Origin: Aquilaria yunnanensis
Lineage: Eukaryota; Streptophyta; Magnoliopsida; Malvales; Thymelaeaceae
Direction of reading: 5' to 3'
Assembly (NCBI GenBank): GCA_039654915.1
Contig: JBDJPA010000011.1
Span: 1 to 64,000, forward strand
Length of the DNA: 64,000 nt
In this document: piece after piece, positions 1 through 64,000 of the stretch
Numbering within the stretch: position 1 is the stretch's first letter
Layout of the letters: each line of letters begins with the position of its first letter
Notes under the pieces: generated by a model
What the model was told of the DNA's origin: nothing
Seen by the model: only the letters and a program-made list of their open reading frames with translations
Database searches by the model: none
Position numbers and translations under genes: made by a program

Positions 1-1831
1 TTTTTTAGCCTTCAAATAAACTAGAACATACATATTGAACAATGCCAATCTTCACAGCATGGTAGAACTCTGGTCCAAGATTCCATTCCCTCAAGCACCA
101 ATTAATTGGGAAAGGGTGCTCCACAACTCCATAGGAATATGAATCTTCAAGAAGAGTTGTGCTTGCAGTGATGACAGCCTGGCTTTCCAAGAATTCAATA
201 GTACGTTTCTCTCCACCTTGGTCAAATAAAAATTCAAATTAGGAGTGAGAAAGAAATTATAGGTTAATGAAAATAAAAACACACTGAGATATCTATTCAT
301 CAGATTTGCCAGTACAGAATAAAACTATAACCATTTGGAAGCCATTTTCCACCAATGTTTACATAAATGATCTTGAGGCTAATAAAGGATATTCCACGTA
401 GGATGCAAAACACAAATACACTTGTGTTATATTTGGGTCACTTTCCTATGACCAGGATCAATGCATGATTTTTACGTTCCAGGCCATGATTATTCATCCA
501 TAACTCATAAATCATAGAGCCTCCAAATTTAGGTGGGCATAAAAGGCTTAAAGGTTCCTCTATAGGAGCTACTCTATATGCTTCCTGGCATTTGGTTTAC
601 CAATAGTTAAAAAACAATCTCTAATAGGCATGCATTTAAAAGAAAAAATATGTAGCCAAATGCTTAGAAGGCATATTTATTGTCAATCTTTCCTATAGTA
701 TGCATTACGTGGAAAAGCACATCATTTGCTAACACAGTTAGAAACATGCATCATAACTTCAAGAGAAACATGTAAAAGTAGCTTTGAATTCCAGTTACAC
801 GCTCATATAACCAGCATCTAAAGGATGAACTAAACAATAAAAGCTTTTCAGCGTTGATGACATACCTAAGCAGGCTATCATATACCTCTCGAAGCAATAC
901 AACGCAAAAGCTTCATAACAGTCACGAAGTGCTTCCCAGTTAAATGCAGCACTGGAGTCCAATAGTGACAAAAACTGTCCAAAATTGAACACAAAGACAG
1001 AACTTAGAATTGGTCAACAGAAACAATGATGGATCAATCATTTAAAAACCATTTAATGTTTGCAGGCCATCAGATGACACTGGAGAAGTATCATCCTTTC
1101 AATTCCCCTTCAACATTCCATCCAACAGCGCCACACCCAAAACACCCCAAACAGGAAATAATAGGGGGAAATGGGACAGGGATTCTTAAAGAATGAGCTA
1201 AATGTTGAATCAATCTCAAGTACTGCATCATCCAACCAGGTAAAGCAAACCTATACCCAAAATTGGAACACTGAAAAGCTAAAATCATAGTGCACATAAT
1301 TACCAAGCATTTATAAATGACGAAAAATTGGACATTCAACATGTATCGATAAGGAGTTAAGATTACTAATTACTTGCAGTATGCAAAGGAGCAGGCCAAA
1401 AAGCAAAATAGGAGGAGATAGGAGCAGAAAACATTACAGGTAACACAGTCATACCGATTCCAGAGCATAAACAGGAACCATAAGAATAAGTCCTATCAAA
1501 AACTTTTGCTCCTGAAATAACATAATGTTGTAACTTCATCAGCTTTAAGTAATGGATATTACAACTCAGTACACAGTGACAAGTTGAAACTATCAAATGT
1601 ATGGGAGATAAGAGATACCTCTGGCTGATTATATGAAGCCAAATGCTCAAATATTAAATACATTGAGAGAATAAGCGCAATGAACACAAAGATGCTTGCA
1701 CTGGAGACGGGCCAGCTGAAATTTGCAGTTGTTTCACCCAAGTGTGTGAACCATGTTTTTGCCGAGCCGTTTGATGGCTCAATGAGGGTGAAGAGGAAAA
1801 TTGAACAATAAAATATCTCCCTAGCTCCCAT
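1..1831 (-). CDS. LAZ1-like DUF300 (OSTalpha-type) membrane protein, 5' part of gene
   Basis: Minus-strand gene running off the left edge. Four coding exons can be joined in frame with GT-AG borders: 1619-1831 (start at 1831, reading MGAREIFYC), 1455-1511, 866-974 and 32-216. Exon 1 has a hydrophobic N-terminus, then a membrane segment with FIALILSMYLIFEHLASYNQ, which is highly characteristic of the plant LAZ1 family. Exon 2 (19 codons) reads EQKFLIGLILMVPVYALES. Exon 3 has FLSLLDSSAAFN and ALYCFERYMIACLG. Exon 4 has YGVVEHPFPINW and LGPEFYHAVKIGIVQY. LAZ1 proteins are multi-pass endomembrane/tonoplast proteins linked in Arabidopsis to brassinosteroid signalling and cell death. The start was chosen because it precedes a plausible signal-anchor; the track-like upstream start TTG is not used in plants. 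The rest of the gene lies outside the window. Family call is strong; which paralogue is not decidable. Confidence 0.9.
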
Positions 1832-3640
1832 AGGAAGATGCAAAAACTGAGTTCTATTAAGAGGCTCAACAGGAAGCAGCAAGGATTAAGATTTTAATTC
1901 AAAACAAAATCTCTATTCCAAAAATAATTCCATAGGTGAATGTTTGCATGGCACAAATTCATGGAAGACACTCTCTTCAATGATTATGCTTAGGCAAAGT
2001 TTTCCCTCTCTTGCAGTTGAAAAAATCCTCAGCAGAAACAGTCGTAAAGTCGTGCAGCAGGAAACATAGACAGTTCGTACCCACTGTCTACTGGAAAGGA
2101 AGTTAGCCTCAACACCTAGCATGAATAATCTACATGTAAGAACCAAGAAGGAAAATATAGAAACTTAACAAGAATTACAAGGAAATACTGATACATTATC
2201 AAGAATAGATGCAAAATGACAACAAAGTAGCCAGATAAAACACAGATAAGGATAGAACCAGAACCAGATTCAAATATATCCTACCTTTTGACAGAAAAAT
2301 AATTTGACATTCATAGAAAATGAGAAAATGAAACAACCAAAATTAGCATTACGAATAAAACTAAAACATGATATATTCAGGGCATCTATTGTGTCAAAAG
2401 ATTCAGTGGCGGTCAGGTACATCATGATCAGACATTGCAAATGCCCCAAAATAAAATGAGACCAAGCAAATCACCCAAAGCTAGAGTAAGATCTCTCAAC
2501 ACCAATAATCCAATAATCTTGATTATGTAGAACTTTGAAGGTCTCAGACTGCTGGTTGCAATACCATCGCGACATCCTTCACATTCTAGGTTTCACTCTC
2601 CAAGTGCCAATTCCCAGCCTAATTTAGCTCGGACAAGAATGAAATGATACATGGAGTATGCAACTGTAGCCAATTTTTTAGCATAGATATCATATGAGAA
2701 AGGAAAGGGCAAATTCTTTTACAGCACCTCTACTTCAAAAAGCCAACTCGTTTAAAGCCACCAAGTAGCAGCAATTGAATGTCTAAGGAAAACACATGCA
2801 AAAAATGCTCAAATATATGACTAAAATCAAGGTAACTATCGATGTCTTTGAATGATGAATTCATACCCAGTCCCATGACCAAGCATTTGGCTGAACTACT
2901 CAACCTAACTACCTGTAACAATCCGATGCAGACCATCTCTCCCCCTTAACTCCCACCCTCACACAAGCACACAGACATTCACTAAAGCAAATTATTTGAT
3001 CAGAAGCTTAAAGCTTGAAACATTACTCGTGAAAACTGCATGCAATATCAAGCAAACCCTAAATGACGTTAAGAAGAACAAGAAATAAGGCACACTGTAG
3101 CATGATAAACATATTGCCATAAAGGGGACAGTTCAACACTAAACACATCAAGTGATTTTTTTTTATTCGCTTCAAGAAAATAGAGATTTTCACTGACACG
3201 CATTGTGCTAAAAGTTAAGGCTAAATCCAAAAAGGTACATTTTTGTTTCTTCGAGCCTCACTTGTCTGAAAATCAACTCCTTAAAAACCCACTTCATCCC
3301 CAAAACCCATGAAACAGAACCAGCCACCAGCTCCCGATTGCAGTAAAAAGATGATGCTATTTAGAAACAACAAAACCTAGGGAAAAAAAAAAAGAATCTA
3401 GGACGCTGATCAAAATTGGAAAAAAGAGAAACAAAATGCAAGACTACAAGTAAGGAAGGAAGCGAGAACAAACAAATAAATAAATCGAGGCGAGAAACGG
3501 AAAGAAAATAGTTGATACCTAGTTGAAAATCTCCAACGAAATAGTCATAGAGTCATTCTAAATTCGCAGGAAAGAGACTGGAATATTTCCTTGATTTCTT
3601 CGATTTCTATGTTTTCCCTCTTCGATTCTGTTCGTGCGAA
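1832..3640 (-). other. Probable 5' UTR with a long leader intron of the LAZ1-like gene
   Basis: No convincing coding exon is seen here. On the minus strand a good donor (AG followed by GTATCAAC) lies near 3521 after a pyrimidine-rich stretch (3530-3640), and possible acceptors lie within about 50 bases upstream of the start codon at 1831. This fits a non-coding first exon and an intron of about 1.6 kb, common in this family. Inferred from splice-like signals only. Confidence 0.4.
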
Positions 3641-4640
3641 AGGAAAGTTGGAATTTTCTTTTTTTTTTTTTTTTCCTCTGTGCGTGTTCTCTTAGTCTTA
3701 GGCGGTTGGGCTGTTATTAAAATTGCAAGAAGAAACAAAAAGGGCAACGGGAGCAGAAAGACGTTCGGTGATCACAGGCAAGATCTTGGCCGTCAGAGTT
3801 TCTTCATTTTTTTGGTGCTCATAACGTGTAGGATTGGCTGTGGGTTGTGATTTAGGAGTGTGTCACAGGCAGAATTTTAGGGGTTAGGAGATCTGATTTA
3901 GGGGGGATTAAGGGGGTTTTCCTTTTCCACCACGCAAGCAACAGTGCTTTGTGCCACGGCTTCCACGTCAGCAGTCGAATGGTAGTTTTTATTTGTGGTC
4001 TCGTAGTTGCTGGATGGACTGTTTGCTTCTTTTTGGTAAATTTTGTGGACTGTTTGTTGAGACTTTGGGTCCTATTCCGAATCCAAGTGATCCACTCAAC
4101 AACAGTCTATTAACTTGGGTTTACTTGGGGTTTTCTTGGACCTGGTGGTAGTTTTCTCATCAGTGGTAATTTTTGTGCCAAAAAAATAATTAAGGCGCGT
4201 AACTACCTCGATTGAAAAGCTTTTTAACCGTGATCGATTGCCGACGAAGACTTTTTCAAGATCTGTTTTCTTTATAACTCTTAATTTTACTAAGGTCAAT
4301 CTAGAGTGGATCTACAAATCTCTTTTAAATTTATCTACTACATTCACAAAACTTAAATTTGATGCATTATTTTAGGTGTAAATAAATATATCAATTATCA
4401 AAAAATATGTCATATCTCACGTGCCCAAATAGCTAAAATTGCCGTTGTGTCATCATCAAAACATTCTAATCTTTGTCACATCTCTTTTCTCTTTAGCTTA
4501 AACTTCATCTCCGATAGTGTTGAGGAGCTTTGACGGTAACATTGCAAACAAATATGAAATGGGTTTAACCTATTCAGACAAGGTTTCTTGTAATTTTTGC
4601 GACTAGACAGTGGGTTGGGGGAAACACTAAGTCCTCACTC
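3641..4640. other. Intergenic, promoter side of the LAZ1-like gene
   Basis: Holds a poly-T run (about 3659-3675 on the plus strand) and a short GT-rich stretch. The small ORFs on both strands have no recognisable similarity or codon bias. The part next to 3650 should contain the promoter of the LAZ1-like gene, but I cannot point to a TATA box with confidence. Confidence 0.4.
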
Positions 4641-4643
4641 TCA

Positions 4644-5150
4644 ATGACAATCCTGCCCCCATTGTCATTGGTGGAGCTCGAGTATCGGTTAACGTATAAT
4701 TACAAAGATGGAAGTGTAGATCAAGCCAGGATCATAAGACACCATGAGAGTGAGGTTGATGTTGGGAATGGTGCTGAGGTGGAATGGAATAGTGAAGGCA
4801 AACTGCATATCGCGTTCAATAGATTTAGGAAGCTTCCTTTTGGCATAACTATGCCTACATTCTCAAGGTTTTATCATAGTTACGAAATTGTCATGAGATT
4901 CAAAAGGCTACTTTTTCCCTTGAAGATTGCAATATTCAAATCATATTCATATAACATATTTGTCATCTTGCTACTAACATATAAACAAATATATTCATTA
5001 TTGTATTTGTTCATACATCTAAAATTACTTGAAAAATTTACCAAAAAGCCCTTCAAGTTTGGTCAAACCTATTATTTTATCCTCTATATTTCAAAAACCT
5101 ACACTTACCTCCCTCAGAAGTTAACATTATCTACCCATACCTTATTATGA
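4644..5150 (+). other. Unrecognised 168-codon ORF, probably a gene fragment
   Basis: The first 80-90 codons have balanced composition and read LSLVELEYRLTYNYKDGSVD and later EVEWNSEGKLHIAFNRFRKL, like real protein. The tail from about codon 90 becomes AT-rich, full of Leu, Ile, Tyr and Phe, and looks like read-through into non-coding DNA. I do not recognise the family. It could be a captured or decayed exon; there is no support for an intact gene. Confidence 0.2.
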
Positions 5151-5584
5151 AGCTAACTCTGTTAATAACCGTTAAGAAATAAAATTCATTTTATCCCCTA
5201 GCTTTATTCATTCAATAATTTTGGCCCCCAAACTTTGCACCTTGTCTATTCACTATCGATACCCACACCACTCTCTTGTTTCTCTCATTCCTCTCTGATC
5301 TCTCTCTCTCTCTTCGAACGCATCTGCAACTTCAAAGGCCAGAATCGAAACCAACCAGTGAGCCCAGCACCAACAAGCGAACCTAGATTTGACACCAACT
5401 AACCCGTACTCCCAGCGCTTCCGTACTTCTGTCTCAAATCGATTGCAATCGAACTCAATGAGAGATGAGCCCCTCGCTGGATCTTCGTTTGTGACCACAA
5501 CATCTGTTGTGACCCTCTGCCACTCGTCTTCTCACCAATCATTTCCGTTCACCAATCTTCCCGCCAATCAGTCTCTCGGTCGCA

Positions 5585-5765
5585 AACCTACTTGATGAAC
5601 TCACTCGCTTGAAGGCCTTCTGCCAGTCCTACGCCTCCTTCATCCTCATCGTTGATGTCAAGATGGGTCTCCGCATCGCCATTCTCCTCCCCTCTCACAC
5701 CCACAGCATCAACCACACCAAGTCCCACCTCGAGCGCGCCGTAATTTCTCTGTTCAACTCCTTTT
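5585..5765 (+). pseudogene. MAU2/SCC4-like exon fragment (cohesin loader subunit)
   Basis: The translated stretch reads LTRLKAFCQSYASFILIVDV, then LRIAILLPSHTHSINHTKSH followed by LERA. This matches the pattern of the first exon of plant MAU2/SCC4, the cohesin-loading partner of SCC2, where a CQS-SF-P-I-E-VK block precedes a TPR-like LRIATLLL-H-HN-NHAK-HLERA block. There is no upstream start in frame and no downstream exon, and the segment ends in AT-rich DNA, so it is a dead fragment. Nearby 5' sequence (5030-5250) resembles a MULE end but I found no matching inverted end, so capture by a transposon is only a guess. Confidence 0.5.
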
Positions 5766-6280
5766 ATGTGTCGATCTCGCATCTAATTCTTTGTTTATTT
5801 CCTGGGCGGTTTCTAATTCTGATTCGGTTCTTTTGTTCTTGCGTTTGGTTCATCCTTTCTCCTTGATCACGTCGTTTCACCTCGATCGCCCTTTCTCCTT
5901 GATCGGACGGTGACCATCGGCTCGCCCTTTCTCCTCACCGATTGCTTGATCAAAATCACCCTTTCTGTCGAATTGCTTTTCACTCTTTCTTCTCTTAATC
6001 ATTCTTGTCCATTTCGTTTGTTAGAGGGTTAAATCTAGGTTTTTTTTGTTGACCATATGGTAGGTTTAGTTAAAGATGGCGTAATTGGTGTGTGTGTGTG
6101 TGTTAACCGACAACCAGTGCCCATGAAGACACGATGATCTTTATGCTAGATGCTTGGAGTTAAATGTTTGGTCTCTGAACCTGTCAACGGTGCTCCAGAG
6201 AGAACATACAAAAGGTTGCTTTTCTTCAATTGCTTGCTCTCTGTATAAACCATCTTAGAAAAGCAATTGCGTTTCTTCAT

Positions 6281-6620
6281 TCATGCAACAACATCAGCTT
6301 GCCTTTTCGTCAACCTTGAGTATAGACCATCTTTGGAAAGCAGCTCCCTGTGTATGATACAGTAAGGTTCGAGAAAAGAATTGCCAAGTACCAACCTCTA
6401 CAATTTGACCACCATCCATCACCACGATTCTGTCTGCTGCTTGTATTGTAGAAAGCCTGGGTGGGTTCCATAGACTAAGATTTGCGGCTAAAAACACTTG
6501 GAAAGCTTTGAGATATATAGACAGAATGTCTAAAGGACTGCCTGTGGGCTATAACTATGACAGTCCTATTCGATTTTGAGTCACTATTGACAGCTTGAAG
6601 AACACTCTGGAGATCAGCAT
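6281..6620 (-). pseudogene. C-terminal exons of an ABCB26/TAP-like half-ABC transporter (fragment)
   Basis: Three pieces on the minus strand fit the end of a half-size ABC transporter nucleotide-binding domain. Near 6550-6615 it reads VLQAVNSDSKSNRTVIVIAHR, the block before the H-loop. Near 6409-6458 it reads LSTIQAADRIVVMDGGQIVE, after the H-loop. At 6281-6345 it reads ELLSKDGLYSRLTKRQADVV and ends in TGA. Introns are kept between the pieces; the first would have to use a GC donor (AHR followed by GCAGTC). Walker A, Q-loop and signature motif are absent, so this is a broken remnant that moved as genomic DNA rather than a retrocopy. Confidence 0.6.
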
Positions 6621-6839
6621 ATGATATATGGGAGGCCAGATAAGCAAGTCAAGCTTTCGATTGAGGTGACTTCCTGTGGGGAATCGAAGTCGCAAACTGG
6701 GAAACATCAAAGCTCGATTTCCTAATCCTAAGTGCGTGAATTCATCACGATCTTGCTCCAAAAGCGCGAATTCGCACGCTGAACTCTGGAGTGGTAATAA
6801 GGGCAACGCTTCCTGTGACTAAGATTAAGATTTGTATTG

Positions 6840-8376
6840 ACTAATCTAAAATTTGATATCAAAGTTACCGTTACAGGGATATATAAGAAACAAAGAATTT
6901 GACATTCTTAAATCATATATAACATGTATATAAATAATTTCATACAAATATCTATTGCTAGTTAAATTGCACATATGATATCAATTAAAATGATATTAAA
7001 TTAAAGTAAAGAATTTGAATAAAAATAGGTAATTAAATAAAAATGAACGTCAGTATACATTTGTCAATAGCAAACATGGAATATTGTTTATATGTTACTT
7101 CTCATTAGCCTTTTATCTTTGGAAATTTTGATGTACTTTTAAGAAAATAGAATATGTACATTGAGTTCATATATATCAGTCATTTGCTTTGTATATGTCT
7201 CTATTTTTTTTTGTAAATATTAAATTGATTGAACTTATACATACACTTGAATGTATGAATAACAGTTTTCAATTTGTGTGATTAGCGTTAGAGTTTTTAA
7301 ATTGTGTAAGCAAGTAATTTTTGCTTTACTCCTAACATTCCTAAGGTGTCACCTAACAAATCAATGATGGTATTTTGGCCTCATTTAGGAACAAATTTGT
7401 GATTAATGTTATAGTTTTAAATAGTTTATTTAATAGTGTAGATGAAATTGCTAAAACTAAAAATTAAAAACTATCATTAGATTACTTTTTTAAAACTCTA
7501 ATGCTAATAAATAATGCTTACCAAACAAGACCTCTGAATAAATTAGATAAGTACTTATTAGTCTCAATACATCTTTTTCTCTTTGGAAATGTAGGACATA
7601 TCAAATCTATCACATTAATGTTGATTTTTTATAATTAAAATTAACTATTTTTTTCTCATTTTGATGAAAATATTTGAATTTGGATGCATTTTTATATGAG
7701 TCAGAATTTACATAGTTTGGAAAACTTTGCCCCTTCATTCCTTTTTTCTCAAACCATTGCTTGTTCACCATGACTCTCCACCCTTCATTGCTTCTTATTC
7801 GCGACCTCTCCTTACTCACCAATAAATCTAGCCCTCCATCCCTCTTCATAAATCACCTCTCACTCATCACTACTCTTCACTACTCATTGCTACTCATTCA
7901 CCACCACTCATTGCTCACCACTACTTACCATGGTTATTCTAAATATGTGAATCAACATTCATCAACACCAAATTTCTTTAATGTGTTTCATCAATTTGGC
8001 TCAATTTGAGCAATATTTCTCTCTTTATCTCTAAATCACCAATCAATCAACCTCAATCTCTGTACTAAAGAAGTTGAAGTCAACATGGACATGTTTAGAG
8101 GTCCTTGAACTTGAGAAAAAGAGCTGAACAATAATGACATAGTAGTGTGGCAGTGGTGGGGTTGTTGATGCTCATGGTAGTCATATGTGGTGAAGAATTG
8201 GGTGGGGTTTTGTAACAAAGATAGGATTGAGAATGATGGGGTCAAGGAGGCTAGAGGTAGACTTGGATTAGGATTCATGATAAAGAGCAAATAGGAAATT
8301 TCGCATAAATAGTTACTAAAAAAGAAAATGTTTCATTCTTTTTTGCATAGCTAAAAAAGAATGTTTTTTTCTTTCT
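6840..8376. other. AT-rich intergenic DNA, possible small MITE
   Basis: No gene is supported. At 7377-7532 the ends (GGCCTCATTTAGGAA and, inverted, GGTCTTGTTTGGTAA) resemble the terminal repeats of PIF/Harbinger-type or hAT-type MITEs, but no clear target duplication is seen. The stretch 7760-7930 is made of CTCAT/CACTCA-like low-complexity repeats that create a misleading ORF. Confidence 0.35.
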
Positions 8377-9106
8377 GGGGTGAAATTCAAATATGGTCCA
8401 TTTACTCTAAAGGTCACCCTAAAGTCATTCCTTACTTCTAAAATGCCTCTCAAAATCCCTTATCCCCCCTTAATGTGTCTTATTTCAATTCATTCTGTCA
8501 AGTTAGTCGTCATCTTAGATGAGAGAAGCCTATGTGACATACACTCTACCATGTGACATCTTATTTCACAATAGTAATTAGTAAATGACTGTACTAGAAG
8601 AATGCAAAATTTTAGGCTAACATTGGCACAAACTCTCAATCTTAGGGACTTAAAACATCTATTATCTAGAAATTCATCTTTTTCCTCAAATCTCTACGAA
8701 CTTCCACATCTTCATAAGCACCTCTCTCATCCTCCCACATGAAGGTTGGAAAGTAACGAAGACATCCTTGCGAGCACACCTGCCCCGTAGCCAACACACC
8801 ACCACGACCTGCGGCACTTGTAGCCATGAAGGTCACTTGAAAAGCCTCCATGGCCGAACTGGGGTAAAGAACAACTCAGCCTCTCATCTGGATAGCCCGA
8901 GCATCATCTGAAAATAAAATGCCAAGGATTCAACTCGGGTTCAAAACCCAAATTGAGTGAGTTGGTGGGTGGAGGTAGTCCTATGCAGGTAAAGGCCGTT
9001 CGAAGGTCTATCATGGAACGGTCGATGGCAATTAAAGATTTGAATACATGGGAAATCAGGGTCGGCTAATGGAGATCAGAGGGGGCCGAAACAGAAGCAA
9101 AAGCTC

Positions 9107-9560
9107 ATGATCTTAGGAAGCTCCCATAGGAGGGGTAAGGAAGCCTTCAACCTTATCTTTGATGCCAACCTCCAAATAAGCGGCTATTTCATCAGTCACG
9201 CCCGAGACTTCACCCAGATCCAATCACTTGGCATCTTGTTTGGCGCTGACAAATTCACCCTCAAAGCCACAAAGACCCCGACATGGAGCAACGTCACTGG
9301 CCACTTGAAGTTCACTTAGGACGGCGATGATCTGACCATTCTCGAAGGTCTGCCATTCGTTTGGTCAAATTCCCTAAACAAGGAAATCAAAGTTCAGAGA
9401 ATTTCATGAATTTGATGAAGCCCACTATCACCATGTCTGTTATTGGTGGTGAAGACAAGTACAGAGTCTCTTCGTTTCTCTATGCAGATTGTAAGACTTG
9501 CTTGTTCAATAGTTCGACAAATGGCAATTTCTTCTACTGTGATGAAAGAGGGGCCGCCGC
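9107..9560 (+). pseudogene. Root-cap domain / LEA-related protein pseudogene fragment
   Basis: The plus strand reads LIFDANLQISGYFISHARDF, TQIQSLGILFGADKFTLKAT and SNVTGHLKFT, then a stop codon, then DGDDLTILEGLPFVW. A frameshift and an apparent internal deletion follow, and then IGGEDKYRVSSFLYADC appears. These blocks belong to the plant root-cap (PF06830) / LEA-related family, whose members end in a conserved MGGEDKY-SSL-ATDC motif. The in-frame stop, the frameshift and the missing middle show it is dead. It sits between the inverted ends of a MULE-like element, so capture is likely. Confidence 0.65.
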
Positions 9561-10099
9561 AGGTAGAGAGTTCATAGAGATTGGGGAAGATGATGAATTT
9601 TTAGATAATATATGTTTTAAGTTTTCAAGATTATGAGTTTGTATCATTTTCAGCCCGAAAACCTTATATTTTTCCGGTTTAGTAATTTATTGTTATGAAT
9701 AAAATTGTTAAAATTATGATCCTGATTGTACGATTCTACGATTCTAATATAAAAAATCTTGTCAAAATGTTATAGAATCAAAAACATGGTATGATCATGG
9801 TAGGATCACGACTAAGATTGTTTCGATCCTATTAATTCTACTCCGTTATTGATTTTTGTTGGAGGTAAATTGTATGGATGATCCCTAACATTTGATTTTC
9901 ACTCTGTTTTCATCTCTAGTTTACTAAATGTTCTGTTTAGATCCTAAACTTATTAAAAACATCCTATTTTGGTTTTAAATCTATTTAAAACATTTCTTTT
10001 TTTGTCCCAAATTGGACGAAATTTGTTAACTCAAGGTAGTTGTCTAATAAAAAAATTTTAAAGCATAATTTAAATTATTCAGTAACTATCTTCATGTGA

Positions 10100-10122
10100 A
10101 CCCTAAACCCTAAACCCTATAT

Positions 10123-10166
<44 letters not shown>

Positions 10167-10170
10167 TATT
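10100..10170. repeat. Short telomere-like repeat next to an ATT microsatellite
   Basis: About three units of CCCTAAA lie at about 10100-10118, followed by an ATA/ATT trinucleotide run to about 10165. Too short to mark a former chromosome end; such islands are common at repair sites. Confidence 0.6.
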
Positions 10171-10680
10171 TACAGTTAATGGATATTCAAATTACCAATT
10201 TTTTCTTTCTATAAGTTGAACTTATTTCATCAAGAAGAAAAAAACTACTAATTTTAAATTATTTAAATACTATAAAAAATTATTATACATTTTAAATTTA
10301 TTATAAGTCAATTAATAAATATTTAAATTATGGATATTGTACTCTTTTCTATTTGTCAGTAATGTGTTTGTTCATGAATTTTTTTCAGACTTGTGTTAAT
10401 TATTTTATTGATTATGTTGATGTATACTCTATTAAAGTTTGAATTTTACTTGTATCGTACCAATAATTATATTTTACCATTATTATGACACTAAAATTTT
10501 ACTTGAGTTTTTAATATAATTGGTCTTTTACATAAACTGTATTATTTAGACAAGAAATTTTAAGTTTTTGATAGGATCTTATAATCTACGATCCGATTTT
10601 ACGATCCCGATCTTACACAGTAAAAAATGTTCCTGGGTAGGATCCTGATCTTGACAACTTTTGTTATGAAATAGGATTTC

Positions 10681-11030
10681 GGGCAAATATCATCAGTTAT
10701 TCCTAAACTATTCTCATGTTGCTCATTGTCCTGAAACTATCAAATGTTGTACCTATCGTTCTGAAACTATTTAATTGTTGTTGTTTCGTCCCATCATCAA
10801 CTAAACCATTAAATATGAATGAAAAAATGACGTGGCTGTTGATGTAGCATGAAAAAATGATATAGTTTCTAATGTGACACCACTTTTCCATCCACATCTA
10901 ACAGTTTAGTTGACGGTAAGATGAAATAGCAACAATTAAATAGTTTCAGAATGATTGGTACAACACCTGATAATTTCAAAATGATTAAGCAACATAGATA
11001 TAGCTTAGGGACAATAGGCGATATTTACCC
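10681..11030. mobile_element. 350-bp MULE-type MITE
   Basis: Nearly the whole element is two inverted arms of about 150 bp. The left arm starts GGGCAAATATCATCAG and the right arm, inverted, starts GGGTAAATATCGCC. Both arms share GTTGTACC and TTCTGAAACTATTTAATTG. It is flanked by TAGGATTTC at 10672-10680 and TAGGATTCC at 11031-11039, a 9-bp target duplication with one mismatch, as expected for Mutator-like elements. Confidence 0.8.
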
Positions 11031-11213
11031 TAGGATTCCACATGATAGAGTGGATGCCACATAGGCATCTTCTATATAATATAACGACCCAACTGATGGA
11101 ATTGATCAAAATAGTACACGCTAAGAAAAGTAGAGGATTTTAATAGGCTTTTTAGAGATAAGGAACTACCTTAAAATAACTCTTAAAGTAAGAAAATCAT
11201 ATTTGGATTTCAC

Positions 11214-12275
11214 GTATCTTTTTTAAGATGAAGAATACTCATTCTGTCTTAAAAAGGATTACAAGTATTTTTTTTTATCTATTCTAAAAAGGATGAGTTA
11301 TTTTTATTTTTTTTAGAAAGTTCTTAACATTGAATTGGTCTGACTACCCATATTTAAATTCTCTCAATATAAAACTCAAAAACTGCACAAAATCCCAAAA
11401 AAAAAATTCTAATCCTCATTTAAACTTTTTGTTTTTCTAATCCTAATTTAAACTCTAATTACGTGACACCAAAAAGAGAAAGTTTTTCTATTTTAGCTTA
11501 GGGTAAAAATGAAAAGAATAATACTATAAATTACAAACATCTCAATATTCATATCTAAATTAATGTACCGTCTAAAATAAAACAAAGGGAATATTTGTTT
11601 ATAAGCATTGTGTCATTTTCACATAGAATAATGTACCTGATATTTTCAAATAGTAATTTTTAATGACTTACATGTTTCCGGCATCATCAAAGAGAATAAT
11701 TAATAAAATGATTTACATAACGAATGAAAGCATTAGCGTGTAATCTCACCATATATAAAGCCCTCTTCCAAAGAAAATCTCACAATTCAAGTCATCAACT
11801 TTGTAAGGGCCGCCGAAGTATGCACAAGAATGTAGAAGAACCTATATATATAGGTCAACCGGTATTGAGTCTTCACTAAAAAAAAAAGTATTGAGTCTTC
11901 ACTTAAAAAAAAAAAAGAGAGAGAACAGAGAGTCCTTATCATCCTTCATTGATTTAGCAAGAACAAGATTTCTTGGGCGTGTTAAAATAAATCATTACAA
12001 AAGAAATAAAGTTGGAGAAAACTCATACCAAACATTTTTGTAAGTGAGTTATTTATCTTTTAAATAAAATTTCTGATTTGAGTTTTAGGAAGTGCTGGCT
12101 TTTAATCTAACTGATATCTGCATTGGCTCAATTTTGATCTTGGAGATCCACCGTGACTATATAATACGAGAGGTCTTGCATTTAAAAAGAAAAAAAGTGA
12201 GAGAGAAACCGTAGAATTTAGGCAAGAGCAAGCCAAAACAAAAAAGCATCATAAGAACCATGGTATCAGCTCTTT
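11214..12275. other. AT-rich intergenic stretch, no gene seen
   Basis: No supported ORF. Contains poly-A/T runs and a GAGAGA patch. The stretch next to 11214 follows the outer end of the MULE-like element. Confidence 0.4.
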
Positions 12276-13270
12276 GGGGAAAATATCAAAATTGCCACTA
12301 ATATTTATGTCAGGACTTGAATCAGCCACTATAATTTTTTTTTTCTCAATCTCTACTAATGTTTTAAAATGAGCTCAAATATGCTACTGCCATTAAAAAA
12401 TAATAGAAAATGTAAATAGTAAGAAGTTTTGAAATTTCAGGATGACAATATAACTTTAAAAAAACTACAAGAGTCATGTAATTAAACTCACCTTCAATAT
12501 TAGGAATATCTCCAGCCTCACCTTTGATGATATCGCATTCGGTCCAACTTCACCTCTAGCAACATCTTGTCAGACCAAGGAAGGAGCACTAGTGGAGGGC
12601 TATAGGCAAAGCATCAAACCAACCGATCCAATAGATTGATTTCGGGATTAGAACTGACAAAATCTCGAGTATTTCTCCCAATTTAGTTTTTGGTGTAACA
12701 ATTGAAGTTTCCAGGAGTATTAGCTTCGTATTTTGTGCTAGAGATTCTGAAAAGTTGGTTTCCACCTTTGGTGGAGCGACGAAAAGGAAATGGAGGAGAA
12801 AAAGTATCGGAGACGACGAATAGAAGCATTGAAGGCAGCAGAGGGAGTGTTTTCGTGCAAAGAAAATATAGTTTTTCCTATCGAATCTCACCGGTAGCAA
12901 TGGGAGGAAAAAAAAACTAGAACTTTTTTATCATTAACAGCCACGAATGGTGGCCGGAGAAGCTTCAGAAGGCAGCAGTAGTAGATGACCTTTGAGAGAG
13001 AAAGATGGAGAGAGAGAAAGAAAAACTAATTACATAAGATATTTGAAATTTATTAAAACTTACATTATTACTCTAAAATTTTAAAACTTATTATTTTTAA
13101 TATTTTCTATTAAAATTTTTAATGGGAGTGATATATTCACCTCCGATCTAAAACTTTAGTGGCATATTTGAGTCAATTTTAAAATATTAATGAGAGATTG
13201 AGAAAAAAAAATTATAATGGCAGATTCAAGGCATAATCTTAAATATTAGTGACAAATTAATATTTTCACC
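12276..13270. mobile_element. Second long-TIR MULE-like element, non-autonomous
   Basis: Left arm (12276-12410) and right arm (about 13130-13270) are inverted copies; both contain CACTAATATTTA, a TATAATTTTTTTT run followed by CTCAATCTCT, and CTCAAATATGC. The flanks CAGCTCTTT and TTGGTCTTT agree at six of nine positions, a decayed 9-bp duplication. The interior (12480-13020) is less AT-rich and has ORFs on both strands that I cannot assign, possibly captured sequence. Confidence 0.6.
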
Positions 13271-13561
13271 TTGGTCTTTTTTGGATATATTTAATGCCAC
13301 TAACAGTGACCAGTTGGAATTAAAGAAAATCTCTTTCCCATTTGTGGAGTTGAGAAATTCCTGCAAGTAAGAATGATGACATACTTAGGCCACATTCCCA
13401 TACCATGGAAAATTGGAAACTTCAATTCACTTTACTTCCGCCATTTGATTAGGAGTGAGACAATTGACAACTTTTCTCAATGTACCTCCCCAAACTTTTC
13501 CCGATTTAAAGAGCCCGGCTGAAGATTTTATAGGAATAAATTTTTGAGGAAGAGTTCAGAA

Positions 13562-14407
13562 ATGGGCAGCCTTGAAGTGGGAGAGGAAGAGCTTGTCCAG
13601 ATGGTGAGAGACTACATTGAATTTGAACCCTCGCCATCAATTTCAGCTACTTCTCCAGAATCTGCTTCTCCGATTCCAGACCCAGTTTTTCTCACTTTGA
13701 TGGTAGCTTGCTAATTTTTCATTTCCTTTTTTAAAACTTTTTTTGAGACCCCCTCAGTTGTTTTGTGTGTGTGTGTGTGTGTTAACGTTGTTGGTGCGTG
13801 TTTTAGGACACTCTGGGGAAGCAGACAGAAGAGGAAGCTGAGGTTCTTGCGAAGATCCTGAAGTATTTGAGAGATATAGAGACTGCTGGAAATAACGCAC
13901 AGAAACTCGTGGTCATGAAGTTGAAATTGGATGGTTTTGAAGCATCTATCTGCAAAACTTCATGGGTGTCCACCAAAAATCACCAAAAAGGTAATTACAA
14001 TTAACTCAGAAGCAAAAGGGAACCAAAAAAGCAATTATGTTCTTCTGACATTCTGACGGTTCCTCTGTTCTGCTAAAGGTTTACAAGTTAGAGGTGACTA
14101 TGAGTACATAGATATTGTGAAGGTGGACAGAAGTGGGAGACAGAAGAGAGTGATCGTGGACTTAGATTTCAAGTCTCAGTTTGAAATTGCAAGGCCAACG
14201 CAGAGTTACAAGGATCTGATCAGCAACCTCCCTCAAGTGTTTGTGGGGACCGAAGAGAAGCTGATGAAGATTATTCCTCTTGTCTGCTCAGCAGCCAAGA
14301 TATCTCTCAAGGAAAGTGGCCTCCACATTCCTCCATGGAGGAAAGCTTCTTACATGCAATCCAAATGGCTCTCCAAGAACTCCAGCAAAGTCTGTCTCTC
14401 CATCTGA
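13562..14407 (+). CDS. PDDEXK_6 (DUF506) family protein
   Basis: Three exons join in frame: 13562-13702, 13807-13990 and 14079-14407, with GT-AG introns of 104 and 88 bases, giving 217 residues. The N-terminus is acidic (MGSLEVGEEELVQMVRDYIE). The core of the family is clear: DYEYIDIVKV, RVIVDLDFKSQFEIARPTQS, LPQVFVGTEEKLMKIIPLVC, and the closing block SGLHIPPWRKASYMQSKWLS. The family is plant-specific, related by fold to PD-(D/E)XK nucleases; activity is mostly unproven, and some members respond to auxin or cytokinin. It is shorter than the usual 280-400 residues, mainly through a short N-terminal region and an early stop after the last conserved block. It appears intact. Confidence 0.9.
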
Positions 14408-15040
14408 CACTGGTTTCACTGGTTTCAGGGAGGAATAGCAGAAGCAGGAGAGAAGTGATTCTAAATGTTTTCCTTGTCAGCTTCAGGTTGTTGGAAGACT
14501 TGAAAGACAGCAAAAAAGGAGGGTTTGGCAGTGTTGGCTGCTCTGCCCTGCCTCCTCTGGGTTCTGTTTTGGTTTTTTGTTGTTTTCCATTTTTGGCCTT
14601 GCTTGTTCGGGCATTGGAAAACAAATTTTGTCACATGGGAATCTACTCAAATTTGTGGAGGCAGACGTTACCATTTCAATCCACATAATGGATTTTACTT
14701 TTTAGCGCTTTTATCCTATATACGTACCCCTCTGCACTAGTATTTGGTTGGACCTAAAACATCAACTTTTGTACATCTCCTCAGTCCTCACTTCATTAGA
14801 TTGCTAGAAATGTAACCAGGAAATCAATGCTGTGATAAAATGCATATGGCTTATATATATATATATATTTCTTCTGTTTTGCTAGCTAATATTATGGAAA
14901 ATGTTAACGTAATTTTAACTACTCATACAAATAAAACACCTTGAATTTTTAAAAGCAAAATACTATGTCTAAATAAACAAAATAAACTTTTCCATAGCTC
15001 CACAATAGTTTTATAAATGCGGCGTCAAATTCATTTTGAG
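14408..15040. other. 3' flank of the PDDEXK_6 gene
   Basis: Likely contains the 3' UTR; a TA dinucleotide run lies at 14852-14867. The ORFs here are chance readings through T-rich 3' UTR sequence. Confidence 0.4.
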
Positions 15041-15048
15041 GTAGCTTG

Positions 15049-17666
15049 TAGACGTGTTCACTGGGCCTAATTGGCCTAGCCTGGGCTTGATATGGTCAAG
15101 CTGAGGCATGGCTTGGATTAGGTGGGCTGGGCTTCATGCGGGTTTTTTTAAAATTAAAATTAATGTAATAAGTTTGCACAATTAAGTTTTTTTTTTTTAA
15201 GGAAATACCACCACCAATAAAAAAATTTTAATTGCAAAACCAAACAACACTTACAAAAACTAGAACAGGCTTTACATGAGATAAGGCTAAAATGTTCAAA
15301 TAAATAACTAGAAATGAAACTTAAAATTTGTACTTAACGGCATAATCAGATTAAATATAAATTAAGAGTAAAGTGGAGAAACTTAGGATTTATGTCTAGG
15401 ACCTCATCATTTAAACTCTTCTGATATTGCTTTTGTAAGGCAACAAAACCCTAATCATAGTTGCATACACAAACCTCTACTGTGTTTGGTGTCAACCCCG
15501 ACTATTTATTTGATATTACTCATTTACCTACACCAAAAGCAAACCTGGATGCAATGGTTAAGATCGGTACAGCTAGAATCTCTTTGACAATGATGGACAG
15601 TATTAGAAATATGTTGTTTTTTACTTTCCACCATTTCAATACATCATCCTTACTTGTCTCAAATGAGGTGTGGAGGTAATTATCCACTTCAGACAGGTCT
15701 GAGTATGTCTATTGGGAACATTTCAACAGTTGTTCCACGAGGTTGAATCTTGTTGAAGGGATGATGATGAAACACCAACAATAGAAAAAGCAGTGGTTCT
15801 TACCTGATCTTTAAGTCACGAGGAATACTTTTTGTATAACTCATGCAAGTGCTCGTCAACATCAACAATAATAACTAAACACCTATATACTCCATTTCCA
15901 AGAAAATAGTATCCTTTAGGTAGTGACCGTGTACTCGTTATTTTAATGGTTGGGTCAACTGCAATGGAAAAATGATCCCAACCCAATGTAGAAGGAGGAA
16001 CTCTTGGCCAGTGTGGAACTAATGCTTTTTTTTTTTTATGCCATTGCCAGAAATGAGTGAGAAAGAAAAATCACGAGAGATTAAAGATAGATTAAGAAGA
16101 TATTAAAAAAAGATTAGTTAGATATTAATAAAAAGAAGGATAAAAGCTAGAAGTCAATTGCAGAAAATGTTATAGATGTAGAGAAAAAATTATAAAAGCT
16201 GGTGTAAGGAAGTGTGGAAATGAGCTTATCTATTTACAGGAGAGCCTAAAAATTTGTTGGACCAAATTGCCTTTAAAAACTAGCCATTTCTAGGGTTGGA
16301 AGGAGTAAAATGGGGTTTTGAATAAAAAAAGTAGTTAAGACCCGTTGGGGACCCAAAGGTGCAATTTTCCTTATTTTTTTCCCCTAAATATGGCTGTCAC
16401 TTCTCTCCTAACGTTAAACCCAACACAAACTGGATGAGTTTGGCCGGTTTATTTTCTAGGCCCATGCATTAAGGTGAAAATGGGTTGGGCCAAGTCCATG
16501 TTCACTGGGCTCGAGCTTGGCCCTTTTGTTGTTTGGTACTATTCGAGCTTGGGCTCGAATTGCTCGTGCCCTATTTTCCTAGGTTGAAGCTAGACTCGAA
16601 GGCTCGTTAGGCTTGAATGACATAAAAATCTTTAGTATCATACTTGCAATTTTGATAAAAAAAAATGGGGTTAAATCTGTAATTTTCTACATAACCAAAG
16701 AAAAGAAAATAACATAATTTATCCTAGTCTTTATAATCCTTTGCTATTTTACCTTGATTTTGTAAATTTTATAAATGAGTCATCATCTTCCTCAATACAT
16801 CAATTGAGGAGCCACCGCAGCCACTACTGATTACCACATTAATACACCTTCATCTTCATCCTTCAACTTTATCCCTCAGTCCCAAACCCAATCCAACTTA
16901 TAAAAGCTCATGGTCAAGGTTTTAACAAGAAGAAGTTTGGCAATAGCAATGGCTAGAAAAACCTAGGTGAGACTTACTAGCTGGGGATTGGAGGCTTGAG
17001 CTACTAACTTAGGCCTTCAACGTTTGCTGCACAGGTTGGCCGTCATCCACTTCAGGCATCAATTTAGAGCTGCTGCTGGAATGTGGATTGTCGGGCAACT
17101 AAGGCTGGACCTTGGGTGAGGCTATCATCAGCGACGATCATCGTTAATCTTGGGGTTGTCGTCATCATTATGCTTTTACTCTCTGGCCGAGTAGGTTGGT
17201 GGGTGCCCAAGTGGGATCGTCGGGTAAGGTTTATGCATAAGGGTGGGGGACTAAGGGTTAGTACTTACGACTACCATAGGTATAGTCGTTAAAGACTTAG
17301 ATAACGTTGTAATAGAATGGATGAGAAAGGGAAAAAGATTAGGCCCGCAAGGTCATAAGACTGAGATTTTTCAGGCTTGAAAAAATCGAGCTCATTTTCG
17401 GCTTGAGCTTGAGCTCAAAATTGAATGGGCTTAGCTCAGAAAGCCTTAACTCGAACTCGAACTACCTGAAAAAAGTCATAACTCTTTTCACCTATACCAT
17501 GCATCATTTCACCTTGATTAGGCCCATAACTAGCCCACCCTATTCCATCTTCTAATCAGGCTAAGCCAAACTGGTCTTTTGACCGGGTAGGGCATGGATT
17601 GGACCCAAGCTAATTCTAGTATTGACAATAACCATCCCGATCAGCCTAGCCCAATATACATCTCTA
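15049..17666. mobile_element. Relic hAT transposon with internal deletions and probable nested element
   Basis: The left end begins TAGACGTGTTCACTGGGCC and the inverted right end TAGAGATGTATATTGGGCT. Flanks GTAGCTTG (15041-15048) and GTAGCATA (17667-17674) match at six of eight positions, an aged 8-bp hAT duplication. Sub-terminal GGGCTTGG-type motifs recur, as is common in plant hATs. The stretch 16020-16330 is related to the transposase 5' flank of the better preserved hAT at 53-56 kb. The sub-terminal motifs occur again at 16500-16620 and 17360-17460, suggesting a second element inside this one. Confidence 0.6.
15440..15665 (-). pseudogene. hAT transposase C-terminal remnant
   Basis: Read on the minus strand the segment gives IIVKEILAVPILTIASRFAF, then a stop, then ISNK, then SGLTPNTVEVCVCN. 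This matches the dimerisation domain at the hAT C-terminus (ILA-P-S-ASE-AFS, then a VISx-R-L-P-TVE block). Two in-frame stops and the absence of the rest of the transposase show it is inactive. It is a close relative of the copy at 53.5 kb. Confidence 0.65.
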
Positions 17667-17672
17667 GTAGCA

Positions 17673-17945
17673 TATTGTCTTTCTTGAAATCTTAAAATGT
17701 TGCAAAAAGCAGTGCAAATTTACTTGAATATCACACACACACACACACACGCACACACACATAATTGTCTTTCTTGAAATCTTAAAATGTTGCAAAAGCA
17801 GTGCAAGTTTACTTGAATATCACACACACACACACACACACACACACAATTGTCTTTCTTGAAATCTTAAAATGTTGCAAAAAGTAGTGCAAGTTTACTT
17901 GAATATCACACACACACACACACACACACACACTCTCTCTCTCTA
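17673..17945. repeat. Triplicated 83-91-bp unit with CA microsatellites
   Basis: Three copies of a unit starting ATTGTCTTTCTTGAAATC and ending in an (AC)n run, followed by CT repeats. The first copy starts 7 bases beyond the right end of the relic hAT. Confidence 0.8.
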
Positions 17946-20900
17946 ATTGAAAATAATTAAATCATTCTGCAAAATGACTCAATACATCGAAGTAGGTCAG
18001 GATTGTTAGACGAAATGTTTCTAAAAAAACATCTCGCAACTAATTTAAATAAGTGATAGTAAGTTAAGTTATATTTACTGGACCTAGTATCATAAACTTG
18101 CAATTAGGTAGATATTCAAGTGGTTGGATGTTCAATATAGAAATGAAAACAGAATTTGCTAGCTACATAACCCAAAAAAAAAATCCTTAAAATGTACTCA
18201 TCTTCTTTTGACCGTGATGTGATGACTCTCATAAACAACATATAGTTTGCACCTTTACATCACAGTTTATAATTCTTTCCTACCTCCAAAATTATGGCAA
18301 CGGTATTTTATTTTTGGACATTATCAAATTTTTATAATATTTTTATATTTAGTAAGTTTCTTTATATACTACCATTCAAATTGTCATTTTAATATTTAGT
18401 TTTCAATTTTTTAATTTACATGAAAAAACTAAAAAATAAAAAAATAATAAATAAAATTTCTACACTTTCTTAATTTTTGTATCAAATTAAATTATTCAAT
18501 ATATAAGAAGGATGAAGCATACAACTATGTCGCATTACTGTGTTTCTTCTTCTTTTTGCGGATTCTTTCGGATGAAAACAGTTAGATCGATATGTGCTTT
18601 AGGTGGCGGTAGTTGTTGGGATGGCTAGATGATATGACAACAGGTAGTAATAAAACAGTTAAATTTAAAACTGGGTAGAATTTAAGACGATTGGAGTAAT
18701 AAGATTTGACAAATACGAAGATATCTGGTCAGAGCAGAGGCAGAGCCGCAGAGAGTCCATAGACGCTCAGTTCAGCTCAATGCTATCTCAGACTAATGAT
18801 GGTTTTAGGAAAAGAAACTGCAGCCCAATTCATGGGAGGAATCGCATGTAAGATACGGACCTTTGTAGAAAATGTATTTTACTACTATACCTAGTATCTC
18901 CAAAATTCTCGACATAAATATAAGGCCAGTGTTTAGGAGTGAGCGAGTTAATTGGGGTTCTTCATGGAATCGTATCCATTCAAAATAGGCTAGATTTCAA
19001 AAAAATATATAACTTAATTTGAGAATTGAGAATGAAACAAAACTAAAACTATGGTTCTCAGTTTCTGATTTTGTTTCTTTAATTTTTTGATTTATACTAT
19101 ATATCTATAACAATATTAAAAATATAATAAAATTGCATTCACAACAATTGTCCAATGATTGTCTGTAAAATTAGGAATGCATTTGTGAAGTGGCATTGAA
19201 ATAATTAGGATTAGATTTAGAACATACATATATATGTTTTTAAATTATAAATTTTATAACATTATTAATATATATACCTTGGATTGGTTCCATATATAAC
19301 CGGAACCAACAAAAAAACTTATGATTTTTTCAAGAGTGGAATTAACCCAAGAATCATGAGCAATTTTTACACAATCCATCTCTACTAGGTTGGGTAAACT
19401 CATATTTTTACCTAACCCATACTCACCTTCACAAGTGCTACCTAGGTTAAATATTATTGTTGGTTCCGAATCTTCACTTTACATTACAAGTTGGTTCTCA
19501 ACCTCAATTTCATTGAAGTTGGTTCAAAATTTTTATAATCATTACAGATTGTTCCTAAGCTAAGCAAACAAAGAAATGTAATTTACCAAAAGGAAAAATG
19601 GCTAATTTAAATGATCCACTAACTATCGAATATTATAGTACAATTTGAATATATTGTAAGACAGATATCAGATAGTGTAAATTAAAATTTTAAAAGTTGA
19701 CATCAGATACTTTGTGAAAATTAGTAAACTCAAATTATTTGGTAACTATATTGCAATTAATTGAAGTAGTATTATAATGTTCTAAAAGAAAATGCATTAC
19801 TTAAACTATTGGTTTTTCCTTTTTGTAAATCAAGCTTCTGTGCTAACTCAATCTTATCTAGAATTAAAGACCAATGTGCAACAAATTATAAAGATATGAG
19901 ATTAATTTGTAACAAAATAAAGGTTAAGTATTCATTTGCAACAACAATTGAAGGTATAGCATGGATTGTGCACTTTAATTGGTACCTTTACAAAAATATC
20001 CTTAAATTTATGTGACAGATAAATTCAATTTAATTATGTCATAAACACTTCTGGAAACTAAAACTTTATGCTCCAATTATTTTTCATTTTTTTAACAAGA
20101 GTCATTATTTTTATTTTTTTAATCTAAAATCAATTTCATTTGAAAGTTAGTATTAAAATATTTTAAACTTTTGAATTATCTAGCCTAAAAAAGAAAATAG
20201 AGATTTAGAGAGAGATAAGAGAGGGTAGGGAAAAGAGGAAAGCAATAAGAATGCTATTAAAAGCGACTGGGTTTAGGGGAGCAATTATATGGCTGCTTCC
20301 TATACAGAGACAGCTAGTTTGTTTGCTACTTTTTGGTTCCATCATTTTACTTCACAATCACCTACCATTTCCTTCTGTAGTATTGCCTCATCTCACCCCC
20401 TATCCCCTAATCCTATCCTTCTTATTCACCACTTCACCCTCATCCATAGGGCCATTAGTTAGAACTTAGAAGTTAGTATATCATCAAACCAACTCTCCAG
20501 TCCCACGTATTCCCGTCACTGTTCCAAAATTCTTAATGGATTTTTATTCTTTTTTACTACGTAGGCACAGCCGCAAAATGCTATTCACTAGTCGCCAGTG
20601 TTTAATAGAATAGGAAAATTAGGACCCTTGTAGTATGACAGATCATGGACGCATTCATGCCATTAAATACTGTAGGTCCCGCATTAAACCCACTCATCGG
20701 ATAGCATGGATACGTCCGTGACCTGTAATGCTCATATTTTTCAGAAAATTATGCTTGTTGCCTTCCATTATTATTGTTTTATTTCACCAACCTTTAATTT
20801 TAATTTCACTTAAATTTATTTATATTATTTTAAAAAAATTAAAAAAATTTCATTAAAAAATTAATATATATTTTAATTTATTATTTGTATATACTAAAGA

Positions 20901-21552
20901 TTTTGAAGTTATATAACAAAATGTTGAAGATAAAATGCAAAAGGAGAATCTAAACATTATTTGTGGGGTCTATAGACTCATTTTTAAAAAAAATTACTCA
21001 CAAGTGATACATAATTTGATAATTTAACATCCCTTTTGATTTTCTAGTGGATCCCCTAAACTTAATAATATATATTTAAATTTAAAATAGGTCACTTTTA
21101 TATAAAAAAATATAGAAAGTATGTCATTGTCTTCTTTGTATTAATAATCTTTAATTAAAAAAATATTAGTTTGACCGCTTAAGACCTTGAACTTTTTTCA
21201 TTGCTTACTTTTCACTTTAAACATAAGAAAAGTTAAACACATGATAATGTTAAGGGCTTAAGTAAGTATAAACATATAACTTCAATGGTTATTTCTTATT
21301 AGGGCACTTTTGACTTTATATTTCATATTCTTCTTAAAAAAGAGCTTTTATGTGAATCATACATTTTAATATTTTAATATTTAGCATTTATTATATACAA
21401 AAAAAAAATAGTACTTGTATATGTATGCGAATCTCCTTTAAAAAATTATAGATCTACTACTAATCGTAAATTAATTAGTACAAATAGTAAGTTGTGCAAT
21501 AAATTTAAAACCGAGTGAGTAGTTATTAAGCTAATAGTAATATAATAATACA
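17946..21552. other. AT-rich intergenic DNA without a supported gene
   Basis: Very AT-rich, with many homopolymer runs. Small ORFs at 19809-20015 and 20251-20469 show no recognisable motif. The segment 18930-19400 has GGTT/AACC-rich ends reminiscent of a decayed hAT element, but I could not find a matching duplication. Confidence 0.4.
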
Positions 21553-21560
21553 TGCATGAG

Positions 21561-22654
21561 TAACGGTGTAAAGGGGCCAGGCCAAGCCCGAGCCCAATCG
21601 ATCAAACTTGACCATTTAAGTTATTGATATTACTCGGGTTTGAGTTTGAATTGCTCAAACTCAATTTTTAAGGCTTGAGCTTGGGCCAAAAAAACAAGGT
21701 TTGTTTCGTTTGTTTGCTATTAACTCCCTTTTCAAGCTTGTTAACCCAAAACCCTGCCAAGCCTTATGGTAACCCTTATAGAAGATTCAAACCAATGGAA
21801 ACCAAAACAGCAACTATAGTCTCCACAACAATGATTTTATTCAATAGCATCAAGAAAAGGGATAAACATAAAGAGAGACTATGAATCGCTTCTTAGCTTG
21901 TTCACCATAAACATTCTCATCCCTATAGTAAATGGCAGTTTATTGTCTATCTTGTTTGCTATGGTTGAGAAACCTTTAAGCTCTCAAAATTTTGCGAGTA
22001 GAAAATGAAATTAGCAGCACAAATGCTCAACATAGCAATGTAAGAGAGCTATTATTATGAAATGGCTAGCTATTTACTCCCTCCGTCCCGATTTCTTTGA
22101 TCCATTTGACTTTTTGGGTTAGTTTGACTTGAATTTTTTTATATTATTGATTGTTAGAAAAAAATTAAAAAAAATATATTTAGAAACTATAGGTCTTGAT
22201 TTATCATTCACACATAAAATTTTTTCATTTATATTCTAAAATGTCTAAAATAAAAAATCATAGATTAATTGCTAAAACGTGAATGGTGCAAATAATTTGG
22301 GACGGAGGGAGTATAACATTAGGATTGATTAGGTAATTCGTTCTTTCTTCTATCTGTTGCTAATCCCCCCATTTTGTTTATCTAATCAAGGTGTCTATCT
22401 TAGAAACGATATTTGGGATGAGGTTAGGTTAGGGGTTTATATTTTAGGCAGGTTGGGTTGGGTTCACTATAGGAAGAATTGGGCCTTGGAGGATAAATAT
22501 ATTAAGGCTTGATTGGGCTCAATAAGAGTTAGGCTGAGCTTTACCAGGCTTGGGCTCTGCTTGTTTAGATACCGAGCCTAAAAATAAGCTGAAGCTTGAG
22601 AAGGCTCAAGGAGCTCGGGTTGCCTGATAAAAGCTCTACCAATTTACACCCCTA
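21561..22654. mobile_element. Non-autonomous hAT element, 1.1 kb
   Basis: The left end starts TAACGGTGTAAAGGGGCC and the inverted right end TAGGGGTGTAAATTGG. It is flanked by TGCATGAG (21553-21560) and TGCACGAG (22655-22662), an 8-bp duplication with one mismatch. GGCTTGAGC/GCTCAAGCC motifs are scattered near both ends, typical of plant hATs. No transposase is present. A Stowaway MITE has inserted inside. Confidence 0.75.
22077..22311. mobile_element. Stowaway (Tc1/mariner) MITE, 235 bp
   Basis: Terminal inverted repeats CTCCCTCCGTCCC and GGGACGGAGGGAG are the textbook Stowaway ends, and the element is flanked by TA on both sides (22075-22076, 22312-22313). It has no coding capacity and sits inside the non-autonomous hAT, so it is the younger insertion. 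Confidence 0.95.
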
Positions 22655-22984
22655 TGCACGAGTATCGTCAGATAATTAGGCCCTAGGCATGTCTCATGTT
22701 ATGTGATGGCATTTGCATATTCGTTATTGAGATGATTTATGAGCTTTTTACTGTCCTTCAATATAAAAGAATTGTTTCTTTATAAGAAGAATTGTTAATT
22801 AAATTGGTAATTCACCACGGTCTCACTTTTATTTAGTGAATTGGTTTTCCTACATTGCTAAATTCAAATCGGGGTTAGAAAGACAGGAAAAAAAATTATG
22901 ATAAAAATTCGAGCCAAGCACACTCCATCCAGATGTAGATGGTAATCATTTTAAAAAAAAAATTCTAAAGTGGTTGGTTTTTTA

Positions 22985-23525
22985 TAGGGTAAAACTAGGT
23001 GGATTGGCTGCACACTTAATTATAAATAAGCAAAATTTATTGCCTAGGAAGACAAAAGAACAAAATTTTAGGGACTAAAATACTACAAATCAGGGAGCAA
23101 ATTGTCTGAAGGAAAAGTATGAGGAAAAAAAGCATAAAGTGCAAAATTAATGGCACTTTTTACAATTTTTCCATTTTTTGTCTCAAAGCCCATTCTAATG
23201 GGCCTGGTTAGTATTCATTGTTGGCCCAAAAAACTGTTATTTATTGTATAAACTAGGTGGATCGACTGCACGTTACAGCGGCAATTTGTTATTTGGGCAC
23301 TTAATTATAAATAAGCAAAATTTATTGCCTAGGAAGAGAAAAGAACAATATTTTAACGACTCAAATATTACAAATCAAGGAGCAAATTGTCTGAATGAAA
23401 AGTATGAGGACCAAAAAACATAAAGTGCAAATATTGTGGACTTTTTGAAATTTTTCCATTTTTTGTCTCAAGCCTACTCTAAAAGGGTATGGTTACTATT
23501 CATCAATGCCCCGAAAAACTGTTAT
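22985..23525. repeat. Direct duplication of a segment of about 260 bp
   Basis: A block starting AAACTAGGTGGAT and containing CACTTAATTATAAATAAGC, TTTATTGCCTAGGAAGA and a closing AAAACTGTTATTTA occurs twice in tandem (about 22990-23245 and 23258-23525), with small differences. Origin unknown. Confidence 0.75.
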
Positions 23526-24111
23526 TTAGTATATGTAAGAGGTACATTTTGCTTCGCACATTGCTGCAACATTTGTTGCTAATACAATGTTGACATGTAG
23601 ATAAATTTCTTAGGCAACTGCTTAACCCCTTTTGGTACCATTTTACGGAGAATTCTACCATTAATTGATTGAAGTCAGAGAAATTCAAATGTAAAAAGAA
23701 ATGCAAAAGCAGAAGTAAATTAATAGGAGCACAGACATAAATATCTTTTAGTCTAGTCATTTTCCTATGAAGATTATTGATTTGTTGAGTCAACATTATT
23801 GGGGATAAAAATAAATGAGTCTCAGTTTTGGATGAAAGAACATATGTTCAATTGCCTGGATCAATTATCACATTCAATATATTAAATAGCTAAAGAGCTT
23901 TATAAAATAAAAAACAAAAATGAGACCCAAGGAAAATAGAGACAAAAGAGTGACAGTCTAGTTTAAAAAAATATATAAAAATGAAATAAGGGATCTTGTA
24001 AAGTAGGCAAAATAGAATATTTTACCAAACTCGGTGAGAAAAGGTGAATCTGGTCAAAATGGTAGAGTAATCTATAGTGAATATGAAAGAGCTGACAAAA
24101 TACCTTACCTT

Positions 24112-25170
24112 CAGCTCTAACATCTCCTTTCTCTCTGAATCTTTCCAGTTGAATTCTTCGCCAGCTTCATTCTCCATTGTCAACCATGGTCGCCCTAGAA
24201 GCCACTAGCCAAACTGTTAAAAAACAAAGTAATTGACGGTTATAAATAATTTTCATAGGCTGCCATACAACAAAATTGAATCAATAAGCTCCTTTTCTTA
24301 GGCCTTGTTTTCTACTCTTACTCTTGTAGTTGCATGAATAACAAATTTCAAGTAATAAGCAAAGGAAAAAAAAAAAAGACAAAAATAGATTCTAATCCTA
24401 TATTTTGAGTAACATGATGCTAATCCTAAAACAATGAATTTCAGCAAAAAAAAAAAAAAATGGTGATCCCTAGAATGAGAAAAGAATGAAAGAATCAAGA
24501 AAGCATGCATAAATTGTTTTCCACATATCTCAGAAGTATGAATTTTATTATCTAAGCAAAAGAAAATTCAACGTTAAAACCATAAGATAAAAAAAAGGTA
24601 ATAAGTGAGTTTAATATATAAAAAATTAACTAATTTCTACTGCATACCCAGGTCATTAAGTTTAAATGAAATCAATCAACCTAATATTCAAAAGTAAAAG
24701 AGAGAAGAAAAGTACAACATAACCAATATAGTTTCATCATTAACCACCTCCATGGTTAAAGAAAATCAACAATTGAGGTAAAAAAACAACAAACGCTAGA
24801 AGAAATTTAAAAAAAAAATAAAAAAGAAAGAAAGAAAGAAAGAAAAGAATGTAATTACTTGAGCATGGCTAGAAAATGAAAAACTCCTTTTAAATCCAAT
24901 CCTTCTAGCTCTGCCCCCAAACTATCTTTCTTAGACCAAATGTTGAACACATGGTGAACAATTAGTTGAAATGGTACACAACTTGATGATTTAACAAAGA
25001 AAAATCACCCACCAAGTAAATGTTCAAGGGTAAGCGAGAGGAGCTACAATAGTGGCAGCATTGAAGACAAAATCTTACCCTTCCTTTTCAAATCAGCAAC
25101 GCTAATCCCAAATGAAAGCAGAGTAATGATACATTTCTCTTCTGTAACCTCAGCGTATGAACAACACCTG
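24112..25170 (-). other. Possible spliced transcription unit, product unrecognised
   Basis: Two exon-like segments lie on the minus strand. At 25085-25170 an acceptor is followed by codons CCSYAEVTEEKCIITLLSFG and a donor (GTAAGA). At 24112-24178 there is an ATG-led stretch, MENEAGEEFNWKDSERKEML, with a donor (GTAAGG). A GC-richer stretch at 25300-25400 could be a 5' exon. I cannot link the parts into one reading frame or recognise a family. It may be a real small gene, a non-coding RNA or a decayed gene. Confidence 0.25.
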
Positions 25171-25629
25171 ACCAAACAAATACCTAGATGTTAAACGATG
25201 GAGAGGGACCAGTGATCTTCCATCCAGCCAAAAAAATTTGGAGTAGAAACAAAGAACAAAAGTCTGAGTATATTCCAAAACTTCAAGGAAATCAAAAGTA
25301 TCGAAGAGCAAAAGAGATCTAGCTATTCGCTAACTTTGCCTCGCTATTTGTTGGAAGCTGAATGCGTCGGACAATCGACGGCTTGTTGGATTAGTCGGGA
25401 TGAGAATTCAACACTTCTGTTTTAAGCTCTAGGGTTCCTTTCTCGATAAAAAGAGTAGTCTGCGTGCGATCTGGACAAACAAAAAATAAAAGAAGTATGC
25501 TTAACAAAAGCAATGACGTCATTTTTAGCCGACAGCCCAAGCCACACTCTTTGGCTGAAAATGGACCAACTGCTCACAACCGGCTCAAGTAATGTGTCAC
25601 TGTTGATGAAATAGTGATAATTGTTCATC

Positions 25630-26400
25630 TTTAGAATTTAGTAGTAATATAATATATAATTGTTTGGGAGATGCCGTTGGATTTTAGGACAACTGACAGA
25701 GCATAGAACACAACGGGTTACTATTTACGAGTTCTATTGAGCCTCTGTTGCATGTTGGGCCATGATAGAACTTGCTATGGGCTTTAATGTGCAAATGAAA
25801 CTTATTTCTTTCTAGAGGTCCATAGTAACTTAAGAATTAGACTTATGCTTTGCTGGCCCTCTATACTTATCCCCAAGTGAGTAATGCTCCCTGGGCTTAT
25901 ATTTATCAAATCATTTGAATTGTATGAAGATTAATAAAGTGCAAAAAAAAATTGTGTATCATTTACAGTTTTTACGCTTAATTTTTTTACATTTAAATCA
26001 ATAAATTTAAAAAACATGAGTATTGGAATGATAGTTTGAAGAATAGTATGGTAAATCAATTTACAAAATATGAAAATATTGTAAAAATTTGGGATTGCTA
26101 AAAATATAATATGTTATAATGGTTTTGGAATGAATACAATATTAATAAGCCTAAGCAAGAAAAGAATATGAGAAAGTGGTAGGAATTTGTGCACATCATA
26201 ACATCAAACCATCTTAATTAGAGCTAATATGAGAGATCGATTAGTATTAAATAACAAGGACTCAAAAGTGCATTCTAATTCAAACAAACCTCTTAGACTT
26301 GGCCTGAAAGCCAAGTAACTTGGATAGGTAATTACTTGCAATGCTGTGTTATGCCAAATATGACTTTCTACAAATACCCTCCCAGCTTCTACCTTATTCC
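25630..26400. other. Intergenic DNA upstream of the TED7-like gene
   Basis: AT-rich with no supported ORF. A TACAAATA box near 26368-26376 is about 90 bases before the start codon and could serve as a TATA element; a TATAAAT at 26439-26445 is too close to the start codon to do so. Weak evidence. Confidence 0.3.
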
Positions 26401-26460
26401 CACCAGCCAAACTGATTCTAAATTTGCAGTAACATAACTATAAATCCGAGTAACTTCAAC

Positions 26461-27117
26461 ATGGCCAATATTTATCCCACTAACTTCAACTTCCCCTACT
26501 TCCATCCCCCGCCGCCGCCATCTCCAGCCGGAAACCCACCAGTCCACCCCATTTTTCCACCTCCCGCTGTGAGACCACCCGTCTACCCCGTTAATCCCCC
26601 GCCGCCGCCATCTCCGGCCGCAAAACCACCGGTCCACCCCATTTTCCCACCTCCCTCTGTAAGACCACCCGTCCACCCTGTTACGCCCCCGTCGCCGCAT
26701 CGTCCTTCTTTCACGCCGCCTCCTCCACCCAACTATCCACTTGCTCCGCCACCCCAAGCGTACCCTTCACCTCCGCCTCCGCTCTTCCCACCCCCTTCCC
26801 CCGATCACCACCATCACCACATCATAATCATTATAATCGTCTCGTGTGGCGGCCTCCTCCTGCTCGGCTGCCTGGCGGCGGCAGTGTTCTGCTTCCTGAG
26901 GAAGAAGAAGAAAAGGTCGGAGGAGAAAGCCGAGGTCATTCACTTTGATGAGCATCGAAAAGTTAAGGAGATAATCGTAGATGGGCCGGGTGGCTCGAAG
27001 GCTGTGGTGGTAGAGATCGAGGACGACGTTCATGTCGATGAAGAGATTGTGAAGAAGGAAGAGTTACGCAAGGGCTTTCAGGCCTCGGACTCCTCTGCGT
27101 CTGATCACCACCATTGA
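26461..27117 (+). CDS. TED7-like protein (tracheary element differentiation-related), proline-rich membrane protein
   Basis: Single-exon ORF of 218 residues. Residues 15-115 are proline-rich, with a 30-residue unit occurring twice (PVHPIFPPP inside each). A five-histidine run (116-120) leads into one membrane segment (121-146), then a KKKKR stop-transfer (148-152). The cytoplasmic tail has VIHFDEHRKVKE (159-170) and VVEIEDDVHVDEE (183-195), the signature of TED6/TED7 proteins. In Zinnia and Arabidopsis these act in secondary wall building in xylem vessels and contact cellulose synthase. The tail motif rather than the proline-rich part supports the assignment. It appears intact; the hAT/Ogre insertion starts 0.3 kb downstream. 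Confidence 0.85.
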   Translation: MANIYPTNFNFPYFHPPPPPSPAGNPPVHPIFPPPAVRPPVYPVNPPPPPSPAAKPPVHPIFPPPSVRPPVHPVTPPSPHRPSFTPPPPPNYPLAPPPQAYPSPPPPLFPPPSPDHHHHHIIIIIIVSCGGLLLLGCLAAAVFCFLRKKKKRSEEKAEVIHFDEHRKVKEIIVDGPGGSKAVVVEIEDDVHVDEEIVKKEELRKGFQASDSSASDHHH

Positions 27118-27401
27118 TTAATAGTTATCTCGAAAGTCGATATTATATAAGGTTTAGTTTAATCAAAAGGAAAATGCTGGAAAACTAGCGCATTGAATTT
27201 ATGTAAATCAACAGAGATACCCATTTGAGATTCGAATAAAATATACATTAAAAAAGAAATAAATAAAAGACGCCATATGTATTTTTTTCTATAAGCTTTT
27301 TTTTATATAGGATTACCTTTACAAGTTTATATATAAAAATAAGAGGTACTAAATCCAAAAAGTTAACCAGTAATATTAACATTATAAGAAAATGTAGTCA
27401 A
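27118..27401. other. 3' flank of the TED7-like gene
   Basis: AT-rich stretch that should contain the 3' UTR and poly(A) site. It ends at the 8-bp duplication of the hAT insertion. Confidence 0.4.
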
Positions 27402-27409
27402 GGTCAGAG
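27402..27409. repeat. Target site duplication of the hAT element, left copy
   Basis: GGTCAGAG, exactly repeated at 55914-55921 on the far side of the nested insertion. Confidence 0.85.
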
Positions 27410-27573
27410 CAAAGATGGACGCCGGGTCAGCTCGGACCAGTTGGGCCTGGGTCTGGGTCTAGGTCGAGTAGGACTAGACTTAGACTGGTCCTATGTAGGG
27501 CGGTCTTGGGGCGGGGTTTGGAGGTATTTTTTTTAATCTTTGTAAAAAATTAGAAACATAGTTAATTGTATAT

Positions 27574-27578
27574 ATAAC
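27574..27578. repeat. Target site duplication of the Ogre element, left copy
   Basis: ATAAC, repeated exactly at 53242-53246 directly after the right LTR. Five bases is the normal size for Ty3-gypsy integrase. Confidence 0.9.
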
Positions 27579-29732
27579 TGTGGCAACGTGCGGGTCTTTT
27601 TCGGGAGTCGCCACCAATCGGTTTACCTAGGTCGATTGGACACCTTAAAATTGGTCTGCGAGAGTTCGGGGATCGGGAGTACGGTTACGCTAAAACAACT
27701 TTGTTATAGCGCCCAAAATTGGCACCTTAGTTAATTTTAATTTTGTTTTGCTTTGCTTTTAGAAAATATTCAGTTAATTTTCAAACTAGAAATTTTAACT
27801 GAATTAATCGGATGTGGATTTTTAAATTAATTTATATAAAATTTTATACTTCCGAACCATGGACTCTGCCGAGTCATTTGGACACGGAAGATTTTTATTC
27901 CGAACCATGGACTCTGCCGAGTCATTTGGACACGGAAGATTTAATTCCGAACCATGGACTCTGCCGAGTCACCCGGACACGGAATTTGACAAAATTTTAA
28001 TCCATATCGTAAATATGGATTTTTGTCTTTGTATTTATTTAATTTTTTACTCAATTAATTTAAAAAAGACACTTTCCAAACCGTAGATCCTGCCGGATCA
28101 TCCGGATATGAAAATTATTTTAATTTATAATTAATTATTTTTTTATGAAATTAATTGTTAGTTTAATTACTAATTTATAAGTTTTTATTTATGAAATTTT
28201 AGATTTTTGTCAATGATTTTTAATGTTAACCTAAAAATTTTGTTTTGTTTATTTTTTTTTTTTTATATTTTTACTTTTATTTTACTTTCTTTTCTTTCTT
28301 TCTTTTCTTTCTTTTAGTTTTCTTTTTATTTTCTTGTTTAATGAAAGATATTTATTAATTATTTAAGGAATCAAAATAATTTCTTATTTATCTAACATCA
28401 AGATTCTTTATTAAAAGAACAAAGAGTTATATGACTAAAAAATACTTTTACTTTTTACTTCTTTCTTTTTATTTATTTATTTTTTTTATAAAAAAGTAAT
28501 TATTTAGTTATTTAATACCAGGATTTTATTTATTTACCAAAGAAAACAAAAGAGTTAAAAATAAAATCTTGATATTCATGTATTTGATTGATTTTTTTTT
28601 TGTTTGATAAAAGATAAACCAAAAAATTAATTATCCAATAAAATAATAAAGAAAAGATTTATATAAAAAGTCTTGATATTTATATTTCATTTTTTATAAG
28701 AGATTAACCAAAAATGATTATTTAATAAAGAAATCAAGGATTTATATGTATATTTTAAAAATAGAGAAAAGTCATAATATTTATATATTTTATTTTTTGA
28801 TAAAAGATTAACCAAGAGTAATTTTTAAAAAAAAAGAAACTAAAAATTTATATGTATATCTTTAAATAAACGTAAAGTTTTATTTCTGAATAAAAATGAA
28901 CCAAAAAGTTATTATTAGGATTTTTTGTATATTTAATAAAGAAATCACAAGAAATAAAATACAAAGTTTTAATTTTTTTATTAAAGAAAGATTTTGTTTG
29001 TTTGTTTTTTTTTTATTATTATTTATTATTTTACTAGATTAAAGTAATTATAAAATTAATTTTTATTTTAAAAATATTTTTATTCTCCAAACCATTGGAT
29101 CCTGGCGGATCATTTGGACATGGAATTTAATTTTTATTAAATTTTTATTTTTAATTAATTAATCAATTATTAATTTTAATCATAATTTTATTATTATTTT
29201 AAAGATATGTTTAAAAAATTGTTTTGTATATTTTTTTGTTTATTAATTATGTTTGTTTATTAATTTTTAACAAAAAGGAAGAAAAAGTTAACTTTATGTT
29301 ATCTTTAAAGAAATAATAAAAACATATGTTCCAAAATAATAAAAGATAATTGGCTTTTAAAAATGATTTTTTTATTAGCCTTAATAATTATTCACATAAA
29401 ATTCCTTTTTTTTATTTTTTTATTATTGTTTATGACAATTAAAATAAATTTAACCACCAAAAAGACAGTTAATAATAATAAAGTGGGGCTTTTTGGCTAT
29501 CTACTTTAATAACACAATAATAATAAAAGTTAGAAAAGTTAGTAAAGTTAATTGTTAATAACAATAAAAATAAAAGTTAGTAATGTTAGTTGAGTTAATT
29601 ATAACAACAATAATAATAAAAGTTAGTGAAGTTAGTTATGTTAGTAACAACAATAATAATAAAAGTTAGTGAAGTTAGTAAGTTAGTAACAACAATAATA
29701 ATAAAAGTTAGTGAAGTTAGTAAATTAGTAAC

Positions 29733-29787
<55 letters not shown>

Positions 29788-29850
29788 GGTTAGTAAAGTT
29801 AGTCGTGTTAGTTGAGTTCTGTAAAAATTAAAGGTTAGTGACTTATAATG

Positions 29851-29886
<36 letters not shown>

Positions 29887-31771
29887 GTAAAACAATGGCT
29901 AATTTGTAAATCAGAACAATATTAGGGTCTCGGATAAACGAATCAAATAAGATCTAACCAGCTCACACAATTATACTTAATATTAATTCTTTAAGTTTAT
30001 TCATATTCTTAAATAAATGAACAAACAAAGAGATAAAAGAAAATAAACATTAGTAACCAAATTGTAAATCCAAAACAGCTTAAAAGTCTCAGACGATCAA
30101 ATTAAATAAATTGAGTGACAAATTATTTATTAAAAATATTTATACAACCTAATCATGTAATTAATCTTAATGTTAATTTGTAAGTTAATTTATGCCTTTA
30201 ATTTAGCTGAACAAACAAAAGCATAATGAAAAAAAATAAGTAAATTAATGACTTTACTGCAAATAAAAACAACATTAGAGTCTCAATTAGACAAATCAAA
30301 TAAATCCAGGGACAAAATTATAATTATGCCAAAATTATGAACTTTTGAATCAGATTCTGGTTTGAGAATGGGTCGATTTGCAATCTGAGTTTTATTATTT
30401 AATTTTAATTTTTGCTTTTGTTTGCTTTAAGTAATATCAATTGATATCCAAACCATGGATTCTAACCAAATCATCTGGATATGGATTTTTTTATTTACTA
30501 CCGTCCTAAATTCATCTTTGAATTTTCATTAAAACCGGCTCAGAATTGAATCTTGTAAATATGAACGTTTAAATGTATTATGTAAACATGAGTTTTAAAT
30601 TTGTGCTACTAATGAAAAATTAAAATCAATACATAAGTAAAAATCTGATGAACATACAATTTTATATTAACTAATCAACAGATTCATGATCCAAAATAAT
30701 AAAATGAACAATTAAACAAAGAAAATCTAAACTATAAACAAAAATAATGCAATCAGTGATTGATCTGCAAGATAAAGCGAAGTTAGTGGCTCATATTGAA
30801 AGAAAATAAAAGATGGTTTTACCCAAAAATAAATAAAAAATCAATTTTGACTTGTCAACGTGCAAAACTCCAGACGCGTCTTCGTCTTCTCCCTTTGGTT
30901 TCTGTTGACGTCAGGGCGGCGCAAGGAAGGCAGAATAGATGGAGGCTGGGCTAGGCATGGCGGAGGGAGAACAGCAAGGAGGCGGACGTAGCTGATGTGG
31001 ATCAGGCCGGCGGCGGGGGACGCTGCGACGGAGTAGCAACGTAAGGATGGAGAGCAGCAGCTCGAGCAGAAGGCGGAGCAGAAGAGCAGTAGCACGAGCA
31101 GAAGGCACCGATGGAGGAGCTGGCCGAGCAGGGATCGCGGCAGCCAGGACACGGCAGGAGGCGGTGGGAGAGATCGGAGGTGAGCGACGGGAGCAGAGGC
31201 GAACGGAGGAGCTGAGAGGCGGTGGTGACGTCGGCTGGAGTAGGAGGGGGGGCGACGCAGAGAGAGAAGAAGGGAGGCGATGCCGGCAGGGGCAGGAGGG
31301 AAGAGAGCAGAGAGAGAAGGAGAGAAGCGGGGAGAGAGAGGGAAGAGAAGAGAGAGATAAAAGAGAAATTTTTTTTTTTTTGGAGAGAGAGAGAGTCTGG
31401 AGAGCTCGGGAGGGAGAAAGAGAGCTCCCTCCTGTCCGAGAGAGAGCGTCCCCCCCTGGATTAATAATTCCCCCCAGAAGGATCGAGAAGGGAGCAGAGG
31501 AGATATTTTTTTTAATTTTTTTTATTATTATTTATTTTTTTTATTTTTACATTATATTTATTATTACACACACATATTTTTAATTAATTTGATTTGATTT
31601 GATTTGATTTATAATTAATTAATTAATTAATTTTTTTCATTAATTAATAATTATTTTTAACATACATTCTATAAAACAAAAATGCCCCTAAAATAATATA
31701 TATTTTATTATTATTATTATTACTATTATTTATTTTTTTCTTTTAAGGTCGGACGAAATTGGGTGTCAACA
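27579..31771 (-). repeat. 3' LTR of the Ogre element
   Basis: Plus-strand reading starts TGTGGCAACGTGCGGG and ends GGGTGTCAACA. It contains six copies of a 40-nt stem-loop unit (27850-27889, 27898-27937, 27945-27984, 28074-28113, 29084-29125, 30446-30486), long AT-rich degenerate repeats at 28300-29050, TAA-type microsatellites at 29450-29880, and a GC-rich GA/CT-biased block at 30840-31500. The last 270 bp are almost identical to the end of the right LTR, while the GC-rich block has no counterpart there. Confidence 0.95.
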
Positions 31772-31784
31772 GCTGCCCCCCTTT
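31772..31784 (-). promoter_or_regulatory. Polypurine tract of the Ogre element
   Basis: Read on the minus strand, AAAGGGGGGCAGC directly precedes the 3' LTR start. A G-rich purine run at this place primes plus-strand DNA synthesis in LTR retrotransposons. Confidence 0.85.
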
Positions 31785-31859
31785 GCATGCTTCATGGGAC
31801 ATGATGTATGCAAAGTCGTTACCAAATTTCGTCCGGCTTAGCTAGGCATTGAGAACCTT

Positions 31860-33130
31860 CTCGCCGCCTAAATTATAAGGTTAAGGAATCCTCTTTAGAA
31901 TCTTGACGATAGGAACTCTCCTATTGTTGAAAGTTTGAGGTTAAGGGCCCTACCTTAGAACCTCGACGATAGGAACTCTTCTATCGTTTGAAGTAAAATT
32001 GATTGTTTTGAGGTTAAGGGTCCTACCTTAGAACCTCGACGATAGGAACTCTCCTATCGTTTCAAGGAAAATTGATAATTTTGAGGTTAAGGGTCCTACC
32101 TTAGAACCTCGACGATAGGAACTCTCCTATCGTTTGAAGGAAAATTGATGATTTTGAGGTTAAGGGCCCTACCTTAGAACCTCGACGATAGGAACTCTTC
32201 TATCGTTTGAAGGAAAATTGATGATTTTGAGGTTAAGGGCCCTACCTTAGAACCTCGATGATAGGAACTCTCCTATCGTTTGAAGTAAAATTGATTGTTT
32301 TGAGGTTAAGGGTCCTACCTTAGAACCTCGACGATAGGAACTCTCCTATCGTTTGAAGGAAAATTGATGATTTTGAGGTTAAGGGTCCTACCTTAGAACC
32401 TCGACGATAGGAACTCTCTTATCGTTTGAAGGAAAATTGATTGTTTTGAGGTTAAGGGTCCTACCTTAGAACCTCGACGATAGGAACTCTCCTATCGTTT
32501 GAAGGAAAATTGTTTGAATGAGGTTAAGGGTCCTACCTTAGAACCTCGATGATAGGAACTCTCCTATCGTTTGAAGTAAAATTGATTGTTTTGAGGTTAA
32601 GGGTCCTACCTTAGAACCTCGACGATAGGAACTCTCCTATCGTTTGAGAACCTCGACGATAGGAACTCTCCTATCGTTTGAAGGAAAATTGATGATTTTG
32701 AGGTTAAGGGCCCTACCTTAGAACCTCGACGATAGGAACTCTTCTATCGTTTGAAGTAAAATTGATTGTTTTGAGGTTAAGGGTCCTACCTTAGAACCTC
32801 GACGATAGGAACTCTCCTATCGTTTGAAGGAAAATTGATAATTTTGAGGTTAAGGGACCTACCTTAGAACCTCGACGATAGGAACTCTCCTATCGTTTGA
32901 AGGAAAATTGATGATTTTGAGGTTAAGGGCCCTACCTTAGAACCTCGACGATAGGAACTTTTCTATCGTTTGAAGGAAAATTGATGATTTTGAGGTTAAG
33001 GGCCCTACCTTAGAACCTCGATGATAGGAACTCTCCTATCGTTTGAAGTAAAATTGATTGTTTTGAGGTTAAGGGTCCTACCTTAGAACCTCGACGATAG
33101 GAACTCTTCTATCGTTTGAAGGAAAATTGA
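31860..33130. repeat. Tandem array of about 16 hairpin-forming units of about 75 bp
   Basis: Each unit starts GAGGTTAAGGG(T/C)CCTACC and carries two adjacent inverted repeats: GAGGTT/AACCTC with an inner AAGG/CCTT, and ACGATAGGA/TCCTATCGT around the 4-base loop ACTC. The first copy is degenerate; one place (32640-32690) has a partial unit. The array lies between the accessory genes and the polypurine tract. Ogre elements are known to hold fast-evolving tandem repeats exactly here, and these can seed satellites. Confidence 0.95.
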
Positions 33131-33600
33131 TGGATGTCGAGGTAAATGTTCCATCCTTAAAACCTCGGATTGATTGATTGATTTCGAGGCAAAGGTTCCA
33201 TCCTTAAAACCCCGATGATGAAAATTGATTGTTTTCGAGGCAAAGGTTCCATCCTTAAAACCCCGATGATGAAAATTGATTGTTTTCGAGGCAAAGGTTC
33301 CATCCTTAAAACCCCGATGATGAAAATTGATTGTTTTCGAGGCAAAGGTTCCATCCTTAAAACCCCGATGATGAAAATTGATTATTTTCGAGGCAAAGGT
33401 TCCATCCTTAAAACCCCGATGATGAAAATTGATTGTTTTCGAGGCAAAGGTTCCATCCTTAAAACCCCGATGATGAAAATTGATTATTTTCGAGGCAAAG
33501 GTTTCATCCTTAAAACCCCGATGGTGAAAATTGATTGTTTTCGAGGCAAAGGTTCCATCCTTAAAACCCCGATGATGAAAATTGATTTTGAGGCTAAGGA
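33131..33600. repeat. Tandem array of about nine 51-bp units
   Basis: Units of 51 bases with the core GAGGCAAAGGTTCCATCC and ACCCCGATGATGAAAATTG. They appear derived from the neighbouring 75-bp unit (GAGG...CCTT...CCCC keeps the first inverted repeat, while the second is lost). Because 51 is divisible by three, the array is open on both strands and gives repetitive peptides (KIDCFRGKGSILKTP); I do not regard these as real proteins. Confidence 0.95.
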
Positions 33601-34165
33601 GCTTTCCTTAGGACCTCGAGCGAAATTTATATGAAAGCAATTGAAATTGGAATAATTTTCTTCGAAAGTGTGAATTTTCATAATAGGTGAGTGCAAAAAT
33701 TTAAACTTCGATAAGATGAGTGAATCTTGATGATGACAATAACACTGACAAATTATGTAAAGGGAACGGATGTTTGGAATCAATATCCAAGGTTCATCTA
33801 ATATTTTCTTCAGTAAATATAGATTCCCTTGTGAGATATGTCATCCAAATAAGGTTAAAGCTTAACTACCCCAAAATGTTATGCCTAGTAGACCTAATAG
33901 GATGCGTTTCAAGAGTAATAAAAATTACTCTTTACTCAGCCATTCCAACCTAAAGGCATTGTCCCATGGTTTTAATATCAGCATGGACGAAACTATCATA
34001 TAAGATAACGAAATTCCCTGAAAAGAAAAACTGAAATACGAAAGAAAATGCTGATAATTAAAACTAAAGGACAAGAAAAACGGATCAGATCGCTTCTTTC
34101 TTCCACAATACTTCAACAGGGTGAGTAGAGGACCATTATGGGAGTGAACTGGTCAGGAAAGACTG
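33601..34165. other. Spacer between 51-bp repeats and LOG gene
   Basis: No supported gene. Probably holds the 3' UTR and poly(A) site of the LOG-like gene, which is transcribed toward it. The ORFs at 33720-33953 and 33925-34116 lack any recognisable feature. Confidence 0.4.
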
Positions 34166-34765
34166 TCATGTCCAATCTATCTGAATCATTGCTGGATCAG
34201 GTTCAGGAACAAAAGCTTGTATTTTATCTAGCAATTCTTCAGCAGTTGTTGCGGATATTATGATTCGTCGTGCCACTCTTGATATGAAATTCTTCTGCAT
34301 AGCATAATCCATAAAAGCTATCAGACCTGTAAAGAAATTGTTAACATTTAAAAGCCCAATGGGTTTCTTATGCAAATTAAGTTGGGCCATGGAAGCGATT
34401 TGGAAGACTTCTCTTAATGTACCAAAACCGCCGGGTAGAGCGATGAAAGCATCAGCATTTAAAAGCATTTGTAGCACACGTTCTTGCAGATTTTTTACCA
34501 CTAGCTCCTCTCCGATCGTGCCCCCAGAAATAAACTTCAAAGGTCCTGGGATAATGCCTAGAACTTGACTTCCTCCTAAAGATGCTGCTGATGCTACGCC
34601 TCCCATTAATCCGACACTACCTCCTCCATAAACTAAATGTATTTTTCGCTCAGCTAATACTCTACCCAAATGGTTGGCTGCCTTTAAATACTCTTCATCT
34701 TTTCCAGGAAAAGCCCCAGAAAATACACAAATACTTCGAAATTTACGAGTTGAGGTTTTCTCCAT
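34166..34765 (-). CDS. LOG-type cytokinin riboside 5'-monophosphate phosphoribohydrolase, intronless, inside the Ogre
   Basis: Intact 199-residue ORF from the ATG at 34765. LOG enzymes release active free-base cytokinin from its riboside monophosphate in the cytosol. Family motifs are present: SICVFSGAFPGKDEEY near the start, GGGSVGLMGG (47-56), a retained Arg at about 95, PGGFGTLRE (111-119) with the catalytic Glu, and FIS-ARRIIISATTAEELL near the end. The usual Cys-Gly after VF is replaced by Ser-Gly, and the helix with the conserved Arg is diverged. Plant LOG genes have several introns; this one has none, pointing to capture from mRNA. A longer reading frame extends to 34852, but a TATAAAT box lies within it, so the internal ATG is preferred. 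It lies downstream of four tandem cysteine-motif genes on the same strand. Activity is likely but not proven. Confidence 0.85.
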   Translation of the reverse strand: MEKTSTRKFRSICVFSGAFPGKDEEYLKAANHLGRVLAERKIHLVYGGGSVGLMGGVASAASLGGSQVLGIIPGPLKFISGGTIGEELVVKNLQERVLQMLLNADAFIALPGGFGTLREVFQIASMAQLNLHKKPIGLLNVNNFFTGLIAFMDYAMQKNFISRVARRIIISATTAEELLDKIQAFVPEPDPAMIQIDWT

Positions 34766-34796
34766 TCCTATCCTTACCCTTGTGAGAAAAGAGGAT

Positions 34797-34806
34797 ATAT
34801 TTATAG
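34797..34806 (-). promoter_or_regulatory. TATA-like box of the LOG gene
   Basis: CTATAAATAT on the minus strand, 32-42 bases before the LOG start codon. The same CTATAAAT flanked by TTCATC-like sequence precedes the first three cysteine-motif genes of the array, suggesting a shared core promoter. The spacing leaves only a very short 5' leader. Confidence 0.6.
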
Positions 34807-34864
34807 AGATGAAGAGATAAGGCAATAATTTTATTTTCAAGAATGGATACATTATTGCCAGCTA

Positions 34865-35300
34865 TTCACAGTAGTCACGAGTATGACTCTGGTCAGGTAT
34901 GGGTACACTATCGTTAAAAGAGGAGGAAAATTTTCAAAATAGCTGCTAGCATGTACAGTAGTCACTACTGTAGCTTACGTCAAGAGTAGGTATGTGATTG
35001 TTGGAAGGGAAGGAAAATTTCAAAAGTGGCAGCTATATACAGTAGTCCGTGTCAGGAGTGGGTACATTATTGCCAAAGGGGAGGAAAATTTCAAAAGCGA
35101 CAGCTAGCACGTACAGTAATCGTAACTATGGCTCATGTCAGGAGTGGATACATTATCGCCGAAAGGGGAGGAAAATTTCAAAAGCGACAGCTAGCACGTA
35201 CAGTAATCGTGACTTTGGTTCACGTCAGGAGTGGATACATTATTACCAAAAGGGGAGGAAAATTTCAAAAGCGACAGCTAGCACGTACAGTAATCATGAC
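34865..35300 (-). promoter_or_regulatory. Amplified cis-repeat array upstream of LOG
   Basis: About six copies of an 84-87-bp unit (one spacing is 74) occur between the last cysteine-motif gene and LOG. Each holds GTACAGTAATCRTGACT or a variant, then GTCAGGAGTGGATACATTAT and GGGGAGGAAAATTTCAAAA. The same TACAGNAATC-TGAC core is present once in three spacers of the array, near 36051, 36876 and 37669, also with the ACATTATTGTCAAAAG block. Copy number is thus raised only in front of LOG. A regulatory role is inferred. Confidence 0.6.
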
Positions 35301-35352
35301 TTTGATCCTCGTCTTCCACTGGCTTTGCGTCCAGTAATGGCTTCAATGCTTT

Positions 35353-35901
35353 CTATGAATCGGTGATTTGCATCTCATCTAGCTTTCTCACAAACTGGCA
35401 AACAGGGTCGTTTAGGGTCAGATTCCCAAGACTGTAACGATCTCGTTCTTTTTGGAAAATTATCCATAATCCAACAACCTCAAATTGCACTATTCCGCAA
35501 GAATGCGCTTCAAGAACCTCTCGAATATCTTCTAGAGATTCCTTACGCAAGCCATTCTTAATGAATCTTATTCTATCATTACGATTTCTGGTGATCACTC
35601 CTGGAGCACGACATTTATTGCCGCAAATCCACCATCCACAATTATGACAAACGCCTAGCCTCTTTGCTCTTCTTTTTTTGGCATAAGCGCTTTTACCAAA
35701 GCCGGGCATACGGGGAAAGAACGCTTCGGGAACTTCACCAGCTGAACGAACCTTAGCTTCAATTAGCCACCGCACATTATCAGGAATGCCTTTGTGCATA
35801 AATACTCTGAATCGTTCACATCTAGCTTGATAAATCTTTTTAAGAACATTTATTGGGAAGGAAGGAAAATACTTTCGTAGGGCGGAAAGAGAAGACTCCA
35901 T
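35353..35901 (-). CDS. Cysteine-motif basic protein, copy 1 (carlavirus NABP-like)
   Basis: 182 residues from the ATG at 35901, which matches the start of its paralogues (a Met five codons upstream is also in frame). Helical N-terminus (LSALRKYFPSFPINVLKKIY), then a basic block SAYAKKRRAKRLG (71-83) directly followed by Cys85-X2-Cys88-X4-Cys93-X3-Cys97. The tail ends with RYSLGNLTLNDPVCQFVRKL. A basic YAxKRRAxxxG stretch followed by a four-Cys cluster is the organisation of the carlavirus nucleic-acid-binding protein family, which includes suppressors of RNA silencing. The Cys spacing is not the same as in that family, so homology needs a profile search. No plant family comes to mind. TATA-like box at 35961-35968. 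Confidence 0.7.
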   Translation of the reverse strand: MESSLSALRKYFPSFPINVLKKIYQARCERFRVFMHKGIPDNVRWLIEAKVRSAGEVPEAFFPRMPGFGKSAYAKKRRAKRLGVCHNCGWWICGNKCRAPGVITRNRNDRIRFIKNGLRKESLEDIREVLEAHSCGIVQFEVVGLWIIFQKERDRYSLGNLTLNDPVCQFVRKLDEMQITDS

Positions 35902-35960
35902 TGATGAAGGAGGCAAAGAAAGAAATTAGTGATTGTAGGAAACGAACATAACTAACACAT

Positions 35961-35968
35961 ATTTATAG
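35961..35968 (-). promoter_or_regulatory. TATA-like box of cysteine-motif gene copy 1
   Basis: CTATAAAT on the minus strand, about 60 bases before the start codon at 35901, allowing a leader of about 30 bases. Same sequence context as in copies 2 and 3. Confidence 0.55.
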
Positions 35969-36117
35969 TGATGAAAGGGATAATGCGTTTATTACACTTA
36001 CAGAAGCAAGTACATTATTGTCAAAAGAAAAGACAAATGACAGCTTATATGTACAGCAATCATGACTGTGGCTCTCATCTTCCACTGATTTATGTCTAGT
36101 AACGGCTTCAATGCCTT

Positions 36118-36666
36118 CTATAAGTCGGGGATTTGCTTCCCATCCAGTTTTCTCACAAACTGGCGAACAGGGTCATTAAAAGTTAGATTTCCAAGACTGT
36201 AACGATCCTGTTCTTTACGGAAAGTCCACCATAAATCCATAATTTCCCATTACACTATTTCACAAGGATGTGTTTCAAAAGTTAATAGGATATCATCCAA
36301 AGATTCCTTACGCAGGCCATTCTTGATGAATTTTCTTTTATCTTCATGATTTCTGGAGATGTATCCTAAAAAGCGACATTTAGTATTACAATTCCATCGT
36401 CCACATTTATGACAGACACCTAGCCTCTTTGCTCTTCGCTTTTTGGCATAAGCGCTTTTACCAAAGCCGGGCATACGGGGAAAGAACGCTTCTGGAACTT
36501 CACCAGCTGAACGAACCTTAGCTTCAATTAGCCACCGCACATTGTCAGGAATGCCTTTGTGCATAAAGACTCTAATCCTTTCACATCTAGCTTGGTAAAT
36601 CATTTTAAGAACATTTATTGGGATGGAAGGAAAGTATTTTCGCATGGCGGAAAGAGTAGAATCCAT
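36118..36666 (-). pseudogene. Cysteine-motif basic protein, copy 2, truncated by a premature stop
   Basis: Homologous to the other copies across its full length, but an in-frame TAA at about 36250-36252 ends the protein after 138 residues; in the paralogues this place codes for Gln. The frame stays open beyond it to the normal end (RYSLGNLTFNDPVRQFVRKL, stop at 36118). The basic block SAYAKKRRAKRLG and cysteine cluster (CHKCGRWNCNTKC) lie before the stop, so the shortened product would keep the presumed nucleic-acid-binding part. Whether it still works is unknown. Confidence 0.7.
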
Positions 36667-36786
36667 TGATAAAAGAAGAATTTGAGAGAAGAGATGAAGA
36701 AATCAGTTATTGTAGGAAACTGAAATAACCGATTATGAGAGTCAGAGAGTATTGCATCCGCTACTTAACCGGAAAGAAGAACACGC

Positions 36787-36794
36787 ATTTATAG
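36787..36794 (-). promoter_or_regulatory. TATA-like box of cysteine-motif gene copy 2
   Basis: CTATAAAT on the minus strand, about 120 bases before the start codon at 36666. The preceding TTTCATCG context matches copies 1 and 3. Confidence 0.5.
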
Positions 36795-36942
36795 CGATGA
36801 AAGGATAACGTGTTAATTACGCTTACAGGAACAAGTATATTATTGTCAAAAGAAAAGACAAATGACAGCTTATATGTACAGGAATCATGACCGTGGCTCT
36901 CATCTTCCCCTGATTTATGTCCAGTAATGGCTTCAATGCCAT

Positions 36943-37491
36943 CTATAAGTCGGGGATTTGCTTCCCATCCAGTTTTCTTACAAACTGACAAACAGGATCG
37001 TTTAAAGTCACATTCCCAAGACTGTAACGGTTTCGTTCTTTATGGTAAGTCCTCCATAAACTGATAATTTCACCTTGCACTTTTCCACAAGAATGCGTTT
37101 CAAGAGTCTCTCGGATATCTTCCAGAGATTCCTTACGCAGGCCATTCTTAATGAATTTTCTTTTATCTTCACGATTTATGGAGATGTATCCTAAAGAGCG
37201 ACATTTAGTAATACAATTCCATCGCCCACATTTATAACACACGCCTAGTCTCTTTGCTCTTCGCCTTTTGGCATAACGGCTTTTACCTAAACCGGGCATG
37301 CGGGGCATAAATGCATCTGGAACTTCACCCGCCAGACGGACCTTAGCTTCAATTATCCACTGCACATTATCAGGAATGCCTTTGCGTGTAAAAACTCTGA
37401 TTCTTTCACATCTAGCAAGGTAGATCTTTTTAAGGACTTTTATTGGAAAGGAAGGAAAGTATTTTCGCAGTGCAGAAAGAGTAGAATCCAT
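36943..37491 (-). CDS. Cysteine-motif basic protein, copy 3 (carlavirus NABP-like)
   Basis: Intact 182 residues. Same design as copy 1: LSALRKYFPSFPIKVLKKIY at the N-terminus, SRYAKRRRAKRLG (71-83), then CYKCGRWNCITKC giving Cys85-X2-Cys88-X4-Cys93-X3-Cys97, and the C-terminal NDPVCQFVRKLDGKQIPDL. The basic block is even richer in arginine than in copy 1. Start codons of the four copies lie 765-825 bases apart, so the gene was amplified together with its promoter and leader. Its TATA-like box is at 37572-37579. Confidence 0.75.
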   Translation of the reverse strand: MDSTLSALRKYFPSFPIKVLKKIYLARCERIRVFTRKGIPDNVQWIIEAKVRLAGEVPDAFMPRMPGLGKSRYAKRRRAKRLGVCYKCGRWNCITKCRSLGYISINREDKRKFIKNGLRKESLEDIRETLETHSCGKVQGEIISLWRTYHKERNRYSLGNVTLNDPVCQFVRKLDGKQIPDL

Positions 37492-37571
37492 TGATGAGAG
37501 AAGAATTTGAGAGAAGAGGGAAATGAATCAGTTATTGAAGGAAACTTAGATAACCGACTGGAAGAACATGC

Positions 37572-37579
37572 ATTTATAG
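37572..37579 (-). promoter_or_regulatory. TATA-like box of cysteine-motif gene copy 3
   Basis: CTATAAAT on the minus strand, about 85 bases before the start codon at 37491, in the same context as the boxes of copies 1 and 2. Confidence 0.55.
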
Positions 37580-37737
37580 CGATGAAATGGATAACGTGTC
37601 GATTACACTTACGGGAGCAAATACATTATTAAAAGAAAAATGGAAAATTTTAAATATGATAAATTGTATGTACAGTGATTGTGACTGTGGCTCACATCTT
37701 CCACTGGTTTTACGTCCAGTAACGGGATTAATGGCTT

Positions 37738-38286
37738 CTATGAGTCGAGGATTTGCTTCCCATCCAGTTTTCTTACAAGCTGACAAATAGGGTCGTTTAA
37801 CGTCAGATTCCCGGGACTGTATCGTTCTCGTTCTTCATGAAAAATGCTCCATAAATCGAGAAGTTCACGTTGCACGGATCCACAAGAATGCGTCTCAAGA
37901 GTCAATTGGATATCATCCAATGAGTCCTTACTCAGGCCATTCTTAATGAATCGTATTTTATCTTCTCGATTATCAGAGATCATCCCTAAAGAACGACATT
38001 TAGTATTACAGGTCCAGCGTCCGCATTTATGACAGACGCCTAGTCTCCTCGCTCTTCGCTTTTTGGCATAAGAGCTTTTGCCTACACCAGGCATGTGAGA
38101 CACAAATGCCTCTGGGATTTCACCTGCCAGACGAACCTTAGCTTCAATTAACCACCGCACATCTTCAGGGATTCCTTTATGCATCAGAGCTCTTAATCGT
38201 TCACAGCGAACTTGGTAGATCTTTTTGAGGATGTTCATTGGGAGAGAAGGAAAATATTTTCGCAAGGCAGAAAAAGTAGGATCCAT
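37738..38286 (-). CDS. Cysteine-motif basic protein, copy 4 (carlavirus NABP-like), first of the array
   Basis: Intact 182 residues, start at 38286 (MDPTFSALRKYFPSLPMNIL). Basic block SSYAKKRRARRLG, then CHKCGRWTCNTKC with the same cysteine spacing as the other copies, and NDPICQLVRKLDGKQILDS at the end. It is the copy nearest to the integrase end and the most diverged in the middle (MPGVGKSS instead of MPGFGKSA). Its upstream region shares the CCGC-CTTAACCGGAAA block with copy 2, but I see no clear TATA box, so it may use another promoter or the retroelement transcript. Confidence 0.75.
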   Translation of the reverse strand: MDPTFSALRKYFPSLPMNILKKIYQVRCERLRALMHKGIPEDVRWLIEAKVRLAGEIPEAFVSHMPGVGKSSYAKKRRARRLGVCHKCGRWTCNTKCRSLGMISDNREDKIRFIKNGLSKDSLDDIQLTLETHSCGSVQRELLDLWSIFHEERERYSPGNLTLNDPICQLVRKLDGKQILDS

Positions 38287-39581
38287 TTTCTAGGAGAAAG
38301 TAAAAGAAAGGAGGGAGGAAATGATCAGTTATTATGGGCAACTGAGAGAACCGACTTGAGAGTCACGGAGTACCGTATCCGCCGCTTAACCGGAAAAGTG
38401 AATCCTACTTTATTTTGATGTGATAGATATTCCATCCAGCTGACGTCGATTCAGTCCTTGATTATTGAATCCATTGTCCACTTTTGACGAATTTTCAACG
38501 ACAATATTTCTTGATGTCTGCCTTATCTTTGACGATAGTTATCACTCATCTTGGATGCTGCTAAGCTGGCATCAATTCTGTTCTTTTAGGTGTAGCCTCA
38601 ATTGCCAGGCTTTTGACGATATTGTATGCTTTATCCTTGGATTCCTGATGGGGCTGGGTCCAGCGTATTAGCTATGCGTCCAATTAGTAAGAGCTGATGT
38701 CATTAAGATCTCAGCTTATACTGCTGCAATCATGCTGCGGACATGCTTTTCATTTGATCCCTGTTATGTAAAAGTCATGCATGCATGATGTGAAATGCAT
38801 GAATGCAAGGCATGTGTAATTGATGGTTTTTTTTTTTTTTTGAATCTAGCTCTTCATGTCTTTGCTTTACTTTACTGGATCTTCTTTGTGATTCCCTTCT
38901 CGGACTATTATTGAATCTCTTTATGCTTTCCAGCTGTTGTCCATTGTCTCAAAAGCCCAACTTTGTTCAAAAATCCTCTTTCCTTGCCTTATTTTTGAAT
39001 TTTGACCTCAATTTTCTTTAATGCCCGCCTCATATTTTATGCTTCTCTGGATAATTGTCCCTGTTGAAATATTCGTGAGCATGATTCTTTCCTGCTGACA
39101 TAGACATGTTAAGACTTCTGAAATGATCATTCAGGCTACCACCAAGGCTATCTCCCAAAGATTTGTTACTCCTTCTTCTTTGTTAGCCTATGTTCTGTGC
39201 TGCTCGCAAAGCAGGACCTCAATCTTACCTGTTTTAATTCACAAAGCTTATCAAAGTAATCTACGGTCTTTGTTTTTTTCTAAGTTTTAATTATTACTAT
39301 TCTTCCTTCAAAAGTCACAATTTATTGCACACTTAAGGCTAGTAGGAATGTGAGATTTGAAGGAAAAGAACTGGATAGAAGCGACTTTAGCATTTTGAAC
39401 GTGAGAATCTAAGGTAAGTTAAAGAGAATTGGCTTTTATTTATGGGTAAAAGAATATGAAAATCTTGGGTACAGATAGATAATGAAAGTGTAAGGGAAGA
39501 AAGCTCTCTTTGACAACTTTGATCAAATAAACTTTGGTAACCCTGTATCCACTTCTCCCCTTCTGTTCGAAAATTTCTTCA
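38287..39581. other. Spacer between integrase and the accessory genes
   Basis: No supported gene in 1.3 kb. Contains a CATGCATG-rich stretch (38775-38800) resembling RY elements of plant promoters and a poly-T run (38826-38840). It may hold the promoter of accessory copy 4. Confidence 0.4.
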
Positions 39582-42500
39582 TTATGCAAAGTATTTCTTT
39601 ACTGCATCCAAATTTACTGGCTTTAGTAATTCTCGTCCATCCATTTCTGTCAGAATTAGTGCCCCTCCTGAAAATGCTTTCTTCACGACATATGGCCCGT
39701 CATAATTTGGTGTCCATTTTCCTCTTGAATCATGTTGCATGGGTAAAATTTTCTTGAGCACTATGTCACCTTCGTGAAATTGTCGTGGGCGAACCTTTTT
39801 GTTGTAAGCACGAATCATCCTTCTTTGATAAAGTTGCCCATGGCAGAGGGCTATCATTCTTCTTTCATCAATTAGATTTAATTGCTCGTATCTAGCTTTG
39901 ACCCATTCTGCTTCTCCTAATTGAGTATCCATTAGTACCCTTAATGAAGGAATTTCAACTTCGATGGGCAATACAGCCTCCATACCGTATACCAGAGAAA
40001 AAGGTGTTGCTCCAGTAGAAGTACGGGTAGAAGTTCTATAAGCATGCAGTGCAAAAGGTAACATCTCATGCCAGTCCTTGTAAGTGACGATCATCTTTTC
40101 AACAATTCTCTTGATATTTTTATTGGCCGCTTCTACTGCACCATTCATCATCGGTCGATAAGGTGCTGAATTGAGATGCTTGATTTTGAATTGCCGGCAT
40201 AAAGTCTGCATCATTGCATTATTCAGGTTCGTGGCATTGTCTGAGATGATACACTCTGGCGGTCCATAGCGACAAATGATTTCTTTCTTAATGAACCGGC
40301 ATACCACCTTTTGAGTTACGCTTGCATAAGACACAGCTTCTACCCATTTAGTAAAGTAGTCAATTGCAACTAGGATGAATTTGTGACCATTGGAAGCTTT
40401 AGGGGTAATCGCTCCAATAACATCGATTCCCCACATGGCAAAAGGCCAAGGTATTGCTGTTACATTAAGAGGAACAGGTGGAGCTTGGATCTTGTTGGCA
40501 TATATTTGGCATTTGTGACATTTTCTTACGTGATTGACGCAATCACTTTCCAATGTGAGCCAATAGTAACCAGCCCTCATTATTTGTCTTGCCATGGTAT
40601 GACCACTAGTGTGTGCTCCACATATTCCAGAATGAACTTCTTCCATGATCTTTCGTGCTTCATGAGTATCTACACAGCGAAGTAGCATCGAGTCTGGGGT
40701 TTTCTTGTAAAGTATGTCTAGGTTTAAAAGAAAACCCATTGACAATCTTCGTAGAAATTTCTTGTCATTTTCTGATACTTCTGGTGGATATACTCTTTCT
40801 TGGAGGTATTTCTTGATATCGTGATACCAAGGCTTTCCATCCAATTCTTCTTCGATGCTCATGCAATAAGCTGGAGAATCTATTATTCTCATCTCGAACA
40901 CAGGAGTATGCTCGGGGTCACTGATCTTGTACATAACAGCCAAAGTAGCTAAAGCATCCGGTATTTGATTATCTTCCCTTGGAAGATGATGGAAGCTTAT
41001 ACTGTTGAATTTTTGAGCCAAGTCTAGTATGAGCTTTTGGTAAGGGATCAATTTTGAATCCCTTGTCTCCCATTCTCCGTTGATTTGATATATGACTAAT
41101 GCGGAATCCCCATAAACTCGGAGATCTCGCACTTTCAATTCCAGTGCCATTTGGAGTCCCATAGCACATGCCTCATACTCTACTATATTGTTGGTACAAG
41201 GAAATGTAATTTTTGCTGTAAGAGGGAATTGCTCTCCACTTGGAGAGATGAGCATGGCTCCAATCCCTTGTCCCAAAGCATTAGATGCTCCATCGAATGC
41301 CATTTTCCATGTTTCATCATCTTTAGAGACTTCTTGTTCTATTGTCATTATATCTCCATCAGGAAACTCCATTTTCATTGGCTTATAATCATCCAATGCT
41401 CTATCAGCCAGATATTCAGCAATCACACTCCCTTTTACAGCCTTTTGGGTGACATACTGTATGTCGTATTCAGACAACAGCATTTGCCATTTTGCGATCC
41501 TGCCTGATAAAGCTGGTTTTTCAAAAATGTACTTAATGGGATCAGTCTTGGAGATTAGCAATGTGGTGTTGTTGAGCATGTAGTGTCGTAGTCGGTGTGC
41601 TACCCATGCAAGGGCACAACAGGACTTTTCTACTATTGAGTATTTCGCTTCATATGTGGTAAGCTTCTTGCTCAAATAGTAAATTGCATGCTCTTTCTTG
41701 CCTGTCTCATCACGTTGACCTAATACGGATCCTAATGAAGAATCCTGTATGGATAAATATAGAATCAACGATTCTCCAGATCGGGGTGGTACCAAGACTG
41801 GTGGATTTGATAGATATTGCTTGATTTTCTCGAATGCTTCTTGGCATTCGTTATTCCACTCGATCGGATTGTTCTTCTTCAGTGATTTGAAAAGAGGTTC
41901 ACACTTGGATGTCAATTGTGAAATGAACCTTGCTATGAAGTTGATTCTGCCCAGAAAACTTCTTACTTGTTTTGGAGTCTTCGGGGGTTGCATTTCTTGT
42001 ATTGCTTTGACTTTACTCGGGTCAACTCGAATCCCATCCTTGCTGACCATGAAACCCAATAACTTTCCTGAAGAGGCTCCAAAAATACATTTGGCAGGAT
42101 TCAACTTCAGTTGATATTTGCGAAGTCTATCGAATAGTTTTCTTAGCACTTTTAGATGCCCCTTAGCAGTGAAAGTTTTGGCGATCATGTCGTCTACATA
42201 TACTTCAATTTCTTTATGCATCATGTCATGGAATAATGCAACCATGGCTCTTTGATATGTAGCACCAGCATTCTTTAACCCAAAAGGCATCACCTTGTAG
42301 TAGAAGGTACCCCAAAGGGTTATAAAGGCAGTTTTTATCATATCATCTGGATCAAGTTTGATTTGATTGTATCCAGAGAAGCCATCCATGAAGGAAAAAT
42401 AGGAGTTTCCTGCGGTATTATCCACCAGTGTATCAATGTGAGGAAGTGGGAAGTTATCTTTAGGACTGGCTTCGTTCAATGGCCGGTAGTCCTGACAAAC

Positions 42501-42980
42501 TCTTAGTTTCCCACTTTCTTTCTTTTCGACTGGAACAATGTTAACCACCCATTCTGTATATTCAGCGACCCCAAGGAATCCTGCATCCCACAGCTTTCGA
42601 ATCTCATCTTTCACTCTTAAGATTAGATCCGACTTTAATCTTCGTAACTTTTGTCTGACAGGCTTCGCCCCAGGTTTCAAGGGTATTTTGTGTAGTACTA
42701 TGTCTGAGCTTAAGCCAGGCATATCTTGGTATGACCAAGCAAACACATCCACATATTCTTTCAATAAATGGACTAATTCTTCTTTTTCTTCAGGAGGGAA
42801 TAAAGTGCCAATCTTGACTTCTTTTACATCCTGACTGTCTCCCAGGTTGAATACCTCAGTTGGTTCTTGACTTGTTGCCCTTTCTTTTTCATCTCGCTCA
42901 ATCATTTTTAATAGCTCAGGAGATACTTGAAGATCTTCGTCATCCGAGTCGGTAGTGTTTACAGGATTATCAAAGTTCAT
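39582..42980 (-). CDS. Ogre pol: reverse transcriptase, two RNase H domains, integrase
   Basis: Intact 1132-residue ORF. Reverse transcriptase at about 125-305 with D199 (MDGFSGYNQI), MPFGLKNAGATYQRAM and YVDD (261-264). Ty3-type RNase H at about 405-510 (DSSLGSVLGQ). A second, archaeal-like RNase H at about 557-690 (AFDGASNALG with D563, NNIVEYEA, GDSALV with D625), a Tat/Ogre mark. Integrase has an H-H-C-C finger (HSGICGAH ... CHKC, C821/C824) and D853, D914, E950 with the D,D35E spacing; no chromodomain. The frame is open upstream to a splice acceptor at 43011, so the first Met (42980) is probably not the true start and the domain is reached by splicing from gag-protease. Confidence 0.95.
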   Translation of the reverse strand: MNFDNPVNTTDSDDEDLQVSPELLKMIERDEKERATSQEPTEVFNLGDSQDVKEVKIGTLFPPEEKEELVHLLKEYVDVFAWSYQDMPGLSSDIVLHKIPLKPGAKPVRQKLRRLKSDLILRVKDEIRKLWDAGFLGVAEYTEWVVNIVPVEKKESGKLRVCQDYRPLNEASPKDNFPLPHIDTLVDNTAGNSYFSFMDGFSGYNQIKLDPDDMIKTAFITLWGTFYYKVMPFGLKNAGATYQRAMVALFHDMMHKEIEVYVDDMIAKTFTAKGHLKVLRKLFDRLRKYQLKLNPAKCIFGASSGKLLGFMVSKDGIRVDPSKVKAIQEMQPPKTPKQVRSFLGRINFIARFISQLTSKCEPLFKSLKKNNPIEWNNECQEAFEKIKQYLSNPPVLVPPRSGESLILYLSIQDSSLGSVLGQRDETGKKEHAIYYLSKKLTTYEAKYSIVEKSCCALAWVAHRLRHYMLNNTTLLISKTDPIKYIFEKPALSGRIAKWQMLLSEYDIQYVTQKAVKGSVIAEYLADRALDDYKPMKMEFPDGDIMTIEQEVSKDDETWKMAFDGASNALGQGIGAMLISPSGEQFPLTAKITFPCTNNIVEYEACAMGLQMALELKVRDLRVYGDSALVIYQINGEWETRDSKLIPYQKLILDLAQKFNSISFHHLPREDNQIPDALATLAVMYKISDPEHTPVFEMRIIDSPAYCMSIEEELDGKPWYHDIKKYLQERVYPPEVSENDKKFLRRLSMGFLLNLDILYKKTPDSMLLRCVDTHEARKIMEEVHSGICGAHTSGHTMARQIMRAGYYWLTLESDCVNHVRKCHKCQIYANKIQAPPVPLNVTAIPWPFAMWGIDVIGAITPKASNGHKFILVAIDYFTKWVEAVSYASVTQKVVCRFIKKEIICRYGPPECIISDNATNLNNAMMQTLCRQFKIKHLNSAPYRPMMNGAVEAANKNIKRIVEKMIVTYKDWHEMLPFALHAYRTSTRTSTGATPFSLVYGMEAVLPIEVEIPSLRVLMDTQLGEAEWVKARYEQLNLIDERRMIALCHGQLYQRRMIRAYNKKVRPRQFHEGDIVLKKILPMQHDSRGKWTPNYDGPYVVKKAFSGGALILTEMDGRELLKPVNLDAVKKYFA

Positions 42981-43011
42981 TCTTTCATTGTCATCAAAGA
43001 GAGTTTTGGGT

Positions 43012-43210
43012 CTGCATTATCCAGAGAGAAAAGAAAGAGAAGAAAAAAAAAATGGCACGAATGAGATGGATGCAAACTGGTACTTTATTTACAATGTGCA
43101 TAAATCACAACTTTATTGGAATAAAAAGCAATAACTAAAAGGTTCACTTAAACAAAGACTACACCCTATTGATTGAACCTTTCTTTAGGAGGTTTTTACT
43201 ATTAGATTAC
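43012..43210 (-). other. Ogre intron between protease and reverse transcriptase
   Basis: A donor GTAATC at 43210 and an acceptor after a strong pyrimidine tract (TTCTTTTCTCTCTGG then AATGCAG) at 43012 give a 199-bp GT-AG intron. Removing it would link the small protease-side reading frame (43211 and upstream) in phase to the pol frame. Spliced introns at this place are established for Ogre elements. A stop codon (TAA) lies just inside the intron. Confidence 0.8.
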
Positions 43211-43460
43211 TTTGGAAAGCTTTCGATTATAACAGGCAGTTCTATCGCCTCCCAATTGTTCAGCACATCCCGTGGGCCACAAGGTTGAACAAGCTCCTCC
43301 TCTTCAGGTGAATCGCTGATGATTGCCTGAATAGAAAGACTTTCAAAAGACTTGTTGATGTTGATAGTCAGCTTGCCTTCATTGTCATTTTTTGGAATGA
43401 GACCACCACTCACGAACGTTTCGGTGATTTCAGGGATATCCAGATTTCTTTCCTGGAGAG
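43211..43460 (-). CDS. Ogre protease-side exon end, in a shifted frame relative to gag-protease
   Basis: The reading frame NLDIPEITETFVSGGLIPKN to NNWEAIELPVII runs from about 43460 to the intron donor and is in phase with pol after splicing. It is out of phase with the gag-protease ORF, which overlaps it and stops at 43410. The change falls at about 43459-43463 and is best explained by loss of one base; a programmed frameshift is a weaker option because no slippery heptamer is seen. The segment bridges protease and reverse transcriptase. Confidence 0.65.
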
Positions 43461-46400
43461 GATGCCTGTTAATCGTGCAATCCTCTTTTCTCTTTTTTCA
43501 GCTATTGCCTTCATTTTATCATGTCTTGTCGGTGTGAAGCCTAGGCCGTATTTCCCTTCATTTGTGGTGATTTTCAATGGTTCTGTGATTCCTTGTAAAT
43601 CTTGTCCCAGTCCTAACCCCGGTGAGTATCCTCCTTTTATCATGAGTTTGGCAACCATGCGACTTGTTTTAGAGATGCTAGGAATGGGTTCTTCTCCATA
43701 TTCGCTGACATAAGCAGCATTGACAATCTCAAAAGACCTGAAGGAGCAATCAGGTATATTTTCATTGACTTCGACATATTGAGCATCCGCAGGTCTTGAT
43801 AGCAGGATGTCTTCTTCAGCGAAGACCGTGATTATCTTTCCTTCAATAATGAATTTCATTTTCTGGTGTAATGAAGAAGGAATTGCTCCGGCCATATGGA
43901 TCCATGGTCTTCCCAGCAGGCAGGTATAAGATGGACAAATATCCATGACTTGGAATGTGATGTGGAAAAGACAGGGACCAATCCCTATTGGTAGCTCTAT
44001 TTCTCCAACAACATCTCTCTTCGTTCCGTCAAATGCTCGAACAACAATATGACTGTTGTTGAGGTATGATGGGTCTAAACCAATCTTATGTAAGGTTTCG
44101 AGTGGCATTACATTTAGAGCTGACCCATTGTCGATAAGAACTCTGGCCATAATCCGATCTTTGTATTTAATCGAAATATGCAGAGCCTTAGAGTGACCCC
44201 TTCCTTCTGCTGGTATCTCATCGTCAGTGAATGTGATGAGATTTTGTGCCGTGATGTTGTTGACAAGGTGGTCAAAGTTGTTCACGGAGATATCTTGTTC
44301 AACATAAGCCTTATTCAGGACTTTGAGAAGAGCTTCTCGATGGGCATCAGAACTTAAGAGTAATGAAAGTATGGAGATCTTTGCTGGCAGACGGTTCAAC
44401 TGCTCCACGATACTGTATTCACTTTGCTTTATGAGTTTGAGAAACTCAGTAGCTTGTTCATCTGTTACTGCTCGAGGCATCTCTTGCTCTTTAGATGTGT
44501 TAATAGGTCCATTTGCTGGATCCGTAACATTCTTCTCTTGTTGGAGCTTGTTCATTTGCTCGGGAGAATAACACCGACCGCTTCTAGTCATGCCCCCAAC
44601 TTCTAACGGAGTTGATGTGATGTTAGAAGTATAGCCATAGTTCCATGGAACAGTTTTATCTGATTTGTACGGGAATGGCTTTGGAACTTGAATTCTTAAA
44701 GGCTTGAGAGCAGATTTTGAGATTGGAATGACTAGTGGTCTTGGCATGATATTGACTTCTTGTTCTTTAATTATCACATTCACGTCATCCTCTTTATCTG
44801 ACATAAAAACGATGATTTGGGAGGAGTCCATGAGACTTTGTAGACTTTTACGGAATTCTGGGCATTCTTGGATAGAATGACTCTTACTGTTATGAAAGTT
44901 GCACCACTCCTCATCCTCGACTTCTTTATTTCCAGAAGACTTTCCTATGATAATCCCTTCTTTCACAAGGCATGAATATACATGCTTAAGAGGGGTTATG
45001 ATATCATTGACTGTTTTCTTCATCGGCCAGTATTCTTCCATCATATTGACTGGTTTGGCTTGATGAGGAGGCAATGGATTATGAGTGACGTTTGGTTCAT
45101 CGGAAAAGTCCAACCACTTTGACTCAATTAATTGTTGGACTATACGCTTCAATGCTATGCAATTTTCCAGTCCGTGGCCCACGGTACCATCATGATATGG
45201 GCAATTTATGTTAGGGTCATACCACCTTGGATACGGGGGTTCCAATGGCCTTGTAGGAATTGGGCGAATAAGTTGACTTTCGATGAGTTTTGGATACAGC
45301 TCAGTATAAGTCATGGGAATTGGTGCGAAGATTTCTCTTGGTCTTGGTGCAGGTACTGGAGGAGTTGGAACAGGTGGCCGTAACTGATTAGGTCTGTTGG
45401 GAGGATAATTGTTGGGTCTATTGGGAAGATAATCATTGGGCCTATTGGGAGGATAATCATTGGGCCTATTGGTAGGATAATAATTGGGCTTATTGGTAGA
45501 ATAGGATAGGCGAGGTCCGGTGGCCACAGTACCCACGAAGGGAATCTCTCTTCCTCTTCCTATTTGTTGTATTTCTTCATCTTTTCTTCTGGAAGGTCCT
45601 CCTCTTTTCATAGGATCGCTAAAGGATTCAGTAATCTTCCCAGTCCTGATACCATGCTCGATCCTTTCTCCAGACATTACTACGTCGGAGAAGTTAGTTG
45701 CCGCATTGCCAATAAGTTTGTCATAATATGGGTATTTCAGTGTCTGGACAAACAAAGTGACCATTTCTCTTTCTGTCATGGGTGGCTGAACCTGTGCAGC
45801 TAAGTCCCTCCACCGCTGCGCATATTCCTTGAAAGTTTCTGGCTTTTTCTTCTCCATGTTTTGGAGAGTTTGGCGATCTGGAGCCAAGTCCATAACGTGT
45901 TTATAGTTGCCGATGAAGGCCTGAGCAAGGTCATTCCAAGTTTTTATGTTCCTTGGACCTTGGCTTAGATACCACTGTAATGCTGATTTTGTGAGACTTT
46001 CCTGAAAAAGTGCGATCCACACCTTTTCATCTTTTGTGAGTGGTTGTAGTCTCCTTAGGAACAATGTGATGTGAGTGATGGGATCACTCGTTCCATCGTA
46101 TTTCACGAAATCTGGCACCTTAAAATCTGAAGGGATTACGACGTCTGGCACTAAGCAGAGGTCATCCACCGAGAGAGATCCGAATATAGTGCCTCCTTCA
46201 ATGGCTCGCAGTCGCTTTTCTATTGTTTCGAGTTTTTGAGATTCTGCTTCTTCTTTTGGTAATGTCTTCTTCTCTTCCTGTACAGTGTCTTGTTTCAGGT
46301 GAACACTAGCAGACGGTCCTGATTCTTGAAACAGGTTTTCTTGGACTGAGACTCGTTGCGGGGTGAATCCCGGGGGATAAGTGGGATCTTGTACTTCTTT

Positions 46401-46517
46401 GATGGGGACTTGAGTTGCTTTCCCTTTGATTAATTCCATCAATTGTCTCATCTGTTCTGACATACTTTCAATCTTGGACTCCATCTCCATGAGACGTCCT
46501 TCGGCTTGTTCTGCCAT
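43410..46517 (-). CDS. Ogre gag-protease with C-terminal G-patch
   Basis: 1035 residues. A coiled N-terminus (MEMESKIESMSEQMRQLMEL), then the Retrotrans_gag core at about 130-300 (FVKYDGTSDPITHI, ALQWYLSQGP, PETFKEYAQRWRDLAAQV). A run of eight-residue PNRPNDYP-like repeats follows. Two finger-like motifs fit Ogre gag: CPYHDGTVGHGLENC and CNFHNSKSHSIQEC. Protease has the catalytic LIDNGSALNV (Asp at 796). Near 967-1000 a G-patch is seen (GGYSPGLGLGQDLQG then YGLGF). The last 20 or so residues are out of the frame expected for linkage to pol, so the end is probably the product of a 1-nt deletion. Forms virus-like particles and processes the polyprotein. Confidence 0.92.
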   Translation of the reverse strand: MAEQAEGRLMEMESKIESMSEQMRQLMELIKGKATQVPIKEVQDPTYPPGFTPQRVSVQENLFQESGPSASVHLKQDTVQEEKKTLPKEEAESQKLETIEKRLRAIEGGTIFGSLSVDDLCLVPDVVIPSDFKVPDFVKYDGTSDPITHITLFLRRLQPLTKDEKVWIALFQESLTKSALQWYLSQGPRNIKTWNDLAQAFIGNYKHVMDLAPDRQTLQNMEKKKPETFKEYAQRWRDLAAQVQPPMTEREMVTLFVQTLKYPYYDKLIGNAATNFSDVVMSGERIEHGIRTGKITESFSDPMKRGGPSRRKDEEIQQIGRGREIPFVGTVATGPRLSYSTNKPNYYPTNRPNDYPPNRPNDYLPNRPNNYPPNRPNQLRPPVPTPPVPAPRPREIFAPIPMTYTELYPKLIESQLIRPIPTRPLEPPYPRWYDPNINCPYHDGTVGHGLENCIALKRIVQQLIESKWLDFSDEPNVTHNPLPPHQAKPVNMMEEYWPMKKTVNDIITPLKHVYSCLVKEGIIIGKSSGNKEVEDEEWCNFHNSKSHSIQECPEFRKSLQSLMDSSQIIVFMSDKEDDVNVIIKEQEVNIMPRPLVIPISKSALKPLRIQVPKPFPYKSDKTVPWNYGYTSNITSTPLEVGGMTRSGRCYSPEQMNKLQQEKNVTDPANGPINTSKEQEMPRAVTDEQATEFLKLIKQSEYSIVEQLNRLPAKISILSLLLSSDAHREALLKVLNKAYVEQDISVNNFDHLVNNITAQNLITFTDDEIPAEGRGHSKALHISIKYKDRIMARVLIDNGSALNVMPLETLHKIGLDPSYLNNSHIVVRAFDGTKRDVVGEIELPIGIGPCLFHITFQVMDICPSYTCLLGRPWIHMAGAIPSSLHQKMKFIIEGKIITVFAEEDILLSRPADAQYVEVNENIPDCSFRSFEIVNAAYVSEYGEEPIPSISKTSRMVAKLMIKGGYSPGLGLGQDLQGITEPLKITTNEGKYGLGFTPTRHDKMKAIAEKREKRIARLTGILSRKEIWISLKSPKRS

Positions 46518-46706
46518 TAATCTTGTTTGGAGTCGAGTTGAATATCGGTGTTGAGGTCCAATTTTACCCCTTTTAAAGGAATATTTATTTTATTAGATTC
46601 TATGTGTGTATGATTGATGTGATGGATGCATGCATGAATATTGTAAATACTTGGTGAAAGAAGAACTATAATGGAATTTCTCAATTACATTCAGCAAAAG
46701 GTTTGT
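46518..46706. other. Short spacer between Ogre ORF1 and gag
   Basis: About 190 bases with no ORF; an ATGCATGCATG run lies at about 46626-46636. Confidence 0.5.
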
Positions 46707-48401
46707 TTAAAAGAAACGACCCAAAGTACAATACTGCTTTCTGGCCTTAGATATGAACTCCATCATTCTTTGAACATTTACTGATGGAGTAGGACAGCTC
46801 AGTTCTTCTAACTCCTTGGCTTCTTCGCCCATTAGTTGGGCTTGTTCTGTAACTTTTCTGACTTCTACCAAAAATGTTTGCAATTGATCTTGAGAAAATC
46901 TGTATTGATCTTCCCAGTATCTGACTCTCATCTCTTTTTGATCGGTTTCATCAACCAATTGGGAGATGACTTGTTTTTGGTATTCAACTTTCTCTTCGAG
47001 GAGTTGTGTTTTGTGACCGAGCTGTTGCATGTCAAGGAGCATCCTCTTGTTCTTCTCCTTTTCTTCCTTTAGTTCTTTCTCCAACTCTCTTTTCGCCAAT
47101 TTTCTGATGACCTCTTCAGATAGAACTATTCCTTCCTTCCGGTTATTTCTCCATTCATAATAAGCAGTGGGAGAAATAATAGGCCCCGACTTCAATATGA
47201 AAATTCTTTTCCACGCAACTGAAATACCCATTGCGAGCTTATTTGAATTTGGATCTTCGTGTGAAAATTCCAACTTACTCAGATTATGCGTCATGGGTAT
47301 AAATTGCATGGACCCAAATTGTTTTCGTACTTGAGCTGGGGCATAACTTGTTCCTCCCCATATACCTAAGAGAGGAACCCACGGGCAATTGCCGCAATGG
47401 TAGACAACGCGGGTGGAGGTAGACCAGGGGGCTCTCCATTCAATTTGGAATTCGGTGATGTTCTTGAAATAATCAACCCATGCTTCCTTGCTGTCGTGAT
47501 GAATGGTTTCACTTTTCAAAAAGGCTTCGATTGGGATGAAGTCCTTTGAAAAGCGATTTCCAAAATGTTGCTTCTCACAAGGAAGGTGGCTTTTGATCCA
47601 AATGTTGAGGAGATGTGAACATCCTATGAATTTGCCCCCTCTTTGGCGACAAAAGTTTAATGCCCTGATAGTTTCACATAATATTACTGAGGTCGGATTT
47701 ATTTGAGCATTGCAGATTTGCTCAAATAGTGTAATGATGTCTCCTTCAATGAATCCGACAATTCTTGGGAAGACTACCAGGCCATATATCGCCAAGGCGA
47801 AAAGCTTGCGTCGTTGATTTTTCTGAGGGAGAACGTGACTTAATTGTTTTAAGTCGATCCAACTGATAAATTTTCTAGATCCTTTTGTTGCAAACTTGGT
47901 TTGAAGACTGGAAGCTGGCATATCCAATAATTTTGCTAGGGCTCGATGAGGCTCCGTTCTTCTATCATGTTGATAAGTCTCGATTGGATAGTCGGAGGAC
48001 CAACCCAAGAGGCTGTTGTATTCTTCAATGGTTGGAACTAGATCCATCTTATCGAAAGAAAAGCATCGATAAAATAGATCCCAAAATTGTATTAGAGCCC
48101 GGACAAGTGATGCATCAACGGTAACCTTTAGTAGGCAAGTGATGTGACCATATTTTGCCGTAAAAGCTTCCCGATCAGCAGAATTCCAACTATTCCAGAC
48201 TTGCAATAATTCCGTGGTGTCGTTCTGATTTATCCGGACCGATACCTGGTCCTTAAGCTGTACGTGAGAATGGGATGTCAGAGCATCTCCGTGAAGCTTT
48301 TGAGCCGTTTCGGAATATTCCATAGCTTCAGGCTGAGTTTCGATTACCGTGTCATTCCATGATCCAGTAACAGCCGTGGGAAGATAATCGAGAATATCCA
48401 T
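46707..48401 (-). CDS. Ogre ORF1 protein (DUF7745-type), unknown function
   Basis: Intact 564 residues starting MDILDYLPTAVTGSW. The family core includes ALIQFWDLFYRCFSFDKMDL, VPTIEEYNSLLGW and FCRQRGGKFIGCSHLLNIWI, recognisable from the plant DUF7745 family and from the extra ORF placed before gag in Ogre elements. The C-terminal third (about 425-545) is a predicted coiled coil (KRELEKELKEEKEKNKRMLL onward). No enzymatic motif is seen. Function is not known for any Ogre; its position directly after the leader suggests translation from the full-length RNA. Confidence 0.85.
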   Translation of the reverse strand: MDILDYLPTAVTGSWNDTVIETQPEAMEYSETAQKLHGDALTSHSHVQLKDQVSVRINQNDTTELLQVWNSWNSADREAFTAKYGHITCLLKVTVDASLVRALIQFWDLFYRCFSFDKMDLVPTIEEYNSLLGWSSDYPIETYQHDRRTEPHRALAKLLDMPASSLQTKFATKGSRKFISWIDLKQLSHVLPQKNQRRKLFALAIYGLVVFPRIVGFIEGDIITLFEQICNAQINPTSVILCETIRALNFCRQRGGKFIGCSHLLNIWIKSHLPCEKQHFGNRFSKDFIPIEAFLKSETIHHDSKEAWVDYFKNITEFQIEWRAPWSTSTRVVYHCGNCPWVPLLGIWGGTSYAPAQVRKQFGSMQFIPMTHNLSKLEFSHEDPNSNKLAMGISVAWKRIFILKSGPIISPTAYYEWRNNRKEGIVLSEEVIRKLAKRELEKELKEEKEKNKRMLLDMQQLGHKTQLLEEKVEYQKQVISQLVDETDQKEMRVRYWEDQYRFSQDQLQTFLVEVRKVTEQAQLMGEEAKELEELSCPTPSVNVQRMMEFISKARKQYCTLGRFF

Positions 48402-49007
48402 GATAATAGTTCTTTCACCAAATACTTATCTTTAATGATGAAATGTATATGCCGGAAAAATAAGGAAAAATAGAGTTAGTAAAAAAAAAATAACACATAG
48501 GATCATACAAACATATAGATAAAACAAAACCTATGGAAATGGGAACCGAGGTATGGGAAATTCTTAATGGCTGGTTCTAAGGTAGAGTAAGGAATTCTAT
48601 ATGCAGAAGGTGGTTTATCAAAAAGGCAAGGGATAGTTCCCGAATCCCGTCACTGAATCATAGTGACGGCCCGATTCCTTACCCTCTAGGGTTTATGTAA
48701 GGAATGGATTAATTCGAGTCGTAGCTTTTCGTGGGCCCATGCAGAGACTAACCGTCTCAGAAGGCAATACACTACTTTGCTACTTTGAAACCGGTGAAGG
48801 CTTGGAGACCGTGGCCTCACAAGGACAGCAACACCAATTCCGCTTAGAAAGAATCGTGTTTGATTTAAGGAAGCTCGGGTATAGAGCTTCATTTTGTGAA
48901 TGCATTATGCATGTTTACTTAAGTAAATATAATATATAAATCCACATAATAGTAAAGCAAAGTAAATAAAAACAAATCAACTTTAGGCTCGACTCACTAA
49001 CGTCGAC
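48402..49007 (-). other. Ogre leader between primer site and ORF1
   Basis: About 600 bases without a supported ORF; likely holds packaging signals. The plus-strand ORF at 48739-48939 has no recognisable feature. Confidence 0.5.
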
Positions 49008-49025
49008 TCCCCAGTGGAGTCGCCA
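49008..49025 (-). promoter_or_regulatory. Primer binding site complementary to tRNA-Arg
   Basis: On the minus strand TGGCGACTCCACTGGGGA begins three bases after the 5' LTR. It pairs with the 3' end of plant tRNA-Arg(ACG) as I recall it, with one mismatch. Ogre elements are known to use tRNA-Arg. Confidence 0.85.
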
Positions 49026-49876
49026 AGCTGTGGCAACGTGCGGGTATTTTTCGGGAGTCGCCACCAATCGGTTTTCGCTTAGGTCGATTGGATACCTTAA
49101 AATATGGTCTACGAGAGTTCGGGGATCGGGAGTACGGTTACGCTAAAACAATATTGTTATAGCGCCCAAAATTGGCACCTTAGTTGATTTTAATTTTATT
49201 TTACTTTGCTTTAAAAAAAATTCAGTTAATTTTCAAACTAAAAATTTTAACTGAATTAGTCGAAAATGTTGATTTTGGTAATTAATTCGGGTAAAATTTT
49301 ATACTTCCGAACCATGGACTCTGCCGAGTCATTTGGACACGGAAGATTTTGATTCCGAACCATGGACTCTGCCGAGTCATTTGGACACGGAATTTGGTGA
49401 AATTTTAAATAATTTTATCCATATTGTAAAAATATGGATTTTTATCTTTTTATTTAATTTATATAGTTTTTTTTTTTAGAAAAAGGTTGATATTTCCAAA
49501 CCGTAGATCCTGCCGGATCATCCGGATATGGAAATTAATTTAAAGTTAATTATTTAATTATTATTTTATGGAATTAATTATTAGTTTAACTTATAAGTCT
49601 TTTTTTATTAAATTTGTTAATGATTAAAAAATCTTTCTTTTTTTATATCTTATTATTCTTTTCTTTCTTTTCTTTTCTTTTCTTTATCTTTTTTATTTTT
49701 ATCTTTCTCTTATCTTTCTTTTCTTTTTCTTATCTGATTTTTCTTGTTTAATGAAGGATATTTATTATTTAAAGAATTACTCAATTTATAAAAGAATTTA
49801 AAAAAATAATTAATTTTTTATTTAATAAGAAGTTAATTTAAAGGAATCAAAGAGTTTAAAAATAAAAATCTTTGAT

Positions 49877-49970
49877 CATGGTACGGGGCGTTGTTACTCA
49901 GCCAGACCCTTTTCACCAGGTGAAACAGCTCAAAAGTGGGCACGAGACAGTTTCCAGCCAATATACCATG
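49877..49970. other. 94-bp GC-richer insert in the 5' LTR
   Basis: Sequence with inverted ends CATGGTA and TACCATG that interrupts an AT-rich part of the LTR and is absent from the 3' LTR. One minus-strand frame is open for the whole length (LAGNCLVPTFELFHLVKRVW). Origin unknown; it may be a captured exon piece or organelle DNA. Confidence 0.35.
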
Positions 49971-50338
49971 AGCTAAAAAATTCTTTTTTTGACTTAACAA
50001 CATGGTTCAGATTTATTTTACATATATATTTTTTTATGGCTAATTTCTTTAAATGAAATGAGTTTAACCATAAAATAAAGAAAAATTAAATAACAATAAA
50101 TAAAGTGGAGGTTTTCTTCTCTTTTTATTTTTTTATTATTTTTTTTTTGTTTTGAACATCCATTAAAAAAAAAAAAAAGAGATGCATAAATTAAATAACA
50201 CGTGCAAATAGATAAAGGGAAAACACATAAAGTAAACAAAAGAATATCAAAAGATGATATATAAATAAATAAAGTGGGGCTTTTCGGCCATCCACTGTTT
50301 TTAAAATAATAATAAGAGGCATAACCTTCCATTATAAC

Positions 50339-50404
<66 letters not shown>

Positions 50405-51126
50405 TATGTTTAATTATGCCTAAGCTTAATGTTAATTTCTAAACGAATTTATGCCTTTAATTTGCTGAACAAAACAAATCCATAAAAGGAAATAAATGCC
50501 AATAAACCAATGGCCATATTACAAATTAGAACAACATAGGATCTCAATCAGACAAATCAAATAAATGCAGGGGTAAAAATTAAAATTATGCTGAAATTAT
50601 GGACTTTCATAACTGGGTCAATAACGAGCCGATTTGCGATCCGGGTTTCATTATTTGATTTTTAATTTTTTGCTTTTTGTTTGCTTTAAATAATATCAAT
50701 TAATATCCAAACCATGGATTCTAACCGAATCATCTGGATATAGATTTTTGATTTACTAGTTCTAAATTCATTCTTGAATTTTCATTAAAATCTGCTCAGA
50801 ATTAAATCTCGTAAATATGACCCCTTTTTTTTTTATACGTTATGTAAACATGAGTTTTAAATTTATGCTAACTATTAAAATTAAAATCAAATAAATAGGT
50901 AAAAATCTGACCTAACCTAAAATTGCAATTTTATGTAATATTGATCACAAACTAATTCATGATTCTCGAAATAATAAACCAACAACAAAAAAAAAAAAGA
51001 AATAAAAACATAAAACAATACTGTCAGTGATGAATATGCAAAACAGGAGAACATTAATGACTTAAATGAATAAAAACAAAGAGAATCAAGGGCTAAATGA
51101 GAATTTTACCCAAAAATTTAATTGAG

Positions 51127-51303
51127 TCAAGAAACAAACGCGAGTCGCGACTGGCGGGCCTTCTTCTCCGGCGTATAATCATTCTCGACAGTGAAGAATT
51201 TCCTGACATACTCGACGCTCTTGTTCTCGATCCTCTTGGCGATCGTTTGGTTGAGCAGCTTGAGAAGGTCCTTGATTTTGAGGTAGTTGGCGGTGCACGA
51301 TTG
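51127..51303 (-). pseudogene. SKP1-like C-terminal gene fragment inside the 5' LTR
   Basis: On the minus strand, the element's sense strand, the frame reads ANYLKIKDLLKLLNQTIAKR, then IENKSVEYVRKFFTVENDYT, then PEKKARQSRLAFVS and a stop. This is the arrangement of the SKP1 C-terminal domain, which binds F-box proteins in SCF ubiquitin ligases (A-NYL-IK-LL-L-CQTVA, then EEIRKTFNI-NDFTPEEE). The N-terminal half is missing and some conserved positions differ (Cys to Asn in the helix, loss of the acidic tail and the final Trp). It is absent from the 3' LTR. Confidence 0.65.
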
Positions 51304-51779
51304 GATTTTTGTTTTGCTATTTAATTTAATTTAATTTTTATTTTTATTTTTTTTAAATAATTTCAATTAATATCCAAGCCATGGATTCTAACCGAATCAT
51401 CTGGACATGGATAGATGATCCATCTTAGGACGGATTTCTAATAAATTTAAATATTAATTAACCAATAATTTGATACAGATTAATATATTACAAAAATAAA
51501 AATTAAACTATTCTAAAATCCAATAAATATACATGAATATACATATCAAATCAAAATCCTATATTATTTTCCATGTCGATTCAATGATCAAATTTTAATG
51601 AAAGGGAAAGCCAATAATAACAAATAAAACAAAGAAAAGAACATACAATAAAAAGGCTGCTGTCAGTGACTAATCTGCAAGATAAAATATGTTAGTGACT
51701 TAAATGTAAGAAAATAAGAAGATGGAGGATTGAATAAGAATTTTACCAATAAAATTAAATTTTTGAAACTTCTGAAACC

Positions 51780-52975
51780 GAGATCGTTGTGCACAGTTTC
51801 TCTTCTCCGTTCATTCGCAAGCAACAGTGGAGGAAGGAAAAGCTCAGGTTTAAACGATGAGGATGGTGTCGAGGAGCGCAAGCGACGGCGGCCGACGTGG
51901 AGCTGGAACCGGCGAGGCGCGAAAGACGGCGAGCTAGAAAACACTCCCGGCTGATCCGGAACAGCGTGCCGAGTCGGGAGACGGCCTTGGATGGTGTCGG
52001 AACGGCGGGGAGCGATGGGCAGCTACCGGCGCGAGTGCAGGGGCGGTGCTGTCGCGGCGGAACACGAACGGGAGGGAAGGCGGTGGCGGCGTCGACTGGA
52101 GCGGAGGCACGCGGAAGCGTCGGGCAGCAGGGAGGCGGCGAAGGGAAGAGTTAAGGGCGGTGGCTGAGCAGAGAGAGAGAGAGAGAGAGAGTGAAGAAGA
52201 ACTCTCTACGCGAAAGAGAGAGAGAAGCTCAGTGAGAGTCTGTTGGAGGGAGAGATGAGGGAGAAGCGAGAGAGATCGGCGGGAAGAAGAAGATGAAGAA
52301 GAAGAACGTGGGAGCAGAGAGGAGGGAGACAGAAGAAAAAAAAATTAAATAAAAAAAATCAAGAGAGGGGGAGAGATGTGCCTGAGATAAGGAGAGTGAG
52401 AGCCAAAGAGAGCTCGGGCTAGGAGAGAGAGAGAGAACCTAGAGGGAGAAGGAGAGCAGATGAGAGAGGGGAGAGCGTGAAGGAGAAGATGAAGAAGAAG
52501 AACGTGAAGGAGAGGAGATGAGAGAGAGAGAGCGTGAGAGAAGGAGAGAGAAAACCGAGAGGGAGAAGGAGAGCAGATGAGAGAGGGAGAGCGTGAGAGA
52601 AGGTGAAGAAGAAGAACGTGAAGGAGAGAAGATGAGAGAGAGAGAGCGTGAGAGAAGAAGAGAGAAACCGAGAGGGAGAAGGAGAGCAGATCAAACCGGC
52701 GGCGCTGGTGACAAGGACGGAGAAGCCGTTGGGGTGGCTCGGGGTGGAGTAGTGCCGAACCTGCTTCTCCCAGGAGGCGCCGCCGAGCGAGGAGGTGAGG
52801 AAGGAAGTGGACAGAAAGGAGCGACGGTGGTGCGGCGGGCCATGATGAGAGTTGTCGGAGAGGGGCGGGTAGTTGAGAGTGAAGAAGAGGATGAGGACGA
52901 GGGCAATGAGGAGGGTGACGCGGAAGAGGGCTAGAGGGAGGCTGGCGCGGAGAGAAAAGGGAGAAGAGAGAGAGA
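51780..52975. repeat. GA/CT-biased GC-rich block of the 5' LTR
   Basis: Plus strand is rich in GAGAGA, GAAGAAGAA and GGAGGCG; the stretch 52440-52690 contains a partly tandem unit of about 60-125 bp (GAGAGAGAGCGTGAGAGAAG). On the sense strand it is pyrimidine-rich. The ORFs that cross it encode only Arg/Glu/Gly/Ser-rich peptides. Confidence 0.7.
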
Positions 52976-53241
52976 TATTTTTTTTAATTTTTTTTTATTA
53001 TTTATTTTTTTTATTTTTACATTATATTTATTATTACACACACATATTTTTAATTAATTTGATTTGATTTGATTTGATTTATAATTAATTAATTAATTAA
53101 TTTTTTTCATTAATTAATAATTATTTTTAACATACATTCTATAAAACAAAAATGCCCCTAAAATAATATATATTTTATTATTATTATTATTACTATTATT
53201 TATTTTTTTCTTTTAAGGTCGGACGAAATTGGGTGTCAACA

Positions 53242-53246
53242 ATAAC
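53242..53246. repeat. Target site duplication of the Ogre element, right copy
   Basis: ATAAC, identical to 27574-27578. Confidence 0.9.
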
Positions 53247-53509
53247 AAATATTTTTAAGAAAAAACACCACCTCCGGTGTCAATTTTATTAAGTAAAAAA
53301 AACCAAATGACACTCATAAATAATTAGAACGAGCATTATATTTTGAAATGACAAAAACGTTCCAAAAATTATGAAAAATAGAAACCTATGATTTGTGTGT
53401 AACACCATTATCAAATTAAATACAAACTATATGTATGATTGAAAAAAAAAAATAAATTTAAGTTTCGATATCAGATATTCGTCATTCGAATTTTTTCGGT
53501 CTTACTGCC

Positions 53510-55334
53510 AGAATACTGCAATGCCCCAATCTCGGTTGCACACACATACTTCCATCATCTCGGGTGTTAATCTTGATTGTTTCTTTGATATCACCCGTTT
53601 TTTTGCACTAAACGCTGTCTCAGATGATATGGTGGAGACTAGAACGGCAAGAATTCCTTGTGCCATTATCGAAAAGATCAAAAATTATATGAGATATTTC
53701 TAAATAAGTATGAAAAATTATTTCAAGCAATGTTGTTATGCCCGTTAATTTAACATATGGGTCAAGCAAAGAAACAACTTAAAATATGGGTATAATGTTT
53801 TTAAAATACTGAAGCCATGTAACTCGCATGGCTTCGACAGTCGGTTTTAACAACTCATCATCTTTAAACTGATGTAAAGCCTATGTAGTGTTCACTAAAT
53901 GAAGCAAAATTTGATGAATAGTTAGGTAGTAAACACCAGAGAAAAATTTAGTAGCCTCGTAAAAAAACTTAAATAATTCACCAATTTTAGAAAAATTTCC
54001 CTAAACTTTAGCCATAAAAAATTCATAACTTATTTTTAAGTTCATGAAATACGTTAACAAATTTGCATATGGGTATGCATCTTGTAACATTAAATATGTG
54101 GAGTTCCAGCTAGATAATCAAATGTAAACCGTTTCCAAGAAAATTCTTTTTTATTTTCAAAATAAAACCTTTTGAATTCACGACATACAACGGGTCTTGA
54201 TTTCAAAAATGCCAATGAGTTCCGAATAGGTACAATTTTATTTTGAAGAACTTCTAAATCTTTTTGCACACAAGAGTTCAAAATATGGCACATGCATCTA
54301 ACGTAAAAGAATGCACAGTTAAGAAGTGGTTTCAATGCTTAACTCAAAAGGCGAGAGGCAACTTCATTGTTTGAAATATTATCAAATGAAATGCATAGGA
54401 CTTTATTAGCACAAAAATAATCACGTAAAGTTTCTAAGATATAATTGAATATGTGATAACTAGTATGATCCATTTCAATGACCCTAAATGAAAAAATTTC
54501 TTTTTGCATAACCCAATCAGAATCAATCCAATGGGAAGTAACACAATAAAATAATTGGCCTACAGGTGATATTCACATATCAGAAGTGAATGTTACACAA
54601 TGATCAATAGCAGAAAAATAGGCTTGCAAATTTGATTTTTTGGCTTCAAATAATCTAAATTTTTTCTTCTTAGCGGTTTTCCTGGACACTTTTTTAAATG
54701 CAGGATTTATTATGATTTTATCCAAGCTTCTAGGTGTACATCTTTAGCTTATGAGAAAAATTTTTGTAAGCATCATCCAATTTATCGTACCTTCTCTACA
54801 AGATTGTTGGTTAAAACAAAATATATATAGCTTGTCGGCGCCAGTTGTAGGCCCAAGTTGTGTTTTTCTTTCAAAACTAGGCGCGGCAATGGGGAGGATA
54901 TTAGGATGTTGATTTCAGCGTTCTGATGCCGAAATTCTTTTTATGCACCAATTTTTTCCAGCAATATTTGCATTTCCCGTACCTCAACTCCCTTCGTGCA
55001 TAAGCTCATAATGCTCTCAAACCCAAGCAATTAGTCTCAAGGATTTACCGTGTCCCTGGGTTTTTTCTACAGCAAATCCATGACTTGTCGGCGTCAGTTG
55101 TGTTAACGGATCCCAAGCCGCTATCGCATCCAATTTATCAATTTCATCATCCGATAATTGATCGTCGAGTCTCAAATTGTAATTCATTATATCGATTCCA
55201 ACATCATCATCGTGCAACTCTTCGATTGAGATACCTTTATTGGCCGGCCGAGAACAACGACGGAACAAGTCTCGGAGGCCAGTGGTGTGAGAAGATGAAG
55301 TCTCCGTTGACTTGCCATTTCTTCTTGAAGCCAT
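53510..55334 (-). pseudogene. Relic BED-finger hAT (RICESLEEPER-like) transposase
   Basis: About 600 codons long when traced through stops and shifts. The start at 55334 reads MASRRNGKSTETSSSH and has an acidic segment. A BED-type zinc finger piece (GKCKYCWKKLVHKK) lies near 54910-54970. The catalytic core shows IEMDHTSYHIFNYILETLRD, CISFDNIS and VRCMCHILNSCVQKDLEVLQ near 54090-54500. The dimerisation domain near 53520-53690 reads ILAVLVSTISSETAFSAKKR. Stops in the core show it is no longer functional. It belongs to the hAT that the Ogre entered. Confidence 0.8.
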
Positions 55335-55913
55335 GAGTCACGAACTAATAGTGGTGATTAATGCAAAATTAAGAGGAGATTATGAAGATATTAGGAAGAG
55401 ATTAGTAAGAACTTTGAAAAAGATTAAGAAAAAAGTTCTAATACTTGAGAGGATATAATAGAGGAAGAAGAGAAATTGAGTGTTGGTGTGAGGATAGAGT
55501 GGAAATGACATTGGTATTTATAGGGGAGGGCTAAAAATTATTTAGACAAAAAATTCTTTAAATTTTAGTTGTTGGAAGGGATGAAAATGAAATTTTTAAG
55601 GCTAAAATGGAGCAGAAAAACGTTGGATGGCTTTCTTTATAATTAAACCATTTAAAAAAAAATTTTCGAGGTTTCCGTTGCAAAATAACCGTTAGAGGCT
55701 CCAGGACCAGACTGGCTGGTCCTGGGCTTGGTTAGGTCATGGGGCGGGTTGGGGTTCGAGGTGAGTCAGGTCAGTGGGCAGGGCCAGTTCGATTTGCATA
55801 TTCCTATCTTTTCAGACCCATATTCAGCTCATATTTGTTTTATTTTTTTACGGGCTGTGCCGGGACACGTTTGACTTTTAGGCCGGGTTGAGCCGGTCCA
55901 TGTCCCACCTTTA

Positions 55914-55921
55914 GGTCAGAG
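55914..55921. repeat. Target site duplication of the hAT element, right copy
   Basis: GGTCAGAG, identical to 27402-27409. Confidence 0.85.
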
Positions 55922-55986
55922 TTGAATTTCAAATGTCCAACTCGTATGGCTTGCCATTACACCGAATTGTTGGGACTTTTAAAAAG

Positions 55987-57528
55987 GGGTAAAATTCACC
56001 ATGGGTCACCTAGTTTATTTTTTTGTCCTATCCGGGTACCTTACCTTTATTTTGTCCTAGCGAGGTACCTTTGCTCCTATTGCGTATCCTGTTCAACTAC
56101 TTTCCGTCAAATTGGTCGTTAAATTGGATGGAAAATGATGATGTGGCATTAAATAATACTAAAATAAACTTAAAATGACGACTTCAGTCCTCAAACTATT
56201 TCAATTACTAATTCTAACCCTTAAAATTTATTTTCTTGATTTTCGTGTATTGTTCATATGATGAACACAAACACACAAAACCCACATGGATCTGAATCCT
56301 TGCCTGTTTTGAATGTTCTTGTTGTTTCGATGTTACTGGATTTTTGTTGAGAACATGGATACACCGAAACAACTTTGTTTTTGAGAAAAAGAAGATCTGG
56401 TTGAGTTTTTGAAACTAACTAAAATTGCTCGATTTGATCCCGAGACTCCCCGGCCACCACCGTCCGTGAAAGTCACCGATGGATGGCTCGGTTTCGTAGC
56501 ATCAAGGCCGAAGGTTAATAGCCCCATGGTTTGGAGGCTTGATTTCGCTTCAACTGGTTTGAATTTTGATTCGTTTCGAATGTGGGTTCATGAAAAGGTT
56601 TAAGAACCCTAACACTTATTTTTGAAATTAAGTGTTATGTGTGCGAAATTGATCAAAAAGAATTGTTCCATTGTGATAATCGACCTCTAGGGAACAAAAC
56701 CCATATATTTTTGTTGCCGTTTGACAGCGATAGCGTCGCCGGAAAAGTCGCGACTTTCGTAGCTTGTTGAGCAGCCTGTGGACGAGAGCCAGCGCCTTTA
56801 ACGCGATGATCCAGTCCCGCGTCTTGCTCAGCCGCTTGGAAATGGAAGCACCAGCACAAGTGCCGGAGAGGGGGAGAGTTCGTTGCGAATCGCCTGTAGT
56901 CGAGTCGTCGTTCTCAGCATCGAATCCCTGGCAATAATGTAAATTCTGGGCCCGATAGCGGCGAGGCTCGGCGAGTTCAGTGGTGGAGGAAACGAGGAGG
57001 ATGATGAGGGCAATTCGGCGAGGAGTAAGAGACCGAGAGAAACCAGGTTGAGTTGGCGCCAGCGAGGAGTTCAGCAGCGTCGTATGGCGGCTGGAATGGA
57101 AGAATGGTCTGGAATTGTTGGCTTAGGAGTAGCTCTGGAATTGTTCGATTAAACAATTGTACAATTGTTTCTGTGATTTTTGGACAATTACTGCGGAGGA
57201 CGGGGAGGACGACGTAGAGGTCGAGGGCGGCTGGGATGGTGGGCGACAGAGGAAGAGGTTGACGGTGGCTAAAATGATTTTGGTGGAAGTTTAAAGGTTA
57301 GAATTAGTTATTAGAAAAGTTTAGGGTCCAAAGTTATTATTTTACGTTTATTGTAGCATTAATTAATGCCATGTCATCAATTTCCGTGAGACTTAACGAT
57401 GGAATCAACGGAAAGTACCCAGATAGGACACGCGATAAGAGGTAAGATACCTCGCTAGGACAAAATAAAGGTAAGGTACCCGGATAGGACAAAAAAATAA
57501 GCTAGGTGACCCATGGTGAATTTTACCC
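55987..57528. mobile_element. Non-autonomous long-TIR MULE with captured gene fragment
   Basis: Both ends start GGGTAAAATTCACCATGG and continue as nearly identical inverted repeats of about 150 bp (TCCTATCCGGGTACCTTACC in both). Flanked by an exact TTTTAAAAAG duplication (55977-55986 and 57529-57538). The interior is GC-richer and contains a piece of a clathrin-assembly gene. No transposase. High arm identity suggests recent activity. It starts 65 bases outside the hAT. Confidence 0.9.
56735..56845 (-). pseudogene. Clathrin assembly (ANTH/AP180-like) gene fragment captured by a MULE
   Basis: The minus strand reads ISKRLSKTRDWIIALKALAL then VHRLLNK, which fits the second and third helices of the plant ANTH domain (ISRRL-KT-DWIVALKAL-LVHRLL-DG), a phosphoinositide- and clathrin-binding module. 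The frame continues into unrelated basic sequence. No start or further domain found. Confidence 0.6.
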
Positions 57529-57538
57529 TTTTAAAAAG

Positions 57539-57922
57539 AGTACTTGAAAGAAAAGTTGCCAACTATATGAGACATATGGTGTGAATGTATATTTTTTTAT
57601 TGCATTTTATTCTTTTATTGTGCATAATAGGTGATTGCATGGCTTTGAATTTCGTATCATACTAGTCGGTACATTCAGTACGTACTGGAACTGTTGTGGA
57701 AACGGTACAGGAGATTGGAGACAAAAGATGTCCTCTATATTAAGTGTATTGGCTGTCTTGGTACTTGCCAAATATATTTTTTTATTTATTTTTTCAGTTT
57801 TTGGTATTTTTAGGTAAAAATAATATTATAAGTATGTATAATTTATTAATTTTATAACAAATATTTAATGATATTTGAAAAAATTGTACTTTTTTTTTCA
57901 ATACATTAAAGATCTATGGTTT

Positions 57923-57961
<39 letters not shown>

Positions 57962-59690
57962 ATGTGTTATATATATGTGTTGATATCTTATATTTATATC
58001 AATCTCTTAATTTATATATGTATATATGCCTAAATTATTTAAAATTAATATGTTTAAGACACTATTATATGGTACCAATACTATAACGTACCATTTTTAA
58101 AAGAATACACTATCTAGTACCAAATTTAAAATCTGGATAATTGTATAATTTTTTTCAGCAATCTAATTTATGCACTATTTCGTCCCAAGCTTATATGTAT
58201 TGTCATTAATACCTCATCTTTTGCCCCTCCATCCTATTATACCACTACTGTAACCAAATCATGACTTTACTATTCTCAGTTGCAACATCATATTTTACTT
58301 TTTATTTTTTTCCCCTTTTGGGTTCAAAACAGTTAATAATAGAATTCAGTTCTCTATCTCCTTGTTTTTTTTTTGTTTAAAATCAGAAGCACGATGCAAG
58401 GAGATCAAGGAACTAAAAATAACTAATCATTTGCTGTTGGTTGAATTTTTTTTTTACTTTCGTACATCGTTTTAGGCAGATAAATATGAAAACTTTAGTG
58501 GCTCTCATTTCATAATAGGTAAATTATTACTTTCTCATTCTCGATCAAAATGTTTGTCCTTTTTTTTTGTACTTTAAATTGTTTTTCATTTTTTCTAATT
58601 ATGATTTTTTCATATATATTATTCTTATTGTCTAAAATTTTTGAATGCTCATAATTATAATTACGCTAGTTACTAAAAGGTGAAATAGATGAATATGTCT
58701 AAAATATTTATGTTTTACAACATCAATAATATTACAAAAAAAGCAAAAGTGATAAATATTTTATGACAAGACGATTATCATTTTTACAGGCATTTGCTTA
58801 TCGGGGTTCTTTGGACCAGTCCTACTGTACCCATGTACTTGTAAGGAATCCAAAAAAGCATAGGGATATCAGAAGGTTCAAAAGGCTTGCGTATTGCGGC
58901 AGTTATATAATGTTATAATATTAAGTAAAATATTAATGAAGAAAAGTAATAAAAATAGTTTGGGTACTCAAAGAGAAAATATAAAAATTTTATGTATTAA
59001 AAGTTTAATAATTAATTTAGGAAAAGTTAAGGAAAAAAAAAGCTCTATTTCACTAAAAAAAATTATGGTGACTAATGTTTTAGTTTAGAAAATAACACAC
59101 CATAAAAATAAAAAAAAGAACCAAGAGATCAAATAAAAGTGCTATAATTAAGTAATTACTAAGTTTAGAGTAAAAAATGTTAAGTGGATCAAACTCAGGG
59201 TCTAATATGGGAAACAAAAACAATACATGGACGGGAAATGCGTTTTACCAAAAAGAATTGTAAAACAAAATGAAAGTGGGAGAATAGCAAGACAGATCCT
59301 CAAAAAGCTATTGTCTTTTGAAAAGTTAACCAGACTTCTAAAAGAGGCAATCACATAAAAAAAATCAAGTGAGAAGAGTGGGCCACAGTCCAGCCCAAAA
59401 CCAAGGGGCAAAAATGGAAAGATACTGTAGTTTATTGTTCATTTGAACGGTAACCCGAAACGGGTTTTAGTATAAAGATAAAAGAAAAGAAAGTGAAAAA
59501 AAAACTGACTATAGTAGAATAAACCAAAACCAGGTTAAAAATAAGCAAATTATAATTATTAGAGTTTCATTTTAGAAAACAATGATAAAGAAAATCAATA
59601 AAATAAAAGTTAGGATCAAGACAAAAAATATAAAAACTTTAGGTATTAAGGATTTAACAATTGACTTAATGAAGATAAAAAAAATGGTTT
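57539..59690. other. AT-rich intergenic DNA, no gene seen
   Basis: Contains a TA dinucleotide run (57926-57955) and, at 58950-59450, a degenerate relative of the 455-bp repeat that follows. Confidence 0.4.
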
Positions 59691-60565
59691 AACTAAAAAA
59701 AAAAATTATGGTTACCAATGTCTTACTTTAGAAGATAATATATAAAAAACAACAAAAAGAAAAGCTTGGGGGCCAATATAGCAAATAGAACATCTAATTA
59801 AATAGTAGTTAGTATAAAATTTGGGGATTATAATATAACACGGAGGTAACTAACGTCTATAAAAGGAAAAATTAGAAAGTTAGGAACTGAAACCGCGTTT
59901 TAACTGAAAGAACGTGAGACAGACTAAAATAAAAAAAATTGCAACCTAGGCCCCTAGGAAAGCAAGCATCTTGCAAAATGATATAAAACTCAAAAAAGAA
60001 CCAATTGTATCCTAAAAGAGCAAACAAAAAAAAAAAAAAGACGCAAAACCATGACCCAAAACCAACTAGGTTTAACTAATTCATAACAATGACACTATTC
60101 ATTCAACAGTGACCATTGTTGACCTTAAAAATTGGTTTAACTAAAAATAAATAAATTATGATTACCAATGTCTTATTTTAGAAGGTAATACATAAAAAAA
60201 AATAATAATAATGCTTGGGGGTCAAGAGAGCAAATAAAAGATATAATTAAATAGTTAGTATAAAATTTGGGGACTATAATGTAACACGGAGGTAACTAGC
60301 ATCTAGAAAAGAAAAAATTAGAAAGTTAGGGATTGAAACCGCATTTTAACCAAAAGAAACGTGAGATAGACTAAAATTGGGAAAATTAAAACCTAGGCCC
60401 CCAGGAAGGCAAGTGCCTTGCGAAATGAGATAAAACTAAAAAAAGAACCAATTGCATCCTAGAAAACAAAAAAAAAAAAAAAATGCAGAACCACTGCTCA
60501 AAACCAACTGGGCTTAACTAACCCATAACAATATCACTATTCATCTAACAGTGACCATTGTTAAT
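59690..60565. repeat. Tandem pair of about 455-bp units
   Basis: Two clear copies start near 59700 (ATGGTTACCAATGTCTTA) and 60155 (ATGATTACCAATGTCTTA) and share GTAACACGGAGGTAACTA-like, AAAACCTAGGCCCC-like and AAAAGAACCAATTGC-like blocks; a third, decayed copy lies before. No coding capacity. Confidence 0.85.
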
Positions 60566-62295
60566 CTTTAGAAGTTAATAGTAATTTACCATCTATTTGA
60601 ATACAATTAATATATAAGGAAATGTGAAAGGATGAGTTATTTTCCCCTAAATTTGGGTGACGAAAGAAACTTATAAAAGGGGAAAGTAGAGGGATACTAA
60701 CTCTAAATTAATATTTATTATATAAAGAACTAACATCACATCGTTAAGTCTAAACTGATTACTATATGGACGTGAACATTTAATTAGAAACCCCTATATT
60801 TGTTTCTCTTAAAACAAAAACCATATTTCTGATCGTCGAACGAATTTCTTCATCTCATTAAATCATCGACAAGCCACAAACTCTGGTTCTTCTACAGTGA
60901 TTAAGAGCGAAAATAGAAGTGCCAGTAATCATCGGTCTTTTTACCTTCAACTGCAAAAGCTTTTCTTGGAGAGGGTAATTGTTTTACTTTGAACAGTTAC
61001 AGATAAAAACATGGATGGAAAGAATAGTTTAGTATGTAGATTGAAGTGATTCTAGAGGAAAAAAAAAAAACAAGAAAGATCGAACTTAATTCTAACAAAG
61101 AAATGAAAAAACATGGTTCTAACAGAGGAGAATATGAACTTGAAGTAGAGGAGGATCATCTAGTTATGCGCTGTAATTTCTCTTCCCTAATAAATTTCCC
61201 TTGAATGGAAGGGCAAGCATCAAGAATTACGTGGCAATTGAGAATTTAGGTCGACCGCCATTTTTATTCGTCTGAAAGGCATAAGTAAGATGAAAGTGAT
61301 AAGTGTAGGATTTCTGTTATCTACCAATTTTAACGTTAATAAATCACGGAAAGAAATGCTTCAGTTACAATTAGGAGTTAAGTTAGCACAAGTTACAGAA
61401 GTAAATTGCTCGTGGAAAAAAACATATTGCACTGACTGTGTATAGGATATTAATCCAATAACTCTCCCCCTTCTATTTCCTTCTATCCAAACAAGTTAGC
61501 CGCACTAATTTTACCCCCTTTCCATTCCTTCCACTCAATTCAAACAGATATGGTTCATCACAATTTTTCACATATGGTTTAGTATATTTTTCGTCTCGTA
61601 CCTTAAATTTGAAAACCTACTCTTTAACTCTATTGTTTTTTAACTATTTCACATTAAAATTTTAATTTTTTTATTTAAATTATTCAGTAAGCGTTTAAAT
61701 AATCTTTTTTGCTATTAATAAGTAATCTAACTTATTATTTTTTATAAGTACAAAACAATTTTTTTTCTACATTATAGATGAAAGAGTAGAGAGATAAGAA
61801 TACATTTCTAAATATCAAGAATAAAACTACATATATTAACTTTACAATTTATGAGCCTCAAGAGTAGAGCTCGGTGAATATCAGTAGATTCAACTTCAGA
61901 ATATTACAACAATTATAAGGTACAAAAGTAAGTGATATTCATTTTTTTTTATGAAAGTTTTTTTCCATTAATTGTAGGCCATATAATATTTACTAATAAG
62001 ATACAAACGTTGAACTTCACATAGACAATAGGCCCAATTCATGCCGCTTATAGCATTTTTGTGATATCATATTACACAAAAAAATGAAGAGAACACATGG
62101 GTATACTTGATATTTAAACCTATGAATTGACAGAAAAAAAAAACCATAAAAACTAAGAGACACAAACCTAGCATGCTTGAACTAATACATAAACCTAGTG
62201 TAATGCTTGAACTAACAAACGTTAACTGTCGATTCATTAAGAGAGAGTAGATTGGCCGACTCTATCGAATGAAACTCCCTACTGTCGCCTTTTTA
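60566..62295. other. AT-rich intergenic DNA, no gene seen
   Basis: No supported ORF or element end was recognised; scattered homopolymer runs only. Confidence 0.4.
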
Positions 62296-62299
62296 ATTC

Positions 62300-62815
62300 G
62301 CAACTTCTTTATCTTATCTATCAAGAAAAAAAAAATTTGAATCTGAAAAAAGTAATGAATAAACCCCACTAATGATGTTGATTTTTAGAAAAAATAATAT
62401 AAGAATTTATGTGATGCCCAAATCCAATTGAAAAATTAGCCAGATCTGGCCAATTAAACCAAGGTTGAATTTGCAACTTCTTTATCTTATCTATCAAGAA
62501 AATAAATTTTGAATCTGAAAAAAGTAATGAATAAACCCCACTAATGATGTTGATTTTTAGAAAAAATAATATAAGAATTTATGTGATGCCCAAATCCAAT
62601 TGAAAAATTACCCAGATCTGGCCAATTAAACCAAAGTTGAATTTGCAACTTCTTTATCTTATCTATCAAGAAAAAAAATTTTAAATCTGAAAAAAGTAAT
62701 GAATAAACCCCACTAATGATGTTGATTTTTAGAAAAAAATAATATAAGAATTTATGTGATGCCCAAATCTAATTGAAAAATTACCCAGATTTGGCCAATT
62801 AAACCAAAGTTGAAG
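62300..62815. repeat. Three tandem copies of a 172-173-bp unit
   Basis: Each copy starts GCAACTTCTTTATCTTATC and ends near CCAATTAAACCAAAGTTGAA; starts at 62300, 62473 and 62645. Copies differ at only a few positions, so the duplication is recent. The length is near that of a plant centromeric satellite monomer, but three copies are not a satellite array. Confidence 0.9.
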
Positions 62816-63180
62816 GAACTTTTTAAGCAGAAAGGTGGCCGCAGCTAGGGTTAGTTGGCAAGTAAGTGATATTCTTTATGTGACTGGAATTTGCAGTAGG
62901 GTCATGTGATGTGACCTTCTAGTCGATGAAGTGTGTTGTCATTCTGTACGTCAACCAACTTTCTTTTTCAAGATTACTGCGTTAATTTTTCTAATTAATC
63001 ATAACTGCACAAACACTACATTTAAAGGAATTATAAATTTGGATGCTACTGGGGGTTGGGGTTGGACGAATGCCTTTAATTTTGCCGGTATTGAAGGTTG
63101 GATGTGATGCGTCGGGTGCTTTGAAGTCTGGAGTTTCAGGTATTAAAGGATTACAGGAAAGCTAAAAGGACAAGGCGAAC

Positions 63181-64000
63181 TGTGGCAACGTGTGGTTTTC
63201 TGGAGTCGCCACCAATCGGTTTCACCTAGGTCGATTGGACACCTTAAAATTGGTCTGCGAGAGTTCGGGGATCGGGAGTACGGTTACGCTAAAACAATAT
63301 TGTTATAGCGCCCAAAATTGGCACCTTAGTTGATTTTAATTTTGTTTTACTTTGCTTTTAAAAATTTTCAGTTAATTTTCGAAATTAGAAATTTTAACTG
63401 AATTATGGGAAAATGTGGATTTTAAAGTTAATTTGGATAGAATTTTATACTTCCGAACCATGGACTCTGCCGAGTCATTTGGACACGGAAGATTTTGATT
63501 CCGAGCCATGGACTCTGCCGAGTCATTTGGACACGGAATTTGGTGAAATTTTAAACAATTTTATTCATATTGTAAAAATATGGATTTTTATCTTTTAATT
63601 TAATTTATTTATTTTAAAAGTTAATATTTTCCAAACCGTAGATCCTGCCGGATCATCCGGATATGGAATTTAATATCCAAGCCATGGATTCTAACCGAAT
63701 CATCTGGACATGGATATGATCCGTCTTAGGATTTCGTCATTTAATTTTATTTTATTTTTTAATAATTTCAGTTAATATCCAAGCCATGGATTCTAACCGA
63801 ATTATCTGGACATGGATTTTATGATCCGTCTTAAGACGGATTTCTAATAATTTGATACACATTTAATGCATTACAACAATTAAAATTAAACTATTCTAAA
63901 AAAATAAATAAATAAATATCCTAAATTACATCTTTAAGTGAATTTAAGGATTAAATCTAATACATGGTTAAATAATCAAAGAAAAAAAGAAAACAAAAAG
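63181..64000 (-). repeat. Partial LTR of a second Ogre of the same family
   Basis: Starts TGTGGCAACGTGTGG and follows the U5-end sequence of the two LTRs of the large Ogre, with five stem-loop units (63451-63490, 63499-63538, 63629-63668, 63675-63715, 63777-63817). No primer site precedes it, so 63181 is an outer edge and the element or solo LTR extends past the window. It lacks the long AT-rich part between the third and fourth stem-loops, so it is a shorter LTR variant. If flanked by a duplication, the left copy would be CGAAC. Confidence 0.85.

Follow-up and report, generated by a model that had tools for sequence, protein, structure and literature searches.

The window, the whole 64 kb stretch of Aquilaria yunnanensis DNA that was analyzed, holds a whole Ogre/Tat-type element on the minus strand (27579..53241; 25,663 bp, or 25.66 kb), with TG..CA LTR ends on both sides and an identical 5-bp target site duplication (TSD), ATAAC, at 27574-27578 and 53242-53246. 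The 5' LTR (49029..53241, minus strand) measures 4,213 bp and the 3' LTR (27579..31771, minus strand) 4,193 bp, with its inner edge at 31771. An earlier note on this DNA had called the element a nearly intact Ogre; the LTR pair is less alike than this description implies, since the two align well at their ends only. An estimate of the element's age from the pair was dropped because the LTR bodies align poorly. Just inside the 5' LTR is a probable primer-binding site (49008..49025, minus strand), which we take to be a match to tRNA-Arg, and a candidate polypurine tract (31772..31787, minus strand) adjoins the 3' LTR; both were read from the sequence.

The genes of the element also run on the minus strand. 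ORF1 (46707..48425; 572 aa) matches DUF7745 (E 4e-55) and scores 32.6 bits for the plant mobile domain, below the cut-off of 34.9; the Ogre survey places this domain in the ORF1 of 57% of Ogre elements (PMC6317226). It is followed by gag-pro with a G-patch (43410..46517; 1035 aa) and by pol (39582..42980; 1132 aa), which covers RT, RNase H, a second RNase H, and integrase. The matches in pol (RT_RNaseH 403-505, RVT_3 571-680, Integrase_H2C2 770-827) place the second RNase H between the RNase H and the integrase. As in the Ogre clade, gag-pro and pol occupy two frames; 393 bases lie between gag-pro and the point where the pol frame opens, and the same survey gives an average gap of about 274 bp between gag-pro and RT-RH-INT (PMC6317226). 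Arrays of 73-bp and 51-bp tandem repeats make up part of the 3' untranslated region (31934..33587, minus strand). In its size, long LTRs, ORF1 preceding gag, tandem repeats, two frames for gag-pro and pol, and placement of the second RNase H, the element resembles the Ogre clade as set out by Neumann et al. 2019 (PMC6317226). It differs from that clade in the genes found after its integrase; the plant mobile domain is the only one that section 13 of that survey names for the extra ORFs of Ogre elements.

These genes form a module of four tandem NABP-like genes and one LOG gene, all in element sense between the integrase of pol and the 3' LTR. The earlier note had described four tandem genes for cysteine-motif basic proteins and a LOG gene there, and the open frames on the minus strand confirm it. 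In element order, the NABP-like genes are N1 (37738..38286; 182 aa; Carla_C4 and Viral_NABP, each E 1e-6), N3 (36943..37491; 182 aa), N2 (36250..36666; 138 aa in the window copy, where it ends early), and N4 (35353..35901; 182 aa). Units of an 87-bp repeat (34917..35335, minus strand) separate N4 from the LOG-type gene (34166..34852; probable start codon at 34765; PF03641, E 2e-30). Also between these two genes, the sequence around 34903-34959 can be aligned with the region upstream of N3. The LOG stop in the window copy comes 10 codons earlier than in 19/20 sampled copies, so that two genes, N2 and LOG, end early here.

The TATA-like boxes proposed for LOG and three of the four small genes are also present: TATAAAT lies 40 nt upstream of the ATG of LOG, 66 nt upstream of N4, 127 nt upstream of N2, and 87 nt upstream of N3. 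Within the window, the 13-mer CATCnCTATAAAT is found at four places, all on the minus strand and at these same four genes. With the window included, the TATAAAT box was found in 20/20 copies of N3, 14/14 of N2, 21/21 of N4, and 21/21 of LOG; the scripted pattern gives 20/21 for LOG, as one copy (L018) has one base different before the box. No TATAAA was found within 200 nt upstream of N1 in any of the 21 copies, window included.

The four small proteins have a pI of 9.5-10.1, and each carries a C-x2-C-x4-C-x3-C motif and a KKRRAKR-type basic patch. All four match Viral_NABP (PF05515) and Carla_C4 (PF01623) in Pfam above the curated cut-off, and PF01623 is present in all of the 120 clusters listed out of 177 homologous ones. 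They share the cysteine motif, the basic patch, and the profile matches above cut-off with the cysteine-rich nucleic-acid-binding proteins of flexiviruses but differ from them in being retrotransposon-encoded, in being tandemly repeated, and in having a conserved C-terminal region (NLTLxDPVCQFxRKLDG) that lies beyond the parts matched by the profiles. By their sequence, then, the genes are homologues of the flexivirus family that are encoded in a retrotransposon and are not virus genes; this family membership was absent from the earlier note. A viral fold search with NABP gave weak E-values, none reaching 0.001; its first 28 rows comprised 25 proteins of named viruses, presumably flexiviruses, and 3 without a name, and 23 of the 25 were named nucleic-acid- or RNA-binding proteins or silencing suppressors. 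Solved structures gave no significant match for NABP (best E 0.61). The predicted fold is poor (pLDDT 65, pTM 0.30), and a claim about the fold was dropped for this reason. Viral contigs searched with the NABP protein and the NABP alignment returned 3 and 33 pattern matches, of which 0 were confirmed, and plasmid records returned no match to NABP. The paralogues are under purifying selection, with a dN/dS of 0.21-0.46 among those in the window.

The LOG protein matches Arabidopsis 2a33 with an E-value of 9e-53 and keeps 64 of the 105 columns that are nearly invariant across 95 host LOG proteins. The PGGxGTxxE motif and the aligned active-site Arg are kept in 21/21 copies including the window, and the motif is found in 109/120 LOG relatives. 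In a LOG tree, 32 element-type rows cluster together (98/96) and stand apart from 16 host rows, which were drawn from part of the host LOG branches and include a gymnosperm sequence and LOG8.

The same 842 Mb genome holds many copies of the module: 150/150 scored matches to N1 are at least 99% identical and free of stops. Twenty further copies were sampled by NABP identity (100% N1 protein identity), and every one has three to four NABP genes and LOG in the same order, so the module is not confined to one copy. Their frames are largely open (89/92, of which the 20 N1 frames are open by choice), and 3/92 end early. Judged by these sequences, the module travels with the element in a large number of copies, which are for the most part intact. 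LOG has a pN/pS of 0.17 across 18 distinct copies, 0.08 within the 15 copies, counting the window, whose upstream sequence is of the window type, and 0.23 within six copies without detectable pol; single pairs, with few changes, reach up to 0.64. LOG is under purifying selection across copies, and the neutral decay (dN/dS near 1) that the earlier note had allowed for is contradicted by the value of 0.17. Selection on NABP among copies is weaker than on LOG (pN/pS of 0.45 for N3, 0.41 for N2, and 0.56 for N4, the last inflated by one frame-shifted copy), and the value of 0 for N1 is a product of the sampling, which took copies with 100% N1 protein identity. Copies that diverge in LOG at as many as 27% of synonymous sites still have nearly the same N1, and the copies therefore exchange segments.

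In six of the 20 copies, the sequence between the 5' LTR and the module, including the 1.3 kb upstream of the module, gave no match to ORF1 or pol at E 1e-3. Their 18/18 NABP frames (six of them N1, chosen for) and 6/6 LOG frames are nevertheless open, and these intact genes may be refreshed by recombination. Retention of the module in copies without detectable pol suggests that it benefits the copy that carries it; the module would thus pay its carrier, with gag-pol borrowed in trans.

The best explanation, to which we give a probability of about 0.55, is that the NABP and LOG genes are a conserved accessory module of an Ogre-lineage family that suppresses silencing and promotes cell division from its own promoters. 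An accessory module with promoter-like boxes in an Ogre-type element, as first suggested, is supported by the many copies and by a LOG pN/pS well below 1. Short mRNAs would start at the TATA boxes, independent of the LTR transcript. The NABP proteins would move into the nucleus and bind nucleic acid, and they would dampen the RNA silencing directed at the element; they could possibly also act on host transcription, as is reported for their relative CVB p12. Passages of PMC12172455 describe a viral relative as a transcription factor and a weak silencing suppressor. LOG would release active cytokinin in the expressing cell, which would keep dividing, and continued division would make new insertions likelier to reach meristem or germ-line cells. 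The guess that the small proteins protect the element from silencing gains weight because they belong to flexivirus nucleic-acid-binding and silencing-suppressor families. That the module proteins suppress silencing, activate cytokinin, and raise cell division is inferred.

The NABP proteins could instead act in the replication cycle (as a nucleic-acid chaperone, a packaging or nuclear-import factor, or a transcription factor that controls genes of both the element and the host) rather than suppress silencing, with the module still a selected part of the element and LOG only adjusting the state of the cell. A zinc-finger-like motif with a basic patch fits any nucleic-acid-binding function, the report of a viral relative in both roles fits too, and a cis-acting packaging or promoter role would account no less well for retention without pol. 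We nonetheless hold this to be rather unlikely, as the fold search and PMC12172455 give several viral relatives that bear the name of silencing suppressors or are described as such. A packaging factor also leaves the linked LOG unexplained. Another proposal gives LOG a mainly regulatory or scaffolding role, in which the basic and LxLxL (EAR-like) tail at the C-terminus of its relatives would recruit TOPLESS-type corepressors against host defense or development genes. LxLxL is an EAR-type motif with a link to TOPLESS, and it occurs in the last 15 residues of 100/120 LOG relatives as compared to 0/120 proteins closest to Arabidopsis LOG3, a host control that spans the LOG3 side of the family only. 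However, the tail is absent from the window LOG and 20/20 sampled copies, although LOG evolves under purifying selection and retains its active-site motif in all 21, so the proposal is improbable. An LxLxL tail for the window LOG itself was considered and rejected, as its sequence lacks one.

The module might also be a separate mobile unit, or a host gene cluster, that Ogre elements repeatedly invaded or nested in, and the copies do share the module while differing in their LTRs and upstream parts. This is very improbable given that about 1200 bases upstream of the module, up to the end of pol, are 96.6-99.8% like the window in 14/20 copies, and that in the other six the module is preceded by LTR sequence from this same family, with the leader as well in four of them. 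In the two window-type copies whose upstream was examined, pol is 99% identical directly upstream of the module. A separate late insertion into the element, which the earlier note had raised, is likewise made unlikely by the upstream sequence common to the 14 copies. Least credible of all is that the element captured host and viral genes at random and carries them as passengers without function. LTR retrotransposons are well known to capture genes (PMC7264820), and the two early stops in the window copy and the 3/92 frames that end early elsewhere would suit it. It is largely contradicted by the NABP and LOG relatives in several plant genera, with joined NABP-LOG gene models in Citrus, Rhamnella, and Gossypium; by pN/pS or dN/dS below 1; by the 89/92 open frames; and by the single LOG group in the tree.

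Beyond the accessory-module reading favored here, we offer more tentatively, and with some doubt, that a virus-like early-gene module (flexivirus-type suppressors and a cytokinin-activating enzyme, with their own promoters) is kept in several eudicot groups and that gag-pol-less satellites spread keeping just the module. If true, a retrotransposon would manage both host defense and host cell fate, and selection would favor the same genes in its pol-less parasites. The module links the suppressors known from plant RNA viruses to retrotransposon genes, and the transfer may have run either way: flexiviruses could have taken the suppressor from such elements, or the reverse. Few of the extra genes in plant LTR retrotransposons have a known function, and this module, which belongs to an abundant family, is under strong selection in one gene, and is retained in copies without detectable pol, points to defined, testable activities (suppression of RNA silencing and release of cytokinin). 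It also offers a tractable case for asking whether transposons manipulate the hormone state of the host to reach the germ line.

The view that such genes are unknown in these elements is not supported as it stands, as gypsy-type elements with a LOG (YgdH) domain have already been published for Citrus and Populus (PMC9289625, section 12, citing Steinbauerova 2011). Those elements resemble ours in having a LOG-type domain inside a plant gypsy-type element, but that section of the paper mentions neither a Viral_NABP or Carla_C4 domain nor a second gene paired with LOG, and no promoters, selection among copies, or pol-less derivatives. LOG in plant gypsy elements was thus already known; the published literature searched yielded no paper on the NABP half, the NABP-LOG pairing, or retention of the module without pol. 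Another precedent is gene23 of maize Grande, along with other 3' additional ORFs: such accessory genes lie in the 3' internal region and have a promoter of their own. As described in PMC7264820, gene23 is antisense and without described relatives, whereas the module in the window is in sense orientation, comprises several genes, and has viral and host-enzyme relatives.

On sequence evidence, the genes between integrase and the 3' LTR are a real, selected, multi-copy accessory module, with a function that we infer from relatives of its proteins. The module is carried by one Ogre/Tat-type LTR retrotransposon of 25,663 bp on the minus strand (27579-53241). Both LTRs start with TG and end with CA, and the 5-bp flanks (ATAAC) are identical on either side. 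In element order, the 5' LTR (53241-49029) is followed by ORF1 (572 aa; DUF7745, with a plant mobile domain score below the cut-off), gag-pro (1035 aa; G-patch), pol (1132 aa; RT, two RNase H domains and integrase), the module, 73-bp and 51-bp tandem repeats, and the 3' LTR (31771-27579). The frames of ORF1, gag-pro and pol are open in this copy.

The module begins with four tandem NABP-like genes, all on the minus strand: N1 (37738-38286), N3 (36943-37491), N2 (36250-36666) and N4 (35353-35901). All four proteins exceed the Pfam cut-offs for both Viral_NABP (PF05515) and Carla_C4 (PF01623), and each has a C-x2-C-x4-C-x3-C motif adjoining a KKRRAKR-type patch, with a pI of 9.5-10.1. A protein search with N1 returned 177 clusters with E up to 1 from 284 candidates; PF01623 is present in each of the 120 listed, which include proteins of Rhamnella, Populus, Xanthoceras, Orobanche, Gossypium and Citrus. 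The fold model of the NABP protein is poor (pLDDT 65, pTM 0.30), and its 65 matches among predicted viral structures have low TM-scores, none reaching E <= 0.001. Places 1-28 of these matches hold 25 proteins from named viruses, which we take to be flexiviruses, and three nameless ones; 23 of the 25 are annotated as silencing suppressors or nucleic-acid/RNA-binding proteins, and the other two as "15kDa protein" and "HP". The Pfam matches are taken as the evidence for homology, and the viral fold search as agreement with it.

The last gene of the module is LOG (minus strand, 34166-34852, with a probable start at 34765), which matches PF03641 (2e-30) and Arabidopsis 2a33 (9e-53). The PGGxGTxxE motif and the aligned active-site Arg are present in the window LOG and in all 20 copies sampled from the genome, and the window protein retains 64 of the 105 columns that are nearly invariant among 95 host LOG proteins. 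A tree was built from 49 proteins: 32 element-type rows (the window and 31 of the 120 listed LOG relatives), 16 host LOG proteins, including a gymnosperm and LOG8, and one bacterial outgroup row. "Element-type" is our label for the 120 best LOG relatives, given from sequence alone. The 32 element-type rows form one group (support 98/96) separate from the host proteins. Among the 120 relatives, 41 are Reevesia pubescens clusters, whose names carry 15 different chromosome prefixes by hand count. An EAR-like LxLxL sequence lies in the last 15 residues of 100 of the 120 relatives (P0121-P0240), mostly preceded by a basic run when read by eye; LxLxL is the EAR motif bound by TOPLESS. In a comparison set, the 120 nearest matches to Arabidopsis LOG3, no protein has it there. 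This tail is absent from LOG of the window and of all 20 sampled copies.

Four of the five genes share an upstream sequence. Within the 64 kb, CATCnCTATAAAT is found at four sites, all of them on the minus strand and 40-127 nt upstream of the start of LOG, N4, N2 or N3. Counting the window with the 20 copies, the 200 nt upstream of the start contain a TATAAAT box for N3 (20/20), N2 (14/14), N4 (21/21) and LOG (21/21 on reading the table, 20 by scripted pattern), and for N1 in 0 of 21. Upstream regions were aligned and judged against the best of 100 single-base shuffles. The LOG region aligns with those of N4 (score 43 versus 28) and N3 (40 versus 27), and does not exceed the shuffles with N2 (31 versus 31) or N1 (20 versus 34). 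Given the similarity to N4 and N3, the putative promoter probably spread as part of the tandem duplication.

The module is not confined to this element. In the genome of the window (842,125,765 bases in 345 contigs), a search with N1 gave 8559 first-look candidates, of which 150 were scored; all 150 cover the full length at 99% identity or more, without stops, and 50, including the window, were identical. The 20 copies were all fetched from these 100% matches, so that intact N1 genes (usual length in 20/20) are there by choice. Three to four NABP genes and LOG stand in the same order and sense in all 20. Frames of the usual length were found for N3 in 19/19 (L020 lacks N3), N2 in 13/13 (a separate N2 gene is missing in seven), N4 in 18/20 (L009 and L015 end early) and LOG in 19/20 (early stop in L016), or 89 of 92 frames overall. 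None of the 20 shares the early stops of the window copy, one in N2 and one close to the end of LOG. Copies can be densely clustered: a stretch of about 0.56 Mb on contig C4 of the assembly (82.20-82.76 Mb) holds 19 of the 150 scored N1 matches. In L020 the N4-LOG spacer is about 2.6 kb longer than in five other copies measured, and LOG is open.

The sequence upstream of the module matches the window over about 1200 bases to the end of pol in 14 of the 20 copies (96.6-99.8%), and pol is present at 99% without stops in the next 3.5 kb of the two that were fetched further. Window-type upstream sequence was not found in the other six copies (L010, L018, L019, L020, L024 and L027, with L031-L037), for all of which 3.5-7 kb upstream was fetched. 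This sequence contains family LTR sequence in 6/6, leader in 4/6 and gag remnants in 5/6 (none in L035), with no ORF1 or pol match at E 1e-3, and no ORF1, gag or pol match was found in the 1.3 kb adjoining the module. The deletion patterns vary, with one junction common to L032 and L034. In these six pol-less copies, every NABP frame (18, including six N1) and every LOG frame (six) is open.

Selection is most evident in LOG, for which pN/pS is 0.17 over 18 distinct copies, 0.08 among the 15 copies, counting the window, that have window-type upstream sequence and 0.23 within the six pol-less copies. Single pairs among the latter range from 0.04 to 0.64, the highest resting on nine changes only. 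The values are 0.45 for N3, 0.41 for N2 and 0.56 for N4, inflated by one frame-shifted copy; the 0.00 of N1 arises because copies were chosen by N1 identity. Pairwise comparison of the four window paralogues gives a dN/dS of 0.21-0.46 and a dS of 0.34-0.87, and the tandem array is therefore old and has been constrained. N1 hardly varies even among copies whose LOG genes differ at 27% of synonymous sites, which argues that copies exchange segments. Such exchange may help the pol-less copies retain their module genes.

NABP and LOG belong together in other plants as well. Gene models joining NABP and then LOG are found in Rhamnella (P0085), Citrus (P0113 and P0116) and Gossypium (P0105, whose LOG half was recognised by blastp at E 2e-6). 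In another Rhamnella model, P0071, NABP is fused to an integrase-like end (blastp E 5e-4). For P0085, P0113 and P0116, the domain pairs are as annotated in the cluster listing; in our own rescan only some halves reach the cut-off. One NABP and one LOG cluster come from contigs of equal size (8723, and likewise 4511), which suggests shared contigs.

The LOG part of the module is known: gypsy-type elements of Citrus and Populus have been published as carrying a LOG (YgdH) domain (PMC9289625). We found no publication on the viral-suppressor-like part, the NABP-LOG pairing or retention without pol; for the NABP half or the module, no paper appeared among the titles and abstract starts listed, most subscription papers lying outside the search. 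In the parts available, a review of additional ORFs reports no resemblance between the antisense ones and viruses (PMC7264820), and another paper calls extra ORFs highly divergent and names the plant mobile domain for Ogre (PMC6317226). As for function, an excerpt of PMC12172455 reports that SPCFV NaBP suppresses silencing, that CVB p12 does so weakly, and that p12 has a transcription-factor role inducing hyperplasia. By analogy with these viral relatives, the NABP genes would lower silencing of the element, and LOG would raise local cytokinin.

Similarity between the two LTRs of the window element (27579-31771 and 49029-53241) is limited to their ends (92% and 98%); their middles are mostly 30-54% identical by global alignment, though the genes between them are mostly open. 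The LTR start has little in common with the seven sampled copies compared. Another LTR fragment of the same family (63180-64000) reaches the end of the window, and its first 450 bases or so are as near to each element LTR as these are to one another. Inverted repeats of 251 bases (55976-56228 and 57287-57537), 81% complementary and spaced by 1058 bases, may mark the two termini of a DNA transposon.
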